From contig NZ_BCWQ01000001.1 of the NCBI RefSeq assembly GCF_001592285.1, positions 1-64,000 on the forward strand: a DNA stretch of 64,000 bases. The letters run 5' to 3'. The translations under genes were made by a program, and so were the position numbers. Positions 1 to 64,000 of the stretch are shown here, in pieces. The stretch's first letter is position 1; every line of letters begins with the position of its first letter. Under the pieces are notes generated by a model. The model was not told the origin of the DNA, did no database searches, and saw nothing but the letters and a program-made list of their open reading frames with translations. Source of the stretch: Hydrogenophaga pseudoflava NBRC 102511. Its GTDB lineage: Bacteria > Pseudomonadota > Gammaproteobacteria > Burkholderiales > Burkholderiaceae_C.

Positions 1-568
1 CGCGAAAAACGTCGACGGCCTGATCGTCGGCGGCGGCATCGCCAACACCTTCATGCTGGCCGCGGGTCTGAAGATCGGCAAGAGCCTGGCCGAGCCCGAC
101 CTGCTGGGCGAGGCCACGGCCGTGATCGCCGCCATGAAGGCGCGCGGCGCCGAGGTGCCGATCCCCGAGGACGTGGTCTGTGCCAAGGCCTTCGCCGCCG
201 ATGCGCCCGCGACGGTGAAAGCCGCGACCGAGGTGGCCGACGACGACCTGATCCTGGACATCGGCCCCAAGACGGCGGCCAAGCTGGCACAGAAGCTCAA
301 GCAGGCCGGCACCATCGTCTGGAACGGCCCGGTGGGCGTGTTCGAGTTCGCGGCCTTCGAGAACGGCACCAGGGTGATCGCTCAGGCGATCGCCGAATCG
401 AGTGCCTTCAGCATCGCCGGCGGTGGCGACACGCTGGCCGCCATTGCCAAGTACGGCATCGAGAAGGACGTGGGCTACATCTCCACCGGCGGCGGCGCCT
501 TCCTCGAAGTGCTGGAAGGCAAGACGCTGCCGGCGTTCGAGATCCTGGCAAAGCGCGCTGAACCCTGA
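1..568 (+). CDS. pgk: Phosphoglycerate kinase, C-terminal part
   Basis: Only the last 188 residues are present; the gene runs in from the left edge with codons starting at base 2. The enzyme interconverts 1,3-bisphosphoglycerate and 3-phosphoglycerate with ADP/ATP in glycolysis and the Calvin cycle, in the cytoplasm. Visible family signatures are GGGIANTF near the start of the fragment, [19 protein letters not shown] and [14 protein letters not shown], the last of which forms the nucleotide-binding loop of the C-terminal domain. The fragment ends at a normal position for the family. The aldolase gene follows 27 bases downstream on the same strand, a pairing common in betaproteobacteria. Confidence 0.97.
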
Positions 569-595
569 GTTTTTCAATCCCACGGAGACAACCCC

Positions 596-1663
596 ATGGC
601 CCTCATTTCCCTTCGCCAGCTGCTCGACCACGCGGCTGAAAACAGCTACGGCCTGCCCGCGTTCAACGTCAACAACATGGAGCAGGTGCAGGCCATCATG
701 CAGGCCGCCGCCGCGGTGGACAGCCCGGTCATCCTGCAGGGCTCGGCCGGTGCGCGCTCCTATGCGGGCGAGCCCTTCCTGCGCCACCTGATCGCCGCCG
801 CGATCGAGATGTACCCGCACATCCCTGTGTGCATGCACCAGGACCACGGCGCCACGCCCGGCGTGTGCTTCCGCTCCATCCAGTCGGGTTTCAGCTCGGT
901 CATGATGGACGGCAGCCTGCTGGCCGACGGCAAGACGCCCGCGAGCTACGAATACAACGTCAACACCACCAAGCAGGTGGTGGACCTGGCCCACGCTTGT
1001 GGCGTGTCGGTGGAAGGCGAACTGGGCTGCCTGGGTTCGCTGGAAACCGGCAAGGCCGGTGAAGAGGATGGGCACGGCGCCGAGGGCGAGCTGGACCATT
1101 CCATGCTGCTGACCGACCCGGACGAGGCCGCCGACTTCGTGACCAAGACCCAGGTGGACGCGCTGGCCATCGCCATCGGCACCAGCCACGGCGCCTACAA
1201 GTTCACCAGCAAGCCCAGCGGCAAGGTGCTGCGCATCGACCGCGTGAAGGAAATCCACCAGCGCATCCCCAACGTGCACCTGGTGATGCACGGCTCGTCC
1301 AGCGTGCCGGAAGACTGGCTGGCGATCATCAACCAGTACGGCGGCGACATGGGCCAGACCTACGGCGTGCCGGTGGAAGAGATCGTCGAAGGCATCAGGA
1401 ACGGCGTGCGCAAGGTCAACATCGACACCGACCTGCGCATGGCCAGCACCGGCGCCATTCGGCGTCACTTGGCCGAAGACAAGAAGAACTTCGACCCGCG
1501 CAAGTTCTACAAGGAAGCCACCAAGGCCATGCAGGCGATCTGCGCGGCGCGCTACGAAGCCTTCGGTGCCGCCGGCATGGCCAGCAAGATCACGAAGGTG
1601 CACAGCCTCGAAGCCATGCAGAAGCGCTACGACAAGGGCGAGCTGGCCGCGCAGGTGGCCTGA
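596..1663 (+). CDS. fba: Class II fructose-bisphosphate aldolase, Calvin-cycle subtype
   Basis: 355 residues, the normal length for the long class II subtype found in autotrophic proteobacteria. It joins dihydroxyacetone phosphate and glyceraldehyde 3-phosphate and is zinc dependent. Zinc and substrate signatures visible are HQDHGATP (about residue 82), [23 protein letters not shown] and [11 protein letters not shown]. The start ATG follows a GGAGACAACCCC leader. It lies directly behind pgk, so the two probably form one central-carbon operon. Just after the stop, a 6-bp stem (CGCGGG at 1672-1677 with CCCGCG at 1686-1691) could end transcription, although no T-run follows. Confidence 0.97.
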
Positions 1664-1744
1664 GCTGCCTGCGCGGGCCGAGCTGCCCGCGAAGAGCTGC
1701 CATCGAGACAGGGCGTGGTGCTGCGCCTGCGTTAGATTGCGGGG

Positions 1745-3001
1745 ATGAACCGACCCCTGCACGCCGACCCCTCCGTCATCGATTCGCGCCAGGCCGCCTG
1801 GCGGCTGCTGGTGGCGCTGGGCCTGGTGGTGCTGGGCAACAGCAGCATGTACGTGGTGTCGGTGGTGCTGCCCACGGTGCAGACCGAGTTCGGCATCGAC
1901 CGCGCCAGCGCCTCGCTGCCCTACACCTTCATGATGGTGTGTCTGGGCATTGGCGGCATCTGGACCGGCCGCATGGCCGACCGGCACGGCCTGATGAAGG
2001 TGCTCTGGGTGGGCGCGCTGGCGGTGGCGGGCGGCTTTCTCTGGGCTGCGCAGTCCGGCAGCATCTGGACCTTCGGTCTCGCGCACGGCCTGCTCGGCCT
2101 GCTGGGCGGTGCCTCCACCTTCGCGCCGCTGCTGGCCGACACCTCGCAGTGGTGGAACCGGCGCCGCGGCATCGCGGTGGCGATCTGCGCCAGCGGCAAC
2201 TACATCGCCGGCGCGCTCTGGCCGCCGCTGGTGCAGCACGGCATCGAGACCATCGGCTGGCGCCCCACGTACACGATCATGGGTCTGGTCTGCGGCCTGG
2301 GCATGCTCGCGCTCTCGGGCCTGATGCGGCAGCGGCCACCGCTGGCGCTGCCGCAGCCCGTGGCCGCTGCGGGCGCCGCGCCAGCCGCCGACCGCAGCCG
2401 CCCCTTCGGCCTGAGCCCGTCCAGCGCGCAGTGGCTGCTGTGCGTGGCGGGCGTGGGCTGCTGTGTGGCGATGTCGATGCCGCAGGTGCACATCGTGGCC
2501 TACTGCACCGACCTCGGTTACGGCGCCGCGCGCGGCGCCGAGATGCTCTCGCTGATGCTGGCCAGCGGCATCGTCAGCCGCCTCGTCTCGGGCTTCATCT
2601 GCGACCGCATCGGCGGCATCCGCACCCTGCTGCTGGGCTCGGCGCTGCAGGGCGTGGCGCTGCTGCTGTTCCTGCCCTTCGACGGCATGGTGCCGCTGTA
2701 CGTGGTGTCGGCCCTGTTCGGCCTGTTCCAGGGCGGCATCGTGCCGTCCTACGCGATCATCATCCGCGAGCACTTCGCGCTGCAGGAGGTGGGCGCGCGG
2801 GTTGGCGCGGTGATCATGGCCACCCTGATCGGCATGGCGCTGGGTGGCTGGCTCTCGGGCTGGATCTTTGACATGACCGGCAGCTACGACGCCGCCTTCA
2901 TCAACGGCATCGCCTGGAACCTGCTGAACCTGGCCATCGCCGGCTGGCTGTACCGGCGCATGCGTGCCAGCGCCGCTCAGCGGACCCAGGCCGGGAAGTA
3001 G
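1745..3001 (+). CDS. MFS permease, substrate unknown
   Basis: 418 residues with about twelve hydrophobic segments and the two-half layout of the major facilitator superfamily. The loop after the second segment reads GRMADRHGLMKV, the usual MFS motif A position, and its counterpart in the second half reads SGFICDRIGGIR. A charged, Ala/Pro-rich central loop (about residues 205-225) separates the halves. It resembles cyanate/monocarboxylate-type permeases in general layout, but the substrate cannot be read from sequence. The 3' end overlaps the convergent hydrolase gene by 25 bases. Confidence 0.85.
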   Translation: MNRPLHADPSVIDSRQAAWRLLVALGLVVLGNSSMYVVSVVLPTVQTEFGIDRASASLPYTFMMVCLGIGGIWTGRMADRHGLMKVLWVGALAVAGGFLWAAQSGSIWTFGLAHGLLGLLGGASTFAPLLADTSQWWNRRRGIAVAICASGNYIAGALWPPLVQHGIETIGWRPTYTIMGLVCGLGMLALSGLMRQRPPLALPQPVAAAGAAPAADRSRPFGLSPSSAQWLLCVAGVGCCVAMSMPQVHIVAYCTDLGYGAARGAEMLSLMLASGIVSRLVSGFICDRIGGIRTLLLGSALQGVALLLFLPFDGMVPLYVVSALFGLFQGGIVPSYAIIIREHFALQEVGARVGAVIMATLIGMALGGWLSGWIFDMTGSYDAAFINGIAWNLLNLAIAGWLYRRMRASAAQRTQAGK

Positions 3002-3894
3002 CCCAGGGCGTCCTGCACGGTGCTGTCGTGGGCCGGAATCACGACCAGATCCGGGTCGGCCAGCATCAGCGCGCGGACCTTGTCCAGGCTGGTCTGCGTC
3101 TGCGGGGCGTCCCCGTCGACCAGCTTTCCCGCCACCCAGAACTTGGGTGCGCCCTGCCGCAAGGCCGCCAGGGTCCAGGCCGCATCCCCGATGAAGAAAT
3201 ACCGCCGGCCGGAATCGGTGGTGACGAAGAGGCCCAGCGAGCCCGGGGTGTGGCCGGGCATCGGGACCAGCACCACGGTGCCGTCCTGGTAGAGGTCGAG
3301 GCTTTCGGGATAGCCCATGAACGGCACGGGCTGGAACGCCAGCTCCTCCCACCGGATGGCGTCCGCGCCGACCTGCGAGGCCCAGGTGCCTCCGGGGCCG
3401 GTGCTCGGAGCGCGCAACCGGGGTCGCTCTGCCGCGGCAATGCCGATCCGCGCTTCCGGGAAGTCCTGCACGCCGCCGGCGTGGTCCCAGTGGCTGTGGC
3501 TCAGGATCACGCGCTGCAGCGGCGGCATGCCGGCCCTGTCCAGCTGCGTGCGCGCGCTCACCACCGGCTTGTCGTAGGTGAAGAAGGGCCGCCACCACAG
3601 CGGCATGCCCTGCTGGTACTGGGCATCGATCTGCTCGCCCAGGCCGGTGTCGAACAGCAGGTAGTCGCCGTGGTGCTTGATCAGGAACGCCGAGAAGTTG
3701 GAGTTCACCTGCCGGGTGATGTCTCCGCCCGGCACCAGCAGCGCCTGCGGCACGGCCACCTGCGAGGTCTTGATGATGGCAAAGCCTACCTTCGGCGGGG
3801 AGCCGGGCGTCGGGGAAATGGTCTGGGCCTGCAGCGTGGCCGACATGACGACCGGCAGGAGGAGCGTGCACAAGTGCAGAAAGGATCGGAGCAT
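2977..3894 (-). CDS. Secreted metallo-beta-lactamase-fold hydrolase
   Basis: 305 residues counted from the ATG at 3894. That start gives a clean signal peptide (MLRSFLHLCTLLLPVV, cleavage after AQA or so). An upstream in-frame ATG at 3942 is unlikely because it would lie inside the promoter described separately. The metal-binding motif HSHWDHAGG, then GHTPGS, FIGDAAW and IPAHDS, give the full di-zinc ligand set of the superfamily, in the subgroup that includes lactonases and SoxH-like proteins. Substrate is unknown. It is divergent from a MerR-type regulator, which probably controls it. The sox cluster begins about 1 kb away, so a SoxH-like role is possible but unproven. Confidence 0.85.
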   Translation of the reverse strand: MLRSFLHLCTLLLPVVMSATLQAQTISPTPGSPPKVGFAIIKTSQVAVPQALLVPGGDITRQVNSNFSAFLIKHHGDYLLFDTGLGEQIDAQYQQGMPLWWRPFFTYDKPVVSARTQLDRAGMPPLQRVILSHSHWDHAGGVQDFPEARIGIAAAERPRLRAPSTGPGGTWASQVGADAIRWEELAFQPVPFMGYPESLDLYQDGTVVLVPMPGHTPGSLGLFVTTDSGRRYFFIGDAAWTLAALRQGAPKFWVAGKLVDGDAPQTQTSLDKVRALMLADPDLVVIPAHDSTVQDALGYFPAWVR

Positions 3895-3923
3895 TTTTCG
3901 TGGCCTGATGGATGGATTGGCCG

Positions 3924-3955
3924 AGCGTAAAGTCTGGTCCATGCTCCAATGTCAA
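3924..3955 (-). promoter_or_regulatory. MerR-type promoter with 20-bp spacer
   Basis: Reading the minus strand, TTGACA (3955-3950) and TACGCT (3929-3924) are separated by 20 bases, or 19 if TTACGC is taken as the -10. Over-long spacers of 19-20 bp are the hallmark of promoters activated by MerR-family regulators, and the gene on the other side encodes one. The predicted transcript would start near 3917 and lead into the hydrolase start at 3894. Inference from spacing; no binding site has been tested. Confidence 0.55.
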
Positions 3956-3990
3956 GCGCCCGTTTCAAGGGTTTCAGCGCCTGCGCCACC

Positions 3991-4443
3991 ATGAACATCA
4001 GCCAGTTCGCCCAGGCGGCCGGGGTGTCCACCGACACCGTCCGCTACTACGAGAAGCAAGGCCTCATCGGCGCGCCACGGCGCCAGGCCAACCGCTACCG
4101 GAGCTACACCGACGCCGATGTCGCCGCCGTGCGGTTCGTGCGGGGCGCACAGGCGCTGGGGTTCTCGCTGGCGGAGATCCGGGCCATCCTGCCGCAGGTG
4201 GCGAAGGGCGCCTTCGGCCGCGCCGAGATCGAGCAGCAGCTGCAGGCCAAGATAGCGCAGATCGACGCGCACATGGCGCAGCTCAGGACCCTGAAGAAGG
4301 AGCTGAAAGCCACCTTCGACGCGCTGCGGTGCACGCCCGCGCAGCCGGTGTCGACCGCACAGGCCACGGCACCCGACAGCGGCAGCGGCGCGGGCGCCGC
4401 GGTGGTGCGGCGCGCTTTCTCAAGAAGGGCCACGCAGGCTTGA
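3991..4443 (+). CDS. MerR-family transcriptional regulator
   Basis: 150 residues from the ATG at 3991 (MNISQFAQAAGVSTDTVRYY). A longer reading from 3949 would add 14 unconserved residues. The N-terminal winged helix-turn-helix contains VRYYEKQGLIGAPRR and NRYRSYTDADV, then FVRGAQALGFSLAEI, followed by a coiled-coil dimer helix (about residues 75-115). One cysteine (RCTPAQP) follows the coiled coil, and the C-terminal tail is low-complexity. The single Cys is not enough to name a metal ligand. Divergent from the secreted hydrolase, its probable target. Confidence 0.88.
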   Translation: MNISQFAQAAGVSTDTVRYYEKQGLIGAPRRQANRYRSYTDADVAAVRFVRGAQALGFSLAEIRAILPQVAKGAFGRAEIEQQLQAKIAQIDAHMAQLRTLKKELKATFDALRCTPAQPVSTAQATAPDSGSGAGAAVVRRAFSRRATQA

Positions 4444-4475
4444 ATTCAGCGCCGGGCCGCCCCAAGCTGAATTCG

Positions 4476-4521
4476 CGCCCCCTCGGGGGGCAGCGACCCG
4501 CGCAGCGGCGGAGCGTGGGGG
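4476..4521 (+). repeat. Dispersed GC-palindromic repeat, family 2 (copy 1)
   Basis: Two hairpin-forming blocks: GCCCCCTCGGGGGGC, then CCCGCGC and GCGTGGG around AGCGGCGGA. The second block recurs at 51645-51675 with paired changes that keep the stem. It lies between the convergent ends of the MerR gene and the diheme cytochrome gene, so it may also work as a bidirectional terminator. Confidence 0.6.
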
Positions 4522-4527
4522 TTCGTT

Positions 4528-5127
4528 TTATTTGCTGCTGACGTATTCCGCCACGGCCGCCATCTCCAGCTCCGTCATCTTCTCCACCACCGTGTGCATC
4601 ACCGCGTTGTCGTTGGTGCGCTCGCGCTTGTTGAAGGACTTGAGCTGTGTGTGGATGTAGCCCGGGATCTGGCCCGCCAGGCGGGGCAGGTTGGCAGCGC
4701 CCTCGGCGTTGGTGCCGTGGCAGCTCACGCAGGCCGGCACGCCGCTGAACTTGTTGCCGTTGTGGAAGATGTAGCGGCCCATCGCGGCGAGCTGCGGGTC
4801 TTTGGCTTCTTCGCGCGGGAGCACGAACTTCTCGTAGTACTTGCCCAACGCCACCATCTCGTCCGGTGTGAGCTTGCTGACCATCTCCACCATGGCCGTG
4901 CTCTTGCGCGCGCCGCTCTTGAAAGCGGTGAGCTGCTTGGTGATGTATTCGGCGTGCTGCCCGGCCAGGCGCGGAAACACCTCGCTGGTCGACTCGCCCT
5001 GCGCGCCATGGCACAGGAAGCAGGAGCCGCCCGCGATCTTCTTGGCCCGTGCCTCGTCGGCCTGGGCCCAGGCGGTGGTGCCGGCCAGCGCCAAGAGAGC
5101 GAGCAGGGTGAGTCGGTGGGCCTTCAT
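4528..5127 (-). CDS. Periplasmic diheme cytochrome c (c4/SoxE-like)
   Basis: 199 residues from the ATG at 5127, which has AGAGG about ten bases upstream. A signal peptide (MKAHRLTLLALLALAGTTAWA) is followed by two similar cytochrome c domains with heme motifs CFLCH and CVSCH. Each has a downstream Met candidate, as in cytochrome c4. It is probably an electron carrier between the sulfur-oxidising enzymes and a terminal oxidase. It is the last gene of the minus-strand group after the flavocytochrome c flavoprotein, matching the SoxE-SoxF pairing known from Paracoccus. A strong terminator separates it from that upstream gene, so its expression may be partly uncoupled. Confidence 0.88.
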   Translation of the reverse strand: MKAHRLTLLALLALAGTTAWAQADEARAKKIAGGSCFLCHGAQGESTSEVFPRLAGQHAEYITKQLTAFKSGARKSTAMVEMVSKLTPDEMVALGKYYEKFVLPREEAKDPQLAAMGRYIFHNGNKFSGVPACVSCHGTNAEGAANLPRLAGQIPGYIHTQLKSFNKRERTNDNAVMHTVVEKMTELEMAAVAEYVSSK

Positions 5128-5156
5128 TGCATAACCTCTGACTGATATTTGTTTGC

Positions 5157-5190
5157 GAAAAAAAGCGCCCCGATGAGACACCGGGGCGCT
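5157..5190 (-). terminator. Intrinsic terminator between fccB and the diheme cytochrome
   Basis: On the minus strand a perfect 9-bp stem (5190-5182 with 5172-5164, AGCGCCCCG and its complement) with a 9-base loop is followed by seven T residues. This is a textbook intrinsic terminator placed after the flavoprotein gene. It would limit read-through into the diheme cytochrome gene. Confidence 0.85.
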
Positions 5191-5201
5191 GCGGGAGTCC
5201 G

Positions 5202-6482
5202 TCAGGCCAGGGTGTCGGCCCAGATGTTGCGCGCCCACGCGTGCGCGTAGCGGCCTTCGAGTTCGCTCGCGGCGGACGACACGCCGCCCGAGCCCGGCAC
5301 GGCCAGCATGGTCTTCTTCTCGGCGTCGTAGCGGTGCACGCTGGCCACGTGCACCACGTCCTCGTCGGTCACGAAGCTGTAGCAGGTGTTGGCGTAGATC
5401 GGCAGCTGCGGCGGCTCCTTGCCCTGCAGCAGCGAGACCACGGCCGCGGCGCAGGTCTTGCCATGCTGGTTGGCCATATGGCCCGACTTGGGCATGCCCG
5501 GGGCGATCTGGATCGCGTCGCCCAGCACATGGATGTTCTTCTTCGCCTTCGACTCGAAGGTCAGGAAGTCCACCTCGCACCAGCGGTTGTTGGCGGTGGC
5601 CAGGCCGGTGCGCACGGCGATGTCACCGGCGCGCATGTTGGGCACCACGTTGGCCACCGCGGCCTTGAAGTCGTCGTTGAACTCGAACTTCAGGGTGTTG
5701 GTGGAGGCGTCGACCTCGACCACCTTGTGCTTGGGGCGGTACTCGATGATGCCCTTGTAGTGCTCGTCCCAGGCCTTCATGAACAGGCCCTTCTTGGACT
5801 GGATGTCGTCGTTGGCGTCGAAGATCACGACCTTGCTCTTGGGCTTGGCCTTCTTGAAGTAGTTGGCCACCATGCAGGCGCGCTCGTAGGGGCCGGGCGG
5901 GCAGCGGTACGGGGCCAGCGGGATCGACAGCGCGTACACGCCGCCGTCGGGCATGGCCTCGAGCTGCTTGCGCAGCGCCACCGTCTGCGGGCCGGCCTTC
6001 CAGGCGTGCAGCACCTTGTCCTGCGCGCCGGGCTTGGTCATGCCGGCCACCGTGTCCCACATGAAGTCGATGCCGGGCGAGAGGATCAGGCGGTCATAGG
6101 GCAGCTCGCCACCGGCGGCCAGCTTCACCACGCGCTTCTCGGCGTCGATGCTGGTGACCATGTCGCGCACGATCTTCACACCGTGGCGCTTTTCCAGGTT
6201 GTCGTAGGGCGTGGTGATGTCGGCGATGGTCTTGCTGCCCTGGAGCACCAGGTTGGAGATGGGGCAGGAGACGAAGGCCGCGTTGGGCTCGACCAGGGTC
6301 ACCTGGATGCCGTAGTCGGAGAACATGCGCACGTACTTGGCGGCGGTGGCACCGCCGTAGCCGCCACCGACCACCACCACCTTGGGGCCGTAGCCGCCAC
6401 CCGTGGCGCAGCCTGCAAGACCACCAATGCCCGCGAGGACCGAACCGGCGCCCAGGGTCTGAACAAATTGACGACGTTGCAT
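5202..6482 (-). CDS. fccB: Flavocytochrome c sulfide dehydrogenase flavoprotein (SoxF/FccB)
   Basis: 426 residues from the ATG at 6482, which has AAGGAG seven bases upstream. The N-terminus MQRRQFVQTLGAGSVLAG is a twin-arginine signal, so the FAD protein is exported folded. The dinucleotide fold VVVVGGGYGGATAA (about 35-48) binds FAD. Cysteines in FVSCPISN (73), YRCPPGPYE (194), RACM (203), RWCEV (302) and KTCAA (344) include the expected redox-active pair near the flavin. The family oxidises sulfide to sulfur with a cytochrome c partner; SoxF homologues also reactivate the Sox system. The small cytochrome gene directly upstream (6493-6795) is the likely partner. Confidence 0.92.
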   Translation of the reverse strand: MQRRQFVQTLGAGSVLAGIGGLAGCATGGGYGPKVVVVGGGYGGATAAKYVRMFSDYGIQVTLVEPNAAFVSCPISNLVLQGSKTIADITTPYDNLEKRHGVKIVRDMVTSIDAEKRVVKLAAGGELPYDRLILSPGIDFMWDTVAGMTKPGAQDKVLHAWKAGPQTVALRKQLEAMPDGGVYALSIPLAPYRCPPGPYERACMVANYFKKAKPKSKVVIFDANDDIQSKKGLFMKAWDEHYKGIIEYRPKHKVVEVDASTNTLKFEFNDDFKAAVANVVPNMRAGDIAVRTGLATANNRWCEVDFLTFESKAKKNIHVLGDAIQIAPGMPKSGHMANQHGKTCAAAVVSLLQGKEPPQLPIYANTCYSFVTDEDVVHVASVHRYDAEKKTMLAVPGSGGVSSAASELEGRYAHAWARNIWADTLA

Positions 6483-6492
6483 GGTGGGCTCC

Positions 6493-6795
6493 TTATTTCT
6501 TCTGGGCGGCAAAGTAGGCGGCGATGTCCTTGAGCTGCTCGTCGGAGTAGCCCTTGGACAGCTGGTGCATGATGGTCGCGGGCTTGCGGCCGCTCTTGAA
6601 GTCCATCAGCTTCTGGTACAGCTCGTCCTTGTCCTTGCCCGCCAACGGCTCGTTGCCCTGCAGGGCACGGCCCTCGGTGCCATGGCAGTTGGCGCAGGCG
6701 GCTGCCCACACGCGCACCTGGTTCACCTGGGCCTGCGCTCCCACGGCAGCGGCACACAGGGCGCCCGCCGTCAGCCATTTCATTGTCTTGACCAT
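6493..6795 (-). CDS. Small monoheme cytochrome c, FccA-like partner
   Basis: 100 residues from the ATG at 6795 (MVKTMKWLTAG), which has GGAGA upstream; an ATG at 6783 is an alternative. A signal peptide (cleavage after AQAQ or so) precedes one heme motif, CANCH, and a Met in IMHQLSKGY is a likely sixth ligand. It is a class I cytochrome c of minimal size. It lies ten bases before the sulfide dehydrogenase flavoprotein gene on the same strand, so it is probably the cytochrome subunit or electron acceptor of that enzyme. It is the first gene of the minus-strand group, read from the intergenic space shared with soxR. Confidence 0.88.
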   Translation of the reverse strand: MVKTMKWLTAGALCAAAVGAQAQVNQVRVWAAACANCHGTEGRALQGNEPLAGKDKDELYQKLMDFKSGRKPATIMHQLSKGYSDEQLKDIAAYFAAQKK

Positions 6796-7120
6796 CGTTG
6801 TCTCCACTGGGGTTGGGGAAGGGATCAAAAACTGTAGCAGAGCCCCTCGGCTGGCAGGCAAAGCATCAGTGATTTCGCATATTTAGATGCTTGATGCTAG
6901 CACCGGGAAAAACCCTGCCTGAACGGTAAAAACCCTAGAGAAATCAAAGCGAATTTGCGGGGTTTTGTCAGCGCGTCGTCAGTGCGTTGGCCTTTGGCCG
7001 GGGCGTCGGAGGTCCCGTCTGTCAGCGATCCGAAGGAATCCGGGTTTACACTAATCTGTATATAGGCAATCAATCATATAGTTGATTGATTGAAATCAAA
7101 TTCTTCCGGAGACAGACCAG
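6796..7120. promoter_or_regulatory. Divergent control region between fcc and sox operons
   Basis: A 325-bp gene-free, relatively AT-rich space. On the fcc side, GGGAAAAACCCT (6905-6916) and GGTAAAAACCCT (6925-6936) repeat with exactly 20 bp between equivalent positions, two helical turns, as if for a dimeric or tandem regulator. AGCATCA (6862-6868) and TGATGCT (6892-6898) form a wide inverted repeat. The soxR operator (7067-7099) lies at the other end. TTTACA at 7045-7050 could be a -35 element, but I could not pair it convincingly with a -10. Confidence 0.5.
7067..7099. promoter_or_regulatory. soxR operator palindrome with embedded FNR-type box
   Basis: CAATCAATCA (7067-7076) and TGATTGATTG (7083-7092) form a perfect 10-bp inverted repeat with a 6-bp spacer just upstream of soxR, the expected kind of site for an ArsR-family dimer. 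Overlapping it, TTGAT-TGAA-ATCAA (7086-7099) matches the FNR/ANR consensus exactly. Its centre is only about 28 bp before the soxR start, a position better suited to repression than activation. The overlap may be chance within an AT-rich palindrome. Confidence 0.6.
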
Positions 7121-7498
7121 GTGGACAGCATGCAGTCGGTGTTCGAGTCGGTGGCGCGCTACTTCAGCGTGCTCGGCGAGCCCACGCGCCTGCGCATCCT
7201 CCATGCCCTGTGCCAGGAAGAGAAGTGCGTCAACGGACTGATCCGCGAAACCGGGCTGGCCCAGGCCAACGCCTCGCGCCACCTGGGCCTGATGTACCAG
7301 GCCGGCCTGCTGTCGCGCCGCCGCGAGGGCACGCAGGTGTTCTACCGCGTGGCCGACCCGCTCTACATCGAACTCTGCCGCACGGTCTCGACGCAGATGC
7401 TGGCCCGCGCCGACGCCGAGTTGTCCCCACCCGGACAGGGCGTCGTTGCGGCGCCCCGCCCATTCCCCGCCAACGAGAAGGAACCCACCAGTGTCTAA
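7121..7498 (+). CDS. soxR: SoxR, ArsR-family regulator of sulfur oxidation
   Basis: 125 residues from a GTG at 7121, chosen because GGAG lies nine bases upstream; an ATG at 7130 is too far from it. A winged helix-turn-helix domain (LGEPTRLRILHAL, then QANASRHLGLMYQAGLL and GTQVFYRV) is followed by a short tail. Cys36 (EEKCVNG) and Cys86 (IELCRTV) match the paired cysteines by which SoxR-type repressors sense persulfide-type signals; Cys31 is an extra. It probably represses the sox genes until thiosulfate is present. The stop overlaps the soxC start by 8 bases, so it is the first gene of the sox operon. Confidence 0.92.
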   Translation: MDSMQSVFESVARYFSVLGEPTRLRILHALCQEEKCVNGLIRETGLAQANASRHLGLMYQAGLLSRRREGTQVFYRVADPLYIELCRTVSTQMLARADAELSPPGQGVVAAPRPFPANEKEPTSV

Positions 7499-8843
7499 AG
7501 ACCTGAACGACGTGATCGGGCGCGTGCTGCCCGCGCCCGAGAATTTCCTGAGTGCCGAGAAGCTGGAACAGGCGCGCAAGGCCCGCCGCCGCTTCATGGG
7601 CAATGCCCTGGCCATGGGCGCCGGCGTCGCAGCCTCGGTTGGTGCGGCCAGCCGCGCGATGGCGGCCGGTGCGGAGGGCGAGGACGCCATCCTCAAGCTG
7701 CCCGAGCACAGCACGGGCCTGGGCCAGCCGGTGGCCATGGACCCGGGCTACGGCCAGCCCAGCAAGTGGGAAACCAACCTGCGCCGCCGCCAGAGCCCGG
7801 GCCTGACCCGCGTCGACCAGGCCTCGGTGAGCTTCACGCCGCTGCAGGGCCTGTTCGGCATCATCACGCCCAGCGGCCTGCACTTCGAGCGCCACCACCA
7901 GGGCTGGTGGGACATCGACCCGTCCAAGCACCGCCTGATGGTCAACGGTCTGGTCAAGCGTCAGCGCGTGTTCACCATGGACGACCTGATGCGCCTGCCC
8001 AGCGTCTCGCGCATCCATTTCATCGAGTGCGGTGCCAACACGGCGACCGAGTGGGGCAACGTGGCGGTGCCCACCGTGCAGTACACGCACGGCATGGTCA
8101 GCTGCTCGGAGTTCACCGGTGTGCTGCTGTCCACCCTGCTGGAGATGTGCGGGTACGACAAGAAGGCCGCCAAGTACGTGCTGGCCGAAGGCGCCGACGG
8201 TTCGTCCATGACGCGCACCATCGACATCGAGCGCGCCATGGACGACTGCATCGTGGCCTGGGGCATGAACGGCGAGATGCTGCGGCCGGAGAACGGCTAC
8301 CCGTTGCGCCTGGTGGTGCCGGGCATCCAGGGCGTGAGCTGGGTGAAGTACCTGCGCCGCATCGAGGTGGGCGACCAGAAGTGGGCGACCAAGGACGAGG
8401 CGGTGCACTACATCGACCACATGCCCGACGGCACGCACCGCCAGTACACCGGCATCCAGGAGTGCAAGTCGGTCATCACCACGCCCTCGGCCGGCCAGAC
8501 GCTGCTGGACAAGGGCTACTACAACGTCACCGGCCTGGCCTGGTCGGGCCGCGGAACGATCAAGCGCGTGGATGTGAGCGTGGACGGCGGCCGCAACTGG
8601 CGCACCGCGCGCATCGAAGGCCCGGTGCTGCCCAAGGCGCTGACGCGTTTCAACATCGACTGGGTGTGGGATGGCAAGCCCGCCATCCTGCAGGCCCGCG
8701 CCATCGACAGCACGGGCTATGTGCAGCCCAAGATCAACCAGCTGCGCGCGGTGCGCGGCACACGGTCGGTCTACCACCAGAACGCGATCCAGAGCTGGCT
8801 GGTCGGTGAAAACGGCGAAGTCTCCAACGTGCAGGTGTACTAA
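7491..8843 (+). CDS. soxC: SoxC, molybdoprotein subunit of sulfane dehydrogenase
   Basis: 450 residues from a GTG at 7491 with AGAAGGA eight bases upstream. A twin-arginine signal, RRRFMGNALAMGAG (about 32-45), exports it folded. It belongs to the sulfite-oxidase fold: the molybdenum-cofactor cysteine is Cys180 in FIECGANT, and a C-terminal dimerisation domain follows (VDVSVDGGRNWRTARI). With SoxD it removes six electrons from the SoxY-bound sulfane sulfur, so thiosulfate can go fully to sulfate without sulfur globules. Translationally coupled to soxR upstream, and its stop directly abuts the soxD start. Confidence 0.97.
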   Translation: MSKDLNDVIGRVLPAPENFLSAEKLEQARKARRRFMGNALAMGAGVAASVGAASRAMAAGAEGEDAILKLPEHSTGLGQPVAMDPGYGQPSKWETNLRRRQSPGLTRVDQASVSFTPLQGLFGIITPSGLHFERHHQGWWDIDPSKHRLMVNGLVKRQRVFTMDDLMRLPSVSRIHFIECGANTATEWGNVAVPTVQYTHGMVSCSEFTGVLLSTLLEMCGYDKKAAKYVLAEGADGSSMTRTIDIERAMDDCIVAWGMNGEMLRPENGYPLRLVVPGIQGVSWVKYLRRIEVGDQKWATKDEAVHYIDHMPDGTHRQYTGIQECKSVITTPSAGQTLLDKGYYNVTGLAWSGRGTIKRVDVSVDGGRNWRTARIEGPVLPKALTRFNIDWVWDGKPAILQARAIDSTGYVQPKINQLRAVRGTRSVYHQNAIQSWLVGENGEVSNVQVY

Positions 8844-10013
8844 ATGAAACCCACCCCCGTCGCTTATTCACTTCGTGTAAACGCATCCCCCCTCAAGGGG
8901 GCAAAGCCTGTCGCCCGGCAAAGCCGGTTCGACGGCTTTCTTGGCCTGTCTCGCGGCGTCGCTGCGCTCGCCTTGGGTCTGGCTTCGGCTTCGGCGTTTG
9001 CACAGGACAAACCCTGGGCGAACATGGGCCGTGACGCCACGCCAGCCGAGGTCAAGGCCTGGGACATCGACGTGCGCCCCGACTTCAAGGGCCTGCCGGC
9101 CGGTGCCGGCAGCGTGTCCCTGGGCGAGACCGTGTGGGAGTCGCGCTGCGCCTCCTGCCACGGTGCCTTCGGCGAGTCCAACGAGGTGTTCACGCCCATC
9201 ATCGGCGGCACCACCAAGAAGGACATCGAGACCGGGCGCGTGGCCGCGCTGGTGGAAGGTGCCAAGAGCACCGCACCGCAGAAGACCACCATCATGAAGG
9301 TGGCCACGCTCTCCACGCTGTGGGACTACATCAACCGGGCGATGCCCTGGAACAACCCCAAGACGCTCAAGCCCGACGAGGTCTACGGCGTCACGGCCTA
9401 CCTGCTGAGCCTGGCCGAAGTGGTGCCGCCCGACTTCACATTGAGCGACAAGAACATCGCCGAGGTGCAGCAGCGCATGCCCAACCGCAACGGCATGGTG
9501 TTCCACGAGCCGCTGTGGAAGGTCAATGGCAAGGGCGACGTGAAGAACGTGGCCTGCATGAAGGACTGCGCGGTGGACCCCAAGGTGCATTCCTTCCTGC
9601 CCGACTTCGCGCGCGACGCGCACGGCAACATCCAGCAGCAGAACCGCGTGATCGGTCCGGTGCGTGGCGCCGACACCACCCAGCCCGCGCCCAAGGGGCT
9701 GATCGGTGCTGCCGCGGCCGCCACCGTGGCACCCGCCGCGCCGGCGGCCGGCAAGGGCACGAACGTCAGCAGCCTGCTGGCGGCCAACGCCTGCACCGCC
9801 TGCCACGGCGTGAAGAACAAGATCGTCGGCCCCGGCTTCAACGAGATCGCCGCCAAGCACAAGGGCCGGGCCGATGCCGAGGCCTACCTGGTGGGCAAGA
9901 TCAAGTCCGGTGGTTCGGGGGTGTGGGGCGCGGTGCCCATGCCGCCCCAGCCCCAGATCAAGGACGACGACGCCAAGGCCATCGCGCAGTGGATCGCCAC
10001 CGGTGCGAAGTGA
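8844..10013 (+). CDS. soxD: SoxD, diheme cytochrome subunit of sulfane dehydrogenase
   Basis: 389 residues, starting at the base after the soxC stop. Heme motifs are CASCH (102-106) and CTACH (317-321), so there is an N-terminal and a C-terminal cytochrome domain joined by an Ala/Pro linker near 290-310. It takes electrons from SoxC and passes them to cytochrome c. The signal peptide is unusual: its hydrophobic core (VAALALGLASASAFA, 39-53) is preceded by about 35 residues encoded by a dispersed GC-palindromic repeat, including SPLKGAKPVARQSRF. The C-terminal domain is closely matched by the separate cytochrome encoded next downstream. Confidence 0.96.
   Translation: MKPTPVAYSLRVNASPLKGAKPVARQSRFDGFLGLSRGVAALALGLASASAFAQDKPWANMGRDATPAEVKAWDIDVRPDFKGLPAGAGSVSLGETVWESRCASCHGAFGESNEVFTPIIGGTTKKDIETGRVAALVEGAKSTAPQKTTIMKVATLSTLWDYINRAMPWNNPKTLKPDEVYGVTAYLLSLAEVVPPDFTLSDKNIAEVQQRMPNRNGMVFHEPLWKVNGKGDVKNVACMKDCAVDPKVHSFLPDFARDAHGNIQQQNRVIGPVRGADTTQPAPKGLIGAAAAATVAPAAPAAGKGTNVSSLLAANACTACHGVKNKIVGPGFNEIAAKHKGRADAEAYLVGKIKSGGSGVWGAVPMPPQPQIKDDDAKAIAQWIATGAK
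8853..8944 (+). repeat. Dispersed GC-palindromic repeat, family 1 (copy A, translated)
   Basis: Contains CCCCCCTCAAGGGGG and GCCCGGCAAAGCCGGTTC, the two stem blocks shared with the copies at 11283-11363 and 26997-27083. This copy lies inside soxD and is translated as its N-terminal extension in the same frame as the copy in the aldose dehydrogenase gene. Confidence 0.75.
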
Positions 10014-10089
10014 GTGAAGGACAAGCCAGATTGAATATTCGGATTTACTCGTTAACCCCATTCTTCCCATCACAAGGAGCCACTACCCT

Positions 10090-10428
10090 ATGACCATGCA
10101 CCTTTCCCGAATCGTCGTGTCGGCGGCCGCGCTGCTGTCGTGTGCCGGCGCCTTTGCGGTCGACGCCGCCGCCGCCAAGGCCCTGGCCACCAAGAGCGCT
10201 TGCCTGGCCTGCCACGCGGTCGACAAGAAGCTGGTCGGCCCTGCCTACAAGGAAGTGGCCGCCAAACACAAGGGCCAGGCCGACGCCGTGGCCGTGGTGG
10301 CCGCGCGCATCAAGTCCGGCGGTTCGGGTCTGTACGGCGCGGTGCCCATGCCGCCCCAGCCCGCCCTGAAGGACGACGAGCTGAAACTGCTTGCCGAGTG
10401 GGTGCTGGCCGGCGCTCCCGACAAATAA
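10090..10428 (+). CDS. Monoheme cytochrome c, SoxD C-domain paralogue
   Basis: 112 residues from the ATG at 10090 (AAGGAG eleven bases upstream; a second ATG at 10096 also fits). A signal peptide ending near AFA is followed by one heme motif, CLACH, and the segment SGGSGLYGAVPMPPQP, whose Met is the usual sixth ligand in cytochrome c8/c551 types. The mature protein matches the last 75 residues of SoxD almost throughout, with long runs of identical DNA, so it looks like a local duplication. It is probably the electron acceptor of SoxCD or SoxAX. Co-directional between soxD and soxY. Confidence 0.9.
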   Translation: MTMHLSRIVVSAAALLSCAGAFAVDAAAAKALATKSACLACHAVDKKLVGPAYKEVAAKHKGQADAVAVVAARIKSGGSGLYGAVPMPPQPALKDDELKLLAEWVLAGAPDK

Positions 10429-10460
10429 TCTCCCATCCCTCTTTTCACCAGGAGTTCAAG

Positions 10461-10916
10461 ATGAACCAATCCCGTCGCACCGCCCTCAAGTCCACCGGCG
10501 CGTTCGCCACGCTGGTCTCGCTGGGCATCGTCACCCAGAGCCAGGCCCAGGCCGCCGTCGACCAGGCCAGCTTCCAGGTCAAGACGCTGGAAGACGCACT
10601 CAAGGCCATCGGTGGCACGCCCGCCACCAGCGACCAGGTGTCGGTGGTGTCGCCCGACATCGCCGAGAACGGCGCCGTGGTGCCCGTGGGCGCCACCAGC
10701 AAGCTGCCCAACACCACCGAGATGTACCTGATCGTCGAGAAGAACCCGACCCCGCTGTCGTGCGGCTTCATGATCCCGGCCGGCACCGCCGCCGACGTGC
10801 AGACCCGCCTGAAGATGGGCCAGAGCACCAACGTGATCGCCGTGGTCAAGGCCGACGGCAAGCTCTTCTCGGCCACCAAGGAAACCAAGGTGACCCTGGG
10901 TGGCTGCGGCGGCTGA
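10461..10916 (+). CDS. soxY: SoxY, sulfur-carrier subunit
   Basis: 151 residues, ATG behind AGGAG. The N-terminus SRRTALKSTGAFATLVSLG is a twin-arginine signal. The protein ends in the canonical swinging arm GGCGG, with Cys149 as the residue to which thiosulfate and its oxidised intermediates are covalently bound. It works in the periplasm as a complex with SoxZ and presents the sulfur intermediates in turn to SoxAX, SoxB and SoxCD. SoxZ lacks a signal of its own and is exported with SoxY. soxZ follows 56 bases downstream. Confidence 0.97.
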   Translation: MNQSRRTALKSTGAFATLVSLGIVTQSQAQAAVDQASFQVKTLEDALKAIGGTPATSDQVSVVSPDIAENGAVVPVGATSKLPNTTEMYLIVEKNPTPLSCGFMIPAGTAADVQTRLKMGQSTNVIAVVKADGKLFSATKETKVTLGGCGG

Positions 10917-10972
10917 CCGGCCCCGAACCTCCCGAACCTTCCCCCATTTCATTGAATTGACAGGAGTCCATC

Positions 10973-11284
10973 ATGGCTGATCCGATGCGCATCCGTGCCG
11001 CCCTCGCCGGCGACGAAACCACCGTTCGCGTGCTGATGTCCCACCCCATGGAACCCGGTACCCGCAAAGACGCGGCCGGCGCCCTCATTCCCGCCCACTT
11101 CATCAAGGACCTGGAAGCCACCCACAACGGCAAGACCGTGCTCAAGGCCATGTTCAGCGGCTCGGTGTCGCAGAACCCCTTCCTGTCCTTCAAGTTCAAG
11201 GGCGCGGCCAAGGGCGACAAGGTCGTGGTGAAGTGGGTCGACAACAAGGGCGATTCGCGCACCGACGAAGCGGCGATCGCCTAA
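10973..11284 (+). CDS. soxZ: SoxZ, partner of the sulfur carrier
   Basis: 103 residues, normal family length, start behind AGGAG. It is a small all-beta protein without a signal peptide. The conserved core SHPMEPGTRKD, IPAHFIKDLE and FSGSVSQNPFLSF is visible. It forms the heterodimer with SoxY that carries sulfur intermediates and is co-exported through the twin-arginine signal of SoxY. A palindromic repeat fills the space before soxA and may reduce read-through. Confidence 0.96.
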   Translation: MADPMRIRAALAGDETTVRVLMSHPMEPGTRKDAAGALIPAHFIKDLEATHNGKTVLKAMFSGSVSQNPFLSFKFKGAAKGDKVVVKWVDNKGDSRTDEAAIA

Positions 11285-11363
11285 CCCCCCGCCGCGCTTC
11301 GCGCGACCCCCCAAGGGGGGCGTCACCTGCGGCCCGGCGGAGCCGGTTCCGCGGTGACCCTGG
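11283..11363 (+). repeat. Dispersed GC-palindromic repeat, family 1 (copy B, intergenic)
   Basis: Carries ACCCCCCAAGGGGGGCGT and GGCCCGGCGGAGCCGGTTCC, the same two stem blocks as copies A and C, between soxZ and soxA. Here it is not translated. It forms two strong hairpins in the sox transcript and could attenuate it or stabilise the upstream message. Confidence 0.75.
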
Positions 11364-11413
11364 ACGGCTGAACCTGCCGTGCCTTTGCCTTTCACAACAA
11401 CAGGAGATCACCC

Positions 11414-12229
11414 ATGAAATTCGACGCTCGCCATGCCGCCCTCCTGATGGGTGGCGTTTTCGCGCTGGGTGCGGTGCATGCCCAGGGCAACGCCGCGCTG
11501 GACGGCATCAACAAATACCGCGAGATGCTGCAGGACGGCAACCCGGCCGAACTTTTCGAGATGAAGGGTGAGGAACTGTGGAAGCAGAAGCGCGGGCCGA
11601 AGAACGCCTCGCTGGAGCAATGCGACCTGGGCAAGGGCCCCGGTGTGCTCAAGGGCGCCTTCACCGAGCTGCCGCGCTACTTCAAGGACACCGGCAAGGT
11701 CATGGACCTGGAGACGCGTCTGATCCACTGCATGGTCACGCTGCAGGGTCTCAGCGAGGCCGAGCTGTACAAGGCCGCGCCTTCGATCGGAAAAGGCGAG
11801 GGCGCCAACCTGGTGGCCATCACCACCTATGTGGCGACCCAGTCCAAGGGCGAGCGGTTCAATCTGTCGCAAACGCATGCCCAGGAAAAGACCATGTACG
11901 AGGTGGGCAAGCGCCTGTTCTTCCAGCGCGGCGGCCCGCACGACTTTGCCTGCTCGTCCTGCCACGGCGTCGACGGTGGCCGCATCCGCCTGCAGGAGCT
12001 GCCCAACCTGACCAAGAACCCGGGCGACGGTGTGGGGGTGGCCGCCTGGCCGGCCTACCGCGTGTCGAACTCGCAGATGTGGACCATGCAGAAGCGCCTG
12101 AACGACTGCTACCGCCAGCAGCGCTTCCCCGAGCCCAAGTTCGGCAGCGACGCCACCATCGCGCTGCAGGTGTACATGGGTGTGAACGCCAAGGGCGCCG
12201 AGTCCATCGTGCCGGCCATCAAGCGCTGA
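11414..12229 (+). CDS. soxA: SoxA, catalytic cytochrome subunit of SoxAX
   Basis: 271 residues with a signal peptide (MKFDARHAALLMGGVFALGAVHA). One heme motif, CSSCH (180-184), lies in the C-terminal domain. In the N-terminal domain the heme motif is absent and two cysteines remain (Cys70 in LEQCDLG and Cys106 in IHCMVT), as in the monoheme type of SoxA where they form a disulfide. Cys232 in LNDCYRQQRFPE is the persulfide ligand of the active-site heme. SoxAX joins thiosulfate to the SoxY cysteine oxidatively. soxX follows 17 bases later. Confidence 0.96.
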   Translation: MKFDARHAALLMGGVFALGAVHAQGNAALDGINKYREMLQDGNPAELFEMKGEELWKQKRGPKNASLEQCDLGKGPGVLKGAFTELPRYFKDTGKVMDLETRLIHCMVTLQGLSEAELYKAAPSIGKGEGANLVAITTYVATQSKGERFNLSQTHAQEKTMYEVGKRLFFQRGGPHDFACSSCHGVDGGRIRLQELPNLTKNPGDGVGVAAWPAYRVSNSQMWTMQKRLNDCYRQQRFPEPKFGSDATIALQVYMGVNAKGAESIVPAIKR

Positions 12230-12246
12230 TCCGCAGGAGACGACCC

Positions 12247-12897
12247 ATGAAAAAGACCTTTGCCATCGCCCTGTTCCCCCTGACCGTCCTGGCGCTGGGC
12301 GCCTGTTCCACCGGCGGTGCCGGTGCCGACTACGACCAGGTGCACGCCAGTGTCGTGAAAGCCTCGTTCCAGCCCAACGGCATCGCCACGCTGGACTACC
12401 TCAAGCAGGACGAAGCCAACCGCCTGTGCAGCGCCGCCGACGTGGCTGGCAAGCCGCTGGACGAGAAGACCGCCAAGGCCATTGAGGCCGACGCGCTCAA
12501 GACCATCAAGATGCCCAGCGACGGCAAGTTCATCGGAGACTGGAAGGAGGGCGAGAAGATCGCCCAGAGCGGCCGCGGCCTGACCTGGACCGACAAGGCC
12601 ACCGACGTCAACGGCGGCAACTGCTACAACTGCCACCAGATGGACAAGAAGGAAATCTCCTTCGGCAACCTCGGCCCCAGCCTCTACAACTACGGCAAGC
12701 TGCGGGGCGTGAGCGATCCGGATGCGCCGGCCTCCAAGGCCATCGTGGAATACACCTGGGGCAAGCTGTGGAACTCGCGCGCCTACAACGCGTGTTCGCA
12801 GATGCCGCGCGCCGGCCACAAGGGCATCCTGAGCGAGAAGAACCTCAAGGACGTGATGGCCCTGCTGCTGGACCCCAAGTCGCCGGTCAACCAGTGA
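12247..12897 (+). CDS. soxX: SoxX, cytochrome subunit of SoxAX, probable lipoprotein
   Basis: 216 residues from the ATG at 12247 (CAGGAGACG upstream). One heme motif, CYNCH (126-130), with a Met candidate in ACSQMPRAG. Its heme takes electrons from SoxA during thiosulfate conjugation to SoxY. The signal ends in LALGAC, which fits a lipobox with Cys20 as the lipidated residue. If so, the SoxAX complex is membrane-tethered rather than free in the periplasm. Residues 20-110 form an extra N-terminal region before the heme domain, longer than in minimal SoxX proteins. Confidence 0.94.
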   Translation: MKKTFAIALFPLTVLALGACSTGGAGADYDQVHASVVKASFQPNGIATLDYLKQDEANRLCSAADVAGKPLDEKTAKAIEADALKTIKMPSDGKFIGDWKEGEKIAQSGRGLTWTDKATDVNGGNCYNCHQMDKKEISFGNLGPSLYNYGKLRGVSDPDAPASKAIVEYTWGKLWNSRAYNACSQMPRAGHKGILSEKNLKDVMALLLDPKSPVNQ

Positions 12898-12903
12898 CCG
12901 GCC

Positions 12904-12935
12904 GGGCCCGCGCCGGTGCAAGCCGGCGCGGGCCC
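12904..12935. other. Strong hairpin between soxX and soxB
   Basis: A perfect 13-bp inverted repeat (GGGCCCGCGCCGG and its complement, 6-base loop) starts seven bases after the soxX stop. On the plus strand it is followed by A residues rather than T residues, so it is not a standard intrinsic terminator. It may stabilise the soxX 3' end or mark the border of a separate soxB transcript. Confidence 0.65.
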
Positions 12936-12948
12936 TCCGGCCAAAAAA

Positions 12949-12961
12949 ATTTGACTCAAAT
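12949..12961. promoter_or_regulatory. Palindrome upstream of soxB
   Basis: ATTTGA-C-TCAAAT is a perfect 13-bp palindrome in an AT-rich patch 28 bp before the soxB start. It resembles part of the soxR-proximal site (TTGAAATCAAAT), so it is a candidate second site for SoxR and a second sox promoter. No convincing -10/-35 pair was found. Confidence 0.35.
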
Positions 12962-12989
12962 ATCAGTGTGCAATTGAGAAGGAATGTTT

Positions 12990-14714
12990 ATGAGCTTCAG
13001 CCGTCGTGAATTCATGCAGGTGCTGGCCGTCGCCAGTGCGGGCGGCATGGCCCTGAACCACAAGGACGTGCTGGCCGCCAAGCCTGGCGCGGGACAGGCG
13101 CTGTACGACCTGCCGAAGTTCGGCAACGTCAGCTTCCTGCACTTCACCGACTGCCATGCGCAGCTCATGCCCATCCACTTCCGCGAGCCCAACGTGAACC
13201 TGGGCGTGGCCGACGCCGTGGGCCGGCCGCCGCACATCGTGGGCGAGGCGCTGCTCAAGCACTTCAAGATCCGCCCCGGCACCGCCGAGGCGCACGCCTT
13301 CACCTACCTCAACTTCGAGAAGGCCGCGAAGACCTACGGCAAGGTCGGCGGTTTCGCGCACCTGGCCACCCTGGTCAAGATGCTCAAGGCCAGCCGTCCG
13401 CACGCCATGCTGCTCGATGGCGGCGACACCTGGCAGGGCAGTGCCACCGCGCTGTGGACCAATGGCCAGGACATGGTCGACGCCTGCAAGCTGCTGGGCG
13501 TGAACGCCATGTGCCCGCACTGGGAGTTCACCCTGGGCGAGCAGCGCGTCAAGGAGATCATCGAGAAGGACTTCGCCGGCCAGCTGGACTTCCTGGCGCA
13601 GAACGTCAAGACCAACGACTTCGGCGACCCGGTGTTCAAGCCCTACGTCATCAAGGAAATGAACGGCGTGCCCGTCGCTGTGATCGGCCAGGCGTTCCCC
13701 TACACCCCGATCGCCAACCCGCGCTACATGGTGCCCAACTGGGAGTTCGGCATCCAGGACGAGAACATGCAGAAGATGGTCGACGAGGTGCGCGCCAAGG
13801 GGGCGCAGGCCGTGGTCGTCATCTCGCACAACGGCATGGACGTGGACATCAAGATGGCCTCGCGCGTGACCGGCATCGACGCCATCCTGGGCGGCCACAC
13901 GCACGACGGCATGCCCGCGCCGCTGGTGGTCAAGAACGCCAAGGGCCAGACCCTGGTGACCAACGCCGGCTCCAACAGCAAGTTCCTGGGCGTGCTCGAC
14001 TTCGATGTGCGCGGTGGCAAGGTGCAGGACTTCCGCTACAAGCTGCTGCCCGTGTTCGCCAACCTGCTGCCGGCCGACAAAGAGATGCAGGCCTACATCG
14101 ACAAGGTGCGTGCGCCCTACAAGGCCAAGCTCGACGAGACGCTGGCGGTGTCGGAAGGCCTGCTGTACCGCCGCGGCAACTTCAACGGCTCGTGGGATCA
14201 GCTCATCGTGGACGCGCTGATGGAGGTCAAGGGCGCCGACCTGGCGTTCTCGCCGGGCTTCCGCTGGGGCACGACCATCCTGCCGGGCCAGGCCATCACG
14301 CGCGAACTGATGATGGACCAGGTGGCCATCACCTACCCGACCAGCACGCTGACCGAGATGAGCGGCGAGACCATCAAGACCGTGCTGGAAGACGTCTGCG
14401 ACAACCTGTTCAACCCCGACCCCTACTACCAGCAGGGCGGCGACATGGTGCGCGTGGGTGGTCTGGCCTATACCTGCGACCCGAATGCGGGTTCGGGCAA
14501 GCGCATCAGCAACATGGTGCTCAATGGCAAGCCCATCGAAGCCAGCAAGACCTACAAGGTGGCGGGCTGGGCACCGGTGGCCGAAGGCGCCAAGGGCGAG
14601 CCGATCTGGGATGTGATGGAGGCCTACTTCAAAAACCACAAGACCATCGCGCCGCGCAAGATCAACACGCCCAAGCTGGTGGGCATGCAGGGCAACCCCG
14701 GCATGGTGGTCTGA
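12990..14714 (+). CDS. soxB: SoxB, dimanganese thiosulfohydrolase
   Basis: 574 residues from the ATG at 12990, which has GAGAAGGA at ideal distance; the ATG at 12984 touches it and is unlikely. The N-terminus SFSRREFMQVLAVASAGG is a twin-arginine signal. It is a 5'-nucleotidase-fold enzyme with metal ligands in FTDCHAQ, DGGDTWQGS, PHWEFT (the SoxB-specific variant of GNHEF), SHNGMD and GGHTHDG. It hydrolyses sulfate from the SoxY-bound sulfonate in the periplasm. It is the last sox gene on this strand; a hairpin and a palindrome precede it. Confidence 0.97.
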   Translation: MSFSRREFMQVLAVASAGGMALNHKDVLAAKPGAGQALYDLPKFGNVSFLHFTDCHAQLMPIHFREPNVNLGVADAVGRPPHIVGEALLKHFKIRPGTAEAHAFTYLNFEKAAKTYGKVGGFAHLATLVKMLKASRPHAMLLDGGDTWQGSATALWTNGQDMVDACKLLGVNAMCPHWEFTLGEQRVKEIIEKDFAGQLDFLAQNVKTNDFGDPVFKPYVIKEMNGVPVAVIGQAFPYTPIANPRYMVPNWEFGIQDENMQKMVDEVRAKGAQAVVVISHNGMDVDIKMASRVTGIDAILGGHTHDGMPAPLVVKNAKGQTLVTNAGSNSKFLGVLDFDVRGGKVQDFRYKLLPVFANLLPADKEMQAYIDKVRAPYKAKLDETLAVSEGLLYRRGNFNGSWDQLIVDALMEVKGADLAFSPGFRWGTTILPGQAITRELMMDQVAITYPTSTLTEMSGETIKTVLEDVCDNLFNPDPYYQQGGDMVRVGGLAYTCDPNAGSGKRISNMVLNGKPIEASKTYKVAGWAPVAEGAKGEPIWDVMEAYFKNHKTIAPRKINTPKLVGMQGNPGMVV

Positions 14715-14717
14715 GGT

Positions 14718-16040
14718 TCAGTCGCGCGATTCCAGCGCGCGGTTCAGGCGCAGCGCGCCCAGCGTGCAGGCTGCGCCCGAGAGCAGGTACAGGCTGACGA
14801 AGGCGAGTCCGAAGTGGGCCGACAGGCCCAGCGCCACCAGCGGTGCGAAGGCGGCGCCGAACAGCCAGGCCAGGTCGGACGTGAGCGCCGCACCGGTGTA
14901 GCGGAAGCGCGGCGCGAAGTTGGCCGTGACCGTGCCCGAGGCCTGGCCGTAGGACAGGCCCAGCAGGACGAAGCCGATCAGGATGAACAGGTCCTGGCCC
15001 ACTTCGCCCCCGTTGAGCAGCATCGGCGCGAAGCCGCTGAACACGCCGATCAGCACCGCCAGGCTGCCCAGGGTCGTGCGGCGGCCGTAGCGGTCGGCCA
15101 GCCAGCCCGAGGCGACGATGGCGCCCGCGCACAGAAACGCGCCCACGATCTGCACCACCAGGAAACCAGTCACCGGCTGACCGGCGTAGATGTGGATCCA
15201 CGACAGCGGGAACACCGTGACGATGTGGAAGAGGGCGTAGCTGGCCAGCGCGGCGAAGGCGCCGATGAACACGTTGTGGCCCTGCGAGCCCAGCAGTTCA
15301 CGGGTGGACACGGGCTCGAACTCCTGCCGGTTCAGCAGGCCTTCCTCCTCATGCGCGCTCACCAGCTGCAGGCGGGCGAACAGCGCGACCACGTTGATGG
15401 CGAAGGCCACGAAGAAGGGATAGCGCCAGCCCCAGCTGAGGAAGTCCTCCTGCGACAGGCTGCTGGTGAGGTAGGCGAACAGGCCGGCGGCCAGCACGAA
15501 GCCCAGTGGCGCACCGAGCTGGCCGAGCATGGCGTACCAGCCGCGGCGGCTGGCGGGTGCGTTCAGCGCCAGCAGCGAGGGCAGGCCGTCCCATGAGCCG
15601 CCCAGCGCCAGGCCCTGGCCCAGACGCAGCACGGTCAGCAGCACGATGGCGGCGGCGCCCAGGCTGGCGTGGCCCGGCAGGAAGGCCATGCCGGCGGTGC
15701 AGGTGCCCAGCAGGAAGAGGGCGAGGGTGAGCTTGGTGGCGCGCCCCCAGCGGCGCTGCACCGCCATCGACAGCACCGTGCCGATGGGGCGGGTGACGAA
15801 GGCCAGCGCGAAGATGCCGAAGGCGAACAGGGTGCCGTCCAGCCGGCTCAGGTGCGGGAAGAACACCGCCGGGAACACCAGCACCGAGGCGATGCCGAAG
15901 ACGAAAAAGTCGAAGTATTCCGAGGTCCGTCCGATCACCACGCCGACGGCGATGTCGCCCGGGCTGGTGTGTTCGTGGGTCGGGGCGGCGGCGGGCTGGC
16001 GGGGCGCGGCGCCGGGTTTTTCAAGGCTGTGGCTGGGCAT
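14718..16040 (-). CDS. MHS-family (MFS) transporter
   Basis: 440 residues from the ATG at 16040, with a 30-residue polar N-terminus and about twelve membrane segments. GVVIGRTSEYFDFFVFG near the first segment and the following FARPIG-like FVTRPIG are typical of the metabolite:proton symporter family (ProP, ShiA, KgtP relatives). DRYGRRTTL marks the second-half motif. The substrate is unknown. It converges on soxB with only three bases between stops and is divergent from cyoA. Proximity to sox genes does not establish a sulfur substrate. Confidence 0.85.
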   Translation of the reverse strand: MPSHSLEKPGAAPRQPAAAPTHEHTSPGDIAVGVVIGRTSEYFDFFVFGIASVLVFPAVFFPHLSRLDGTLFAFGIFALAFVTRPIGTVLSMAVQRRWGRATKLTLALFLLGTCTAGMAFLPGHASLGAAAIVLLTVLRLGQGLALGGSWDGLPSLLALNAPASRRGWYAMLGQLGAPLGFVLAAGLFAYLTSSLSQEDFLSWGWRYPFFVAFAINVVALFARLQLVSAHEEEGLLNRQEFEPVSTRELLGSQGHNVFIGAFAALASYALFHIVTVFPLSWIHIYAGQPVTGFLVVQIVGAFLCAGAIVASGWLADRYGRRTTLGSLAVLIGVFSGFAPMLLNGGEVGQDLFILIGFVLLGLSYGQASGTVTANFAPRFRYTGAALTSDLAWLFGAAFAPLVALGLSAHFGLAFVSLYLLSGAACTLGALRLNRALESRD

Positions 16041-16101
16041 GTGGGGATTCCGGAGAGCCGATTTTGAGCGACCCCTATATCGTGACTCGAAGTCCGGCGC
16101 A

Positions 16102-16122
16102 TTGACATAGGACAAAACGTCC
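16102..16122 (+). promoter_or_regulatory. Candidate cyo promoter and operator
   Basis: A perfect -35 hexamer TTGACA (16102-16107) is followed at once by the inverted repeat GGAC-AAAAC-GTCC (16110-16122), about 100 bp before cyoA. No good -10 follows at 16-18 bp, which would suit a promoter that needs an activator such as the redox regulator encoded downstream. Inference only. Confidence 0.35.
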
Positions 16123-16215
16123 AATCGAAAACGGGGTGGAAAGCCGATACATTCCCGCCGATTCCGCAACTGGGGTTTTCCCGGTTCGGCTTGTCGAGAA
16201 ACCCTCCTGCTCCGC

Positions 16216-17232
16216 ATGCGCCCTACCACACCCCTCCGTCTCGCCGCCTTGCCCCTGCTCGCCAGCCTGCTGACGGGCTGCAGCAAGCTGGTCGTGCTCA
16301 ACCCCGCCGGTGACGTGGCCGCCCAGCAGGGCGACCTGGTCGTGATCGCCACCCTGCTGATGCTGCTGATCATCGTGCCGGTGATCGCGCTCACCCTGTG
16401 GTTCGCCTGGCGCTACCGCCAGGGCAGCCGGCACGCCGAGACCGACTACGCGCCCGACTGGCACCACTCGACCAAGCTGGAACTGGTGATCTGGGCCGCA
16501 CCGCTGGTGATCATCATCGCGCTGGGGGCCATCACCTGGATCACCACCCACAAGCTCGACCCCTACCGCTCGCTGGACCGCATCTCCGAGCAGAAGGCCC
16601 TGCCCGAGAACGTGAAGCCGCTGGAGGTGCAGGTGGTGTCGCTGGACTGGAAGTGGCTGTTCGTGCTGCCCGAGCAGGGCATCGCCACCGTCAACGAGCT
16701 GGCCGCGCCGGTGGACCGCCCGATCCGCTTCACGCTGACCTCCAGCACCACCATGAACGCGTTCTACGTGCCCGACCTGGCCGGCATGATCTACACCATG
16801 CCCGGCATGCAGACCGAGCTGAACGCCGTCATCAACAGGCCCGGCGTGTTCCGCGGCATGTCCTCGCACTACAGCGGCGCCGGCTTCTCGGGCATGAACT
16901 TCCGCTTCCACGGCCTGAGCGAACAGGACTTCGAGCAGTGGGTGGCCAGGGCCAAGGCCGAGGGCCAGCCGCTGACCCGCCAGGCCTACCTGGCGCTCGC
17001 CAAGCCCAGCGAGCGCCACCCGGTGGAGCGCTTCTCGTCGGTCGAGGACGGCCTGTTCGACCGCGTGGTGGGCCTCTGCGTGGAAGAGGGCAAGACCTGC
17101 ATGCACCAGGTGATGGCGCTCGACGCCTCGCGCAACCGCGCCCACCGCAGCGCCCGCGCCCTCGAAGCCGCCGCCGCGCAGGAGATCTGCTCCGCCGACG
17201 ACACGCTGCCCACGTTCACCGCCCGCCCCTGA
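16216..17232 (+). CDS. cyoA: Cytochrome bo-type ubiquinol oxidase subunit II
   Basis: 338 residues. The signal ends in a lipobox, SLLTGC, with Cys22 as the lipid anchor. Two membrane helices follow (about 40-62 and 92-112), then a periplasmic cupredoxin domain. The dicopper A ligands (CxxxC, H, M) of cytochrome c oxidases are missing, and WKWLFVLPEQGIATVNELA is typical of the quinol-oxidising branch. It is therefore the quinol oxidase subunit II of a proton-pumping bo3 enzyme. cyoB, cyoC and cyoD follow in the usual order. Confidence 0.95.
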   Translation: MRPTTPLRLAALPLLASLLTGCSKLVVLNPAGDVAAQQGDLVVIATLLMLLIIVPVIALTLWFAWRYRQGSRHAETDYAPDWHHSTKLELVIWAAPLVIIIALGAITWITTHKLDPYRSLDRISEQKALPENVKPLEVQVVSLDWKWLFVLPEQGIATVNELAAPVDRPIRFTLTSSTTMNAFYVPDLAGMIYTMPGMQTELNAVINRPGVFRGMSSHYSGAGFSGMNFRFHGLSEQDFEQWVARAKAEGQPLTRQAYLALAKPSERHPVERFSSVEDGLFDRVVGLCVEEGKTCMHQVMALDASRNRAHRSARALEAAAAQEICSADDTLPTFTARP

Positions 17233-17265
17233 GCACCGACCGACCCGTTCACCCAAGACACCACC

Positions 17266-19272
17266 ATGTCCGCTGATCCTTCTTCCGTTTCCAACCACTG
17301 GCTGCTGGGGCGCCTGACCTGGGACTCGATCCCGATGACGCACGAGCCCATCCTGCTGTGGACCTTCGTGGCCGTGGTGCTCGGCGGCCTGGGCGTGCTC
17401 GTCCTGCTGACGAAATTCCGCCTGTGGGGCCCACTGTGGCGCGACTGGTTCTGCAGCATCGACCACAAGAAGATCGGCATCATGTACATGATCCTGGGCC
17501 TGGTGATGCTGCTGCGCGGCTTCGCCGACGCGATCATGATGCGCCTGCACCAGGCCATGGCCTTCGGCGACAACCTGGGCTACCTGCCGCCGCACCACTA
17601 CGACCAGATCTTCACCGCCCACGGCGTGATCATGATCTTCTTCGTGGCCATGCCGCTGGTCACCGGGCTGATGAACTACCTGGTGCCGCTGCAGATCGGC
17701 GCGCGCGACGTCGCCTTCCCGTTCCTCAACAACTTCAGCTTCTGGATGACCACCGCCGGCGCGGTACTGGTGATGGTCTCGCTGTTCCTGGGCGAGTTCT
17801 CCACCTCGGGCTGGCTGGCGCTGTCCAACCTCGGCGCGCAGAACCCCGGCGTGGGGCTGGACTACTACATCTGGTCGCTGCAGATCGCCGGGGTGGGCAC
17901 CACGCTCTCGGGCATCAACCTGCTGGTGACCATCGTGAAGATGCGCGCACCGGGCATGGGCCTGATGCGCATGCCGGTCTTCACCTGGACCGCGCTGTGC
18001 ACCAACGCGCTGATCGTCGCGTCCTTCCCCATCCTCACCGCCGCGCTGGTGCTGATGAGCCTGGACCGCTACGTCGGCACCAACTTCTTCACCAACGAGC
18101 TGGGTGGCAACCCCATGCTCTACGTGAACCTGATCTGGATCTGGGGCCACCCCGAGGTCTACATCCTGATCCTGCCGGTGTTCGGCGTCTTCTCCGAGGT
18201 GGTCGCCACCTTCAGCGGCAAGCGCCTGTTCGGCTACACGTCGATGGTCTACGCCACGGTCTGCATCACCATCCTGTCCTACCTGGTGTGGCTGCACCAC
18301 TTCTTCACCATGGGCTCGGGCGCCAGCGTGAACTCGTTCTTCGGGATCACCACCATGATCATCTCGATCCCCACGGGCGCGAAGATTTTCAACTGGCTGT
18401 TCACCATGTACCGCGGCCGCATCCGCTTCGAGGTGCCGATGCTGTGGACCGTGGGCTTCATGGTGACCTTCGTCGTCGGCGGCATGACCGGCGTGCTGCT
18501 GGCCGTGCCCTCGGCCGACTTCGTGCTGCACAACTCGCTGTTCCTGATCGCGCACTTCCACAACGTGATCATCGGCGGCGTGGTGTTCGGCCTGTTCGCC
18601 GGCATGGTGTACTGGTTCCCCAAGGCCTTCGGCTTCCGGCTCGACGACTTCTGGGGCCGCGTGTCCTTCTGGTTCTGGCTGGCCGGCTACTGGTTCGCCT
18701 TCACGCCGCTGTACGTGCTGGGCCTGATGGGCGTGACGCGCCGCGTCAGCCACTTCGAGGACCCGTCGCTGCAGATCTGGTTCCAGATCGCCCTGTTCGG
18801 CGCCGTGCTGGTGGCCATCGGCATCGCCAGCTTCCTGGTCTGCATCGCCGTCAGCTTCTTCCGGCGCGAGCAGCTGCGCGACCACACCGGCGACCCGTGG
18901 AATGGCCGCACGCTGGAGTGGGCCACCTCGTCGCCCCCGCCCCAGTACAACTTCGCCTTCACCCCGGTGGTGCACGACATCGACGCCTGGGCCGACATGA
19001 AGAAGCACGGCTACCAGCGCCCGCTGTCCGGCTTCAAGGCCATCCACATGCCGCTGAACACCGGTGCCGGTGTGGTGCTGTCGGCGCTCTCGCTGGTCTG
19101 GGGTTTCTCGCTGATCTGGCACATGTGGCCGCTGGCCATCGCCTCGTTCGCGGCCATCGTGCTCGCGGCCATCGTGCACACCTTCAACTACCAGCGCGAC
19201 TACCACATCCCCGCGTCCGAAGTGACCGCCACCGAACACGCACGCACCCAACTGCTGGCCCGCCATGTCTGA
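17266..19272 (+). CDS. cyoB: Cytochrome bo-type ubiquinol oxidase subunit I
   Basis: 668 residues with some fourteen to fifteen membrane helices, the normal size for CyoB. Heme-copper ligands are visible in [26 protein letters not shown] (cross-linked His-Tyr pair), [10 protein letters not shown] and [11 protein letters not shown]. It holds low-spin heme b, the heme o3-CuB site and the proton channels, and reduces oxygen to water. It overlaps cyoC by 8 bases, so the subunits are translationally coupled. No heme O synthase (cyoE) gene lies in this window. Confidence 0.97.
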
Positions 19273-19882
19273 CATCGCCCTCACCCCCGGCGCCACGCGC
19301 GCCTACCACCTCGACCGCGAGCCGCACCCCGAGAACGGCACCGCGCTGGGCTTCTGGCTCTACCTGATGAGCGACTGCCTCATCTTCGCGGCGCTGTTCG
19401 CGACCTACGGCGTGCTCGGCCGCAGCTATGCGGGCGGCCCCGGTGGCGCCGAGCTGTTCGACCTCAAGCTGGTGGCCATCAACACCGCCTTCCTGCTGCT
19501 CTCGTCCATCACCTTCGGCTTCGCCATGCTGCAAAAGCAGCAGGGCAAGGTCGGCGGCACGCTGGGCTGGCTGGCCGTCACCGGCGTGTTCGGCCTGTGC
19601 TTCCTGGGCGTGGAGCTGTACGAGTTCGCGCACCTGATCCACGAAGGCGCCACGCCGCAGAGCAGCGCCGCCATGTCGGCCTTCTTCACGCTGGTCGGCA
19701 CCCACGGCCTGCACGTCACCTTCGGCTCGATCTGGCTGGTGGTGCTGATGATCCAGATCGCCCAGCACGGCCTGACGCGCGAGAACAAGCGCCGCCTGAT
19801 GTGCCTCTCGATGTTCTGGCACTTCCTGGACGTCGTCTGGATCGGCGTCTTCACCTTTGTCTACCTGATGGGAGTGCTGTGA
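19265..19882 (+). CDS. cyoC: Cytochrome bo-type ubiquinol oxidase subunit III
   Basis: 205 residues with five membrane helices, as usual for the short quinol-oxidase form of subunit [24 protein letters not shown] and [16 protein letters not shown] are family signatures. It supports assembly and proton uptake of subunit I. The start overlaps cyoB by 8 bases and the stop overlaps cyoD by one base (TGATG). Confidence 0.95.
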
Positions 19883-20310
19883 TGAGCGCGCACGACACTG
19901 CAATCCACCACGACGGTCATCACGGCGATCACGGTGACGACCACCACGACGACGGCCCGCACAGCAGCTTCTCGGGCTACATGGTCGGTTTCGTGCTGTC
20001 GATCGTCCTCACCGCCATTCCGTTCTGGCTGGTCATGGCCGGCGTCATCACCCACCGGCCCACGGCTGTGCTGGTGCTCGGCGCCTTCGCCGTGGCCCAG
20101 ATCCTGGTGCACATGGTGTGTTTCCTGCACATGAACGGCAAGGTCGAAGGCGGCTGGACCCTGCTGTCGACCATCTTCACCGTGGTCTTCGTGGCCATCG
20201 CCATCGCCGGCACGCTCTGGGTCATGTTCCACATGAACGAGAACATGATGCCGGCGCACGGCGGCCACGCCGCCCACCCGCCCGCCGCGGCGCCGCACGG
20301 CACCCCATGA
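19882..20310 (+). CDS. cyoD: Cytochrome bo-type ubiquinol oxidase subunit IV
   Basis: 142 residues with three membrane helices, in which HMVCFLHMN between helices two and three is conserved in the family. The protein assists assembly of the CuB site in subunit I. The N-terminal tail (about residues 9-27) is unusually rich in His and Asp and the C-terminal tail is also His-rich, so both ends could bind copper or another metal. The start overlaps the cyoC stop, and the end overlaps the SURF1 start by four bases (ATGA). Confidence 0.94.
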   Translation: MSAHDTAIHHDGHHGDHGDDHHDDGPHSSFSGYMVGFVLSIVLTAIPFWLVMAGVITHRPTAVLVLGAFAVAQILVHMVCFLHMNGKVEGGWTLLSTIFTVVFVAIAIAGTLWVMFHMNENMMPAHGGHAAHPPAAAPHGTP

Positions 20311-21062
20311 CGCTGCGACGCGCCCTGCTGGCCGGAGCGGGCGCGCTGCTGTGCGGGCTGTTCCTGGCGCTGGGCGCCTGGCAGGTCCAGCGCCTGGCCT
20401 GGAAGAACGATCTCGTGGCCCGCGTGGCGGCACGCGCACATGCCGAGCCCGTGGCCGCGCCCGGCGCCGACACCTGGCCGGCGCTGCAGGCCGACCCCGC
20501 AGCCGATGAGTACCGGCGCGTGCGCCTCGGCGGCGAGTTCCTGCACGGCGCCGAACAGCTGGTGCAGGCCGTCACCGAGCGCGGCGCGGGCTTCTGGGTG
20601 ATGGTGCCGCTGCGCATGGCTGATGGCTCCGTGGTCTGGGTCAACCGCGGCTTCGTGCCCTCGGCTTCTCAGTGGCAGGGCGCGCGCGAGGCCGCCCGCT
20701 GCACCGGCCCGGCGACGGTCACCGGCCTGCTGCGGCGCACCGAACCCGGCGGCGGCTTCCTGCGCCGCAACGACCCGGCCGCCGGGCGCTGGTTCTCGCG
20801 CGACGTGCAGGCGCTGTCTGCGGCCGCAGGCCAATCACCCACCAAGGTGGCGCCGTATTTTGTCGACGCCGGTGCCGACACGCCCTGCGCCACGCCCGAC
20901 GGGCCCGTGGGTGGGCTCACCGTGCTGCGCTTCTCCAACAACCACCTCGTGTACGCGCTGACCTGGTTCGCACTGGCCGCGATGACCGTGGCCGCCACGG
21001 TCTTTGTGCTGCGGGACGGTGCGCGGCGGCGGCTTCCCGGACAATCCGGAGCCTCCTCCTGA
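20307..21062 (+). CDS. SURF1-family oxidase assembly protein
   Basis: 251 residues with one membrane helix at each end (about 5-26 and 222-243) around a periplasmic domain, the SURF1 layout. GAWQVQRLAWKNDL near the N-terminus, RRVRLGGEF, VNRGFVP, and the C-terminal SNNHLVYALTWFALA match the family. SURF1 proteins deliver heme to subunit I of heme-copper oxidases and are best known with aa3 cytochrome c oxidases. Here the gene is embedded, with four-base and three-base overlaps, between cyoD and the sensor kinase gene, so it probably serves this quinol oxidase. Confidence 0.9.
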   Translation: MTLRRALLAGAGALLCGLFLALGAWQVQRLAWKNDLVARVAARAHAEPVAAPGADTWPALQADPAADEYRRVRLGGEFLHGAEQLVQAVTERGAGFWVMVPLRMADGSVVWVNRGFVPSASQWQGAREAARCTGPATVTGLLRRTEPGGGFLRRNDPAAGRWFSRDVQALSAAAGQSPTKVAPYFVDAGADTPCATPDGPVGGLTVLRFSNNHLVYALTWFALAAMTVAATVFVLRDGARRRLPGQSGASS

Positions 21063-22408
21063 TGTTTCTCGTCGGCACCGCAAGCCCCATGGTGAATGTC
21101 GTTACCCCGTCGCTCGCGGCCGTCGGTCCGGACCAGGCGGCTGGCCTGAAAAACCTGCAGCAGCTGATCCAGCTGCGCTGGATGGCGCTGTTCGGCCAGA
21201 TCGCGACGGTGGCGGTGGTCGCCCACGGCATGGACATCCCGATCCCCGAGCACGTCATGTACGCGGTGCTGGCGGGGCTCGGCGTGTTCAACCTGCTCTC
21301 GCTGCTGCGCTGCCGCTCGCCGCGGCCCGTGACCGGCCCCGAGCTGCTGCTCACCCTGCTGGTGGACGTGGGCGCGCTCACCGCCTTGCTCTACCTCAGC
21401 GGCGGCGCCACCAATCCCTTCGTGTTCCTGTTCCTGCTGCAGGTGATCCTGGGCGCGGTGCTGCTGCCGGTGTGGGCGACCTGGGTCATGGTGGGGGTGA
21501 CCACGCTGTGCTTCGCGGGGCTGGCGCTGTGGGCGCCGCCGCTGCCCCTGCCGCTGGACCACGACCAGGGCCTGGCCAGCCCCTACACCCAGGGCATGCT
21601 GATCTGCTTCGTGCTCAACGCCGTGCTGCTGGTGGTCTTCATCTCGCGCATCGTGGACAACCTGCGCGAGCGCGACACCCGCCTGGCCCTGCTGCGCCAG
21701 CGCGCCGCCGAAGAGGAGCACGTGGTGCGCATGGGCCTGCTGGCCTCGGGCGCGGCGCACGAGCTGGGCACGCCGCTGTCCACCCTGGCGGTGATCCTGG
21801 GCGACTGGCAGCACCTGCCGCACTTCAGCTCCGAGCCCGAGCTGGCGGACGACGTGGCGGAGATGCAGGCCCAGGTGGCGCGCTGCAAGGCCATCGTCAG
21901 CGGCATCCTGCTCTCGGCGGGCGAGGCGCGCGGCGAATCCTCCAGCGAGACCACGGTCTGCGCCTTCCTCGACAGCGTGGTCCAGGCCTGGTGCGAGCGG
22001 CGCAACTGCAGCGGCCTGCATTACCACAACGCCTTCGGCAGCGACCTGCCCATGGTGGCCGACTCGGCCATCCAGCAGATGATCGGCAACGTGCTCGACA
22101 ACGCGGCCGATGCCTCGCCCCAGGCGGTGTGGTTCGAGGCCCGCCGCGAGGACGACGCACTGGTGCTCACCGTCTGGGACCAGGGGCCGGGGTTTGCGCC
22201 CCAGCTGTTGCCGCAGATCGGCAAGCCCTACCAGAGCACCAAAGGCCATCCCGGTGGTGGGCTGGGCCTGTTTCTGGTATTCAACGTGGCACGCACGCTG
22301 GGCGGCGATGTGGTGGTGGGCAACCTTGCCGAGGGCGGGGCGCAGGTCCGCATCACGCTGCCGCTGGCCGCCATCACCCTGGCCGAGGACGCGCCCCATG
22401 GCATCTGA
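21062..22408 (+). CDS. regB: RegB/PrrB-type redox-sensing histidine kinase
   Basis: 448 residues with six membrane helices (about 40-195). The loop GGATNPF (114-120) is the conserved quinone-binding motif of RegB proteins. The phospho-acceptor His233 lies in the RegB-type H-box ASGAAHELGTPLS. Cys275 in QVARCKAI is 42 residues later, matching the redox-active cysteine of Rhodobacter RegB. The ATPase domain shows NVLDNAADAS and GGGLGLFLV. It senses the quinone pool and cytoplasmic redox state. Overlaps the SURF1 stop by one base and regA by 11 bases. Confidence 0.94.
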   Translation: MFLVGTASPMVNVVTPSLAAVGPDQAAGLKNLQQLIQLRWMALFGQIATVAVVAHGMDIPIPEHVMYAVLAGLGVFNLLSLLRCRSPRPVTGPELLLTLLVDVGALTALLYLSGGATNPFVFLFLLQVILGAVLLPVWATWVMVGVTTLCFAGLALWAPPLPLPLDHDQGLASPYTQGMLICFVLNAVLLVVFISRIVDNLRERDTRLALLRQRAAEEEHVVRMGLLASGAAHELGTPLSTLAVILGDWQHLPHFSSEPELADDVAEMQAQVARCKAIVSGILLSAGEARGESSSETTVCAFLDSVVQAWCERRNCSGLHYHNAFGSDLPMVADSAIQQMIGNVLDNAADASPQAVWFEARREDDALVLTVWDQGPGFAPQLLPQIGKPYQSTKGHPGGGLGLFLVFNVARTLGGDVVVGNLAEGGAQVRITLPLAAITLAEDAPHGI

Positions 22409-22952
22409 CGACACCGCTTCTGCGCAACGCCTGCTCATCGTCGAGGACGACGCGGCCTTTGCGCGCACCCTGGCGCGCTCCTTCGAGCGCCGCGGCTACG
22501 AGGTGCGCGTGGCCGCCAGCCTGGACCAACTCACCACGGTGCTGGCCGGCGGCTACGCGCCGACCCGCGCGGTGGTGGACCTCAAGCTGCAGGGCGAGGC
22601 CTCGGGCCTGGCCTGCGTGCGCGCGCTGGTGGCGCACGACGGCGGCATGCTCATCGTGGTGCTGACCGGCTTCGCCAGCATCGCCACCGCGGTGGAGGCC
22701 ATCAAGCTCGGCGCCTGCCACTACCTGGCCAAGCCCTCCAACACCGACGACATCGAGGCGGCGTTCGGCCGCTCCGAAGGCACGACCGAGGTCGCGCTGA
22801 CCAGCCGGCCCAGTTCGATCAAGACCCTGGAGTGGGAGCGCATCCACCAGGTGCTGGCCGAAACCGGCTTCAACATTTCCGAGACCGCGCGCCGCCTGGG
22901 CATGCACCGCCGCACGCTGGCGCGCAAGCTCGACAAGCAGCAGGTGAAGTGA
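22398..22952 (+). CDS. regA: RegA/PrrA-type response regulator
   Basis: 184 residues: receiver domain (acidic pocket EDD at 16-18, phospho-acceptor Asp61 in VVDLKL, Thr in VLTGF, Lys in LAKPSN), a short linker, and a Fis-type helix-turn-helix at the end (SETARRLGMHRRTLARKLDK). This compact plan is characteristic of RegA, PrrA, ActR and RoxR. Its partner is the overlapping upstream kinase. RegA proteins control respiratory oxidases, carbon fixation and other redox processes, so the adjacent cyo operon is the obvious target. Confidence 0.94.
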   Translation: MASDDTASAQRLLIVEDDAAFARTLARSFERRGYEVRVAASLDQLTTVLAGGYAPTRAVVDLKLQGEASGLACVRALVAHDGGMLIVVLTGFASIATAVEAIKLGACHYLAKPSNTDDIEAAFGRSEGTTEVALTSRPSSIKTLEWERIHQVLAETGFNISETARRLGMHRRTLARKLDKQQVK

Positions 22953-22984
22953 GGGGCGGGTGCTGCCTCTCGGCACCGGGTTCG

Positions 22985-23596
22985 TCAGCGCTTCACCTCG
23001 GCCAGCTTCCTGATCTCTTCGGGCGTGCCGTTCCAGACCTCGAAGAAGCCCTCGCTCTGCTTCACCTGCATCCAGGTTGACCACTTGGTGCGCGCCAGCG
23101 CCGGGTCGGTGACGGCCAGGTCCTTCTGCTCCACGCCCAGGGCCAGCGTGCCGCCGCGCTGGTAGCCCGGCTGCGCCTGGGCCTGCTTCACCGTCGCCTG
23201 CACCTTCTTCAGTTCGGCCTGCGTGGCCGGCGGCAGGCTGTAGACCAGCCAGCGGCGGCCCGGGCCGGGCGCGTCCAGGCCCAGCGTGGCGCTGGTGGCG
23301 GTGGTGAGGGCCAGGGGCAGTTTCCTGTCCACCGGTGCAAACGCCCCTTCGACCTTGGGCTTGAGTTGGATGTGCAGCAGCGGCACCGCACCGGGCGGCG
23401 GCACCACGCGCGCGTCCACCTGCAGCGCCACCATGAACTGCGCCGGGTCGGCCTCCAGCAGCTGCCCGGACAGCTGGGCCAGCCGGGGCAGGGAGGTGAG
23501 CGGAATGCCGCCGCAGGCCGCCAGCGCGGCGGCGGCGAGCAGCAGGCTGCGGCGCAGCAGAAGGGGGGCAGGGTGTGACATGGGCTTGACTTTCAT
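22985..23596 (-). CDS. Putative lipoprotein of unknown function
   Basis: 203 residues from the ATG at 23596; an internal ATG at 23581 is possible. No strong ribosome site precedes either. The N-terminus has a hydrophobic stretch ending in the lipobox ALAACGG, so the product is probably a lipid-anchored periplasmic protein. The rest contains no motif I recognise; repeated hydrophobic strands and Pro/Gly turns suggest a beta-rich fold. It ends close to the convergent regA end. The AT-rich 60 bp before it is shared with the divergent DUF2975 gene and probably holds both promoters. Confidence 0.7.
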   Translation of the reverse strand: MKVKPMSHPAPLLLRRSLLLAAAALAACGGIPLTSLPRLAQLSGQLLEADPAQFMVALQVDARVVPPPGAVPLLHIQLKPKVEGAFAPVDRKLPLALTTATSATLGLDAPGPGRRWLVYSLPPATQAELKKVQATVKQAQAQPGYQRGGTLALGVEQKDLAVTDPALARTKWSTWMQVKQSEGFFEVWNGTPEEIRKLAEVKR

Positions 23597-23663
23597 TGTT
23601 GATCGGTAAAAAATTATCATAAAACAATAAAGCAAGTCAAACCCCTCTGAACAAAAGCGACCC

Positions 23664-24227
23664 ATGAACACGGCTGAATCCCATCCCGTTCCCCCGTCCT
23701 CGCAGCGCGTGCGCCGCATCAGCCGCTGGATGGTGGCCGCCTGCTGGGCGCTGCTGGTCGCCCTGCCGCTGGCCCTGGTGGTCTACTGGGCCACGGCCAG
23801 CGAGGCCCAGCTGGCGGCCCACGCCAACCTGCCTGCGCAGGCCATCGCTGCACCGCTGGCGGTGTGGCAGCGCATCGCGGGGGCCGCGGTCATGGCGCTG
23901 CCGCTGGGCCTGCTGCTGGCGGGGGTGTGGCAGGCGCGGCGCTGCTTCGGCATGTTTGCGCAGGGCCAGGTGTTCACGCTGCAGGCCACCGCGCTGCTCG
24001 GCCGCTTTGCGGGCTGGGTGGCCTGGGCGGCGCTGGCGTCCATGCTGGCAGGCAGCGCCACCTCGGTGCTGCTGACCCTGAACAACCCGCCCGGCCAGCG
24101 CCACCTCTCGGTGGGCATCGGCTCGGACCTGGTGTTCACGCTGTTCTTCGCCGGCCTGGTGTGGCTGATGGCCGCGGTGATCGCCCAGGGGCAGACGCTG
24201 GCCGAAGAGAACGAGGGTTTCGTCTGA
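23664..24227 (+). CDS. DUF2975 membrane protein
   Basis: 187 residues with four membrane helices (about 22-44, 72-92, 113-135, 154-176). The pattern FAQGQVFTLQATALLGRFAGW between helices two and three is typical of DUF2975 proteins, which have no known biochemical role. The stop overlaps the next start by one base (TGATG). That gene encodes a small Xre-type regulator, and this two-gene pairing is widespread in bacteria, so the membrane protein may control the regulator. The AT-rich divergent region upstream likely carries its promoter. Confidence 0.82.
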   Translation: MNTAESHPVPPSSQRVRRISRWMVAACWALLVALPLALVVYWATASEAQLAAHANLPAQAIAAPLAVWQRIAGAAVMALPLGLLLAGVWQARRCFGMFAQGQVFTLQATALLGRFAGWVAWAALASMLAGSATSVLLTLNNPPGQRHLSVGIGSDLVFTLFFAGLVWLMAAVIAQGQTLAEENEGFV

Positions 24228-24451
24228 TGCCCATCACAGTGCAGCTGGACGTGATGCTGGCGAGGCGCAAGGTCAAGTCGCGCGACCTGGCCGAATTCGT
24301 CGGCATCACCGAGGCCAACATGTCCCTGCTCAAGCAGGGCAAGGTCAAGGGCGTGCGCTTCGAGACGCTGGAGAAGATCTGCGAGTACCTGCAGTGCCAG
24401 CCGGGCGATCTGCTGGTGTACGCACCCGACGGCGACCCGCCGCCGGGCTGA
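24227..24451 (+). CDS. Small Xre/Cro-type helix-turn-helix regulator
   Basis: 74 residues. A single helix-turn-helix domain: MLARRKVKSRDLAEFVGITEANMSLL as the reading helices, then ETLEKICEYLQCQPGDLLVY, the usual end of the YozG/HTH_26 type. It is coupled to the upstream DUF2975 gene by a TGATG overlap, suggesting co-production of a membrane protein and its cytoplasmic regulator. The target genes are unknown. It converges on the outer-membrane protein gene with only six bases between stops. Confidence 0.88.
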   Translation: MPITVQLDVMLARRKVKSRDLAEFVGITEANMSLLKQGKVKGVRFETLEKICEYLQCQPGDLLVYAPDGDPPPG

Positions 24452-24457
24452 GGGCCG

Positions 24458-24997
24458 TCAGAAGCGCAGGCCCAGGCTCAGCGAGTAGCCGTTGACGCTG
24501 GCACCGCCGCTGTCGAGGTAGTTCATGTAGTCCACGCTCAGCGACAGGTTGCTGGTGGGCATCAGGCGCAGGCCGCCGCCGTAGGACAGCTTCTTGTCTT
24601 CGCCCGAACCCAGGCCCTGGAAGCTGAGCTTGGTGCGCGCCATGCCGACGCGGCCGAACAGTTCGACCGGGCCGAGGCCGATCTTGGGCGCCACGTACAG
24701 GCCGTAGAGCTGGTCGATCTTGCCGCTGTAGCGGGTGCCGGTGTTGCTGTTGGTGTAGGCGCTGCTGCCGGAGTTGACGGCGCCGATGGCTTCAAGCGCC
24801 AGGCCGTCGGTGAGCTGCAGGCCCACCAAGCCCCGGATCATGGCCGGGTTGGAACTGGCGCGCAGGCCGATGACGGGCACCGACAGCTTCATGGACAGGG
24901 CGGAATAGCCCAGCTCGCCGTACACGCTCTGGGCCATGGCCGCAGGGGTGGTGGCTGCCGCCAGCAGGGCAACCAGTGCCAAAGGTTTGAGTGTCAT
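24458..24997 (-). CDS. Outer-membrane beta-barrel protein
   Basis: 179 residues with a signal peptide (MTLKPLALVALLAAATTPAAMA). Alternating hydrophobic strands such as VYGELGYSALSMKL, QLYGLYVAPKIG, VELFGRVGMARTKL and LSLSVDYMNYL are followed by a final Phe (LSLGLRF), the recognition signal for barrel insertion. The length suits an eight-stranded OmpA-like or OmpW-like barrel with short loops. No specific function can be assigned. The 91-bp gap to the divergent kinase gene should hold its promoter. Confidence 0.8.
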   Translation of the reverse strand: MTLKPLALVALLAAATTPAAMAQSVYGELGYSALSMKLSVPVIGLRASSNPAMIRGLVGLQLTDGLALEAIGAVNSGSSAYTNSNTGTRYSGKIDQLYGLYVAPKIGLGPVELFGRVGMARTKLSFQGLGSGEDKKLSYGGGLRLMPTSNLSLSVDYMNYLDSGGASVNGYSLSLGLRF

Positions 24998-25088
24998 GTC
25001 CGCTCCGCTGATGAATGAATGTTTGTGAATTTCATTCTAGGAGCTTGGTTCCGTTTGTCGAGGGTGCGGATTCCATAATCCGTGCCTA

Positions 25089-26402
25089 ATGCACACCCTC
25101 GAACAACTGCTGCGCGGCGACCTGGCCGGCGCCACCCGCCTCGACCTCTCCTGCAGCCTGACCGAACTGCCCGCCGAGGTGCTCGGCCTGGCCGATTCGC
25201 TGGAGGTGCTCAACCTCAGCGGCAACCGCCTGACCACACTGCCCGCGTGGTTGCCGCGGCTGCAGCGGCTCAAGGTGGTCTTCGCGTCGGACAACCCCTT
25301 CACCACGCTGCCCGAGGTGCTGGGCGACTGCCGGGCGCTGGAGATGGTGGGCTTCAAGGCCTGCCGCATCACCAGGGTGCCCACGGCGTCGCTGCCACCG
25401 GCCCTGCGCTGGCTGATCCTCACCGACAACGCCATCGAGACCCTGCCCGACGCGGTGGGCGAGCGGCCGCGCCTGCAGAAGCTCATGCTCGCCGGCAACC
25501 GGCTGCAGGCCCTGCCCGAAGGGCTGGCCGGGGCGCAGCGGCTGGAGCTGCTGCGCATCTCGGCCAACCGTTTTGAACGGCTGCCCGACTGGCTGCTGCG
25601 CCTGCCGCGACTGTCGTGGCTGGCGCTGGCCGGCAACCCGCTGGGCTGGGCGGTGCCGCCGCTGCAGCTGCCGGTGGTGGACTGGGGCGACCTCACGCTG
25701 GGCGAGGCCTTGGGCGAAGGCGCCTCGGGCCGGGCTCTGCGCGCCCGGGTCGCCGGGCGGCCGGACGGGCTGGCCCTCAAGCTGTTCAAGGGCGCGGTCA
25801 CCAGCGACGGCCTGCCCGAGCACGAAATGGCCGCTGGTGGTGCCGCGGGGGCGCACCCCGCGCTGTGCACCCCGGTGGCCCGTGTGCAGGGCCACCCCGA
25901 AGGCGCGCAGGGCATGCTGCTGCCGCTGATCCCGCCCGGGCACGTGCTGCTGGCGGGCCCGCCCAGCCTGGCCAGCTGCACGCGCGACGTCTACCCCGAC
26001 GGCTGGCGCCTGGCCGCCGGGCCGGCGCTGCGCCTGCTGCGCGGCATGGCCGACGCGGTGGCCCACCTGCACGGACACGGCGTGGTGCACGGCGACCTCT
26101 ATGCCCACAACATCCTGTGGAACCCGGCCACCGGCGACGCCCTGCTCAGCGACTTCGGCGCCGCCGCCCTGCTGCCGGCTGACCAGCCGGCGCTGGCCCG
26201 CGCGCTGCAGGCGCTGGAGGTGCGGGCCTTCGGTTGCCTGCTGGAGGAACTGGGAGATCGTCTCGATGTCCTACCCGGAGACGGGCTGCGTGCCATGATG
26301 GCCGGCCTGGCCGCGTCCTGCCTGGACACCGACCCCGGCGCCCGACCCTCGATGGCCGAGGTGTCCCGCCAACTCTTCAAGGAGGTTTCATGCTCGTGCT
26401 GA
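25089..26402 (+). CDS. Leucine-rich-repeat protein with protein-kinase domain
   Basis: 437 residues. Residues 15-185 hold about seven leucine-rich repeats of the type LxxLxLSGNRLTTLP. A compact protein kinase follows: glycine-rich loop GEGASGRA (210-216), ATP lysine in ALKLFK (Lys231), catalytic loop HGDLYAHN (Asp336, Asn341) and DFG (355-357). All key catalytic residues are present, so it is probably active as a Ser/Thr or Tyr kinase. No membrane segment is seen, so it should be cytoplasmic with the repeats binding a target or regulator. It overlaps the next gene by 13 bases. Confidence 0.88.
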   Translation: MHTLEQLLRGDLAGATRLDLSCSLTELPAEVLGLADSLEVLNLSGNRLTTLPAWLPRLQRLKVVFASDNPFTTLPEVLGDCRALEMVGFKACRITRVPTASLPPALRWLILTDNAIETLPDAVGERPRLQKLMLAGNRLQALPEGLAGAQRLELLRISANRFERLPDWLLRLPRLSWLALAGNPLGWAVPPLQLPVVDWGDLTLGEALGEGASGRALRARVAGRPDGLALKLFKGAVTSDGLPEHEMAAGGAAGAHPALCTPVARVQGHPEGAQGMLLPLIPPGHVLLAGPPSLASCTRDVYPDGWRLAAGPALRLLRGMADAVAHLHGHGVVHGDLYAHNILWNPATGDALLSDFGAAALLPADQPALARALQALEVRAFGCLLEELGDRLDVLPGDGLRAMMAGLAASCLDTDPGARPSMAEVSRQLFKEVSCSC

Positions 26403-26989
26403 TCCTGGGTTTGCTGCTGTTTCTCGGCGTGCATTCGGTGGCCATCATGGCGCCCGCCGGGCGCGACCGGCTGGTGGCGCAGATGGGCGAGGGCGCCTGG
26501 AAGGGCCTGTACTCGCTGGTCTCGGCCGTGGGGCTGGGGCTGATCGTCTGGGGCTACGGCCTGGCGCGCGAGAACCCGGTGCTGGTCTACAGCCTGCCGG
26601 GTGGCATGCGCCACCTGGCCGCGCTGGTGCTGCTGCCGGTGTTCGTGCTGCTGCTGGCGGCCTACCTGCCCGGGCGCATCCAGCGCGCCACCAAACACCC
26701 CATGCTGCTGGCCGTCAAGCTCTGGGCGCTGGGCCACCTGCTGGCGCAGTCGGTCACCGGCGGCAGCCTGGCCGACATCCTGCTGTTCGGCGGCTTCCTG
26801 CTCTGGGCCGCGGCCGACCGCGTCTCGCTCAAGCGCCGCGCCCAGGCCGGCACCTTGCGGACGGTGCCGGTGCTGCCCGCCAGCGGTGCCAACGACCTGA
26901 TCGCGGTGGTGGGCGGGCTGGCGCTTTATGGACTGACGGTGATGTGGGCGCACGCCGCCCTGTTTGGCGTTCGCCCCTTCGGAGGATGA
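26390..26989 (+). CDS. NnrU-family membrane protein
   Basis: 199 residues from the ATG at 26390, behind a strong GGAGG inside the end of the kinase gene. Five to six hydrophobic helices. FLGVHSVAIMAP, KGLYSLVSAVGLGLIVWGY and KLWALGHLLA match NnrU, a membrane protein first seen with denitrification genes and related to methyltransferase-like isoprenylcysteine enzymes. No denitrification gene is near, so its job here is open. The gap to the sugar dehydrogenase gene is only four bases, so kinase, NnrU-like protein and dehydrogenase form one operon. Confidence 0.82.
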   Translation: MLVLILGLLLFLGVHSVAIMAPAGRDRLVAQMGEGAWKGLYSLVSAVGLGLIVWGYGLARENPVLVYSLPGGMRHLAALVLLPVFVLLLAAYLPGRIQRATKHPMLLAVKLWALGHLLAQSVTGGSLADILLFGGFLLWAAADRVSLKRRAQAGTLRTVPVLPASGANDLIAVVGGLALYGLTVMWAHAALFGVRPFGG

Positions 26990-26993
26990 CGAG

Positions 26994-28163
26994 ATGACCC
27001 CCCTGCGCCGCTTCGCGTCTTCCCCCCTGGAAGGGGGGACAGCACCTGTGGCCCGGCTGAGCCGGTTCCACGGTGCTTGCTGGATGGGAACCTTGCTGTT
27101 CGCTTCGGTTCCTGTGTTTGCCGCCTCGCCCTCGGTCGAGGTGGTGGCCAACGGCCTGCAGAACCCCTGGGGTCTGGCTTTCATCGGCGAGGGCCGCATG
27201 CTGGTCACCGAGCGCCCGGGCCGCATGCGCGTGGTCGAGCCCGACGGCCACATCGGCGCGCCGCTGGCCGGTGTGCCCAAGGTCGACGCGGGTGGTCAGG
27301 GCGGCCTGCTGGACGTGGTCACCGACAGCCAGTTCGAGCGCAACCGCACCGTCTACTTCTGCTTCTCCGAACCCGGTGCCGGTGGCAACTCCACCGCGCT
27401 GGCCTCGGCCCGGCTGTCGGACGACGCCACGAAGCTGGAGGACGTGAAGGTGGTCTTCAGCCAGAAGCCGAAGTTCGCCAGCCGGGTGCATTTCGGCTGC
27501 CGCATCGCCGAGGCCAAGGACCACACCCTGTTCCTCACGCTGGGCGACCGCTTCCAGCGCATGGACGACGCGCAGACCCTGGACAACCACCATGGCAAGG
27601 TGGTGCGCCTGCGCAAGGACGGCAGCTCGCCGCCCGACAACCCGTTCACCACCCAACCCGGTGCGCTGCCCGAGATCTGGAGCGTTGGCCACCGCAACCT
27701 GCAGGGCGCGGCCATCGGGCCGGACGGCCGGCTGTGGACCAGCGAACACGGCCCGCAGGGCGGCGATGAGATCAACCGCCCCGAGGCCGGCAAGAACTAT
27801 GGCTGGCCCGTCATCACCTACGGCGAGAACTACGGCGGCGGCGCCATCGGCGATGGCCTCAGCAGCAAGGACGGCATGGAACAGCCGCTGCACTACTGGG
27901 TGCCCTCGATCGCGCCGTCCGGCATGGCCTGGGTCACCAGCGAGCGCTACGGCAAGGACTGGAAGGGCAGCATGCTGGTGGGCTCGCTCAAGTTCCGTCA
28001 CCTGGTGCGGCTGAAGTTCAACGGCACGAAGCTGGTGAAGGAAGAGAAGCTGCTGCCCGACCTCAACCAGCGGGTGCGCGACGTGCGCCAGGGGCCGGAC
28101 GGCCTCATCTACCTGCTCACCGACCACGTCCGGGGCCAGTTGCTGCGCCTGCAGCCCAAGTGA
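26994..28163 (+). CDS. PQQ-dependent aldose sugar dehydrogenase (YliI-like)
   Basis: 389 residues from the ATG at 26994, chosen because GGAGG lies eight bases upstream. A later ATG at 27084, right before the hydrophobic core of the signal (GTLLFASVPVFAAS), has no ribosome site. Beta-propeller signatures are NGLQNPWGLAFI, SEHGPQGGDEINRPEAGKNY and PSIAPSGMAW. The family oxidises aldoses in the periplasm with pyrroloquinoline quinone. About 30 residues between the start and the signal core are encoded by a dispersed palindromic repeat (SSPLEGGTAPVARLSRFHG). Confidence 0.9.
   Translation: MTPLRRFASSPLEGGTAPVARLSRFHGACWMGTLLFASVPVFAASPSVEVVANGLQNPWGLAFIGEGRMLVTERPGRMRVVEPDGHIGAPLAGVPKVDAGGQGGLLDVVTDSQFERNRTVYFCFSEPGAGGNSTALASARLSDDATKLEDVKVVFSQKPKFASRVHFGCRIAEAKDHTLFLTLGDRFQRMDDAQTLDNHHGKVVRLRKDGSSPPDNPFTTQPGALPEIWSVGHRNLQGAAIGPDGRLWTSEHGPQGGDEINRPEAGKNYGWPVITYGENYGGGAIGDGLSSKDGMEQPLHYWVPSIAPSGMAWVTSERYGKDWKGSMLVGSLKFRHLVRLKFNGTKLVKEEKLLPDLNQRVRDVRQGPDGLIYLLTDHVRGQLLRLQPK
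26997..27083 (+). repeat. Dispersed GC-palindromic repeat, family 1 (copy C, translated)
   Basis: CCCCCCTGGAAGGGGGG and GGCCCGGCTGAGCCGGTTCC align with copies A (soxD) and B (soxZ-soxA). It sits between the Shine-Dalgarno/start and the signal-peptide core of the sugar dehydrogenase gene and is read in the same frame as in soxD. Confidence 0.75.
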
Positions 28164-28207
28164 GGGCGCTCGACGGGGCGCTCCACCGGTGCCGGTGCTC
28201 AGCGCCC
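28164..28207. terminator. Inverted repeats between convergent genes
   Basis: GGGCGCT (28164-28170) pairs with AGCGCCC (28201-28207), and CACCGG-TG-CCGGTG (28185-28198) forms an inner hairpin. It fills the short space between the convergent sugar dehydrogenase and methyltransferase genes and may terminate both. No T-run is present. Confidence 0.35.
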
Positions 28208-28869
28208 TACGCGTACCCCACCCAGCCCCGGAAGCTCAGCCCCGCGTAGAACAGCGCGACCCGCTGGAACCCGGCCTCCCGCAGGCGCGCCTCGTCCTCT
28301 TCCGGCGAGAGGATCGCCAGTTGCGATTGCATCGCCTGCTGGGAGGTCCCTGCGCTGGCGGCCGGCGTTCCAGCGAAGGCCAGGTGCCGCGACAGCCAGA
28401 GGGAGCGCTCGGGCTCGGCGGACGGGATGCTGATGTGCACCACGACAAAGGGGGCTCCGGCCCTGAGGCGCTGGCGGACCGCGCGCAGCGTCGCCAGCTT
28501 CTGCGCATGCGGGATGAAGTGGAAGACGAGCAGCGATGTCGCGCCGTCGAACGGCCCCGGCGGGGCCGCATCGATGCGGCCCTCGTGGAGGGCCACCCGG
28601 CCCTGGTGCGGCCGGACGGTCTGCTCGGCGAGCGCCAGCATGTCCCTCGATGGGTCGACGCCGTCGAAGCGCCAGGTGGACTGTTCGCGGGCCAGCGCGT
28701 CGATTTCCATGCCGCCGCCGGCGCCGAGCACGAGGATGCGCGCGTCGGAAGGCGCCTGCTCGGCGAGCAGCAGCCCCACCATGCGGTGCAGGCTGGCAAA
28801 GCCCGGTACCTGCTTTGGTGGTCCGTCCAGGTAAGGGTGGCTTGCTGTTGATGTTGCGGTGGTGGTCAT
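28207..28869 (-). CDS. SAM-dependent methyltransferase
   Basis: 220 residues from the ATG at 28869; an ATG at 28896 would add nine residues. Class I methyltransferase fold: motif I ILVLGAGGGMEIDALA, acidic motif FDGVDPSRDML, then GRIDAAPPGPFDGATSLLVFHFI, all in the usual spacing. The substrate cannot be told. It is divergent from an Rrf2-family regulator gene, with a palindrome in the shared promoter region, so it is probably that regulator's target. This pairing suggests a stress- or redox-induced small-molecule methyltransferase. Confidence 0.84.
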   Translation of the reverse strand: MTTTATSTASHPYLDGPPKQVPGFASLHRMVGLLLAEQAPSDARILVLGAGGGMEIDALAREQSTWRFDGVDPSRDMLALAEQTVRPHQGRVALHEGRIDAAPPGPFDGATSLLVFHFIPHAQKLATLRAVRQRLRAGAPFVVVHISIPSAEPERSLWLSRHLAFAGTPAASAGTSQQAMQSQLAILSPEEDEARLREAGFQRVALFYAGLSFRGWVGYA

Positions 28870-28906
28870 GCGGTGGTGGTCTTCTTCATGAATCATCAAA
28901 AGACAC

Positions 28907-28924
28907 TTGATCGTACATGATCAA
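28907..28924. promoter_or_regulatory. Palindromic operator between methyltransferase and Rrf2 gene
   Basis: TTGATC-GTACAT-GATCAA is a perfect 6-6-6 inverted repeat in the 88-bp divergent gap, 34 bp before the Rrf2-family gene. It is the obvious candidate operator for that regulator and could control both directions. Confidence 0.55.
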
Positions 28925-28957
28925 ATATCAGTTGATGTTTCATGATGGGAAAAGCGG

Positions 28958-29389
28958 ATGAACAAAGACACACGCCTGTCCGACGTGCTGCATGTGCTGC
29001 TGCACCTGGGGCACGCAAAGGAGCCCATCACCTCCGAGGTGCTGGCCCGGAGCATGGGGACCAACCCCGCCGTGTTCCGGCGGACCATGGCAGGTCTGCG
29101 CGCGGCGGGCCACGTCAGCGCCGAGAAGGGCCACGGCGGGGGGTGGCTGCTGGCCAGACCCCTGCACGAGATCTCCCTGCTCGACGTCTACGTCGCCCTG
29201 GGCCGGCCCACCCTGTTTGCCTTCGGCAACCGGGAGCGTGACCCGGCCTGCCAGGTGCAGGCGCGCGTCAACGCGGTGCTGGCGGACAGCATGGCGCAGG
29301 CCGAAGCGCTGTTTGTTCAGCGCTTTGCGGAGGTCTCTCTGGCCGAGCTCGCACCGAAGGCACTGTCGAAGGCCGCCAAGCCCTGCTGA
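28958..29389 (+). CDS. Rrf2-family transcriptional regulator
   Basis: 143 residues. The winged helix-turn-helix at the N-terminus (RLSDVLHVLLHLG, ITSEVLARSMGTNPAVFRRTMAGLRAAGHVSAEKGHGGGWLLARP) has the GxGGG wing typical of Rrf2 proteins. It lacks the three closely spaced cysteines that bind an iron-sulfur cluster in IscR or NsrR. Cys98 (DPACQVQ) and the last residue Cys143 are the only cysteines, so it belongs to the YwnA/thiol-sensing type. It is divergent from a methyltransferase gene and probably represses that gene and itself through the palindrome between them. Confidence 0.86.
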   Translation: MNKDTRLSDVLHVLLHLGHAKEPITSEVLARSMGTNPAVFRRTMAGLRAAGHVSAEKGHGGGWLLARPLHEISLLDVYVALGRPTLFAFGNRERDPACQVQARVNAVLADSMAQAEALFVQRFAEVSLAELAPKALSKAAKPC

Positions 29390-29402
29390 CCGGCGGGTGG
29401 CC

Positions 29403-30041
29403 TCATGCGGAGGGTCGCGCCACGCTCTCCAGATAGGCGCGACACATCACCACCAGCTGGCGGCGCAGCTTGCGCGCCTCGGTGGGCCGCAGGTGGCGCT
29501 CGAAGGCGTTTCGCACCGCGCCGAACACGACGGTGACCAGCGTCAGGTTCACGTTCCTGAGGTCGGTGAACGTTGCATCGCTCGCGCTTGCGAGCATCGC
29601 CGAGGTGGCCGCGTTCGCCCGGCTGGCGAACGCATCGATCATCGCCTGGTTGTCCAGCTCGGCGACGGAGCGGTAGAGCGCCCGGGTCACGTCCGCGCGC
29701 TCCATCTTCGCGCGCCAGTAAGTGTCGATCAGCGCCTCCACCATCTCGCCGATGGGACGGCCCCGACAGGCCTGACAAGTGGCCTCGATCCTCGCGGCCA
29801 GGGCTTCCAGATAGCGCTCGTTGAGCGCATAGACCAGCGCCTCCTTGTGCGGGAAGTACTGGTACATCGTGCCGACAGACACACCCGCCCGCTCGGCCAC
29901 CTTGGTGGTGGTCAGGCGGTGCATGCCGTCCGCCACCAAAAGCTGAATGGTGGCCTCAAAAATCGCTTCCAGCGTGAACGCCGACCGGGCCTGGCGCGGC
30001 GTCCTTCTTGGGTTCAGTGAGCGTGAAGCGGTGGAGGCCAA
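29403..30041 (-). CDS. TetR-family transcriptional repressor
   Basis: 212 residues starting with TTG at 30041, supported by GAGGA seven bases upstream; no ATG lies in a usable place. The N-terminal helix-turn-helix reads FEATIQLLVADGMHRLTTTKVAERAGVSVGTMYQYFPHKEALVYAL, an exact TetR pattern. The C-terminal ligand and dimer domain is unclassified, with a CQAC cysteine pair at about 88-91. It is divergent from a short-chain dehydrogenase, its probable target, and a palindrome covers the gap between them. Confidence 0.9.
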   Translation of the reverse strand: MASTASRSLNPRRTPRQARSAFTLEAIFEATIQLLVADGMHRLTTTKVAERAGVSVGTMYQYFPHKEALVYALNERYLEALAARIEATCQACRGRPIGEMVEALIDTYWRAKMERADVTRALYRSVAELDNQAMIDAFASRANAATSAMLASASDATFTDLRNVNLTLVTVVFGAVRNAFERHLRPTEARKLRRQLVVMCRAYLESVARPSA

Positions 30042-30055
30042 AAGCGAATCCTCAA

Positions 30056-30077
30056 ACTGAATGATTGTTCATATAGT
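30056..30077. promoter_or_regulatory. Candidate TetR operator
   Basis: ACTGAATGATTGTTCATATAGT is an imperfect 22-bp palindrome (inner ATGA and TCAT, outer ACT and AGT) lying between the TetR gene's ribosome site and the dehydrogenase gene. The AT-rich right half could also serve as a -10 for the dehydrogenase gene. Confidence 0.5.
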
Positions 30078-30112
30078 GCCGGCGTTGCATTTTCTCTGAA
30101 AGGACTTTCTGC

Positions 30113-30832
30113 ATGACCACCCAACGCATCGCACTCGTCACCGGCGCGAACAAGGGCATCGGATTTGAAATCGCCCGGCAACTGGCTCAGGCCGGCGTCC
30201 ACGTCCTCATCGGCGCCAGGGACGACGACCGCGGTCGCGCAGCCGTCGCAGATCTGGCCCGTCAGGGACTGGCCGCCCAGGCCCTGAGGCTGGATGTCAC
30301 CGACGGAGCGAGCATCGGCGCCGCCGCGTTGCAGATCCGGCATGAGCACGGCAGGCTGGACATCCTGGTCAACAACGCCGGCATCTTCGACCCGACCGAT
30401 GGCCCGCCCGGCAAGGCCTCGATGGACGCCGTGCGCCGGGTGTTTGAGACCAACTTCTTCGGTGCCCTGGCGGTGACTCAGGCGATGCTGCCGCTGCTGC
30501 GGGACGCCCCGGCGGCGCGTGTTGTGAACCTGTCGAGTTCGCTCGGCTCGCTCACGCTCAACGGCGACCCGTCGTCGACCTACTACGCGGCGCAATACAT
30601 CGGCTACAACGCCTCCAAGGCGGCGCTGAACATGCTGACCGTGCAGCTCCGGGAGGCGTTGCGCAGCACGCCCATCGTCGTCAACTCGGTCAGCCCGGGT
30701 TTCGTCAAGACCGATCTGACCGGCTACGGCACCATGACCCCGGCCGAAGGCGCGAGGCTGCCGGTGCAGTACGCCCTGGCGGGTGAAGAGAACGGGGTGT
30801 TCGTCGAGCCGGGGGGTACCACGCCTTGGTAA
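30113..30832 (+). CDS. Short-chain dehydrogenase/reductase
   Basis: 239 residues, classical SDR length. The NADP(H) motif TGANKGIG (residues 10-17, with Lys in the cofactor loop), NNAG (about 87-90), the catalytic Ser in NLSSSLGSL and the YNASK Tyr-Lys pair (164-168) are all present. This variant resembles carbonyl-reductase-like SDRs, which often act on quinones or aldehydes. It is regulated by the divergent TetR gene, so it probably answers a toxic carbonyl or aromatic compound. The GTTPW ending is common to this subgroup. Substrate not identifiable. Confidence 0.9.
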   Translation: MTTQRIALVTGANKGIGFEIARQLAQAGVHVLIGARDDDRGRAAVADLARQGLAAQALRLDVTDGASIGAAALQIRHEHGRLDILVNNAGIFDPTDGPPGKASMDAVRRVFETNFFGALAVTQAMLPLLRDAPAARVVNLSSSLGSLTLNGDPSSTYYAAQYIGYNASKAALNMLTVQLREALRSTPIVVNSVSPGFVKTDLTGYGTMTPAEGARLPVQYALAGEENGVFVEPGGTTPW

Positions 30833-30893
30833 GGCCCGACCAGGTCCGCCCGCAGCCCCGTGCTGCGCGCGGCACCGGCTCCGGTGCGGTGGC

Positions 30894-32228
30894 TCAGAGG
30901 TCCTGGGCCAGACGCAGGCCGCTGAACTGCCAGCGCGCCTCGGTCGGGAAGAAGTTGCGGTAGCTGGCGCGGATGTGGTCGCGCGGTGTGGCGCACGACC
31001 CGCCGCGCAGCACCATCTGGTTGACCATGAACTTGCCGTTGTATTCGCCCACGGCGCCGGTCCAGGGGCGGTAGCCGGGGTAGGGCAGGTAGGCGCTGGC
31101 GGTCCATTCCCACACGTCGCCGCCCATCTGCTGCAGGCCCGGCCCGGCGTCCGCGCCGTGCGCGAGCGGCATGGGGTGCAGGGCACCGCTGTCCTGGAAG
31201 TTGCCACCGTCGGCCCAGTGCCCACCCAGGCGGCGGGCTGCGTGTTCCCACTCGGCCTCGGTGGGCAGCCGGACCGGCTCGTCCTGCTGCGCGGCGCACC
31301 AGCGCGCGTAAGCGTCGGCCTCGAACCAGCTGATGTGGACCACGGGCGCGTGCGGGTCGATGGGCACGCGGCCGTGCAGGGTGAAGGCGGTCCAGCCGTC
31401 TTGTGGCGCGGGATCGCTGCCCGCTTCCTCGTTCTTGTGCCAGTACAGCGGCGCCGCGATGCGCTGGGCGCGCAGCCAGTCCCAGCCGGCGGCCATCCAC
31501 CAGCGCGGGTCGCTGTAGCCGCCGTCGTCGATGAAGGCGCGCCACTCGCCCTGCGTCACCAGCCGGTCCGCCAGTGCAAACGGGCGCAGCAGCACGGCGT
31601 GGCGCGGGCTTTCGTTGTCGAAGGCGAAGCCCTCGCCACCGTGACCGATCTCGCCGACGCCGCCCTCGAACGCGCACCAGCGCAGCGGCTGCGGCACCGC
31701 CGGGGCCGGCAACCGAGGCGGGTGGTAGACCGGGTCGGTCGGGTTGCACGAGAGCAGGTGCTTGATATCGGTGAGCAGCAGCTCCTGGTGCTGCTGTTCG
31801 TGCTGCAGGCCCAGCTCGACCAGCGTGGCCAGCTCGGGCGCCAGGCCTAGCGCGAACAGCTTGTCGATGCGAGCGTCGACCTGCGCGCGGTAGGCGCGCA
31901 CCTCGGCCATGCCCGGCCGCGTGATGAGGCCGCGCTGGGGCCGCGGGTGCTGGTCGCCCACGCCCTGGTAGTAGCTGTTGAACAGCACGCGGTAGGCCGG
32001 GTCGAAGGGCTGGAAGCCGGGCTCGGCGCGTTCGAGGATGAAGGTCTCGAAGAACCAGGTGGTGTGCGCCAGATGCCACTTGGTGGGGCTGGCGTCGGGC
32101 ATGGACTGCACCTGGCAGTCGGCCTCGGACAGTGGCGCGGCCAGCGCCAGGGACTGGTCGCGCACGGCATGGAAGCGGCGCTGCAGCGCCGACAGCGGGG
32201 TGAGGGCCGGCGGTGCGTGTGCGCTCAT
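30894..32228 (-). CDS. egtB: EgtB, ergothioneine sulfoxide synthase
   Basis: 444 residues: an N-terminal DinB-like four-helix domain with iron ligands in KWHLAHTTWFF and HEQQHQE (His143, His147), and a C-terminal formylglycine-generating-enzyme-like domain (RLPTEAEWEHAAR, GGDVWEWTASAY, VLRGGSCATP). The non-heme iron enzyme joins hercynine to a thiol (gamma-glutamylcysteine or cysteine) with oxygen. It is the last gene of a minus-strand operon whose other four genes encode a PhnD-C-E-E ABC transporter; only four bases separate it from the permease upstream. The hercynine-forming egtD is divergent from that operon. Confidence 0.95.
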   Translation of the reverse strand: MSAHAPPALTPLSALQRRFHAVRDQSLALAAPLSEADCQVQSMPDASPTKWHLAHTTWFFETFILERAEPGFQPFDPAYRVLFNSYYQGVGDQHPRPQRGLITRPGMAEVRAYRAQVDARIDKLFALGLAPELATLVELGLQHEQQHQELLLTDIKHLLSCNPTDPVYHPPRLPAPAVPQPLRWCAFEGGVGEIGHGGEGFAFDNESPRHAVLLRPFALADRLVTQGEWRAFIDDGGYSDPRWWMAAGWDWLRAQRIAAPLYWHKNEEAGSDPAPQDGWTAFTLHGRVPIDPHAPVVHISWFEADAYARWCAAQQDEPVRLPTEAEWEHAARRLGGHWADGGNFQDSGALHPMPLAHGADAGPGLQQMGGDVWEWTASAYLPYPGYRPWTGAVGEYNGKFMVNQMVLRGGSCATPRDHIRASYRNFFPTEARWQFSGLRLAQDL

Positions 32229-32232
32229 GAGA

Positions 32233-33060
32233 TCACCGCGTCATCCAGCGCCGCGCGCCCAGGCTGGCGGCGTCGACGATGGCCACCAGCAGCAGTATCG
32301 CGCCCAGCACGGTGGCGGTCTTGGGCATGTGGAACAGTCCCATGTGGAAGGCCAGCAGCTGGCCCAGGCCGCCCGCGCCGACCACGCCCAGCACGGCCGC
32401 GGCGCGGATGTTGTTCTCCCAGCGGTAGAGCGTGTAGCTCATCAGCTGCGGCAGCACCTGCGGCAGCGTGGCGTAGAGGAACACGCGGCCGTGGCCCACG
32501 CCCTGGGCACGCAGCGCCTCGGCCGGGCCGGGCGGCGCGTTCTCCACCGCCTCGGCGAACAGGCGGCCGAGCACACCGGAAGTGTGCAGCGCCAGCGCCA
32601 GCGTGCCGGCCAGCGGGCCGAGGCCGGCCGAGATCAGCAGCAGCGCGGCCCAGACCAGCTCGGGCACGCTGCGCAGCGCGTTGAGCAGCAGGCGTGTGGG
32701 GGCGCGGGTCCGCGCCGCGTCGCCCGCGTGCAGCCGCGCGGCCGGCAGGGCCAGCGCGAGCCCGGCCATGGCGGCCAGCAGCGTGCCCACGGCCGACATG
32801 GCCAGCGTTTCCCAGGCAGCCACGGCGACCTTGTGCAGGAAGGCCGGCGAGGTGTCGGGCGGAAAGAACTCGCCCACGAAGCGGCCCATGCTGGCCGCCG
32901 CCTCGGCCGAGAAAAACTGCGCCCACTGCAGGTCCAGCGACCAGAAGCTGGCGACCACCAGCACCAGCAGGCCGACAGTGAACCAGCAGGCCTTGCAGCG
33001 CGCGTCGAAGATCGGCGGCGGCAGCCGGTAGACCTCGTTGGCGGCGCGGGGCTGCTTCAT
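32233..33060 (-). CDS. phnE: PhnE-type ABC transporter permease 2
   Basis: 275 residues from the ATG at 33060, overlapping the preceding permease stop by four bases (ATGA). Six membrane helices, and the binding-protein-dependent permease loop EALRAQGVGHGRVFLYATLPQ followed by GVVGAGGLGQLL. The second half matches permease 1, so the two form a heterodimeric channel. PhnE proteins normally carry phosphonate, phosphite or phosphate. Translational proximity to egtB (four-base gap) argues that this system carries something connected to ergothioneine or selenoneine; this is inference. Confidence 0.88.
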   Translation of the reverse strand: MKQPRAANEVYRLPPPIFDARCKACWFTVGLLVLVVASFWSLDLQWAQFFSAEAAASMGRFVGEFFPPDTSPAFLHKVAVAAWETLAMSAVGTLLAAMAGLALALPAARLHAGDAARTRAPTRLLLNALRSVPELVWAALLLISAGLGPLAGTLALALHTSGVLGRLFAEAVENAPPGPAEALRAQGVGHGRVFLYATLPQVLPQLMSYTLYRWENNIRAAAVLGVVGAGGLGQLLAFHMGLFHMPKTATVLGAILLLVAIVDAASLGARRWMTR

Positions 33061-33899
33061 CCGAGCACCTTTCTGAGCCACGCACTGACCCGGTCGGCGA
33101 GGGCGACCAGGGCCATGAACACCAGCAGCATGGTCGCGACCTCGCCGCCGTTGAACATCTTCATCGAGTTGTCCATCTGCTGGCCCAGGCCGCCCGCGCC
33201 CACAAAGCCCAGGATGACCGAGGAGCGGATCGCGCACTCCCAGCGGTAGACGGTGTAGCTCGTCAGCTCGGCCGCGCTGGCGGGCAGCAGGCCGTAGAAG
33301 AAGGCCTGCAGGCGGCCCGCGCCGTTGCGCAGCAGGGCTTCGGTGGCGTGGGTCTCGCCGCTTTCCAGGATTTCGCCGTAGACCTTGCCCAGCATGCCGC
33401 CGTAGGTGAGCGCAATCGCCAGCACGCCGGCCGTGGGGCCGAGCCCGACCACGCGCACGAACACCAGCGCCCACACCAGTTCCGGGATGCTGCGCAGCAC
33501 GATCAGCAGCCAGCGCGCGAGCTGGCGCAGCCAGAACGGCCCGCGCGCCATGCGGCCCGACAGCGCGGACACCGAGAGCACCCGTGTCGACAGCAGCGCC
33601 AACGGCACCGCGATCAGCAGTGCCAGCGCCACGCCCGCGGTGGCCATGGCCACGGTGCGCCAGGTCTCCTTCAGCACCATGGTGAGGAACTCGGCCGAGT
33701 GCGCGGGCGGGAAGAAGCTGGCGATGAACTGGCCACTGACCCGCAGGCTCTGCTCTTCGAACATCACCCAGGGCCGGAACTCGGTGGCGACCAGCAGCGG
33801 CCAGAGGAGCACGAGGCCCGCGCCGGCCCAGAACAGGCGCGGCAGCCAGGCCGGGTCGCGCGTGGGCGCGGTGTGCGCGGGCAGGGTGGCGGTGGTCAT
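33057..33899 (-). CDS. phnE: PhnE-type ABC transporter permease 1
   Basis: 280 residues, six membrane helices. The EAA-type loop reads EALLRNGAGRLQAFFYGLLPASAAELTSY, followed by GFVGAGGLGQQMD, the PhnE family signature. The start lies three bases after the ATPase gene stop and the stop overlaps permease 2, so the subunits are made together. A duplicated PhnE pair in one operon is typical of PhnCDEE-type systems. The transported compound is unknown. Confidence 0.89.
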   Translation of the reverse strand: MTTATLPAHTAPTRDPAWLPRLFWAGAGLVLLWPLLVATEFRPWVMFEEQSLRVSGQFIASFFPPAHSAEFLTMVLKETWRTVAMATAGVALALLIAVPLALLSTRVLSVSALSGRMARGPFWLRQLARWLLIVLRSIPELVWALVFVRVVGLGPTAGVLAIALTYGGMLGKVYGEILESGETHATEALLRNGAGRLQAFFYGLLPASAAELTSYTVYRWECAIRSSVILGFVGAGGLGQQMDNSMKMFNGGEVATMLLVFMALVALADRVSAWLRKVLG

Positions 33900-33902
33900 G
33901 TG

Positions 33903-34736
33903 TCAGCGACAGTGCATCACCACGGGTTGCGGCGCAGCCTGTGCCAGGTCTTGCGCTACCGGTGCTGGCCCGGTCAGCTCGTGCTCGTGCTGCGCGTACA
34001 GCGCCGCCAGGCGCTCGCGACCGACCTGCGCGGCCGGCAGGTCGAAGGCGATGGTGCCGTCGCGCAGGCCGACGATGCGCGGGAAATGCGCCAGCGCCAC
34101 GTCCACCTGGTGCAGCGTGGCGACCAGGGTGGTGCCGCGTTCGCGCGCGGCCGACAGCAGGGTGTCGATGGCCTGGCTGGCACGCGTCGGGTCTAGGGCA
34201 GACAGCGGTTCGTCGATCAGCCAGAGCGAGGCCGGCGAGAGCAGGGCACGCGCCAGGCCCACGCGCTGGCGCTCGCCGCCCGAGAGCCGGTCCACGCGTT
34301 CGAACAGTTTGTCGGCCAGGTCGAAGCGGTCCAGCGCCTCGAACGCGGCGGGAATGTCCACCGGGTAGAACAGCGAGCGCAGGCTCTGCCAGGTGCCCAT
34401 GGCCGGCAGGCGGCCGGCCAGCACGGCGGTGACCACGCGCTGGCGCGGCGGCAGCGGCGGCACCTGCGGGGCCAGGAACAGGCGGCCGCGCAGGCGCTGC
34501 AGCTGGGCGCGCGGCAGGTGCCAGGGCGACTGGCCGTCCAGCTGCAGCACGCCGGCGCTGGGCGGCAGCGCGCAGGCCAGCAGCTGCAGCAACGTGGTCT
34601 TGCCCGCGCCGCTGGGGCCGATCACGGCCACCTGCTCGCCGGCGGCCACCTGCAGCTCCAGCCCGCGCAGGGCGGGCGTGGTGCCGGGGCGGGCGGCCGG
34701 GTGCCGCGCGGTGGCGGCCTGCAGGGCGACTTTCAA
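33903..34736 (-). CDS. phnC: PhnC-type ABC transporter ATP-binding protein
   Basis: 277 residues starting with TTG at 34736, supported by GAGG eight bases upstream. Walker A is GPSGAGKTTLL, the signature is LSGGERQRVGLARAL, Walker B is LWLIDEPLSALD, and the switch His is in TLHQVDVAL. The spacing and PLPPRQRVVTAVLAGRL insert fit PhnC. It lies between the binding protein and the first permease. The C-terminal 30 residues after the ATPase core are unusual in composition (Ala, Gln, Pro). Confidence 0.9.
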   Translation of the reverse strand: MKVALQAATARHPAARPGTTPALRGLELQVAAGEQVAVIGPSGAGKTTLLQLLACALPPSAGVLQLDGQSPWHLPRAQLQRLRGRLFLAPQVPPLPPRQRVVTAVLAGRLPAMGTWQSLRSLFYPVDIPAAFEALDRFDLADKLFERVDRLSGGERQRVGLARALLSPASLWLIDEPLSALDPTRASQAIDTLLSAARERGTTLVATLHQVDVALAHFPRIVGLRDGTIAFDLPAAQVGRERLAALYAQHEHELTGPAPVAQDLAQAAPQPVVMHCR

Positions 34737-34754
34737 GCGATCAACCTCAGCCGG

Positions 34755-35627
34755 TCACAGCAGGTCGGCGCTGCGCGCGGCGGCCTCGATGCCTTTGTAG
34801 TTCTCGGCCTTGGTCGGCACGAACTTCGTGGCGCGCTGCAGTTCCAGAATCTCTTTGCCCTCGGGCGTGGCCTTGCTCAGCGACAGGAAGGCGTCGGCCA
34901 GCTTCTGGCGCGTGGCGGCGGGCATGTCGGCGTGCACCGTCCAGTTGTAATCAAAGTAGGGCGGGGTGGTGTAGAAGACCCGGACCTTTTCGGTGTCGAC
35001 CTTCTTGTCGGCCACGAACTTGTCCCACACCGAGATGTTCAGCGCGCCGGCCTGCACCTTGCCCGAGGCCACGGCGGCAATCGTCGCGTCGTGCGCGCCG
35101 CTGAAGGCCACGCGCCTGAAATCCTTCTCGGGGTTCAGGCCGGCCTGCAGCAGGAAGCTGCGCGGCATCAGGTGGCCGCTGGTGGAGCTTTGCGAACCGA
35201 AGGACACGTCCTTGCCCTTGAGGTCGGCCAGGGCCTTGATGGCGGGGTCGCTGGTGATGAAGACCGACTTGAACTTCTCGTCTTCCTCGCGCTGCACCAG
35301 CGGGATCACCTTGCCGCCAGAGCGCACGCTGGCCTGCACGAAGGTGAAGCCGCCGAACCAGGCCAGGTCGACCTTCTTGTTCACCAGCGCCTCCACGGAG
35401 GCGGCGTAGTCGGTCACGGGCGTGAACTCGACCTTCATGCCGAGCTTGGCTTCGAGGTACTTCATCAGCGGCGCGGCCTTGCGCGCCAGCTCGGTGGGCG
35501 ACTCGTCGGGGATCGCGGTGACGCGGAACACGGTCTGCTGCGCGTGGGCCAGCGGGGCGAGGGCGGTGGTGGCGAGCACGGCGCAGGTCAAGAGTGCGCG
35601 GCGGGTGCGGGAGATGTTGCGGTTCAT
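34755..35627 (-). CDS. phnD: PhnD-type periplasmic substrate-binding protein
   Basis: 290 residues with a signal peptide (RRALLTCAVLATTALAPLAHA). PhnD-family features: VTAIPDESPTELARKAAPL, DLAWFGGFTFVQA, the SSTSG ligand loop in GSQSSTSGHLMP, and FSGAHDATIAAV. These loops bind the oxyanion head of phosphonate, phosphite or phosphate in known members. It is the first gene of the operon ending in egtB and is divergent from egtD by 90 bp. No phosphonate catabolism gene is near, so a different ligand (a selenium oxyanion, an organophosphorus compound, or a betaine) should be considered. Confidence 0.9.
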   Translation of the reverse strand: MNRNISRTRRALLTCAVLATTALAPLAHAQQTVFRVTAIPDESPTELARKAAPLMKYLEAKLGMKVEFTPVTDYAASVEALVNKKVDLAWFGGFTFVQASVRSGGKVIPLVQREEDEKFKSVFITSDPAIKALADLKGKDVSFGSQSSTSGHLMPRSFLLQAGLNPEKDFRRVAFSGAHDATIAAVASGKVQAGALNISVWDKFVADKKVDTEKVRVFYTTPPYFDYNWTVHADMPAATRQKLADAFLSLSKATPEGKEILELQRATKFVPTKAENYKGIEAAARSADLL

Positions 35628-35681
35628 GGGGTATCCGGTGAAGGGGGATAGGGGGAGGTATTAGAACCCGGCGCCAGAGGG

Positions 35682-35710
35682 TTTGCACCGCTGCGGGGGC
35701 GGTTTATAAA
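35682..35710 (+). promoter_or_regulatory. egtD promoter, probably giving a leaderless transcript
   Basis: TTTGCA (35682-35687), 17-bp spacer, TATAAA (35705-35710). The -10 ends only seven bases before the egtD ATG at 35718, so transcription should begin at or next to the start codon. No Shine-Dalgarno sequence is present, in line with a leaderless message. Confidence 0.55.
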
Positions 35711-35717
35711 TCGGGCC

Positions 35718-36704
35718 ATGCCCGAGTTCGTGCAGATCCACCAGAGCAACGACGCGGCCCTGCGCGCCGAGCTGGTCGCGGGCCTGCTGGCCGAGCCGCC
35801 GCGCGCGGCGCCCAAGTTCTTCTACGACGCGCTGGGCTCGCGTCTGTTCGACGCCATCACCGAGCTGGCCGAGTACTACCCCACCCGCACCGAGGCGGCG
35901 ATCTTCGCGGCCCACGGCACCGCCATGGCGCAGCGGGTGCCCCCGCACGCGGTGCTGGTCGACCTGGGCGCGGGCAACTGCGCCAAGGCCGCGCGGCTAT
36001 TCCCGGTGCTGCGGCCGGGGGGCTACGTGGCGGTGGACATTTCGGTGGACTACCTGCGGGACGCCATGGGCGAGCTGCAGCAGCGGCATCGTCATGTGCC
36101 CATGCTGGGCCTGGGCATGGATTTCTCGGCGCGCCTGGCGCTGCCGCCGGCCGCGGCCGACTGGCTGGAGCGGCACGACCTGGCGGCGGCGCCGCGCTGC
36201 GTGTTCTACCCCGGCTCCAGCATCGGCAACTTCGACCCCGGCGAATCGCTGGCCCTGCTGCGCCAGGCGCACGCGCTGTGCGCGGCCGGTGGTGCGGGCG
36301 GCGGCATCCTGATCGGTGTGGACCGGGTGAAGGACAAGGCGGTGCTGGAACCCGCCTACGACGATGCGCTGGGCGTCACGGCGGCGTTCAACCGCAACCT
36401 GCTGCTGAACGTCAACGCCTTGCTGGGCAGCGACTTTGCGCCCGCGCGCTGGCGCCACGTGGCCTTCTACGACGAGGCCGCCTCGCGCATCGAGATGCAC
36501 CTGGCTTCGGACGGCGCACAGACCGTGCGCTGGCCCGGCGGCGAGCGCCGCTTTGCCGATGGCGAGCGCCTGCACACCGAGAACTCCTACAAATGGACGC
36601 CCGGGGCCTTCGAGGCCCTGCTGCGCGAGGCCGGCTTCGGCCCTGCCACGCAATGGACCGACGAGCGCGGCTGGTTCAGCGTGTTCTGGGCGCCTGCGGC
36701 ATGA
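35718..36704 (+). CDS. egtD: EgtD, histidine N-alpha trimethyltransferase
   Basis: 328 residues, normal for EgtD. It methylates histidine three times with SAM to give hercynine, the shared precursor of ergothioneine and selenoneine. Visible are KFFYDALGSRLFDAITELAEYYPTR in pieces, the SAM motif VDLGAGNCAKA, FYPGSSIGNFDP, and ENSYKW near the C-terminus, which lines the histidine pocket. It is divergent from the ABC transporter-egtB operon and convergent with senA (12 bases between stops). Its placement between the two branches fits its role of feeding both. Confidence 0.95.
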   Translation: MPEFVQIHQSNDAALRAELVAGLLAEPPRAAPKFFYDALGSRLFDAITELAEYYPTRTEAAIFAAHGTAMAQRVPPHAVLVDLGAGNCAKAARLFPVLRPGGYVAVDISVDYLRDAMGELQQRHRHVPMLGLGMDFSARLALPPAAADWLERHDLAAAPRCVFYPGSSIGNFDPGESLALLRQAHALCAAGGAGGGILIGVDRVKDKAVLEPAYDDALGVTAAFNRNLLLNVNALLGSDFAPARWRHVAFYDEAASRIEMHLASDGAQTVRWPGGERRFADGERLHTENSYKWTPGAFEALLREAGFGPATQWTDERGWFSVFWAPAA

Positions 36705-36716
36705 GCGTCGCGGCGC

Positions 36717-37955
36717 TCACGCCATGGCGACCGAGCGGAACCCGGCCACGATGTCGTTGCGTTCGGGCGTGAAGTAGTTGCGGTACCGGGGGTGGCGCAT
36801 GCGCGGCACGGTGAAGGCACTGGCGCCTTTGAGCACCGGCCGGCCGTCGAACCAGGGCTGCGAGTAGTCCACGTAGGGGTGGGGCGTGAAACCGGGGAAA
36901 GGCGCGAAAGGGCTGGCGGTCCATTCCCAGACCTCGCCCCATCGGAAGCCGGGCTGCTGCGACGCCAGCTCCCACTCGGCCTCGGTCGGCAGCCGCCGCC
37001 CGGCCCAGGCACACCAGGCCTGCGCTTCGAAGGCGCTGAGATGGCGGGCCGGGGCGGACAGGTCCAGCGCCTCCCATTGGCCAAAGCGCTGCTGTTCCCA
37101 GCCCTGTGGTGTCTGGCGCAGGTGGCGCGGTGCCTGCCGTTCGCCCAAAAGGCGCCAGATCCAGCCCGGCGCGCTCCAGAAGCGGCGCTGCGCGTACGAG
37201 CCGTTTTCGACAAAGGGCAGGAACTGCGCCCAGCTCACCGGCTGCGCGTCGATTTCGAAAGCGCCGACGGGCACCGGGTGTGCGCCGAGCTCGTTGTCGA
37301 AGGCGAAGCCCGGGCCGCTGCGGCCCAGCGTCCAGGTGGTGGCATCGACGCCCAGCGAACGGGTGCGGTGCGCAGCGCGATCGGCCTGCGGCAGCCGGAC
37401 CCCGGGATCGAAGCCCAGCGTTTGCGCCATGTGCATCGCGGCCTCGGCGTGCATGTCTTCGTGGAACAGCGCGAGCCGGAAGAAGTAAAGACCGTCGTCG
37501 TTCTCGGGCGCCTCGTCCAGCAGTGCCAGCGTGTCAGCCAGGCTGGCCAGGAGGTCGGCGCGCACCGCGTCGGCATCGGGCAGCGGCAGCTGCCAGCGGC
37601 GGTCGTGCGGCACCTCGCTGGAGTGGTAGAGCGCGTCCGCATCGACGCCCCGGGTGGCCTGGCGTGCGGGTGATCGCGGGGCCTTCGGATCGGCTGCCAC
37701 GCCCAGGTGGCGCTGCGGGTAACGCGCCAGCCACCAGTCGGCGAACCAGCCGATGTGGCCCAGTTCCCAGAGCGGCGGGTTGAGCTCGGGCGTGCAGGGC
37801 ACGCGCAACCCGGGGCCGAGCGCGGCCGTGTAGGCATCGAGCAGCGCCAGGCTGCGGCCGCGCGCGTCCTGCATTGCCTGTGCCAGCACGGCTTTGCCGC
37901 CACGGCGCAGGGCTTCTGCTTCGGACACAATCGCTGAGCTCTGTGGTTCCGCCAT
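36717..37955 (-). CDS. senA: SenA, selenoneine synthase (EgtB homologue)
   Basis: 412 residues from the ATG at 37955, which has GGGAGGG seven bases upstream. Same two-domain plan as EgtB: DinB-like helices with iron ligands in ELGHIGWF (His67) and HEDMHAE (His165, His169), then an FGE-like domain (RRLPTEAEWELAS, GEVWEWTASPFAPFPGF, YRNYFTPERNDIVAGFRS). In SenA the partner of hercynine is a selenosugar rather than a thiol, forming the carbon-selenium bond. Assignment to SenA over a second EgtB rests on its divergent neighbour senB and on senC. Its start codon overlaps that of senB in one CATG. Confidence 0.9.
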   Translation of the reverse strand: MAEPQSSAIVSEAEALRRGGKAVLAQAMQDARGRSLALLDAYTAALGPGLRVPCTPELNPPLWELGHIGWFADWWLARYPQRHLGVAADPKAPRSPARQATRGVDADALYHSSEVPHDRRWQLPLPDADAVRADLLASLADTLALLDEAPENDDGLYFFRLALFHEDMHAEAAMHMAQTLGFDPGVRLPQADRAAHRTRSLGVDATTWTLGRSGPGFAFDNELGAHPVPVGAFEIDAQPVSWAQFLPFVENGSYAQRRFWSAPGWIWRLLGERQAPRHLRQTPQGWEQQRFGQWEALDLSAPARHLSAFEAQAWCAWAGRRLPTEAEWELASQQPGFRWGEVWEWTASPFAPFPGFTPHPYVDYSQPWFDGRPVLKGASAFTVPRMRHPRYRNYFTPERNDIVAGFRSVAMA

Positions 37956-38934
37956 GAAAAAACCCTCCCTGTGTCTCGTGACGCCTGCGCTGGCCGATGC
38001 CAACAACGGCAACTGGCAGACCGCGCACCGCTGGGCGCGTTTGCTAGCGGGCCATTATGAGGTTCGCGTGGTGAAAGCGTGGCCCGATGACCGCATGGCC
38101 GACAACGGTACCGACCTGCTGCTGGCGCTGCATGCGCGGCGCTCGGCCGACAGCGTGGCCGCCTGGGCCCAGGCCCATCCCGACCGGCCGCTGGTGCTCG
38201 CACTCACCGGCACAGACCTCTACCGCGATATCCAGACCGATGCCCGTGCGCAGCGCTCGCTGGTGCTGGCGCACCGCCTCATCGTGTTGCAGGAGCGGGC
38301 GCCCCTGGCCCTGCCCGAGGCCCACCGCGGCAAGTGCCATGTGGTGTTCCAGTCGAGCACGCGGCGCCAGACCCTGGACAAGACGCGCCAGCATCTGCGC
38401 GTGGTGGTGGTGGGCCATCTGCGCGAAGAGAAGTCGCCGCAGACCGTGTTCGAGGCTGCGCGTCTGCTGGCGCCCGATGAGGGCATCCTGATCGACCACA
38501 TCGGCAACGCCCTCGACCCCGCGCTGGCCGATCGGGCGCGCGCGACGGCCGCGGCCTGCCCGCACTACCGCTGGCTCGGCGGCCTGCCGCACGAGGCCAC
38601 GCGCCGCCGCATCCAGCGCGCCCACCTGCTGGTGCACCCCAGCCGCATGGAAGGTGGCGCCCACGTGATCATGGAAGCCGCGCTCAGCGGCACGCCGGTG
38701 CTGGCCTCGCAGATGGATGGCAACCTGGGCATGCTGGGGCCGGACTACGGCGGCTACTTTCCGGTGGGCGATGCGGCGGCGCTGGTGGCGCGGCTGCGCG
38801 AATGCCGCAAGGACATCGCGGGGGCCGGCGATGCCCTGGCCGCCCTGCAAGCACAATGCTCGGCCAGAGCGCCGCTGTTCGAGCCGGCCGCCGAACGGGC
38901 CGCCCTGCTGCGGGCACTGGCCGGGCCGCGCTGA
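37954..38934 (+). CDS. senB: SenB, selenosugar synthase
   Basis: 326 residues from the ATG at 37954. Glycosyltransferase GT-B fold: LVTPALADANNGNWQTAHRWA at the N-terminus in two blocks, LALTGTDLY, VVVGHLREEKSP, LPHEATRRRIQRAHLLVHPSRMEGG and EAALSGTPVLAS. This matches the TIGR04348-type proteins shown to use selenophosphate and a UDP-sugar to make a selenosugar. No clear Shine-Dalgarno precedes it. Translation starts in the same CATG as senA on the other strand, so no intergenic space exists and its promoter must lie inside senA. senC follows 54 bases later. Confidence 0.9.
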   Translation: MKKPSLCLVTPALADANNGNWQTAHRWARLLAGHYEVRVVKAWPDDRMADNGTDLLLALHARRSADSVAAWAQAHPDRPLVLALTGTDLYRDIQTDARAQRSLVLAHRLIVLQERAPLALPEAHRGKCHVVFQSSTRRQTLDKTRQHLRVVVVGHLREEKSPQTVFEAARLLAPDEGILIDHIGNALDPALADRARATAAACPHYRWLGGLPHEATRRRIQRAHLLVHPSRMEGGAHVIMEAALSGTPVLASQMDGNLGMLGPDYGGYFPVGDAAALVARLRECRKDIAGAGDALAALQAQCSARAPLFEPAAERAALLRALAGPR

Positions 38935-38988
38935 AACCGGCCGGCCTGGCCCGCTGGATCGATTTGTCCCAACCCACGGAGACCCCGA

Positions 38989-40062
38989 ATGAACGCCCCG
39001 TCCACGCCCGCCCACACCCAGCCCCGCCTGACCAGCCTCTCGCACGGCGGCGGCTGCGGCTGCAAGATCGCGCCCGGCGTGCTCAGTGAAATCCTCAAGG
39101 GCACCAGCGCCATGCCCATTCCGAAAGAGCTGCTGGTGGGCATCGAGACCGCGGACGACGCCGCCGTCTACCAGCTCAACGACGAGCAGGCGCTGATCGC
39201 CACCACCGACTTCTTCATGCCCATCGTCGACGACCCGTTCGACTTCGGCCGCATCGCCGCCACCAACGCCATCAGCGACGTCTACGCCATGGGCGGCACG
39301 CCCATCATGGCGCTGGCCCTGGTGGGCATGCCGATCAGCGTGTTGTCCACCGACACCATCGGCAAGATCCTGGAAGGCGGGCGCGCGGTCTGCACCGCGG
39401 CGGGCATCCCCATCGCGGGTGGCCACACCATCGACTCGGTCGAACCGATCTACGGCCTGGTCGCACTCGGCCTGGTGCATCCCAGGCGCGTCAAGCGCAA
39501 CGCCGACGCGAAAGTGGGTGACCGCCTGGTGCTGGGCAAGCCGCTGGGCGTGGGCGTGCTCTCGGCCGCGCTGAAGAAGGACGCGCTCAGCGCCGACGGC
39601 TACGCGCAGATGATCGCCAACACCACCAAGCTGAACACCCCCGGCCCGGATCTCGCCGCCATCGCCGGTGTGCACGCGCTGACCGACGTGACCGGCTTCG
39701 GCCTGGCCGGCCACGCGCTGGAGATGGCGCGCGGCTCGGACACCACGGTGACGCTCGACATGGCCCGCGTGCCGCTGATTGGCGGTGTGCGCGACCTGGC
39801 GGCGCAGGGCATGGTGACGGGGGCCAGCGGCCGCAACTGGGCCGCCTACGGCAGCGAGGTGCGGCTGGCCGAATCGCTGCAGCCGGTCGACCAGGCCCTG
39901 CTGACCGACCCGCAGACCAGCGGCGGCCTGCTGGTGGCCTGTTCGCCCGACGCGGTGGACGAGGTGCTGGCGGTGTTCCACCGGCACGGCTTCGGCGCTG
40001 CGGCGGAAGTGGGCGAGATCGTGGCCGCGCAGGCCGACGGCGTGCGCCTGCGGGTGCGCTGA
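38989..40062 (+). CDS. selD: SenC/SelD, selenophosphate synthase
   Basis: 357 residues. It makes selenophosphate from selenide and ATP. The catalytic loop HGGGCGCKI carries Cys23 and Lys26, equivalent to Cys17 and Lys20 of E. coli SelD. Both cysteines are ordinary TGC codons, not selenocysteine. DDAAVY, TDFFMPIVDDPFDFG, GHTIDSVEPIYGL and TDVTGFGLAGH follow the SelD order. No selA, selB or selenouridine synthase gene lies nearby, so here SelD appears dedicated to selenoneine with senB directly upstream. Confidence 0.95.
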   Translation: MNAPSTPAHTQPRLTSLSHGGGCGCKIAPGVLSEILKGTSAMPIPKELLVGIETADDAAVYQLNDEQALIATTDFFMPIVDDPFDFGRIAATNAISDVYAMGGTPIMALALVGMPISVLSTDTIGKILEGGRAVCTAAGIPIAGGHTIDSVEPIYGLVALGLVHPRRVKRNADAKVGDRLVLGKPLGVGVLSAALKKDALSADGYAQMIANTTKLNTPGPDLAAIAGVHALTDVTGFGLAGHALEMARGSDTTVTLDMARVPLIGGVRDLAAQGMVTGASGRNWAAYGSEVRLAESLQPVDQALLTDPQTSGGLLVACSPDAVDEVLAVFHRHGFGAAAEVGEIVAAQADGVRLRVR

Positions 40063-40099
40063 CCCGCCCGGCGAGCTTTCCAACCCAGTGGTGTACCTG

Positions 40100-40795
40100 A
40101 TGAAGCCTCCACGCATTCTCGTTTTCGACATCTTCGGCACCGTCGTCGACTGGCACGGCTCCATCGTGCGCGAGCTGGGCCAGCGCTTTCCGCAGGTCGA
40201 CGCCGACGCCTTCGCGCTCGCCTGGCGCGCGGGCTACCAGCCGGCGATGGAGGCGGTGCGCTCGGGCGGGCGTGGCTTCGTCAAGCTTGATGTGCTGCAC
40301 CGCGAAATCCTCGATGGCCTGCTGCCGCGCTTCGGTCTGGCGCACCTGACCGAAGCCGAGCGCGCCGACCTCAACCGCGTCTGGCACCGGCTCGCCGCCT
40401 GGCCCGACAGCGTGGCCGGGCTCACGCGCCTGAAGTCGCGCTTCACCATCTGCAGCCTGTCCAACGGCAACCTGGGCCTGCTCACCGACATGGCCAAGGC
40501 GGCCTGCCTGCCCTGGGACTGCGTGCTCAGCGCAGAGGTGTTCCGCGCCTACAAGCCCGACCCGCGGGTCTACCTCGGCGCGGCCGACGTGTTCGAGGCC
40601 GCACCCGGCGAGGTGATGATGGTCGCTGCCCACCACGAGGATCTGGCCGCGGCGCGCGACTGCGGCCTGATGACCGCCTACATCGAGCGCCCGCTGGAGT
40701 TCGGCGCGGCGCACATCAAGGACGTGTCACCGGTCGCGGCCAACACCCTTCACGCGAGCGACCTGCTGCACCTGGCCGACCAGCTGGGTTGCTGA
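40100..40795 (+). CDS. HAD-superfamily hydrolase, haloacid-dehalogenase type II-like
   Basis: 231 residues from the ATG at 40100 (MKPPRILVFDIFG); a GTG at 40088 is possible. The four HAD motifs are present: nucleophile Asp in FDIFGTVVD, Ser/Asn in SLSNGN, Lys in FRAYKPDPRVY, and the acidic motif replaced in part by MMVAAHHEDLAAA. This order fits the L-2-haloacid dehalogenase branch, although many members are phosphatases. It lies 37 bases after senC on the same strand and may be co-transcribed. A link with selenium metabolism is possible but unproven. Confidence 0.85.
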   Translation: MKPPRILVFDIFGTVVDWHGSIVRELGQRFPQVDADAFALAWRAGYQPAMEAVRSGGRGFVKLDVLHREILDGLLPRFGLAHLTEAERADLNRVWHRLAAWPDSVAGLTRLKSRFTICSLSNGNLGLLTDMAKAACLPWDCVLSAEVFRAYKPDPRVYLGAADVFEAAPGEVMMVAAHHEDLAAARDCGLMTAYIERPLEFGAAHIKDVSPVAANTLHASDLLHLADQLGC

Positions 40796-40811
40796 GCGTC
40801 GCCTGATCCGT

Positions 40812-41138
40812 TCAGGACGGGGTCATCGAGGCCTTGATCTGCCGGATGGTGGACACGTCGCCCAGGAACACCTGGATCACGTCCTTCTCTTCGGACGTCA
40901 GGTCCTTGCTCTCCAGCAGCTTCAGGCGCCGCACAACCAGCTCCAGCGCCTCCGCCAGGTGCCCGATCTGGCGGCCGTAGCTGCCCACGCGCGCCAGCGC
41001 CGACTGCTCGACCGCCGGGTTGGACGAGGTCCCGAGGTTCACGTTGAACAGGTGGAACTGCCAGTTGGGCAGGAGGGGTTGGGTCAGGCTGGTCGGTGCC
41101 AGCTGCCAGGTGAGGGGCACGGTGACTTGCTGCGGCAT
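40812..41138 (-). CDS. Hypothetical protein
   Basis: 108 residues from the ATG at 41138, which has GGGAG upstream. I recognise no family. The N-terminal half (LTWQLAPTSLTQPLLPNWQFHLFNVNLG) looks beta-rich. The C-terminal half is a probable long amphipathic helix pair (ARVGSYGRQIGHLAEALELV, then TSEEKDVIQVFLGDVSTIRQI). No signal peptide or membrane segment is seen, so it is probably cytoplasmic. It converges on the HAD gene and is divergent from the COG4315 gene. Codon use is like its neighbours. Confidence 0.65.
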   Translation of the reverse strand: MPQQVTVPLTWQLAPTSLTQPLLPNWQFHLFNVNLGTSSNPAVEQSALARVGSYGRQIGHLAEALELVVRRLKLLESKDLTSEEKDVIQVFLGDVSTIRQIKASMTPS

Positions 41139-41219
41139 GGTGGGCTCCCGGTGTGGGCCGCCGGACGGCGGTGCAGGGACCATACAAGAGCCGTGCCAGT
41201 GCGCGTGTGACGCATCCTC

Positions 41220-41260
41220 TTGACGGGGGTCAAAGCGGACGCTGGGCAGGCGCCTAGAGT
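41220..41260 (+). promoter_or_regulatory. FNR/ANR-type box with -10 for the COG4315 gene
   Basis: TTGAC-GGGG-GTCAA (41220-41233) is a perfect 5-4-5 dyad close to the FNR consensus. TAGAGT (41255-41260) is a plausible -10. With a start near 41267 the dyad centre falls at about -40.5, essentially the position of class II FNR activation. The gene may be induced at low oxygen. Confidence 0.5.
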
Positions 41261-41290
41261 GGAAATTCCCACCCCACCGGAGACATCTCC

Positions 41291-41668
41291 ATGAACCACC
41301 CGCACACCACCTTCAAAACCTTGGTCGCACTGCTCCTGCTGGCCTGTGCCAGCGTCGCCGCCGCCCAGCCCAAGACAACCAACGGCATCCTCACGGACGA
41401 AAAAGGCATGAGCCTCTACGTCTGGGACAACGAACTGACCGCACCGGGAAAGATCCTGTGCACCGGGCCCTGCACCATCACCTGGCCACCGATGCTCGCC
41501 AAGGACGGCGCCAAGGCCTTCGACGACTTCACCCTGATGACCCGCGACGACGGCACCCTGCAGTGGGCCTACAAGGGCCGGCCGCTGTACCAGTCGGCCA
41601 ACGACAAGCAGCCGGGTGACCACAAGGGCGACGGCTTCCGCGGCATCTGGCACCTCGTCAAACCCTGA
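41291..41668 (+). CDS. Secreted COG4315-family protein
   Basis: 125 residues with a signal peptide (TLVALLLLACASVAAA). The body is the short repeat of PF03640: GILTDEKGMSLYVWDNE, CTGPCTITWPPML with its conserved CxxxC, and LQWAYKGRPLYQSANDKQPGD. The CAGPC-like motif and aromatic residues are typical; biochemical role is unknown, though the family is often linked to redox or metal stress. A lipid anchor is uncertain, as LLLLACAS could act as a lipobox. GGAGAC precedes the start, and an FNR-like box lies at an activating position upstream. Confidence 0.86.
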   Translation: MNHPHTTFKTLVALLLLACASVAAAQPKTTNGILTDEKGMSLYVWDNELTAPGKILCTGPCTITWPPMLAKDGAKAFDDFTLMTRDDGTLQWAYKGRPLYQSANDKQPGDHKGDGFRGIWHLVKP

Positions 41669-41674
41669 AGCCGA

Positions 41675-42067
41675 TCACCCGCCGACCGGCGTGCACAGCT
41701 CCACCAGGATGCCGTCCGGGCAACGCACATAGGACACCACCTGCCCCCAGGGCTTCTGCGACGGCGGCGCCATCTCGCGCGCGCCGGCCGCCACGGCCCG
41801 GGCGTGCGCGGCCGGCACATCGTCCGTGACCAGCGCGATCTCGAAGCCCAGCGGCTGGGCCGAAGTGTCGGCGTGCACGTGGCCACCGGCGAAGTTCATG
41901 TCGCCCAGCTCGTGCGCGGCGAAGGCCAGCGTGGTCTCGCCGGTGTCGAGCTCGCCATAGGTGCCGCTCTCGTGCAGGAAGCGGCGTTTCAGGCCGAAGG
42001 CCTGCTCGAAGAAGGCCAAGGAGGCCGCGACGTCGGGGACGTAGGTGATGGTGTAGCCGAGTTTCAT
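41675..42067 (-). CDS. VOC/glyoxalase-fold protein
   Basis: 130 residues, the normal size of a two-module VOC protein. GYTITYVPDVAASLAFFEQAFG begins the first beta-alpha-beta-beta-beta unit, and SYVRCPDGILVELCTPV ends the second. Glu in the final strand is a usual metal ligand. Such proteins include glyoxalase I, dioxygenases and resistance proteins; the substrate cannot be told. It converges on the COG4315 gene (six bases between ends) and lies 18 bases after chrA on the same strand, so it may be the last gene of the operon that begins at 48046. Confidence 0.85.
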   Translation of the reverse strand: MKLGYTITYVPDVAASLAFFEQAFGLKRRFLHESGTYGELDTGETTLAFAAHELGDMNFAGGHVHADTSAQPLGFEIALVTDDVPAAHARAVAAGAREMAPPSQKPWGQVVSYVRCPDGILVELCTPVGG

Positions 42068-42085
42068 TTCGTGTCCTTCGCGTGA

Positions 42086-43291
42086 TCAGGCCGCCATGGC
42101 CCACCCGATGGTGGCACACCCCGCCACCACCGCCCACGGCGGCCATTTCCATTTCATCAGTGCCAGCAGCGCCACTGCCGCCAGCAGCGCGTCGCCCATC
42201 CCGCGGATGCCGCTGGTGATGACCGGGTTCCACAGCGCGGCCAGCAGCAGGCCGACCACGGCGGCGTTGATGCCCATGAGCGCGGCGCGCACGCGGGGCT
42301 GGGCGCGCAGGCGTTCCCAGAATGGCAGCGCACCCACCACCAGCAGGAAGGCCGGCGCGAAGATGGCTGCCAGCGCCAGCAGTCCGCCGGCCCAGCCGGA
42401 GGGGTCGCTCTGCATGCTGGCACCCAGGAAGGCCGCGAAGGTGAACAGCGGGCCGGGCACGGCCTGCGCCGCGCCGTAGCCGGCGAGGAAGGCGTCGTTG
42501 TTCACCCATCCGGTGGGCACCACACTGGCCTGCAGCAGCGGCAGCACCACATGGCCGCCGCCGAACACCAGCGCACCCGCGCGGTAAAAGGCGTCGACCA
42601 CGGCCAGGGCCTGCGAGGGCAGGGCTGCGGCCAGCAGCGGCAGGCCCACCAGCAGCGCGGCGAACAGCAGCAGCCACAGCGCGCCCGCCCGCCGGCCGAC
42701 GGGCACATGCAAGGGCTCGTGGGCGGTGTCGGATGGCGGACGCATCGCGGCCAGGCCGATGACGGCCGCGACGCCGATGACCAGCAGCTGCAAGGCCGTG
42801 CCGGGCCAGGCGATGAGGACCGCGGCGGCACCCAGCATGAGCGCGCGGCGCGGTGTGTCCGGGCAGAGGCTGCGCGCCATGCCCCAGACGGCCTGCGCCA
42901 CCACGGCGACCGCCACCACCTTCAGGCCGTGCAGCAGGCCCGCGCCCGCGCCGCTTTGCAGCGCGTCGCCCGCCTGTGCCACGCCCAGGGCGAGTGCGAT
43001 CAGGGCCAGGGCCGAGGGCAGGGTGAAGCCGGCCCAGGCGGCGAAGGCGCCTGCGTAGCCGGCGCGCGAGAGGCCCAGCGCCAGGCCTACCTGGCTGCTG
43101 GCCGGGCCGGGCAGGAACTGGCAGAGCGCGACCAGGTCGGCGTAGGCGGCCTCGCTGAGCCAGCGGCGGCGTTCGACGAACTCGTGGCGGAAGTAGCCCA
43201 GGTGCGCCACCGGGCCGCCGAAGCTGGTAAGCCCGAGCCGCAGGAAGATCAGGAAGACCTGCCAGGCACTGCGGTCGGGTGTGGTGTTCAT
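42086..43291 (-). CDS. chrA: ChrA, chromate efflux transporter
   Basis: 401 residues from the ATG at 43291, overlapping the previous stop by four bases (ATGA). Two homologous CHR halves: LRLGLTSFGGPVAHLGYFRHEF with CQFLPGPASSQVG in the first, and FYRAGALVFGGGHVVLPLL with AQAVPGPLFTFAAFLG in the second. These FGGP/GGGH and PGP motifs define the long-chain chromate ion transporter family. It expels chromate from the cytoplasm; sulfate is the structural analogue. It is the last overlapping gene of a five-gene operon. Confidence 0.93.
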   Translation of the reverse strand: MNTTPDRSAWQVFLIFLRLGLTSFGGPVAHLGYFRHEFVERRRWLSEAAYADLVALCQFLPGPASSQVGLALGLSRAGYAGAFAAWAGFTLPSALALIALALGVAQAGDALQSGAGAGLLHGLKVVAVAVVAQAVWGMARSLCPDTPRRALMLGAAAVLIAWPGTALQLLVIGVAAVIGLAAMRPPSDTAHEPLHVPVGRRAGALWLLLFAALLVGLPLLAAALPSQALAVVDAFYRAGALVFGGGHVVLPLLQASVVPTGWVNNDAFLAGYGAAQAVPGPLFTFAAFLGASMQSDPSGWAGGLLALAAIFAPAFLLVVGALPFWERLRAQPRVRAALMGINAAVVGLLLAALWNPVITSGIRGMGDALLAAVALLALMKWKWPPWAVVAGCATIGWAMAA

Positions 43292-44484
43292 GCCGTGGGC
43301 AGGGTGTATCGGGCCATGAAGGCGCGGTCGATGTGGTCCTTCCAGCGCCACACCCAGCCGCCCTCGGCGTGCAGCGGCCCCCAGCTGGCGATGGCGTGAC
43401 CGGCACCGCAGGAGATCAGGTTCAGCGTGTTCGCTGGCGGGTGGTGCGGCTTGAGCGGCTGGCCTTCGTGGGCCGCCAGCAGGTTGTCCGCCAGCGGCGG
43501 GCCGGCGCGCACCGCGTAGACACCGTTCCTGGGGTGCGGCCGGTCGGTGCGGGCGCACACGTCGCCCGCGGCGAACACCTCGGGGTGGCTGGTGCTCTGC
43601 TGGAACTCATTGACCAGCACATGCCCCGATTCGCTGAGCGCCAGGCCGCTGCCCTGCAGCCAGGCCGGCGCGTGGGCACCGATGGCGATCAGCGGCACGT
43701 CGCAGGCCAGCTCGGTGCCGCTGCCCAGCTTCACCACGCCCGGCGCCAGGCCGACACAGGTGTCGCGCAGCACGGTGATGTTCAGCCGTTTGAGCCGGCG
43801 CAGCACGCGCGCCTGCAGGCCGGCGGGGTAGCTGGCGGCGGGTTCCACGCCGCCGGTGATGAGGGTGAAGCGGGCGCCGGCCGCCCCGCGGGTGCGCAGG
43901 CACTGCTCGGCCGCAAACAGCAGCTCCAGCCCGGCCGCGCCCGCGCCGATCACCGCCACCGACAGCGCGCGTTGCTGCGCCTGCTCCAGCACCTGGGGCC
44001 AGAGCGAGGCGAAGACCTCGATCGGTCGCACGATCAGCGCGTTGTCCGCCGCGCCGGGGATCTGTTCTTCGAGCCGCTGGCGGTCGATCACCGGGCCGGT
44101 GTCGATGGACAGCAGGTGGTAGGGCAGGTCGGGCGGCAGGATCTCGTCCTGCGAGCGGCTCTTGCCGGCCGGGCTCAGGCGCGCCCGTCGGCCGGCCGCG
44201 TCGATGCCGCTGCAGCGCGCACGCACCCACTTGGCCCCCGCGGCGCGGATCAGCGGCTCCAGCGGAATCTGGCAGTCGGTCTCGCTGTAGTGGCCCGCCA
44301 CCAGGCCCGGCACCATGCCGCTGTAGGTCTGGTACGGGTAGGGCGTGACGACCGTGATGTCCAGATCGGCCGGCCGCTGCTGCGCCAGGCGCGACAGGAC
44401 ATGGACATGGGCGTGTCCGCCGCCGAGCAGCAGCAGCTTCTTGATTCCGTGGTGCATGGGCCCCGATGTTACGGGGTGTGACAT
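43288..44484 (-). CDS. FAD-dependent oxidoreductase related to the SelD-fused NDH-2-like domain
   Basis: 398 residues from the ATG at 44484, which overlaps the stop of the upstream gene (TGATG); an ATG at 44457 would shorten it by nine. The FAD motif LLLLGGGHAHVHVL, YSGMVPGLVAGHY, the second nucleotide motif VIGAGAAGLELLFAAE, and FAAGDVCA follow the type II NADH dehydrogenase plan. GGGHAHVHVL and the YSGMVPG motif are typical of the family found fused to the N-terminus of SelD in some bacteria (TIGR03169). Here it stands alone, about 3 kb from senC. Its redox partner is unknown. Confidence 0.85.
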   Translation of the reverse strand: MSHPVTSGPMHHGIKKLLLLGGGHAHVHVLSRLAQQRPADLDITVVTPYPYQTYSGMVPGLVAGHYSETDCQIPLEPLIRAAGAKWVRARCSGIDAAGRRARLSPAGKSRSQDEILPPDLPYHLLSIDTGPVIDRQRLEEQIPGAADNALIVRPIEVFASLWPQVLEQAQQRALSVAVIGAGAAGLELLFAAEQCLRTRGAAGARFTLITGGVEPAASYPAGLQARVLRRLKRLNITVLRDTCVGLAPGVVKLGSGTELACDVPLIAIGAHAPAWLQGSGLALSESGHVLVNEFQQSTSHPEVFAAGDVCARTDRPHPRNGVYAVRAGPPLADNLLAAHEGQPLKPHHPPANTLNLISCGAGHAIASWGPLHAEGGWVWRWKDHIDRAFMARYTLPTA

Positions 44485-45263
44485 CAGGGGCCGGTGGTGG
44501 TGGTCCAGCGCAGGTCGGCCACCCAGCCGCTGCTGCGGCTGGCGGTGTTGTCGCTGTCGGCGCCGATCAGCACGGTGGCGACCCTGGGCAGCTCGCCGTG
44601 CGGCGTCTGCGCGCCCTGCGGCAGTTCGTCGCCGAACAGGGTGGTGAAGTCCTGCGCGAGATCGCGGTTCTCCGCGACCCACTGGCCCGCCGCGGTCTCG
44701 CTGCCGCGCAGGCTGATGTAGCGCACGCGCCGTGAATAGGGGTTGGCGCCCTGCAGGCCGGCGGCGCGGCCGCTGTCCCACACGTAGCAGACCGTGGCTG
44801 CGGGCAGGGCCTCGCCGCTGACGCTGCGCGCGATGCGCAGCACGGTGCGTTCGACGAAGGGCACGCGCTCCAGCGGGTGATCGAACATGGCGCAGACCTT
44901 GAGCGCCGCGTCGTCGCCGGCCTTGGTGGTCAGGTCGGGCGAGGCCTTGCCGCCCGAGAGCGGCTGGTCCAGCCGCCAGCGCCACTGCAGGCGCGCGGGC
45001 GGCGCGTCCTGCAGGTCGTGCACCAGGCTGCCGTAGGACGACGCGGTCACCACCTTCACCGCGGGCTGGCCATCGACCTGGCCGGCCTCGATGACGGTGG
45101 GCGGGATCGGCGCCTTCTGCTGGGGAAAACCGACATAGCGCCAGCCGGGGTGGAGGGCGCCGTCGGGCTGGGTCAGCGGCGGCAGCGTCTGCGCGTGCGC
45201 CTGCGCACCCGCCAGCGTGCCGGCCAGTGCTGCGATGAGGGTGGCGGTGTTCCAGGTGTTCAT
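44484..45263 (-). CDS. DUF3047 exported protein
   Basis: 259 residues from the ATG at 45263, with a signal peptide (TATLIAALAGTLAGAQAHA). The motif block LQWRWRLDQPLSGGKASPDLTTKAGDDAALKVCAMFD, the YVWDSGRA turn and RYISLRGSE match DUF3047, a periplasmic family of unknown activity. Two cysteines (KVCAMFD and TVCYVWD) may form a disulfide. It overlaps the upstream gene by four bases (ATGA) and the downstream one by one base, so it is firmly part of the operon with the flavoproteins and ChrA. Confidence 0.85.
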   Translation of the reverse strand: MNTWNTATLIAALAGTLAGAQAHAQTLPPLTQPDGALHPGWRYVGFPQQKAPIPPTVIEAGQVDGQPAVKVVTASSYGSLVHDLQDAPPARLQWRWRLDQPLSGGKASPDLTTKAGDDAALKVCAMFDHPLERVPFVERTVLRIARSVSGEALPAATVCYVWDSGRAAGLQGANPYSRRVRYISLRGSETAAGQWVAENRDLAQDFTTLFGDELPQGAQTPHGELPRVATVLIGADSDNTASRSSGWVADLRWTTTTGP

Positions 45264-47422
45264 GTCCGCTTCCAGTCGTGGTAGCGCTTCACCCAGGCCA
45301 GCAGCCGGTGCGGCTGGTGGGCGCGCTTCCATTCGCCGGCCGCGTACTTGTTGGCCTCGGCCAGCGTGGGGTAGGTGTGGATGGTCCCCAGGATCTTGTT
45401 CAGGCCCAGGCCGTGCTTCATGGCCAGCACGTACTCGGCCAGCAGGTCACCCGCGTGTGTGCCGACGATGGTCACACCCAGGATCTGGTCCTTGCCCGGC
45501 ACGGTCAGCACCTTGACGAAGCCGTGGGCCTCGCTGTCGGCAATGGCGCGGTCCAGGTCGTCGATGCCGTACTTCGTGACCTCGTAGGGAATTTTCCTTT
45601 CCTTCGCTTCCTGCTCGTTCAGGCCCACGCGCGCCACCTCGGGGTCGATGAAGGTGGCCCAGGGGATGACCGAGTAGTCGGCCTTGAACTTCTTGAAGTC
45701 GCCGAACAGCGCGTTCACCGCCGCGTACCAGGCCTGGTGTGCGGCCACGTGGGTGAACTGGAACGGCCCGGCCACGTCGCCGGCGGCGTAGATGTTGGGG
45801 TAGATGGTCTGCAGGTACTCGTTGGTCTCGACCGTGCGGTTCGTGGGAATGCCCAGGTCTTCGAGCCCATAGCCGGTGAGCCGCGCCACGCGGCCGACGG
45901 CGCACAGCAGTTGGTCGAAGGCGATGCGCTTTTCCACGCCAGCGTGTTCCACCACCAGCGTCTTCTCGCCGTTCACCAGCTCGCAGCGCAGCGCCTTGTG
46001 GCCCGTCAGCACGGCCACGCCGTCGGCCTCCAGAGAAGCCTTCGCGAGCGAGGAGACTTCCTCGTCCTCGCGGATCATGACGCGCGGCGCCATCTCCACC
46101 TGCGTCACCTGCGAACCCAGGCGCGCGAAGCTCTGCGCCAGTTCGCAGCCGATGGGACCGCCGCCCAGCACCACCAGTCGCTTCGGGATCTCGTCGAGCT
46201 TCGCGAATTGATCCCACAGCGTGTCGCTGGTGACGTAGCCCACGGTGTCGAGCCCCGGCAGCGGCGGCACGAAAGGCCGCGCGCCGGCCGCGATGACGAT
46301 GCTGCGCGCGGTGAGCCGTTGCGTGCCGCCGCTGTTCAGCGTGATCTCCACCGTCCACGGGTTCACCAGCTTCGTGTAGCCCTGCAGCACCTCCACGCCC
46401 AGGCCGGTGTAGCGCTCCACGCTGTCGTGCGGCTCGATGGCGGCGATCACGTCGTGGATGCGCTGCATCACGGCCTTGAAGCTGAACGTGGGTGCTGCGT
46501 CGCTCAGGCCGTAGTTCGAGGCGTGGCGCATCTGGTGCGCCAGCTTGGCACTCCTGATCAGCGCCTTGCTCGGCACGCAGCCGTAGTTCAGGCAGTCGCC
46601 GCCCATCTTGTGCGCCTCGACCAGCGTCACCTTGGCCTTGACCGCGGCGGCGATGTAGGCCGAGACCAGACCACCCGCGCCCGCGCCGATCACGATCAGG
46701 TTGCGGTCGAAGGTCTTCGGCCGCACGCCGGCCCACTTCGCGTAGACCTTGCGCTTCTGCACCGCCTCGACGATCTTGCGCGCGATCAGCGGGAACAGGC
46801 CCAGCAGCACGAAGCTGCCCAGCAGGCCAGGACTCACGATGCCCTGCAGCGATGTGAGCTGTCCCAGCTGCGTGCCCGCGTTCACATAAACGGCAGTGCC
46901 CGCCAGCATGCCGATCTGGCTGACCCAGTAGAAGGTCCAGGCCTTCATCTTGGTCAGACCCATCAGCAGGTTGATGACGAAGAAGGGCACGACCGGGATC
47001 AGCCGCAGCGTGAACAGGTAGAACGCGCCGTCCTTCTGGATGCCCTTGTCCACCTCGGCCAGGCGCTGGCCAAAGCGGCTCTGCACGCTGTCGCGCAGCA
47101 GGAAACGCGCGGTGAGGAAGGCCAGCGTGGCGCCGATGCTGGAGGCGAACGACACCAGCAGCAGACCCCAGCCCAGACCGAAGATGGCGCCGCCCGCCAG
47201 CGTGACGATGGTGGCACCGGGCAGCGACAGCGCAGCGACCGCGACATAGAGCAGGAAGTAACCCGCGGCCAGCGCCAGCGGCTGCTGCGCGCGCAGCTCG
47301 GCGAAGCGCGCCTGGCTCTGCTGGAGAAATTCCAGGCTGAAGAAGCGGCCGAGGTCGAATGCGAAGAAGGCCACGATACCGATCAGCACGGCCATCAGAA
47401 GCATGAGTTTGCGCAGGTTCAT
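45260..47422 (-). CDS. VTT-domain membrane protein fused to a disulfide oxidoreductase
   Basis: 720 residues. The first 230 form a membrane domain of the VTT/TVP38/DedA type (GAIFGLGWGLLLVSFASSIGATLAF, RLIPVVPFFVINLLMGLTKM). The remainder is a pyridine-nucleotide disulfide oxidoreductase: FAD motif VIGAGAGGLVSAYIA, active-site pair GGDCLNYGCVPSKAL, NAD motif VVLGGGPIGCELA, and a C-terminal dimer domain (GTIHTYPTLAEA). It resembles mercuric reductase-like proteins but lacks their C-terminal vicinal cysteines. It probably reduces a disulfide or electrophile at the membrane. Confidence 0.9.
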   Translation of the reverse strand: MNLRKLMLLMAVLIGIVAFFAFDLGRFFSLEFLQQSQARFAELRAQQPLALAAGYFLLYVAVAALSLPGATIVTLAGGAIFGLGWGLLLVSFASSIGATLAFLTARFLLRDSVQSRFGQRLAEVDKGIQKDGAFYLFTLRLIPVVPFFVINLLMGLTKMKAWTFYWVSQIGMLAGTAVYVNAGTQLGQLTSLQGIVSPGLLGSFVLLGLFPLIARKIVEAVQKRKVYAKWAGVRPKTFDRNLIVIGAGAGGLVSAYIAAAVKAKVTLVEAHKMGGDCLNYGCVPSKALIRSAKLAHQMRHASNYGLSDAAPTFSFKAVMQRIHDVIAAIEPHDSVERYTGLGVEVLQGYTKLVNPWTVEITLNSGGTQRLTARSIVIAAGARPFVPPLPGLDTVGYVTSDTLWDQFAKLDEIPKRLVVLGGGPIGCELAQSFARLGSQVTQVEMAPRVMIREDEEVSSLAKASLEADGVAVLTGHKALRCELVNGEKTLVVEHAGVEKRIAFDQLLCAVGRVARLTGYGLEDLGIPTNRTVETNEYLQTIYPNIYAAGDVAGPFQFTHVAAHQAWYAAVNALFGDFKKFKADYSVIPWATFIDPEVARVGLNEQEAKERKIPYEVTKYGIDDLDRAIADSEAHGFVKVLTVPGKDQILGVTIVGTHAGDLLAEYVLAMKHGLGLNKILGTIHTYPTLAEANKYAAGEWKRAHQPHRLLAWVKRYHDWKRT

Positions 47423-47431
47423 GGGGTCTCC

Positions 47432-48046
47432 TCAGGCGCCGTCGCGCAGCCGCTGCCAGCCCCAGCCGATGCGCAGCGCGGTGGTGATGGCGCACAGCGC
47501 GGCGAAGCCGTAGGCGATGGGGCCGAACCACTGCGGCCACAGGCACATGGCGGCGAAGGCGGCGATGGTCTCGGTGGCTTCGGTGAGGCCGCCGAGGAAG
47601 TAGAAGCTCTTGCCCGGCAGCGCGGTATCGGCCAGGCGGCGCTTCTCGGCCAGCGCAGCGAAGGCCAGGAAGCTGCTGCCGGTGCCGATGAAGCTGGCCA
47701 GCAGCACGGCGGCGGGCAGGGCGTTGGCCGCGGGGTCGGCGAACGCAAAGCCCAGCGGGACCGCGGCGTAGAACAGGAAGTCCAGCGTGATGTCCAGGAA
47801 GCCGCCGCGGTCGGTGGGGGTCGAGGCGCGCGCCACCGCGCCGTCCAGACCGTCGAGCAGGCGCGAGAGCAACAGCAGCACCAGCCCGGCCACGAACTGC
47901 CGCAGGCCGATGGCCAGCGCCGCCGCCATGCCGGTGACGAAGCCGGCCAGCGTGACCGCGTCGGCGCCCACACCCAGCCGAACCAGGGCGGCGCCGGCAC
48001 GGCCGAAGGCCGGTCGCAGGGCCTGCTGGATCGCCCTATCCAGCAT
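47432..48046 (-). CDS. CDP-alcohol phosphatidyltransferase family protein
   Basis: 204 residues with about six membrane helices. The catalytic signature DGLDGAVARASTPTDRGGFLDITLD has the family spacing of DGxxAR, then G, D and D, so it should transfer a phospho-alcohol group from a CDP-linked donor. Identity of the alcohol is unclear; relatives include phosphatidylglycerophosphate and inositol phosphate synthases. It is the first gene of the overlapping operon that continues with the VTT-oxidoreductase nine bases later, suggesting a membrane-modifying function joined with redox enzymes. Confidence 0.88.
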   Translation of the reverse strand: MLDRAIQQALRPAFGRAGAALVRLGVGADAVTLAGFVTGMAAALAIGLRQFVAGLVLLLLSRLLDGLDGAVARASTPTDRGGFLDITLDFLFYAAVPLGFAFADPAANALPAAVLLASFIGTGSSFLAFAALAEKRRLADTALPGKSFYFLGGLTEATETIAAFAAMCLWPQWFGPIAYGFAALCAITTALRIGWGWQRLRDGA

Positions 48047-48133
48047 GGTGGTGGCGCAGGGGGTGGGTGGACGGTGTCGACAAGCAGGGTCTCCGGGGCG
48101 GCGGGGTTGCGCGGCTTGAACCGCTGCGTGAGC

Positions 48134-48616
48134 TTACCTGCTGGCCTGCGGTGTCAGCCAGCCGTTCACCCGGGGCTTGAGCCAGGCGCAGTCCACCGAC
48201 CAGTGGCCCACGCCATACAACGCGAGCGCGGCCAGCAGCACGCCCCAGGTGATGTGCTGCTGCAGCGCAGCCGGCGCGATCTCGCTGAGGCTGAGCACCG
48301 CCACCACGTTGACCACGCTCAGGCCCAGCGCGGCAAAGCGCCCGGCCAGCCCGAGCAGCAGCATCGCTGGCAGCACCAGTTCACCCGCGGTGCCCATGAC
48401 CGCCGCGACACCGGGCGAGAGCAGCGGCACGCGGTATTCCTCGGTGAACAGCAGCAGGGTGGTGTCCCAGTCGCGTAGCTTGGTCAGGCCGGACAGGAAA
48501 AACACCTGGGCGAGGTAGGCCCGTGCCGCCAGCGCGGCCAGCGGCTGGGCGCCGTCGAGAGCGGTGGTCAACGCGTTCCAGAGGCTCAGGCCGCGCTGCA
48601 GCAGGCTCGTGTTCAT
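48134..48616 (-). CDS. DoxX-family membrane protein of the bufferin operon
   Basis: 160 residues from the ATG at 48616, four membrane helices. ARAYLAQVFFLSGLTKLRDWDTTLLLF and AAVMGTAGELVLPAMLLLGL match DoxX. In operons of the bufferin/HvfA type this protein is a regular last member, of uncertain function (possibly electron transfer linked to peptide maturation or copper handling). It overlaps the upstream DUF2063 gene by four bases (ATGA), so it is co-translated. The 87 bases after its stop contain nothing I recognise before the phosphatidyltransferase operon. Confidence 0.87.
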   Translation of the reverse strand: MNTSLLQRGLSLWNALTTALDGAQPLAALAARAYLAQVFFLSGLTKLRDWDTTLLLFTEEYRVPLLSPGVAAVMGTAGELVLPAMLLLGLAGRFAALGLSVVNVVAVLSLSEIAPAALQQHITWGVLLAALALYGVGHWSVDCAWLKPRVNGWLTPQASR

Positions 48617-49470
48617 GGGGTCATCTCCAGGTGAGGGGCGGGGTCGGTCAGGCGCTGCACGCCGATGACCAGCCCGTCGGTGACAGTGGCGGTGAGCCAG
48701 GCCGAAAAGTCGAAGGCCGGCGGTTCGGTGTCGGCGGCGCAGGCCGCATCCAGCGCGCCGGGCAGGTCGGCGCCGGCCTGCAGCGCCTGCACCAGCGCGG
48801 CCGCCGAAGGATCGATGGCGGCGATGCGCGGGCGCAGGCCCTGGCGCCACACCAGGGCGTGTTCGCCAATCCCGTCGCGCAGCCGCTGCGCCGCCTCGGC
48901 CAGGCTGGGGTCGCCAAACAGGTGCGCGGTGACCAGGCTGGCGACCGGAAAGCGGCTGCCGATCACCGTGGTGCCGGGGCTGAGACTGAGCGTGAGGCCT
49001 TGCGGGTCTTCGCTGGCCAGCCGCGCGAAGCTGGGCAGATCGGGCTCGGCGTCGGCGGCGCTGCCGGCGCGGTGCAGTGCCCACTCGGCGCGCGCCACGT
49101 CGCCCAGGTAGGGCACGTCGGACAGCTGGTCGCTCGCCTGCAGGAAGCCAGGCAGGGCGGCGCCCCACTGCGCGAGGTCGCCCCCGCGGGGCGGGTGCGT
49201 GTGCCAGAGGTCGCGCGCGAGCAGGTCGAAGTTCTGCTCGCCGAACATCGCGGCGATCACCGGGTAGGCGGCGCGCAGCGCGCGTTCGGCCATCGCATGG
49301 CCGTTGCTGCGGTAGGCCGCCAGGCCTCGTGCGGACTGGGGATGCCACACATCGAGCTGAGTGTTCAGGCGCGCGTCGGCCGCATGCCTGCCATCGCCCG
49401 GTCGCGCGAACAGGGCGTCCAGCAGAAGCTGCTGTTGCTGCGCCAGCGTCAGGGTGTCCAGGGTGTTCAT
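48613..49470 (-). CDS. bufC1: DUF2063 (HvfC/BufC-type) partner protein
   Basis: 285 residues from the ATG at 49470, overlapping the MNIO gene by four bases. An N-terminal DUF2063 helical domain ([32 protein letters not shown]) is followed by a second domain with a beta-rich core, as in HvfC. This protein binds the precursor peptide and pairs with the DUF692 enzyme to form the modification complex. [20 protein letters not shown] is the conserved middle block. Position and overlap leave little doubt about the role. Confidence 0.9.
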
Positions 49471-50366
49471 GCGGCGACCGCCTGTGTGTCGGTGGCCGGG
49501 GCCAGCACCTGCGCCGCGGCCTTGCGGGCTTGGTCGGCTTCTTCCAGCAGAACGGACAGTTCCGGGAGGTCCGTGTCCCATTCGATCAGCGTCGGCACGG
49601 CGCCGAAACGGCCAATGGCATGGCGGTACAGCGCCCAGACCTGCTCGTTCACGCGGCTGCCGTGGTCGTCGATCACGATGTCGCCGCAGTGCCGGTGGCC
49701 TGCGAGATGGATCTCCGCCACATGTCCTGGCGCGATGGCGTTCAGCCAGCGCCGGCATGCGCCCAGCGGGTCGTCGTGTTCGCCGCGCAGCTGGCCGTTG
49801 AGGGCGTTCACAAAGATGTTGTTCACGTCGATCAGCAGGCCGCAGCCGCTGCGCCGCGCGAGCGCGTTGAGGAATTCGGGTTCGTCCATCTCGGCCTCGC
49901 GCCACTGCACATAGGCCGAGAGGGTTTCCACCGCGATGGGGCGGCGCAGGCGGTCCTGCACGCGCTGGACGTTGGCGCACATGGCGTCCAGCGCCGCTCG
50001 GCTCATCGGCACGGGCAGCAGGTCGGCCGCGTGCACCATGGCACCGCGCGCGAAGCTGGCGTGGTCGCTGACCCGCACCGGGTCGATGGCCTGCACGAGC
50101 CGCGCCAGCTGGTCCAGGTGCTCGGTGTCGATACCTTGCGCTGAGCCCAGCGACAGGCCGACGCCGTGCAGGCTCACCGGGTGCTGCGCCCGGCCTTCGC
50201 GCAGCACGGCCAAGGCCGCGCCGCCGGGGGCGAAGAAATTCTCCGAATGGACTTCGATGAAGCCGAGGGCAGGCCGCTGTTCCAGCAGCGCTGCGTAATG
50301 GGGGTGCCGCCAACCGATGCCGACCTCGGGCGCTGCGGCATGAGGCCGATGAGCGTGTGCGGTCAT
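49467..50366 (-). CDS. bufB1: DUF692 multinuclear iron (MNIO) peptide-modifying enzyme
   Basis: 299 residues, TIM-barrel plan. Metal-ligand motifs typical of the family are [57 protein letters not shown] and [16 protein letters not shown] enzymes use two or three irons and oxygen to rebuild cysteines in RiPP precursors; in bufferins they make thiooxazole-type copper ligands. The gene lies 36 bases after the precursor gene and overlaps the DUF2063 gene, a standard bufferin order. Confidence 0.93.
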
Positions 50367-50402
50367 GGTGGCGGGCTTTCTTGTGCGAGGGTTGGCCGCG
50401 GA

Positions 50403-50684
50403 TCAGGACTTCTTCATGCCCATCTTGGCGTCGTCCATCGACATGCCGCCCATGGTCTTGCAGGTGCCCGCAGCGACGTACTTCCATTCGCCCTTGTCGT
50501 TGTCGACCTTGGACTGGCCTGCGCAGGAGTGCGAGCCGGAGAGGTTGGCGCAGTCGTTCTGCCCGGCCTTGGCGATGCCGAAGCATTTTTCCTTGGCGGC
50601 GTCCTGGGCCATGGCGGGGCTGGTGAGCATGGCAAGGCTCATCAGCGAAGCGGCGGCGGTGGTGATCATCTGGCGCTGGTTCAT
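50403..50684 (-). CDS. bufA1: DUF2282 bufferin-type RiPP precursor
   Basis: 93 residues with a signal peptide ([21 protein letters not shown]). The mature part holds four cysteines: Cys34 in [16 protein letters not shown], Cys45 in the same block, Cys54 in HSCAGQSK and Cys75 in GTCKTMGG. This is the canonical bufferin 1 arrangement, in which the two central cysteines are modified and the peptide binds copper. The C-terminus is Met-rich ([14 protein letters not shown]), which could add soft metal ligands. It heads the minus-strand operon and is divergent from an ECF sigma factor gene. Confidence 0.92.
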
Positions 50685-50779
50685 CGGTTTTCTCCTGAAT
50701 GAGGTGGGGGTTGAGAGTCAACCGGTGCGTGTCGCGGGGCGATGTTCACCGGTTGGGCGTCAGTCAGCCGATGAGGATC

Positions 50780-50838
50780 GGTTCTTACACGCCGCACAAA
50801 AAATATTCCTCGGTCCTCCGCTGGCCGGGTCTTTACAC
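50780..50838 (-). promoter_or_regulatory. Direct-repeat boxes upstream of the bufferin operon
   Basis: On the minus strand GTGTAAAGACCC (50838-50827) and GTGTAAGAACC (50790-50780) repeat in the same orientation, 48 bp apart, in the gap between the precursor gene and the sigma factor gene. GTAA-type -35 elements are known for SigF-like ECF factors that control bufferin operons. The -10 parts are not obvious. Candidate autoregulatory or operon promoters. Confidence 0.4.
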
Positions 50839-50855
50839 TCGCAGCGAATCGCCGA

Positions 50856-51443
50856 ATGCCCATGACCCAGAACCCGCCCGACTTCACGACCCAGGTGGCC
50901 GAGTGCCGGGCCTACCTGCTGCGCTTCGCGCGCCTGCAGCTGCGCAACGACGCCTGGGCCGAAGACGCCGTCTCCGAGACCGTGCTGGCCGCGCTGGCCC
51001 GGCCGCAAGCCTTCGAGGGCCGTTCCCAGATGCGCACCTGGCTGGTCGGCATCCTCAAGCACAAGATCATCGACATCCTGCGCCAGCGTCAGCGCGAGGT
51101 GACGCTGGACAGCGGCTCTGACGACGACAGCACCGATCCGCTGGAGCACATGGCCTTCAAGGCCGATGGCCATCACGCCCAGATGCCCGCCGACTGGGGC
51201 GATCCCGAGCAGTCGCTGGGCAGCCGCCAGTTCATGGCCGTGCTCAACGCCTGCACCGAAAAACTGCCGCCGGTGCAGGGGCGCCTGTTCCTGATGCGGG
51301 AGTGGCTGGAGCTCTCCAGCGACGAGATCTGTAAGGAACTGGGGCTGACGCCGACCAATCTCTATGTCCAGCTCCACCGGGCCCGCCTGCGCTTGCGGGA
51401 GTGCCTGGAACTGAACTGGTTTGGACGAACACACACGACATGA
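50856..51443 (+). CDS. ECF-type RNA polymerase sigma factor
   Basis: 195 residues (ATG at 50856 or 50862; neither has a strong ribosome site). Region 2 contains YLLRFARLQLRNDAWAEDAVSETVLAAL and MRTWLVGILKHKIIDILRQ; region 4 contains KLPPVQGRLFLMREWLELSSDEICKELGLTPTNLYVQLHRARLRL. The linker between them is unusually long and acidic (about 85-125). It overlaps the anti-sigma gene by four bases and is divergent from the bufferin operon, matching sigma-controlled bufferin/GIG operons induced by copper or other metals. Confidence 0.9.
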   Translation: MPMTQNPPDFTTQVAECRAYLLRFARLQLRNDAWAEDAVSETVLAALARPQAFEGRSQMRTWLVGILKHKIIDILRQRQREVTLDSGSDDDSTDPLEHMAFKADGHHAQMPADWGDPEQSLGSRQFMAVLNACTEKLPPVQGRLFLMREWLELSSDEICKELGLTPTNLYVQLHRARLRLRECLELNWFGRTHTT

Positions 51444-51646
51444 AGGCCGCTTACCCGTTTCGCCGCACCTGCAAGGAGGCCACCGCACTGATGGTGGCCC
51501 GTGAAGACCGCCAGCTGCCGTGGGCAGACCGCGTCGGGCTGCGCCTGCATCTGATGGTGTGCAAGGCCTGCCCCACGTTCGAACGCCAGATGCTGACGAT
51601 GCGCCACGCGATGAAGCAGTGGCGCGGCTATACAGAAGAAGAGTAG
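51440..51646 (+). CDS. Zinc-finger anti-sigma factor
   Basis: 68 residues, overlapping the sigma factor stop by four bases (ATGA). The zinc-finger signature is HLMVCKAC, with an upstream Cys in RRTCKEA, as in the compact cytoplasmic anti-sigma proteins that accompany this sigma group. No membrane helix is present, so sensing is probably direct, by metal or oxidation of the cysteines. The stop lies inside a second copy of a dispersed hairpin repeat. Confidence 0.87.
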   Translation: MKAAYPFRRTCKEATALMVAREDRQLPWADRVGLRLHLMVCKACPTFERQMLTMRHAMKQWRGYTEEE

Positions 51647-51675
51647 CGACCTGCGCAGCGGCGGAGCGCGGGAGT
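51645..51675 (+). repeat. Dispersed GC-palindromic repeat, family 2 (copy 2)
   Basis: AGCGACCTGCGCAGCGGCGG followed by AGCGCGGGAGT matches 4492-4519 with changes that keep the stem. It covers the end of the anti-sigma gene and lies just before the convergent ftsY stop, so it may act as a bidirectional terminator. Confidence 0.6.
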
Positions 51676-51683
51676 CACATCCC

Positions 51684-52733
51684 TCAGTTCAACAGCGCCT
51701 GCGCAAACTCGCGTGCGTTGAAGGTTTCCAGGTCTTCGAGCTTTTCACCGACGCCGATGAAGTAGATCGGCACCGGCCGCTCGCGCGCGATGGCGCAGAC
51801 CACGCCGCCCTTGGCCGTGCCGTCGAGTTTGGTGATGACCAGGCCGGTGAGTTGCAGTGCCTCGTCGAAGGCCTTGACCTGCGTCAGCGCGTTCTGGCCG
51901 GTGTTGCCGTCGATGACGAGCAGCACCTCGTGCGGCGCCGTGCCGTCGGCCTTCTGCACCACGCGCTTGATCTTCCGGAGCTCTTCCATCAGGTGCAGCT
52001 GCGTCGGCAGGCGGCCGGCCGTGTCCACCAGCACCACGTCGCGGCCGCGCGCCTTGCCGGCGCTCACGGCGTCGAAGCTCACGGCGGCCGGGTCGCCGCC
52101 TTCCTGCGTCACGATCTCCACCGTGTTGCGGTCGGCCCAGACGGCCAGCTGCTCGCGGGCCGCGGCGCGGAAGGTGTCGGCAGCGGCCAGCAGCACGCTG
52201 GCGCCTTCGTTCGCCAGATGGCGCGTGAGCTTGCCGATGGAGGTGGTCTTGCCGGCGCCGTTGACGCCCGCGACCATGATCACAGTCGGCTTGTGCTCGC
52301 CGATCACCAGCGGCTTCTGCAGCGGCGCCAGCAGGTCGGCGATGGCGTCGGCCAGCAGGCCCTTGACGGCCGCCGGATCGGTGGTCTTGCTCTCCTTGAC
52401 GCGCTTCTTCAGGTCGGCCAGCAGGTGCTCGGTGGCCTTGACGCCGGTGTCGGCCATCAGCAGCGCCGCCTCCAGCTCTTCATAGAGCGCGTCGTCGATC
52501 TGCGTGCCGGTGAAGACGGTGGCGATGCTGGAGCCGGTCTTGCGCAGGCCGGCCTTGAGCTTGTCGAGCCAGCCCTTGCGCTCGGGCGGCGCTGCGGGAG
52601 CAGCCGGCGGGCTGACGACGGCCGGCAGCGTGGCCGGCGCAGCGACCGGCGCCGACGGGGCGGGCGCGGCGGCGGGGACCGGTTCAGGGACCGGTGGGGG
52701 CGCAGGCGGTTTTTTTCTGAAGAACGAGAACAT
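51684..52733 (-). CDS. ftsY: FtsY, signal recognition particle receptor
   Basis: 349 residues. An Ala/Pro-rich N-terminal linker (about 8-50) replaces the long acidic A domain of E. coli FtsY. The NG domain follows: GTPase motifs GVNGAGKTTSIGKL, AADTFRAAAREQL, VDTAGRLP and TKLDGTAKGG. It docks ribosome-SRP complexes at the inner membrane for co-translational insertion. The gene is divergent from the M16 peptidase pair with 29 bases between starts. Confidence 0.97.
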   Translation of the reverse strand: MFSFFRKKPPAPPPVPEPVPAAAPAPSAPVAAPATLPAVVSPPAAPAAPPERKGWLDKLKAGLRKTGSSIATVFTGTQIDDALYEELEAALLMADTGVKATEHLLADLKKRVKESKTTDPAAVKGLLADAIADLLAPLQKPLVIGEHKPTVIMVAGVNGAGKTTSIGKLTRHLANEGASVLLAAADTFRAAAREQLAVWADRNTVEIVTQEGGDPAAVSFDAVSAGKARGRDVVLVDTAGRLPTQLHLMEELRKIKRVVQKADGTAPHEVLLVIDGNTGQNALTQVKAFDEALQLTGLVITKLDGTAKGGVVCAIARERPVPIYFIGVGEKLEDLETFNAREFAQALLN

Positions 52734-52762
52734 GTTTCAATCTTTGGAATCCACAGGATTCT

Positions 52763-54172
52763 ATGAAACGAGCTTTCTCCTCCCTGATGCGGGGGCTGGT
52801 GGTGCTGGCCATGCTCTGGTCCGCCGCCGCGTCCGCCACCGAAACCGCCCGGACCTACACCCTCTCCAACGGCATGACCTTGCTCGTGCAGCCCGACCGG
52901 AGGGCGCCCACCGTGGTGCACATGCTCTGGGTGCGCGTGGGGTCGATGGACGAGGTCGACGGCACCTCGGGCGTGGCCCATGTGCTGGAGCACATGATGT
53001 TCAAGGGCACGCCCAGCCTGGCGCCGGGCGAGTTCTCCCGCCGCGTCGCAGCGCTGGGCGGGCGCGAGAACGCGTTCACCAGCCGCGACGCCACCGCCTA
53101 CCACCAGCAGGTGCCGGCGCGGCACCTGGAAGCGGTGATGAGGCTGGAAGCCGACCGCTTCGAGAACAACCGCTGGAGCGACGACGAGTTCCGGCGCGAG
53201 ATCGAGGTGGTCAAGGAAGAACGGCGCCAGCGCACCGAGGAATCGCCGCGCGCCCGCATGTTCGAGGCCTTCGGTGCGATGGCGCTGCAGGCGCACCCCT
53301 ACCGCCGGCCGGTGGTGGGCTGGATGAGCGATCTGGACGCGATGACACCGCAGGACGTACGGGACTTCCACCGCCGCTGGTATGTGCCGGGCAACGCGGC
53401 GGTGGTGGTGGCGGGCGATGTGGAGCCTGACGCGGTGCATGCGCTGGCGGAGTCCATCTACGGCCGCATTCCGGCTCGCGCGCTGCCCGAACGCAAGCCG
53501 CGCGAGGAACCGCCGCAGAGCGGTCAACGGCGCATGGAATACCGCGCCGCGACCGAGCAGGCGATGCTGGCCATGGCCTGGCCCATGCCGCGCCTGAAAG
53601 ACCCCGGCGCCCGCGATGACGAGTCTCGGGATGCGCTGGCGCTGATCGTGCTGTCCGCGCTGCTCGACGGTTACAGCGGCGCCCGGCTCGACCGCGCGCT
53701 GGTGCAGGGCACCGCGGGCACCCGGCTTGCCGACAGCGCCGGGGCCGGCTACGGTGCGCTGGGGCGCGGGCCCGCGCAGTTCACACTGACCGCGGTGCCA
53801 GCGGCCGGTGTGGCCGTGGCCGAGGTCGAGAAGGCGCTGCGCGCCGAGCTGGGCCGGATCGCCCGGGACGGCGTGAGCGAAGCCGAACTGCAGCGGGTCA
53901 AGACCCAGTGGTCGGCGGGCGAGATCTACAAGCTCGACTCGGTCTACAACCAGGCGCAGGAGCTGGGCACCTGGTGGGTCCACGGGCTCGGCCCCGGCAG
54001 CGCGGCGCGCCTGATGGAGGCCCTGCGCGGCGTCACGGCCGAGCAGGTCCGGTCGGTGGCGCAGCGCCTGTTTCCCGACGAGCGTCTGAGCGTGGCGGTG
54101 CTGGTGCCCGACCCCTCGCAGCGCAGCACCCCCGCCAGGACCGGCCCCCGGCCCGCCCTGGGCCGCCACTGA
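52763..54172 (+). CDS. M16-family zinc peptidase, catalytic member
   Basis: 469 residues with a signal peptide (MRGLVVLAMLWSAAASA). The inverted zinc motif HVLEH (73-77) and the downstream Glu in EIEVVKEERRQR complete the catalytic site. The C-terminal half is the second M16 lobe. It is exported and probably degrades peptides in the periplasm. The gene after it encodes a relative without the zinc motif, as in the two-subunit M16B peptidases. An 18-base gap separates them. Together with ftsY and rsmD this is a common betaproteobacterial order. Confidence 0.92.
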   Translation: MKRAFSSLMRGLVVLAMLWSAAASATETARTYTLSNGMTLLVQPDRRAPTVVHMLWVRVGSMDEVDGTSGVAHVLEHMMFKGTPSLAPGEFSRRVAALGGRENAFTSRDATAYHQQVPARHLEAVMRLEADRFENNRWSDDEFRREIEVVKEERRQRTEESPRARMFEAFGAMALQAHPYRRPVVGWMSDLDAMTPQDVRDFHRRWYVPGNAAVVVAGDVEPDAVHALAESIYGRIPARALPERKPREEPPQSGQRRMEYRAATEQAMLAMAWPMPRLKDPGARDDESRDALALIVLSALLDGYSGARLDRALVQGTAGTRLADSAGAGYGALGRGPAQFTLTAVPAAGVAVAEVEKALRAELGRIARDGVSEAELQRVKTQWSAGEIYKLDSVYNQAQELGTWWVHGLGPGSAARLMEALRGVTAEQVRSVAQRLFPDERLSVAVLVPDPSQRSTPARTGPRPALGRH

Positions 54173-54190
54173 GACCTGGGTGATGCACCG

Positions 54191-55519
54191 ATGACACCGA
54201 TGACAAACCTCTTCCACCTTGTCCTGCTGTGCCTGCTCTGCGCACCCGCCTGGGCCGCGATCCCGATCCAGCACTGGACCCACGCCAGCGGCGCCCGGGT
54301 CTATCTGGTGGCCAGCCCGTCGATCCCGATGCTGGACGTGCAGATCGACTTCGACGGCGGTTCGCGCCGCGATCCCGCCGACCGCGCCGGTCTGGCCACC
54401 GCCACCGCCTCAATGGTGTCGGCCGGCGTGGTCGCGCAGGGTGCGCAGCCGGCGCTGGATGAAAACGCGCTCAGCGAGGCCTGGGTCGACCTGGGCGCCC
54501 AGCTGGGTGTGAGCGCCGGGCTGGAGCGCTTCAGCGTGTCCCTGCGCACCCTCACCGAACCCGAACTGCTGGAACGCGCCCTGGCGCTTGCGGCCCGCCA
54601 GCTGGCCGCACCCGCGTGGCCGGAGGCCGTCTGGCAGCGCGACCGCCAGCGTTGGCTGGGCGCCCTCAAGGAGGCCGAGACGCGCCCGGGCACCCACGCC
54701 GCACGTGCGTTTGCCCAGGCGGTGTACGGCGACCACCCTTACGGCCGCGAGGCCACCGCGACCACGCTGGACGCGATCACCGTGGACGACATGCGCCGCT
54801 TCTACCGCCGCCACGCGGCGGCCTGCCGGGCGCAGATCGTGATGGTGGGGGCCATTGATCGCGCCATGGCCGGGCACATTGCCGACCGGCTCGTGGCGGC
54901 CCTGTCTCCGAACGGTTGCGAGCCCCTGCCCGCGGTGGCCGAGGTCGCGCCCCTGGCGAACGCCGTCGAGCGGCGCATTCCCTTCGACGCCGCCCAGGCC
55001 CAGGTCCTGATCGGCCAGCCGGGCCACCGGCGCAACGACCCCGACTTCTTCCCGCTGTTCGTCGGCAACTACATCCTGGGCGGTGGCGGCTTCGTCTCGC
55101 GGCTGACCACCGAGGTGCGCGAGAAGCGGGGGCTGAGCTACAGCGCCTACAGCTACTTTGCGCCGGGCCTGCACGCGGGCGCCTTCCAGCTCGGCCTGAG
55201 CACGCGACCGGACCAGGCGGACCAGGCGGTCCAGGTGGCGCGCGAGGTCGTGCGCCGCTTCGTCGCCGAGGGCCCCACCGCGGCGGAACTGCAGGCGGCC
55301 AAGGACTACCTGGTCAACGGCTTCGCCCTGCGTTTCGACAGCAACCGCAAGCTGCTGGACAACGTGGCCAACATCGCCTGGAACGGCCTGCCGCTGGACT
55401 ACCTGGAGAGCTGGACCCGCCGCGTCGAGGCGGTGACGACGGCAGACATCCGGCGGGCGTTTGCACGCGTGCTGCAGCCCGAGCGCATGGTGACGGTCGT
55501 CGTCGGCGCCAAGCCCTGA
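54191..55519 (+). CDS. M16-family protein, non-catalytic partner
   Basis: 442 residues (ATG at 54191, alternative 54200) with a signal peptide (FHLVLLCLLCAPAWA). Same fold as the preceding peptidase, but the position of HxxEH holds DRAGLATATASMV, so zinc cannot bind. The conserved pocket residues NYILGGGGFVSRLTTEVREKRGLSYSAYS, which complete the substrate-binding face in the C-terminal half, are present. It probably forms a heterodimer with the catalytic subunit. Confidence 0.92.
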   Translation: MTPMTNLFHLVLLCLLCAPAWAAIPIQHWTHASGARVYLVASPSIPMLDVQIDFDGGSRRDPADRAGLATATASMVSAGVVAQGAQPALDENALSEAWVDLGAQLGVSAGLERFSVSLRTLTEPELLERALALAARQLAAPAWPEAVWQRDRQRWLGALKEAETRPGTHAARAFAQAVYGDHPYGREATATTLDAITVDDMRRFYRRHAAACRAQIVMVGAIDRAMAGHIADRLVAALSPNGCEPLPAVAEVAPLANAVERRIPFDAAQAQVLIGQPGHRRNDPDFFPLFVGNYILGGGGFVSRLTTEVREKRGLSYSAYSYFAPGLHAGAFQLGLSTRPDQADQAVQVAREVVRRFVAEGPTAAELQAAKDYLVNGFALRFDSNRKLLDNVANIAWNGLPLDYLESWTRRVEAVTTADIRRAFARVLQPERMVTVVVGAKP

Positions 55520-55536
55520 CTGGTTAAGCTTGGCGC

Positions 55537-56142
55537 ATGAACAAAGCACCGCCACGTCCCGCTGCACAGGCTGCGCACGAGGTCCGCATCATTGGCGGCC
55601 TGTGGAAACGAAGCAAGCTGCCGGTGGCCGACCGGCCCGGCCTGCGGCCAACACCCTCGCGCGTGCGCGAGACGCTCTTCAACTGGCTGGGCCAGGACCT
55701 GAGCGGATGGCGCTGCCTGGACGCGTTCGCTGGCACGGGTGCACTCGGGCTGGAGGCCGGTTCGCGCGGCGCAGCCGAGGTGACGCTGGTGGAGCAGGAC
55801 CCGGCGCTGTGCAAGTCCCTGCAGGCCACCGTGCAGCGGCTCAAGGCCGGGTCGGTGCGCGTGGAGCGTGGCGATGGCGTGGCTGCGCTGGGCCAGCGGG
55901 CCGGACAGGGGCTGGACCTGGTGTTCCTAGACCCACCGTTCGGCGATGGCGGCAACGAGACCCTGTTCGGCACGGCGCTGCGCCTGGCCCGCCTGGTGGT
56001 GGCCGACAGCGGCCTGATCTACCTCGAGGCGCCGCGCACCTGGGGCGATGACGAGCTGGCGCAGATCGGCCTGCAGACGCACCGCCACGGCCGGGCCGGG
56101 CAGGTGCATTTCCACCTCCTGCGCCCCTTGCCGCCGCAGTGA
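55537..56142 (+). CDS. rsmD: RsmD, 16S rRNA guanine-N2 methyltransferase
   Basis: 201 residues. It methylates G966 of 16S rRNA. The N-terminal RIIGGLWKRSKLPV and RPTPSRVRETLFNWL are characteristic, followed by the SAM motif LDAFAGTGALGLEAGSRGA and catalytic DPPF. Located 17 bases after the M16 gene and 50 bases before coaD, the standard rsmD-coaD-ferredoxin order. Confidence 0.96.
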   Translation: MNKAPPRPAAQAAHEVRIIGGLWKRSKLPVADRPGLRPTPSRVRETLFNWLGQDLSGWRCLDAFAGTGALGLEAGSRGAAEVTLVEQDPALCKSLQATVQRLKAGSVRVERGDGVAALGQRAGQGLDLVFLDPPFGDGGNETLFGTALRLARLVVADSGLIYLEAPRTWGDDELAQIGLQTHRHGRAGQVHFHLLRPLPPQ

Positions 56143-56192
56143 CAAGCGGTGGGGACAGGGACCGCAGGTGACCCTTGGCCGATAATCCCGCC

Positions 56193-57623
<1,431 letters not shown>

Positions 57624-57652
57624 GGCGTTGGATTATCAGGGGCACCAAAGAC

Positions 57653-57677
57653 AAAGGCCCGCATGGAGCGGGCCTTT
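57653..57677 (-). terminator. Intrinsic terminator after rplY
   Basis: AAAGGCCCGC (57653-57662) and GCGGGCCTTT (57668-57677) form a perfect 10-bp stem with a 5-base loop between rplY and pth. Read on the minus strand it ends in a T-rich tail (TTTGTCTTT). Confidence 0.75.
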
Positions 57678-57694
57678 GAGAGGGGGACCAAGAA

Positions 57695-58321
57695 TTACTT
57701 CTTGCCCTTGCCCTTCTTCTTGTCGTCGGCGGCAGCGACCACGGGAGCGGCCACCACTTCTTCCACCGGCTCAACGACGGTGGCGATGGTGATGTCCTTG
57801 CGGCCGTGGGTCACGATCTTCACGCCAGCGGGCAACTTCAGGTCGCCGGTGTGGATGGTGGCACCCTTTTCGGCGGAGCTGAGGTCGACCTCGATGAATT
57901 CCGGCAGTTGCATGGCCAGGCATTCGATCTCGATCTCGGTCACGATGTGGTTGACCAGGCACTTGTCGGTCTTGACAGCCGGCGAGTTCTCTTCGCCCAC
58001 GAAGTGGATCGGCACCTTCTTGTGTAGGCGGGTCTTTTCGTCCACGCGCTGGAAGTCCACGTGCAGGACTTGCGGCTTGTAGGGGTGGTACTGCACATCG
58101 CGCAGCAGGACCTTCTGGACCTTGCCGGCCAGCTCCATGTCCAGGATGGAGGCGTGGAAGGCTTCCTTCTTCAGGGCGTGCCACAGCGCGTTGTGATCGA
58201 CTTCGATCGTCACGGGCGCGGTGTCACCACCGAAAACGATACCGGGCGCGCGACCGGTGATGCGCAGACGGCGGCTCGCACCCGTACCCTGCTTGGCGCG
58301 CTCAAAAGCGACGAATTGCAT
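57695..58321 (-). CDS. rplY: Ribosomal protein bL25 (Ctc form)
   Basis: 208 residues from the ATG at 58321; it binds 5S rRNA. The N-terminal L25 domain ([27 protein letters not shown]) is followed by the TL5/Ctc beta domain ([25 protein letters not shown]) and an acidic then Lys-rich tail ([10 protein letters not shown]). The longer Ctc form is usual in betaproteobacteria. It lies between prs and pth. Confidence 0.96.
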
Positions 58322-58408
58322 GACTGACTCCAGTGGAGGGGTTCCGCGACCAGAACGCCTCAGGTTGAAAAAGGCCGCACCACATGGCACGACCTGGCTT
58401 TTGTCGCC

Positions 58409-59383
58409 TCAGAACAGGTTGTCCTGATCGGCGAACAAACTCATGACCGACTCGCCCGAGGCAATGCGCGCGATGGTCTCGGCCATCAGAGGCGCCACGG
58501 AGAGCTGGCGGATCTTGGCGCAGGCCTGGGCGGCCTGCGACAGGGGGATGGTGTTGGTCACGACCACCTCGTCCAGGGCCGATCCCTTGGCGATGCGGTC
58601 GATGGCCGGTCCCGAGAAGATGGCGTGCGTGCAGTAGGCGTAGACGTGCTTGGCGCCCCGCTCCTTGAGCACTTCGGCGGCTTTGACCAGCGTGCCGGCG
58701 GTGTCGATCATGTCGTCCATGATCACGCAGTTGCGGCCTTCGATGTCGCCGATCACGTGCATCACTTCCGACACATTGGCCTTGGGGCGGCGCTTGTCGA
58801 TGATGGCCATGTCGCAGCCCAGCTGCTTGGCCAGCGCACGGGCACGCACCACGCCACCGACGTCGGGCGAAACCACCAGGAGGTCTTCGTAGTTCTTCTG
58901 GCGCAGGTCGCCCAGCAGAACCGGGGAGGCATAGATGTTGTCGACCGGAATGTCGAAGAAGCCCTGGATCTGGTCGGCGTGCAGGTCCATGGTCAGAACC
59001 CGGTTCACACCGACGGTCTGCAGCATATTGGCCACGACCTTGGCCGAGATCGGCACACGGCTGGAGCGCGGGCGGCGGTCCTGGCGGGCATACCCGAAGT
59101 AGGGGATCACGGCCGAGATGCGTGCGGCGGAGGCCCGTTTGAGCGCGTCGACCATGATGATGAGTTCCATCAGGTTCTCATTCGTCGGCGCGCAGGTCGA
59201 CTGGATCACGAACACGTCGCGAGCCCGCACGTTCTGGGTGATCTCGACCGTGACCTCTCCGTCCGAGAAGCGACCTACATTGGCCGCACCCAGTTGGGTG
59301 TTGAGGTGCTGGGCAATCTCGGCCGCGAGGACCGGGTTGGCATTGCCGGTGAAGATCATGAAATCAGGGGGCTGAACTTGCAT
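58409..59383 (-). CDS. prs: Prs, ribose-phosphate pyrophosphokinase
   Basis: 324 residues. It makes PRPP from ribose 5-phosphate and ATP, feeding purine, pyrimidine, NAD and histidine synthesis; the last also supports hercynine supply. Motifs: [24 protein letters not shown] loop [28 protein letters not shown], and PRPP-binding [13 protein letters not shown]. The tRNA-Gln gene lies 80 bases upstream on the same strand. Confidence 0.97.
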
Positions 59384-59463
59384 GGTGTTCCCGGCTGTTT
59401 CAACGACCAGTGCGCTGGCCGACAGCGGCGCAGCCGCTGGGTGTGTGGTTCAAAAAAAATGGG

Positions 59464-59540
59464 TGGCAGGGGAGGAAGGACTCGAACCCTCGCATGCCGG
59501 AATCAAAATCCGGTGCCTTTACCAACTTGGCGACTCCCCT
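59464..59540 (-). tRNA. tRNA-Gln (anticodon UUG)
   Basis: 77 bases with encoded CCA, minus strand. Acceptor AGGGGAG pairs with CTCCCCT; the anticodon arm CCGGA-TTTTGAT-TCCGG gives anticodon TTG; the T arm contains GGTTCGAGTCC. A run of eight T residues follows the CCA within ten bases. Its place between ispE and prs is conserved in many proteobacteria. Confidence 0.96.
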
Positions 59541-59629
59541 ACTCAGGACATTCGTGAGGCTTGCGCTTCACGAACACCCGAAAAATGTCGCTGGTCACAC
59601 ATCCGTTGACCGGGCTGACCGACCCGATT

Positions 59630-60544
59630 TTACTCGGGACACCAGTCCAGCAATGGATGTGCATCCATGTTGCTGCATTCACGGACCGTCCAGTCGGCTG
59701 GAGCGCCAGAAAGGTCCGTTGCCTGCGGCAATTGCGCAAACACCGCGGTACCAGAACCGGTCATCCGTCCGTGGAGACCACGGGCCGACAGCCATTCCAG
59801 GCATCGCACCACGTCGGGACACAGTGTCTGTGCCACCGGCTGCAGGTCGTTGTGTCCGAAATCCAGAATTTTCTGAAGATCGCAGGCGATGCGGGCATCG
59901 CTATTCAACCGTTCTGCATTGGTGTTTGCAGCAAAGCCTTGGAGTATAGCAGTTTTTGTGTCGCGTTGAAGTTCTGGCGAACTGAAAATTGCGGGCGTCG
60001 ACGCGCCGGTGGGTGGCTTGACCACCACGAAGCGGGCGGACGGCAGCGAAACCGGGGTCAGTTGTTCACCCACGCCCTCGACCCAGGCGTTGTGGCCGCC
60101 GAGGAAGAACGGAACGTCGGCGCCCAGCTTCAGGCCGATTCTGGAGAGTTCCCTCCGTGTCAGTCCGAGCCCCCAGAGCCTGTTGAGCGCGAGCAGGCAG
60201 GTCGCTGCATCCGAGGAACCGCCTCCCATACCCGCTTCCGCAGGAATGCGCTTGTCCAGACGGATGTGGACGCCCAATGTACACCCCGTCGCTTCCTGGA
60301 GCGCCCGGGCAGCACGGACGCACAGGTCCTCAGGCGGCAGGCCGGGGAGGGTGTCTTCCCTGCTGATCCGGCCGTCCGGGCGCAGCTCAAAGTCCAGAAG
60401 GTCCACCCAGTCGATCAGCATGAACACCGACTGAAGGAGGTGATAACCATCGGCGCGGCGGCCCGTGACGTGCAGGAACAGGTTCAGCTTGGCCGGGGCG
60501 GGCACACCCTCCAGGCGTTGAAGCGGTTCGGTTTTTGGGGTCAT
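59630..60544 (-). CDS. ispE: IspE, 4-diphosphocytidyl-2-C-methylerythritol kinase
   Basis: 304 residues from the ATG at 60544, overlapping the lolB stop by four bases. GHMP kinase fold: PAKLNLFLHVTGRRADGYH at the N-terminus, ATP loop PAEAGMGGGSSDAA, and the C-terminal GRMTGSGTAVFA. It phosphorylates CDP-methylerythritol in the MEP isoprenoid pathway. Confidence 0.96.
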   Translation of the reverse strand: MTPKTEPLQRLEGVPAPAKLNLFLHVTGRRADGYHLLQSVFMLIDWVDLLDFELRPDGRISREDTLPGLPPEDLCVRAARALQEATGCTLGVHIRLDKRIPAEAGMGGGSSDAATCLLALNRLWGLGLTRRELSRIGLKLGADVPFFLGGHNAWVEGVGEQLTPVSLPSARFVVVKPPTGASTPAIFSSPELQRDTKTAILQGFAANTNAERLNSDARIACDLQKILDFGHNDLQPVAQTLCPDVVRCLEWLSARGLHGRMTGSGTAVFAQLPQATDLSGAPADWTVRECSNMDAHPLLDWCPE

Positions 60545-61032
60545 GGCTGGAAAACCAGGCGCAGTTCGGCCGTGGGCAGGGGTTGAAGCCGGCGCGCAAC
60601 CACGCGTCCTTCGCTGTGGCGGCTGAGATCTGCATTCCAGCCACTGGCATCGGCGGTCTGACCTTGCAGCCAGCCGAAGAGCGCGGCCACGGGCAAGGGG
60701 GTGCCTCCGAGGTCCGCCGTAAGTTCGTCCAGAGAGGGGCGGCGGGTGCGCTGTACGCCCTGTCGCAGCTCGGCGCCCTGCGGCGACCAGTGCACCGATG
60801 CCAGCACCGTTCCCAGCGGAGAGGTCAGCTGCAGTTCGCCCGCAGCAGGGGCTCCACGAAGTTCGAATCCGGCGGAATAAGACTGCGGCGGCTCGCTGTG
60901 AACAGTCAACGCCAGGCGACCGCTCCAGAACGAGGTGTCCTTCGACGCTTTCGGTCGGGAGGTTGCACAACCCGCAAGCGTCATCGCCACCACGCCCAGA
61001 AGGGCGAGGCGTCCACGATCCGCCCTGGTCAT
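60541..61032 (-). CDS. lolB: LolB, outer-membrane lipoprotein receptor
   Basis: 163 residues. Signal with lipobox TLAGC (Cys22), then an incomplete beta-barrel domain with FWSGRLALTVHS and SYSAGFELRG, the usual LolB pattern. It takes lipoproteins from LolA and inserts them into the outer membrane. Four-base overlaps with both the TPR gene upstream and ispE downstream show one operon. Confidence 0.92.
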   Translation of the reverse strand: MTRADRGRLALLGVVAMTLAGCATSRPKASKDTSFWSGRLALTVHSEPPQSYSAGFELRGAPAAGELQLTSPLGTVLASVHWSPQGAELRQGVQRTRRPSLDELTADLGGTPLPVAALFGWLQGQTADASGWNADLSRHSEGRVVARRLQPLPTAELRLVFQP

Positions 61033-62831
61033 GGCTTGACGCGCAGACGCTGAAGGGTGTTTTGCAGCGTCTCGTTGTCGCTGGCCAGTAGCAGCCCCTC
61101 GCGCCAGATCTTCATGGCCTTGTCCCTATCGCCGCTGACCCACAGCACCTCGCCCAGGTGGGCAGCGATTTCCGCATCGGGGCGTTTGTCAAAGGCGGCC
61201 TGCAGGATCTGCAGGGCTCGGGCGATGTTGCCGTCGCGGAACTCCACCCAGCCCAGGCTGTCCTGGATGTAGGCGTCGTCGGGCGCCATGGACACGGCTT
61301 TTTCGATCAGCTGCCTTGCTTCGGTCAGGCGAAGGCCACGATCGGCCAAAGAGTAGCCCAGTGCGTTGTAGGCATGGTGGTGGTCAGGCTTGAGTTCGAT
61401 CACCTGGCGGAACAGGCGCTCCATGTCGTCGATGCGGTTGAGCTTCTCCGCCATCATGGCCTGGTCGTAGATCAGGTCGCTGTCCTTCGGAAACCGGATG
61501 ACCGCCTCGCCGTAGAGCTCGTAGGCCTGCTCCCATTGCTTGAAATCCCGCAACAGCTGCGCCTCGGCCACGAATTTCAGACGCGCATCCTCGGGGCGCC
61601 GCTCGGGGTGGTTGCGCAACAGTGTCCGGGCACGGTCCATCTGCCCCTGGTGGGCCAGCAGCGAGGCGCGGCGCATCTGTGCCGCCATGATGTCGTCGGC
61701 GTTCTCGATCCGGTCCAGCCAGGCGTTTGCCGCCTGAAAGTCTTTCTGCTGTTCGGCGATCTGGGCCATCAGCAGATAGGCCTGCGTCAGGCCGCGCGCG
61801 GCCCGCTCGTCACCAGACTGGCGTGCCAGGCCCATGTAGGTCTGCAGGGACTGCGTGGCGGCGGGCAGGCGTTTGTCTTGCACCTGCAGCGCAGCCAGCA
61901 GCAGCCAGGGTTCCATGGTCTCAGGCTGGATGCGGGTCAGGTTTTCCAGCAGGTTGCGCGCTTCTGCGTGGCGCTGAAGGTCGAACAGGATTCGGGCATA
62001 GCCAAGTGCCACGGGGGCTGGACTGCCCGCCACCGGTGGGCTGGCTTTCAGCTGGCCACGAACCACGGCTTCCGCTGCGGTCTGCCCGCGTTCCATGAGG
62101 TCCAGGGCGAGCAGGGCGGGAAATGGCGAGGACTGGTCGGCGGCGTGCCCGTTCCGGGCGGATGTAAGCGCCTGGGTGGGCTGGTTGTTGCCCAGCTCCA
62201 TGGCGCCGATCGTGGTCCATGCCGCTGCGGCATGCGGTCCCTGTTTGATCACTGGAGCGAGGGCTTCGCGCACCACCTGAAGGGCGGCAGCCTTGTCCGC
62301 CACCCGTCCGTAGATGCGGGGGATTCCGTTGATGGCGTCGTTGCGGGATGCGGCAGGGGCCTGGTCGAGCAGGCGGCGCAGAACCGGACCGGTTTCGCCC
62401 ACGCGGTTGAGCGCCAGCAGAATCTCGAGTTCGAAGCGGTCGGCTTCGGGTGAGACCGGGGTGGCCTGCGACCATGCGCGCGCTGCCGCCAGCGCCGCGT
62501 CGCCCGAGCGGGCCTGCAGGGCGATTTCCACGGCTCGGCGGAACAGGTCGGGGTCGTTCTGCTTGCGGGCAGCGTCCAGGATCAGCGAGTAACCGGTGCC
62601 GGGCTCACCGGAGGACACATTGAGCTCTCCGAGCAGCAGCTGATAGAACAAAGGAGCAGAAAGCGCGGAGTTGGCCGCCGGAGGCTCTGCAGGTGGACTG
62701 TCCTGGGCCAGCGCCAAGGTCGGCAGACCCGCCAGGAGGCCGAGACACAGCACTGCTTGTTGTACTGTCCGGATGCTCCGACGTTGCGGGCTGTGGTGGC
62801 TGCGGTCGGGCGGAGTATTCATCAAGCTCAT
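61029..62831 (-). CDS. Exported tetratricopeptide-repeat protein
   Basis: 600 residues (ATG at 62831; 62822 also possible). A signal peptide (AVLCLGLLAGLPTLALA) precedes about ten helix-turn-helix repeats with TPR features, clearest near the end: HHAYNALGYSLADRGLRLTEA, DDAYIQDSLGWVEFRDGNIARAL and DAEIAAHLGEVLWVSGDRDKAM. It is probably a periplasmic scaffold. The four-base overlap with lolB suggests a link to envelope assembly. It is divergent from mutM. Confidence 0.9.
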   Translation of the reverse strand: MSLMNTPPDRSHHSPQRRSIRTVQQAVLCLGLLAGLPTLALAQDSPPAEPPAANSALSAPLFYQLLLGELNVSSGEPGTGYSLILDAARKQNDPDLFRRAVEIALQARSGDAALAAARAWSQATPVSPEADRFELEILLALNRVGETGPVLRRLLDQAPAASRNDAINGIPRIYGRVADKAAALQVVREALAPVIKQGPHAAAAWTTIGAMELGNNQPTQALTSARNGHAADQSSPFPALLALDLMERGQTAAEAVVRGQLKASPPVAGSPAPVALGYARILFDLQRHAEARNLLENLTRIQPETMEPWLLLAALQVQDKRLPAATQSLQTYMGLARQSGDERAARGLTQAYLLMAQIAEQQKDFQAANAWLDRIENADDIMAAQMRRASLLAHQGQMDRARTLLRNHPERRPEDARLKFVAEAQLLRDFKQWEQAYELYGEAVIRFPKDSDLIYDQAMMAEKLNRIDDMERLFRQVIELKPDHHHAYNALGYSLADRGLRLTEARQLIEKAVSMAPDDAYIQDSLGWVEFRDGNIARALQILQAAFDKRPDAEIAAHLGEVLWVSGDRDKAMKIWREGLLLASDNETLQNTLQRLRVKP

Positions 62832-62914
62832 GATAATGGAAGGGTCCAGGTCGGCAGGTCTGGGATTCCGGTGCCCGGTCGGGCGTTCCCTTCACCGTCA
62901 GAAATCACCAAGCC

Positions 62915-63730
62915 ATGCCTGAACTGCCCGAAGTCGAGGTCACCCGCCGCAGCTTTGCTGACCGCATCGCTGGCGCGGAGATCCGGGCTGCGCTGATGGG
63001 CAAACCCCTGCGTTGGCCTTTGGGGGGCGATCCCACGATGCTGACCGGCCGCCATGTCCTGGCGGTCGGGCGTCGCGGGAAGTACCTGCTGATTCACCTG
63101 GATCAGGGGGTGCTGCTCGTTCATCTGGGCATGTCCGGTAGCCTTCAGTTCGCCAGCGAGCTGCCCGAGCGGGGTGTTCACGATCATTTCGAGCTTCACA
63201 CCTCCCGGGGCGTGCTGCGTCTGCACGATCCCCGGCGGTTTGGTGCCGTGGTGCTGGTCGACTCGATGGAGGATCCGCGGGCCCGCAAGCTGCTGGACGG
63301 GCTGGGGGTCGAGCCTCTGGAGCCGGGGTTCGAGCCGGTCGGGTTTCACATGGCCTTGCAACAGCGGCGTGCCAGTATCAAGCAAGTGCTGCTGGCCGGT
63401 GATGTGGTGGTCGGCGTGGGCAACATCTACGCTTCCGAGGCCTTGTTCATGGCCGGCATTCGTCCGACGGTCCGCGCCGACCGCCTGAGCCGCCCGCGCG
63501 CGACCCGCCTGCATGGGGCGATCGTCCATGTGCTCCAGCGCGCGCTGGCGCTGGGGGGCAGCACGCTGCGCGATTTTTCCAGCGCAGATGGCCAGAGCGG
63601 CTACTTTCAGATGGACGCCATGGTCTACGGTCGGGAGGGGCAGCCCTGCAGGGCGTGTGGCACCCCGATACGGCAGCTGCGCCAGGGACAACGCTCGACC
63701 TATTTCTGTCCCCGTTGCCAGAAGCCGTGA
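62915..63730 (+). CDS. mutM: MutM/Fpg, formamidopyrimidine-DNA glycosylase
   Basis: 271 residues. It removes oxidised purines such as 8-oxoguanine from DNA and cuts the strand. N-terminal MPELPEVEV holds the catalytic Pro2 and Glu3; [11 protein letters not shown] and the C-terminal zinc finger [24 protein letters not shown] split into two Cys pairs complete the family pattern. Divergent from the TPR gene. Confidence 0.97.
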
Positions 63731-63780
63731 GCGGGACGGGCGCGATGCTATATTGAATAGATTCACTCCCCCACAGGCCC

Positions 63781-64000
63781 ATGAGCTTCAACCAGGAATT
63801 CGACGACCACGGCGTCTGGCGCAGGCAGTTTGCTTTGCGCCTCAAGCTCATGTCCGAATGGCTGCAGGACCACGAACTGCTGGAGGCAGGGGTTCGCGAG
63901 CGGTTGGACCAGCTGCACGCGCAGGTCCGCAACGACAAGATCATGGTTGCGTTCGTGGCCGAGTTCTCGCGGGGCAAGTCCGAACTGATCAACGCGGTGT
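63781..64000 (+). CDS. Dynamin-family GTPase, N-terminal fragment
   Basis: The first 73 residues; the gene runs off the right edge. After a helical N-terminal part (RRQFALRLKLMSEWLQDHELLE) the P-loop appears as VAFVAEFSRGKSELINAV, the form (GxxxxGKS-like with Glu-Phe-Ser-Arg) found in bacterial dynamin-like proteins of betaproteobacteria. It may remodel membranes. The full length and later GTPase motifs cannot be seen. Confidence 0.8.
   Translation, partial: MSFNQEFDDHGVWRRQFALRLKLMSEWLQDHELLEAGVRERLDQLHAQVRNDKIMVAFVAEFSRGKSELINAV

Follow-up and report, generated by a model that had tools for sequence, protein, structure and literature searches.

The closest described systems are the gigPABT-rpoQ-rsqA genes of Cupriavidus metallidurans (PMC10304878) and, in Caulobacter, the SigF bufferin operons (PMC3511200). 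The Caulobacter SigF regulon responds to dichromate and cadmium, and the SigF sequence is GTAACC-N16-CGAA. Caulobacter cells lacking sigF or its bufferin genes did not show lowered viability under dichromate or cadmium. Meanwhile, deletion of rpoQ raised gig expression in metal-treated C. metallidurans, and thus this mutant is no proof of RpoQ control. In addition, the fusion of DedA with a pyridine nucleotide oxidoreductase is the commonest COG0398 fusion (PMC10127716), and the flavoprotein of Ndh-SelD fusions has been proposed to generate the reduced form of selenium that SelD uses as substrate (PMC2432076, PMC2398784). In E. coli, ydjXYZ-ynjABCD is entered in an FNR regulon table (PMC3688515). 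The available text of PMC3836016, PMC8803141, PMC7818093, PMC10127716 and PMC2731931 gives no direct selenium role for ydjX, ydjZ, ynjB, ynjD or ynjF. Among the matches listed in our literature searches, where subscription journals are thinly covered, none presents the gene combination below as a described pathway.

Layout of the gene run

The window is a 64,000-nucleotide stretch of Hydrogenophaga pseudoflava NBRC 102511. The features used in this study are as follows (scores in bits).

36717..37952, minus strand: SenA selenoneine synthase (NF041186, 510.9, cut-off 420)
37954..38934, plus strand: SenB selenosugar synthase (TIGR04348, 446, cut-off 300)
38989..40062, plus strand: SelD/SenC, single-domain type, convergent neighbour (NF002098, 545; GGGCGCK motif)
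40088..40795, plus strand: haloacid dehalogenase type II, recurring neighbour (TIGR01428, 158.1, cut-off 125.4)
41623: terminator-like site just past the glyoxalase gene
41675..42067, minus strand: glyoxalase-family gene, probable further member of the run (PF00903; 18 nt gap after the ChrA gene)
42086..43291, minus strand: ChrA-type (CHR superfamily) transporter (TIGR00937, 335.1, cut-off 171.7)
43288..44484, minus strand: TIGR03169 flavoprotein ('Nterm_to_SelD'), NDH-2-like (320.0, cut-off 310)
44484..45263, minus strand: DUF3047 protein (PF11249, 148.8)
45260..47422, minus strand: VTTox, a VTT (DedA-like) domain plus NAD(P)H disulfide oxidoreductase (PF09335, PF07992, PF02852)
46905: terminator-like site inside VTTox
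47432..48046, minus strand: CDP-alcohol phosphatidyltransferase, YnjF type (PF01066; 50.5% identity to E. coli YnjF over 202 aa, E 9e-55)
48134..48616, minus strand: DoxX/HvfX-like protein, last gene of the bufferin-type operon (PF07681; NF050144, 51 of 80, below cut-off)
48613..49470, minus strand: BufC-like, DUF2063 (PF09836)
49467..50366, minus strand: BufB, MNIO bufferin maturase (NF050167, 321.1, cut-off 310)
50403..50684, minus strand: BufA-like, DUF2282 precursor (PF10048, 87.4, cut-off 22.4)
50780..50837, minus strand: two TGTAARRACC boxes upstream of bufA, candidate ECF -35 elements (starts 50837 and 50789)
50856..51443, plus strand: ECF sigma factor, divergent from bufA (NF009173 (PRK12520), 290.5, cut-off 255; TIGR02943, 227.7, cut-off 162.2)
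51401..51646, plus strand: anti-sigma factor, zf-HC2 (NF052368, 67.8, cut-off 50; PF13490)

The five minus-strand genes from the CDP-alcohol transferase to ChrA all start with ATG and stop with TGA. The first-pass annotation had described them as an operon of five, and the junctions it gave are exact: a 9-nt gap between the transferase and VTTox, and then overlaps of 4 (VTTox/DUF3047), 1 (DUF3047/flavoprotein) and 4 nt (flavoprotein/ChrA). However, the limits of the unit did not hold, with the glyoxalase gene lying 18 nt downstream and the co-directional bufferin-type operon ending 87 nt before the transferase gene. Judged by gene order, the five genes form the downstream portion of a longer run of ten co-directional genes (bufABC-doxX, the ynjF-type transferase, VTTox, DUF3047, the flavoprotein, chrA and glyoxalase), and its largest gap is the 87 nt between the DoxX gene and the transferase gene. 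That annotation had missed the glyoxalase gene, the bufferin-type operon with its divergent sigma/anti-sigma pair, and a further flavoprotein gene, fused to SelD, at another place in the genome (G000:C2).

The 87-nt gap has no terminator-like site, and a sigma-70 promoter scan found none (0.4 expected by chance). Three terminator-like sites were found against 3.2 expected by chance, among them the one within VTTox (46905) and the one beyond the glyoxalase gene (41623), and thus the sites carry no weight. BufB exceeds the NF050167 cut-off and a DUF2282 (PF10048) precursor is present, as in bufferin/gig operons. The BufA-like protein scored 28.2 of 60 with the BufA2 equivalog NF050166, below cut-off, so the gene is not filed as BufA2.

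The CDP-alcohol transferase is similar to E. coli YnjF over its full length and is linked with YnjBCD in relatives (YnjB and/or YnjC in 27 of 160 loci, L036-L195), which places it in the YnjF group. Its best score with the named PI(P)/archaetidyl synthase equivalogs was 52.2 of 180, below the NCBIfam cut-off. The DUF3047 protein has a hydrophobic N-terminus by eye and is probably exported. Its predicted structure (pLDDT 88.3) matched glucuronyl C5-epimerase 6i02 with Z 13.0 and rmsd 3.5 over 159 residues, and a sequence search of the PDB gave no match. The model suggests a beta-sandwich resembling carbohydrate-binding domains, a claim limited to this general class because the Foldseek TM-scores were low (at most 0.46, query-normalised). 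In our full-text literature search, DUF3047 was next to never mentioned.

Selenium genes and the oxyanion reading

The window flavoprotein passed the curated TIGR03169 cut-off, in line with the earlier assignment to a family often fused to SelD, and its nearest solved sequence is the NADH dehydrogenase-like YjlD (E 3.5e-13). It is a standalone gene of 398 aa, and thus it is a family member but not an Ndh-SelD fusion protein. SenA, SenB and SelD/SenC together form a selenoneine cluster beside the run, and the five genes lie on the strand opposite to SenB/SenC. SelD/SenC ends 3.2 kb from the flavoprotein gene, which agrees with the distance of about 3 kb given before. In relatives, the flavoprotein gene is adjacent and convergent to SelD in L083, L132 and L180, and fused to it in L143, L168 and L161. 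SelD was undetected in 3 of 62 genomes counted with a standalone flavoprotein, compared with 13 of the 56 others; two of the three are 81-82% complete, and in the third the gene is cut by a contig end. In this count, standalone means an open frame below 760 aa, which keeps truncated fused copies in G043, G071 and one copy in G048, and G030, which carries both forms, is labelled fused. By gene context the link between the flavoprotein and SelD is real, and the flavoprotein probably serves selenophosphate synthetase.

We also asked whether the window gene arose by splitting of the fused flavoprotein-SelD gene of this genome, and rejected this because the tree sets the fused forms apart. In a tree of 65 of 94 rows (every third genus row used), 11 fused forms fell into one well-supported group away from the window clade; the other two rows of this 13-row group did not count as fused, and one of them stops at a contig end.

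VTTox joins PF09335, PF07992 and PF02852 in one protein, as the fusion described earlier. It carries CLNYGC at 277 and HTYPT at 682, and this disulfide-oxidoreductase cysteine pair and histidine are invariant in 12 of 12 aligned sequences, including that of the window. Among 151 genomes of the class, SelD was missing in 36 of 52 VTTox carriers and present in 16 (p = 0.06), where about a dozen of the 52 matches span the oxidoreductase part only. One genome that is 99% complete (G111) has ArsS, VTTox, DUF547 and DUF3047, but SelD is absent, as is any flavoprotein match at E 1e-40. The view of VTTox as a gene for selenium was therefore not upheld.

These results bear on the first-pass proposal of a membrane redox system dedicated to the oxyanions selenite and chromate. 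The selenium part gains from the adjacency and fusion of the flavoprotein family with SelD, and a probable DedA-selenite link (Ledgham 2005) is cited in PMC3836016 and PMC10127716. The chromate part rests on ChrA and on the homologous Caulobacter SigF regulon. Among 43 same-genus neighbourhoods (flavoprotein identity of 46% or more; some truncated at contig ends), ChrA directly follows the flavoprotein in 15. However, ChrA was seen directly attached to the flavoprotein only within the genus, and thus chromate is not the core role. The SelD-less VTTox carriers weaken the tie of VTTox to selenium, and its family scans named general disulfide-reductase families, with no oxyanion reductase above cut-off. 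We consider such a dedicated system rather unlikely. The bufferin/ECF-sigma and ArsS links would instead point to a broader role in metal(loid) stress.

Recurrence in relatives and a promoter-like motif

Of the 43 genus neighbourhoods, 33 have DUF3047 immediately before the flavoprotein, 32 contain VTTox, 35 haloacid dehalogenase and 27 SelD, and in 6 the CDP-alcohol transferase adjoins VTTox. The core of VTTox, DUF3047 and flavoprotein recurs near selenoneine genes in the genus. The five-gene arrangement is not due to chance, as parts of it recur across these neighbourhoods. Lack of conservation elsewhere had been named as the result that would count against the earlier proposal; the neighbourhood survey found the gene set conserved, so this did not occur.

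Of the 561 relatives found, the best 80 make up the named loci, and G060 (L045 and L122) and G062 (L064 and L136) each belong to both sets of loci. The conjugative IncC plasmid pYDC637 (L204) carries bufABC-doxX-VTTox-flavoprotein-YnjBCD-YnjF as a joint unit. Flavoprotein-VTTox-YnjBCD-YnjF occurs in another family (L198), flavoprotein-VTTox-CDP-alcohol transferase in Ciceribacter (L206), and VTTox-DUF547-YnjBCD-YnjF in Pseudoalteromonas (L211). YnjB and YnjF co-occur in 7 of 7 cases (p = 1e-10). In the window genome, YnjBCD is on another contig beside the fused flavoprotein-SelD gene (L096).

The stress and selenium genes might have no joint function and be kept together by inherited order and chance overlap. 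The variable content of the genus loci (especially for the CDP-alcohol transferase, ChrA and SelD), the retrieval of most flavoprotein loci from one genus, and YnjBCD-YnjF or YnjBCD without VTTox and flavoprotein (L205, L209, L210, L212) all fit this explanation. However, the same partners occur in different orders and replicons (L198, L204, L206, L211), YnjB and YnjF go together, and VTTox, ArsS and bufA have a promoter-like motif in common. We regard a lack of joint function as improbable.

This motif, in the relaxed form GTAA[CG]N-N15/16-CGA[ACT] sought within 150 nt upstream, was found before VTTox in 59 of 143 regions, ArsS in 19 of 39 and BufA in 15 of 21 (18 loci, with one L098 motif counted twice). 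Control upstream regions gave few matches: CDP-alcohol transferase 0/46, DUF3047 0/65, DUF547 2/53, SelD 1/44, SenB 0/31, haloacid dehalogenase 0/41, GT2 0/59 and ChrA 0/22. Other spacings gave 0-7 matches, and shuffled VTTox upstream sequences a mean of 0.84 and a maximum of 4. Against the motif, only 7 of 38 VTTox, 6 of 17 ArsS and 4 of 6 BufA representatives kept it after collapse at 70% protein identity. Before the flavoprotein it was weak (5/93 forward versus 3 on the reverse strand). The exact GTAACC-N16-CGAA occurred 26 times, versus 0-6 at 18 other spacings; in relatives it stands just before VTTox six times, before sigma-70-domain genes three times and before bufA once. In the genus and order loci, this strict form was found before VTTox in 0 of 61, and the motif is mostly of the relaxed form GTAAG...CGAC.

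In the window, GTAA[CG]N-N15/16-CGA gave no match before bufA or VTTox, nor did stricter patterns before the CDP-alcohol transferase gene, so a SigF-like ECF promoter was not recognised by these patterns. The two window boxes, TGTAAGAACC and TGTAAAGACC, lie upstream of bufA with no fitting -10 element. Boxes of this type were found before 6 of 13 bufA genes, 1 of 56 VTTox genes and none in eight further families. The window sigma factor has 27 homologs in the neighbourhoods searched. The pYDC637 sigma factor resembles it over only 48 residues, and searches upstream of bufA, VTTox and the sigma gene of that plasmid did not find the motif.

In other families, VTTox, DUF547, DUF3047 and the flavoprotein recur in ArsS/TIGR04282/TIGR04283 'arsenosugar' clusters. 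The locus could be what remains of an arsenosugar-type pathway for organometalloid glycans or lipids, or a branch of it, in which these four proteins would handle a metalloid-sugar or lipid produced by ArsS with the glycosyltransferases TIGR04282 and TIGR04283, with ArsS lost from the Hydrogenophaga locus and TIGR04283 also from the window strain. In members of the same order, VTTox and the flavoprotein have ArsS (453.5 and 447 bits with TIGR04167 in the two that were tested), TIGR04282, TIGR04283 and DUF547 as neighbours. Of 74 VTTox loci, 45 have TIGR04283 and 19 have ArsS within 12 kb. In Polaromonas (L131, L134, L163), ArsS-GT2-GTcofC is divergent from VTTox-DUF3047-flavoprotein, and this flavoprotein is in the sister group of the window clade. 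Furthermore, the predicted DUF3047 fold would suit a glycan and the CDP-alcohol transferase could build a lipid. However, the window genome has no match to TIGR04167 at E 1e-40 or TIGR04283 at E 1e-30, ArsS is in 0 of the 43 genus flavoprotein loci, and the 17 kb region from the IncC plasmid has no match to ArsS, GT2 or GTcofC. We consider this origin unlikely.

Proposed role and comparison with known systems

Our preferred reading, with a probability of about 0.4, takes the ten-gene run as the membrane and redox arm within a bufferin-type ECF-sigma regulon that responds to metal(loid) or reactive-species stress of the envelope. It draws on what the sequences display, namely gene order, overlaps, families, the VTTox redox motif, recurrence of the modules, and the promoter-like motif that relatives carry upstream of bufA, VTTox and ArsS. 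The joint unit on pYDC637, the gig-like arrangement with its sigma/anti-sigma pair and the tie of the flavoprotein to SelD also favour it. Envelope stress would release the sigma factor, which would transcribe the run with presumed read-through over the 87 nt. VTTox may pass NAD(P)H electrons through flavin to the CLNYGC pair, reducing a disulfide or a thiol-bound metal(loid) at the inner membrane, and its VTT domain may move a lipid or small substrate. The NDH-2-like flavoprotein would reduce selenium (or sulfur) species to feed selenophosphate synthetase, which at this locus is the SenC of the selenoneine pathway. ChrA would export oxyanions, while the YnjF-type enzyme and DUF3047 may remodel or sense an envelope lipid or glycan. 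Against the regulon reading, the motif does not precede bufA or VTTox in the window and went undetected on pYDC637, whose sigma factor is similar only in part, the bufferin operon is present in only 7 of the 43 genus flavoprotein loci, and the published rpoQ and sigF mutants are without the losses expected from it.

A wider and more tentative proposal is one undescribed, partly plasmid-mobile membrane module. It would comprise bufferin, VTT-disulfide reductase, SelD-type flavoprotein, YnjBCD importer and YnjF lipid enzyme, with an ArsS/glycosyltransferase branch and a single ECF-sigma promoter, and would protect the envelope by reducing and routing thiol-bound metal(loids), with selenium going to SelD. 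The uncharacterised ydjXYZ-ynjABCD/ynjF genes near selD in E. coli would be its reduced, oxidoreductase-free form. Bufferins, VTT-oxidoreductase fusions, SelD-type flavoproteins, ydjX-ynjF and ArsS clusters have been annotated apart, and are now linked by order, mobility and a promoter-like motif. Since relatives of the five genes are found next to genes for selenium and arsenic, on a conjugative plasmid and, in part together, in E. coli, several uncharacterised genes can be tested as one system. This offers direct tests for the role of the SelD-fused flavoprotein domain, for that of E. coli ydjXYZ-ynjABCD/ynjF, and for genes beyond bufferins under a gig/SigF-type sigma factor.

Compared with known systems, the window has the DUF2282-MNIO-DUF2063-DoxX order divergent from ECF sigma/anti-sigma genes, as in gigPABT-rpoQ-rsqA. 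However, the published operon stops after gigT, and the window adds six more same-direction genes (PMC10304878). The Caulobacter SigF operons have the same bufferin-type gene set, while the SigF target table has no VTT-oxidoreductase, ArsS or TIGR03169 gene entered (PMC3511200). VTTox has the same domain fusion as the COG0398 proteins of PMC10127716, whose available text gives no operon context or function. The flavoprotein is of the same type as in Ndh-SelD fusions (PMC2432076, PMC2398784), but the window gene is standalone, apart from SelD and on the other strand, and the fused forms are a separate tree group. The 'arsenosugar' clusters often have the motif before ArsS, as before VTTox of relatives, whereas TIGR04167 and TIGR04283 were undetected in the window genome. 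Finally, in the E. coli stretch ydjXYZ-ynjABCD, ynjE, ynjF ... topB-selD (L196), the VTT proteins are separate with no fused oxidoreductase, and the annotation has no TIGR03169 or DUF3047 gene. Nevertheless, the window VTT domain shares 33% identity with YdjX and 32% with YdjZ, the window transferase matches YnjF at 50.5%, YnjBCD is found in the window's relatives, and selD is nearby in E. coli too.

Gene content and layout of the operon

The first-pass annotation had described a five-gene operon and proposed that it forms a membrane redox system for oxyanions (selenite, chromate). We found that the coordinates and junctions of all five genes were as claimed. The products are a YnjF-type CDP-alcohol phosphatidyltransferase (CDP; PF01066), a VTT-disulfide oxidoreductase fusion (VTTox; PF09335, PF07992, PF02852), a DUF3047 protein, a TIGR03169 flavoprotein (320 bits, cut-off 310), and a CHR transporter (ChrA; TIGR00937). 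The operon adjoins the selenoneine cluster, in which SelD/SenC and SenB are on the plus strand and SenA is on the minus strand.

Features of the region and of contig C2 of the same genome (G000)
42086-48046 (-): five-gene operon
45260-47422 (-): VTTox
50403-51646: bufferin/gig-type operon with divergent ECF sigma/anti-sigma genes, directly upstream of the operon, bufferin genes co-directional with it
40088-40795: type II haloacid dehalogenase (HAD)
41291-41668 (+): PF03640 secreted-repeat lipoprotein-family gene, just past the glyoxalase gene
G000:C2 42632-44917 (locus L096:8633-10918): fused flavoprotein-SelD gene, 761 aa, CGGC motif, directly adjoining YnjDCB-type ABC transporter genes

The bufferin genes bufA-bufB-bufC-doxX (BufB, 321 bits against NF050167, cut-off 310) end 87 nt upstream of the five genes, and the genes divergent from them encode an ECF sigma factor and its zf-HC2-type neighbour, an anti-sigma factor. 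In addition, a glyoxalase gene lies 18 nt downstream of chrA. Successive gaps in the resulting ten-gene run are 36, -4, -4, 87, 9, -4, -1, -4, and 18 nt. No terminator-like site was found in the 87-nt gap, and such sites occur across the region at chance level. Judged from sequence, the operon looks like a new form of the bufferin/gig-type ECF-sigma stress unit, extended by a VTT-disulfide reductase module and by a flavoprotein whose occurrence tracks that of SelD.

The nearest solved sequence to the flavoprotein is YjlD, followed by FSP1, and we take the protein to be NDH-2-like. In VTTox, both the CLNYGC pair and the disulfide-reductase His motif are present; the COG0398-oxidoreductase fusion as such is already mentioned in PMC10127716. 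DUF3047 has a predicted beta-sandwich fold (pLDDT 88.3); the best structural match of the model is the glucuronyl C5-epimerase beta domain (Z 13.0, rmsd 3.5, 159 residues), and many carbohydrate-binding modules are also similar. This modelled likeness to carbohydrate-binding domains would be a fold in common and says nothing of function.

Conservation of the core and the selenium link

In the relatives set (118 genomes, counting that of the window), 75 genomes gave a flavoprotein match (E up to 1e-40). Of 60 neighbourhoods fetched, 43 come from the genus and hold a flavoprotein with 46% identity or more; contig ends cut some of these loci short. Among these 43, DUF3047 was present in 36 (immediately 5′ of the flavoprotein in 33), HAD in 35 (mostly between SelD and the flavoprotein), VTTox in 32, SelD in 27, SenB in 18, CDP in 17 (immediately 5′ of VTTox in 6), the TIGR04283 glycosyltransferase (GT2) in 17, an APH-like kinase in 17, ChrA in 15 (each time immediately 3′ of the flavoprotein), DUF547 in 14, bufferin genes in 7, and ArsS (TIGR04167) in none. 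Thus, the neighbourhood survey suggested by the first-pass annotation shows a core of VTTox-(DUF547)-DUF3047-flavoprotein conserved in the genus, and YnjF and ChrA are variable. In some genus loci, including L039:2244-5534, the genes divergent from VTTox are a TIGR04283-TIGR04282 fusion and the APH-like kinase (assigned by eye, as it matched no family), joined in some loci by a C92 permuted papain-like amidase.

In other families of the order, the operon's genes sit with ArsS (453.5 and 447 bits against TIGR04167 for the two tested), TIGR04283 and TIGR04282 (GTcofC) glycosyltransferases, and DUF547. There were 74 VTTox loci in 68 of the 118 genomes, and within 12 kb of them we found TIGR04283 at 45, a standalone flavoprotein at 41, a flavoprotein labelled fused at 4, and ArsS and SenB at 19 each. 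The 80 named VTTox loci (the best 80 of 561), mostly from Pseudomonadota, had CDP in 28, the flavoprotein in 26, DUF547 in 23, ArsS in 20, GT2 and GTcofC in 18 each, DUF3047 in 16, SelD in 7, DUF692 in 6, BufA in 5, SenB in 4, and ChrA in 3. In Polaromonas, VTTox-DUF3047-flavoprotein is divergent from ArsS-GT2-GTcofC, and Polaromonas falls in the sister group of the window flavoprotein clade. Neither TIGR04167 nor TIGR04283 was matched in the window genome. Given this kinship and this absence, the operon looks like a reduced relative of the ArsS/glycosyltransferase cluster. Bufferin genes also occur near VTTox or ArsS, in varying gene order, at L097, L098, L101, L113, L144, L159, L176, and L177.

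The flavoprotein family is also found fused to SelD, as in the paralogue on C2. The flavoprotein adjoins SelD at three loci (L083, L132, and L180), and in Limnohabitans (L143) a fused flavoprotein-SelD gene lies beside SenB with VTTox-DUF3047 adjoining. SelD was found in 102 of the 118 genomes; it was missing from 3 of 62 with a standalone flavoprotein vs. 13 of the other 56 (p = 0.0036). Two of these three genomes (G006 and G043) are 81-82% complete, and in the third (G071) the flavoprotein gene reaches the end of its contig and clusters with the fused forms. Both G043 and G071 carry SenB, which suggests that SelD was overlooked there.

In the class sample of 151 genomes, VTTox co-occurs with fused flavoprotein-SelD genes (11/17, p = 0.007), and 36 of 52 VTTox carriers lack SelD. 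One genome that is 99% complete (G111, locus L114) has ArsS, VTTox, DUF547, glycosyltransferases, and DUF3047, and gave no match to the flavoprotein or SelD. The proposed oxyanion system is partly supported: gene context upholds the association of flavoprotein and SelD, whereas the many VTTox carriers without SelD speak against including VTTox. Zhang and co-workers suggested that production of the reduced SelD substrate is the role of the NADH oxidoreductase fused to SelD (PMC2432076; see also PMC2398784). This proposal agrees with our data for the flavoprotein, but not for the whole operon.

Promoter-like motif and plasmid copies

Caulobacter SigF is described as binding GTAACC-N16-CGAA upstream of bufferin operons, and its regulon as responding to dichromate and cadmium (PMC3511200). 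In the experiments described there, cells that had lost sigF or two bufferin maturase genes of its regulon were no less viable under dichromate or cadmium. For SigF relatives in Brucella and Azospira, the reported response is to hypochlorite or reactive chlorine (PMC8315932). We counted the exact SigF sequence across the gathered loci and found 26 copies with spacing 16 vs. 0-6 for any one of 18 other spacings; six of the copies were 23-42 nt upstream of VTTox, three before ArsS, one before bufA, and three before sigma-70-domain genes. A relaxed motif (GTAA[CG]N-N15/16-CGA[ACT]) was also counted within 150 nt upstream.

Relaxed motif by family: upstream regions; reverse-strand control; 70%-identity protein representatives
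VTTox: 59/143; 2; 7/38
ArsS: 19/39; 1; 6/17
BufA: 15/21 (18 loci; the single L098 motif counted twice); 1; 4/6
Flavoprotein: 5/93; 3; 5/49
Eight other families, 0-2 each (regions): CDP 46, DUF3047 65, DUF547 53, SelD 44, SenB 31, HAD 41, GT2 59, ChrA 22

Shuffles of the VTTox regions gave a mean of 0.84 and at most 4. The loss on collapse to representatives indicates that much of the motif count is relatedness, and VTTox, ArsS, and BufA are still well above shuffles. In the genus the motif typically starts 49-61 nt upstream of VTTox. The window VTTox starts 9 nt after YnjF and has no motif before it; upstream of the window bufA there are two TGTAARRACC boxes with no fitting -10. The run may have become attached to the bufferin promoter. 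The searched neighbourhoods contain 27 homologs of the window sigma factor (E up to 1e-15), and VTTox or ArsS is often within ~1 kb of them.

The E. coli IncC conjugative plasmid pYDC637 (L204, NZ_KP056256.1 149551-166636) carries bufA-bufB-bufC-doxX-VTTox-flavoprotein-YnjB-YnjC-YnjD-YnjF in one run, after which genes for an ECF sigma factor, AhpD-like protein, and type II HAD lie on the opposite strand. Identities with the window are 54% (VTTox), 51% (CDP), 36% (BufB), 34% (flavoprotein), and 33% (HAD, 131 residues); the sigma factors match over 48 residues only, and the plasmid flavoprotein scores 287 bits against TIGR03169, below the cut-off of 310. YnjB was on 75 plasmid-collection records, some chromosome-sized. 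The pYDC637 YnjB as query found 73, 24 of them at least 99% identical, with gene context read for pYDC637 alone among these; near-identical YnjB is in Klebsiella, Salmonella, Citrobacter, and Providencia plasmid records. An unannotated plasmid of Ciceribacter (L206) has flavoprotein, VTTox, and CDP together in a single stretch and a YnjB match close by, and Pseudoalteromonas (L211) has VTTox-DUF547-YnjBCD-YnjF. L209, L210, and L212 have YnjF-YnjBCD but neither VTTox nor flavoprotein, and in Sinorhizobium (L205) YnjBCD is accompanied by none of the families searched. Therefore, the YnjBCD importer unit also exists by itself. On the mobilizable Sphingopyxis plasmid pSFD01 (L207), flavoprotein, NrtS, ECF sigma, and VTTox genes adjoin Tn3 and IS elements.

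Comparison with known systems

Over 202 residues, the window CDP and E. coli YnjF share 50.5% identity; for the VTT domain, identity is 33% with YdjX and 32% with YdjZ. In E. coli these genes are in ydjXYZ-ynjABCD-ynjE with ynjF adjoining, and selD is ~5.6 kb further; for ydjXYZ-ynjABCD, an FNR regulon table (PMC3688515) gives a site at -60.5. In relatives, YnjBCD-type genes adjoin YnjF, and often VTTox, and YnjB and/or YnjC were found in 27 of the 160 loci L036-L195. A locus from another family (L198) has flavoprotein-VTTox-YnjB-YnjC-YnjD-YnjF in a single run with DUF3047 divergent. In the 151 genomes, all seven YnjB carriers have YnjF (present in nine overall; p = 1e-10) and six have SelD (34 overall; p = 5e-4; 4/5 with the genus left out, p = 0.008).

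For Cupriavidus metallidurans, PMC10304878 reports that copper and gold induce gigPABT and that rpoQ deletion led to higher gig expression in metal-treated cells; because of this rise, control of gig by RpoQ is assumed there, not demonstrated. The window layout is that of gigPABT-rpoQ-rsqA (PMC10304878), with six further genes attached.
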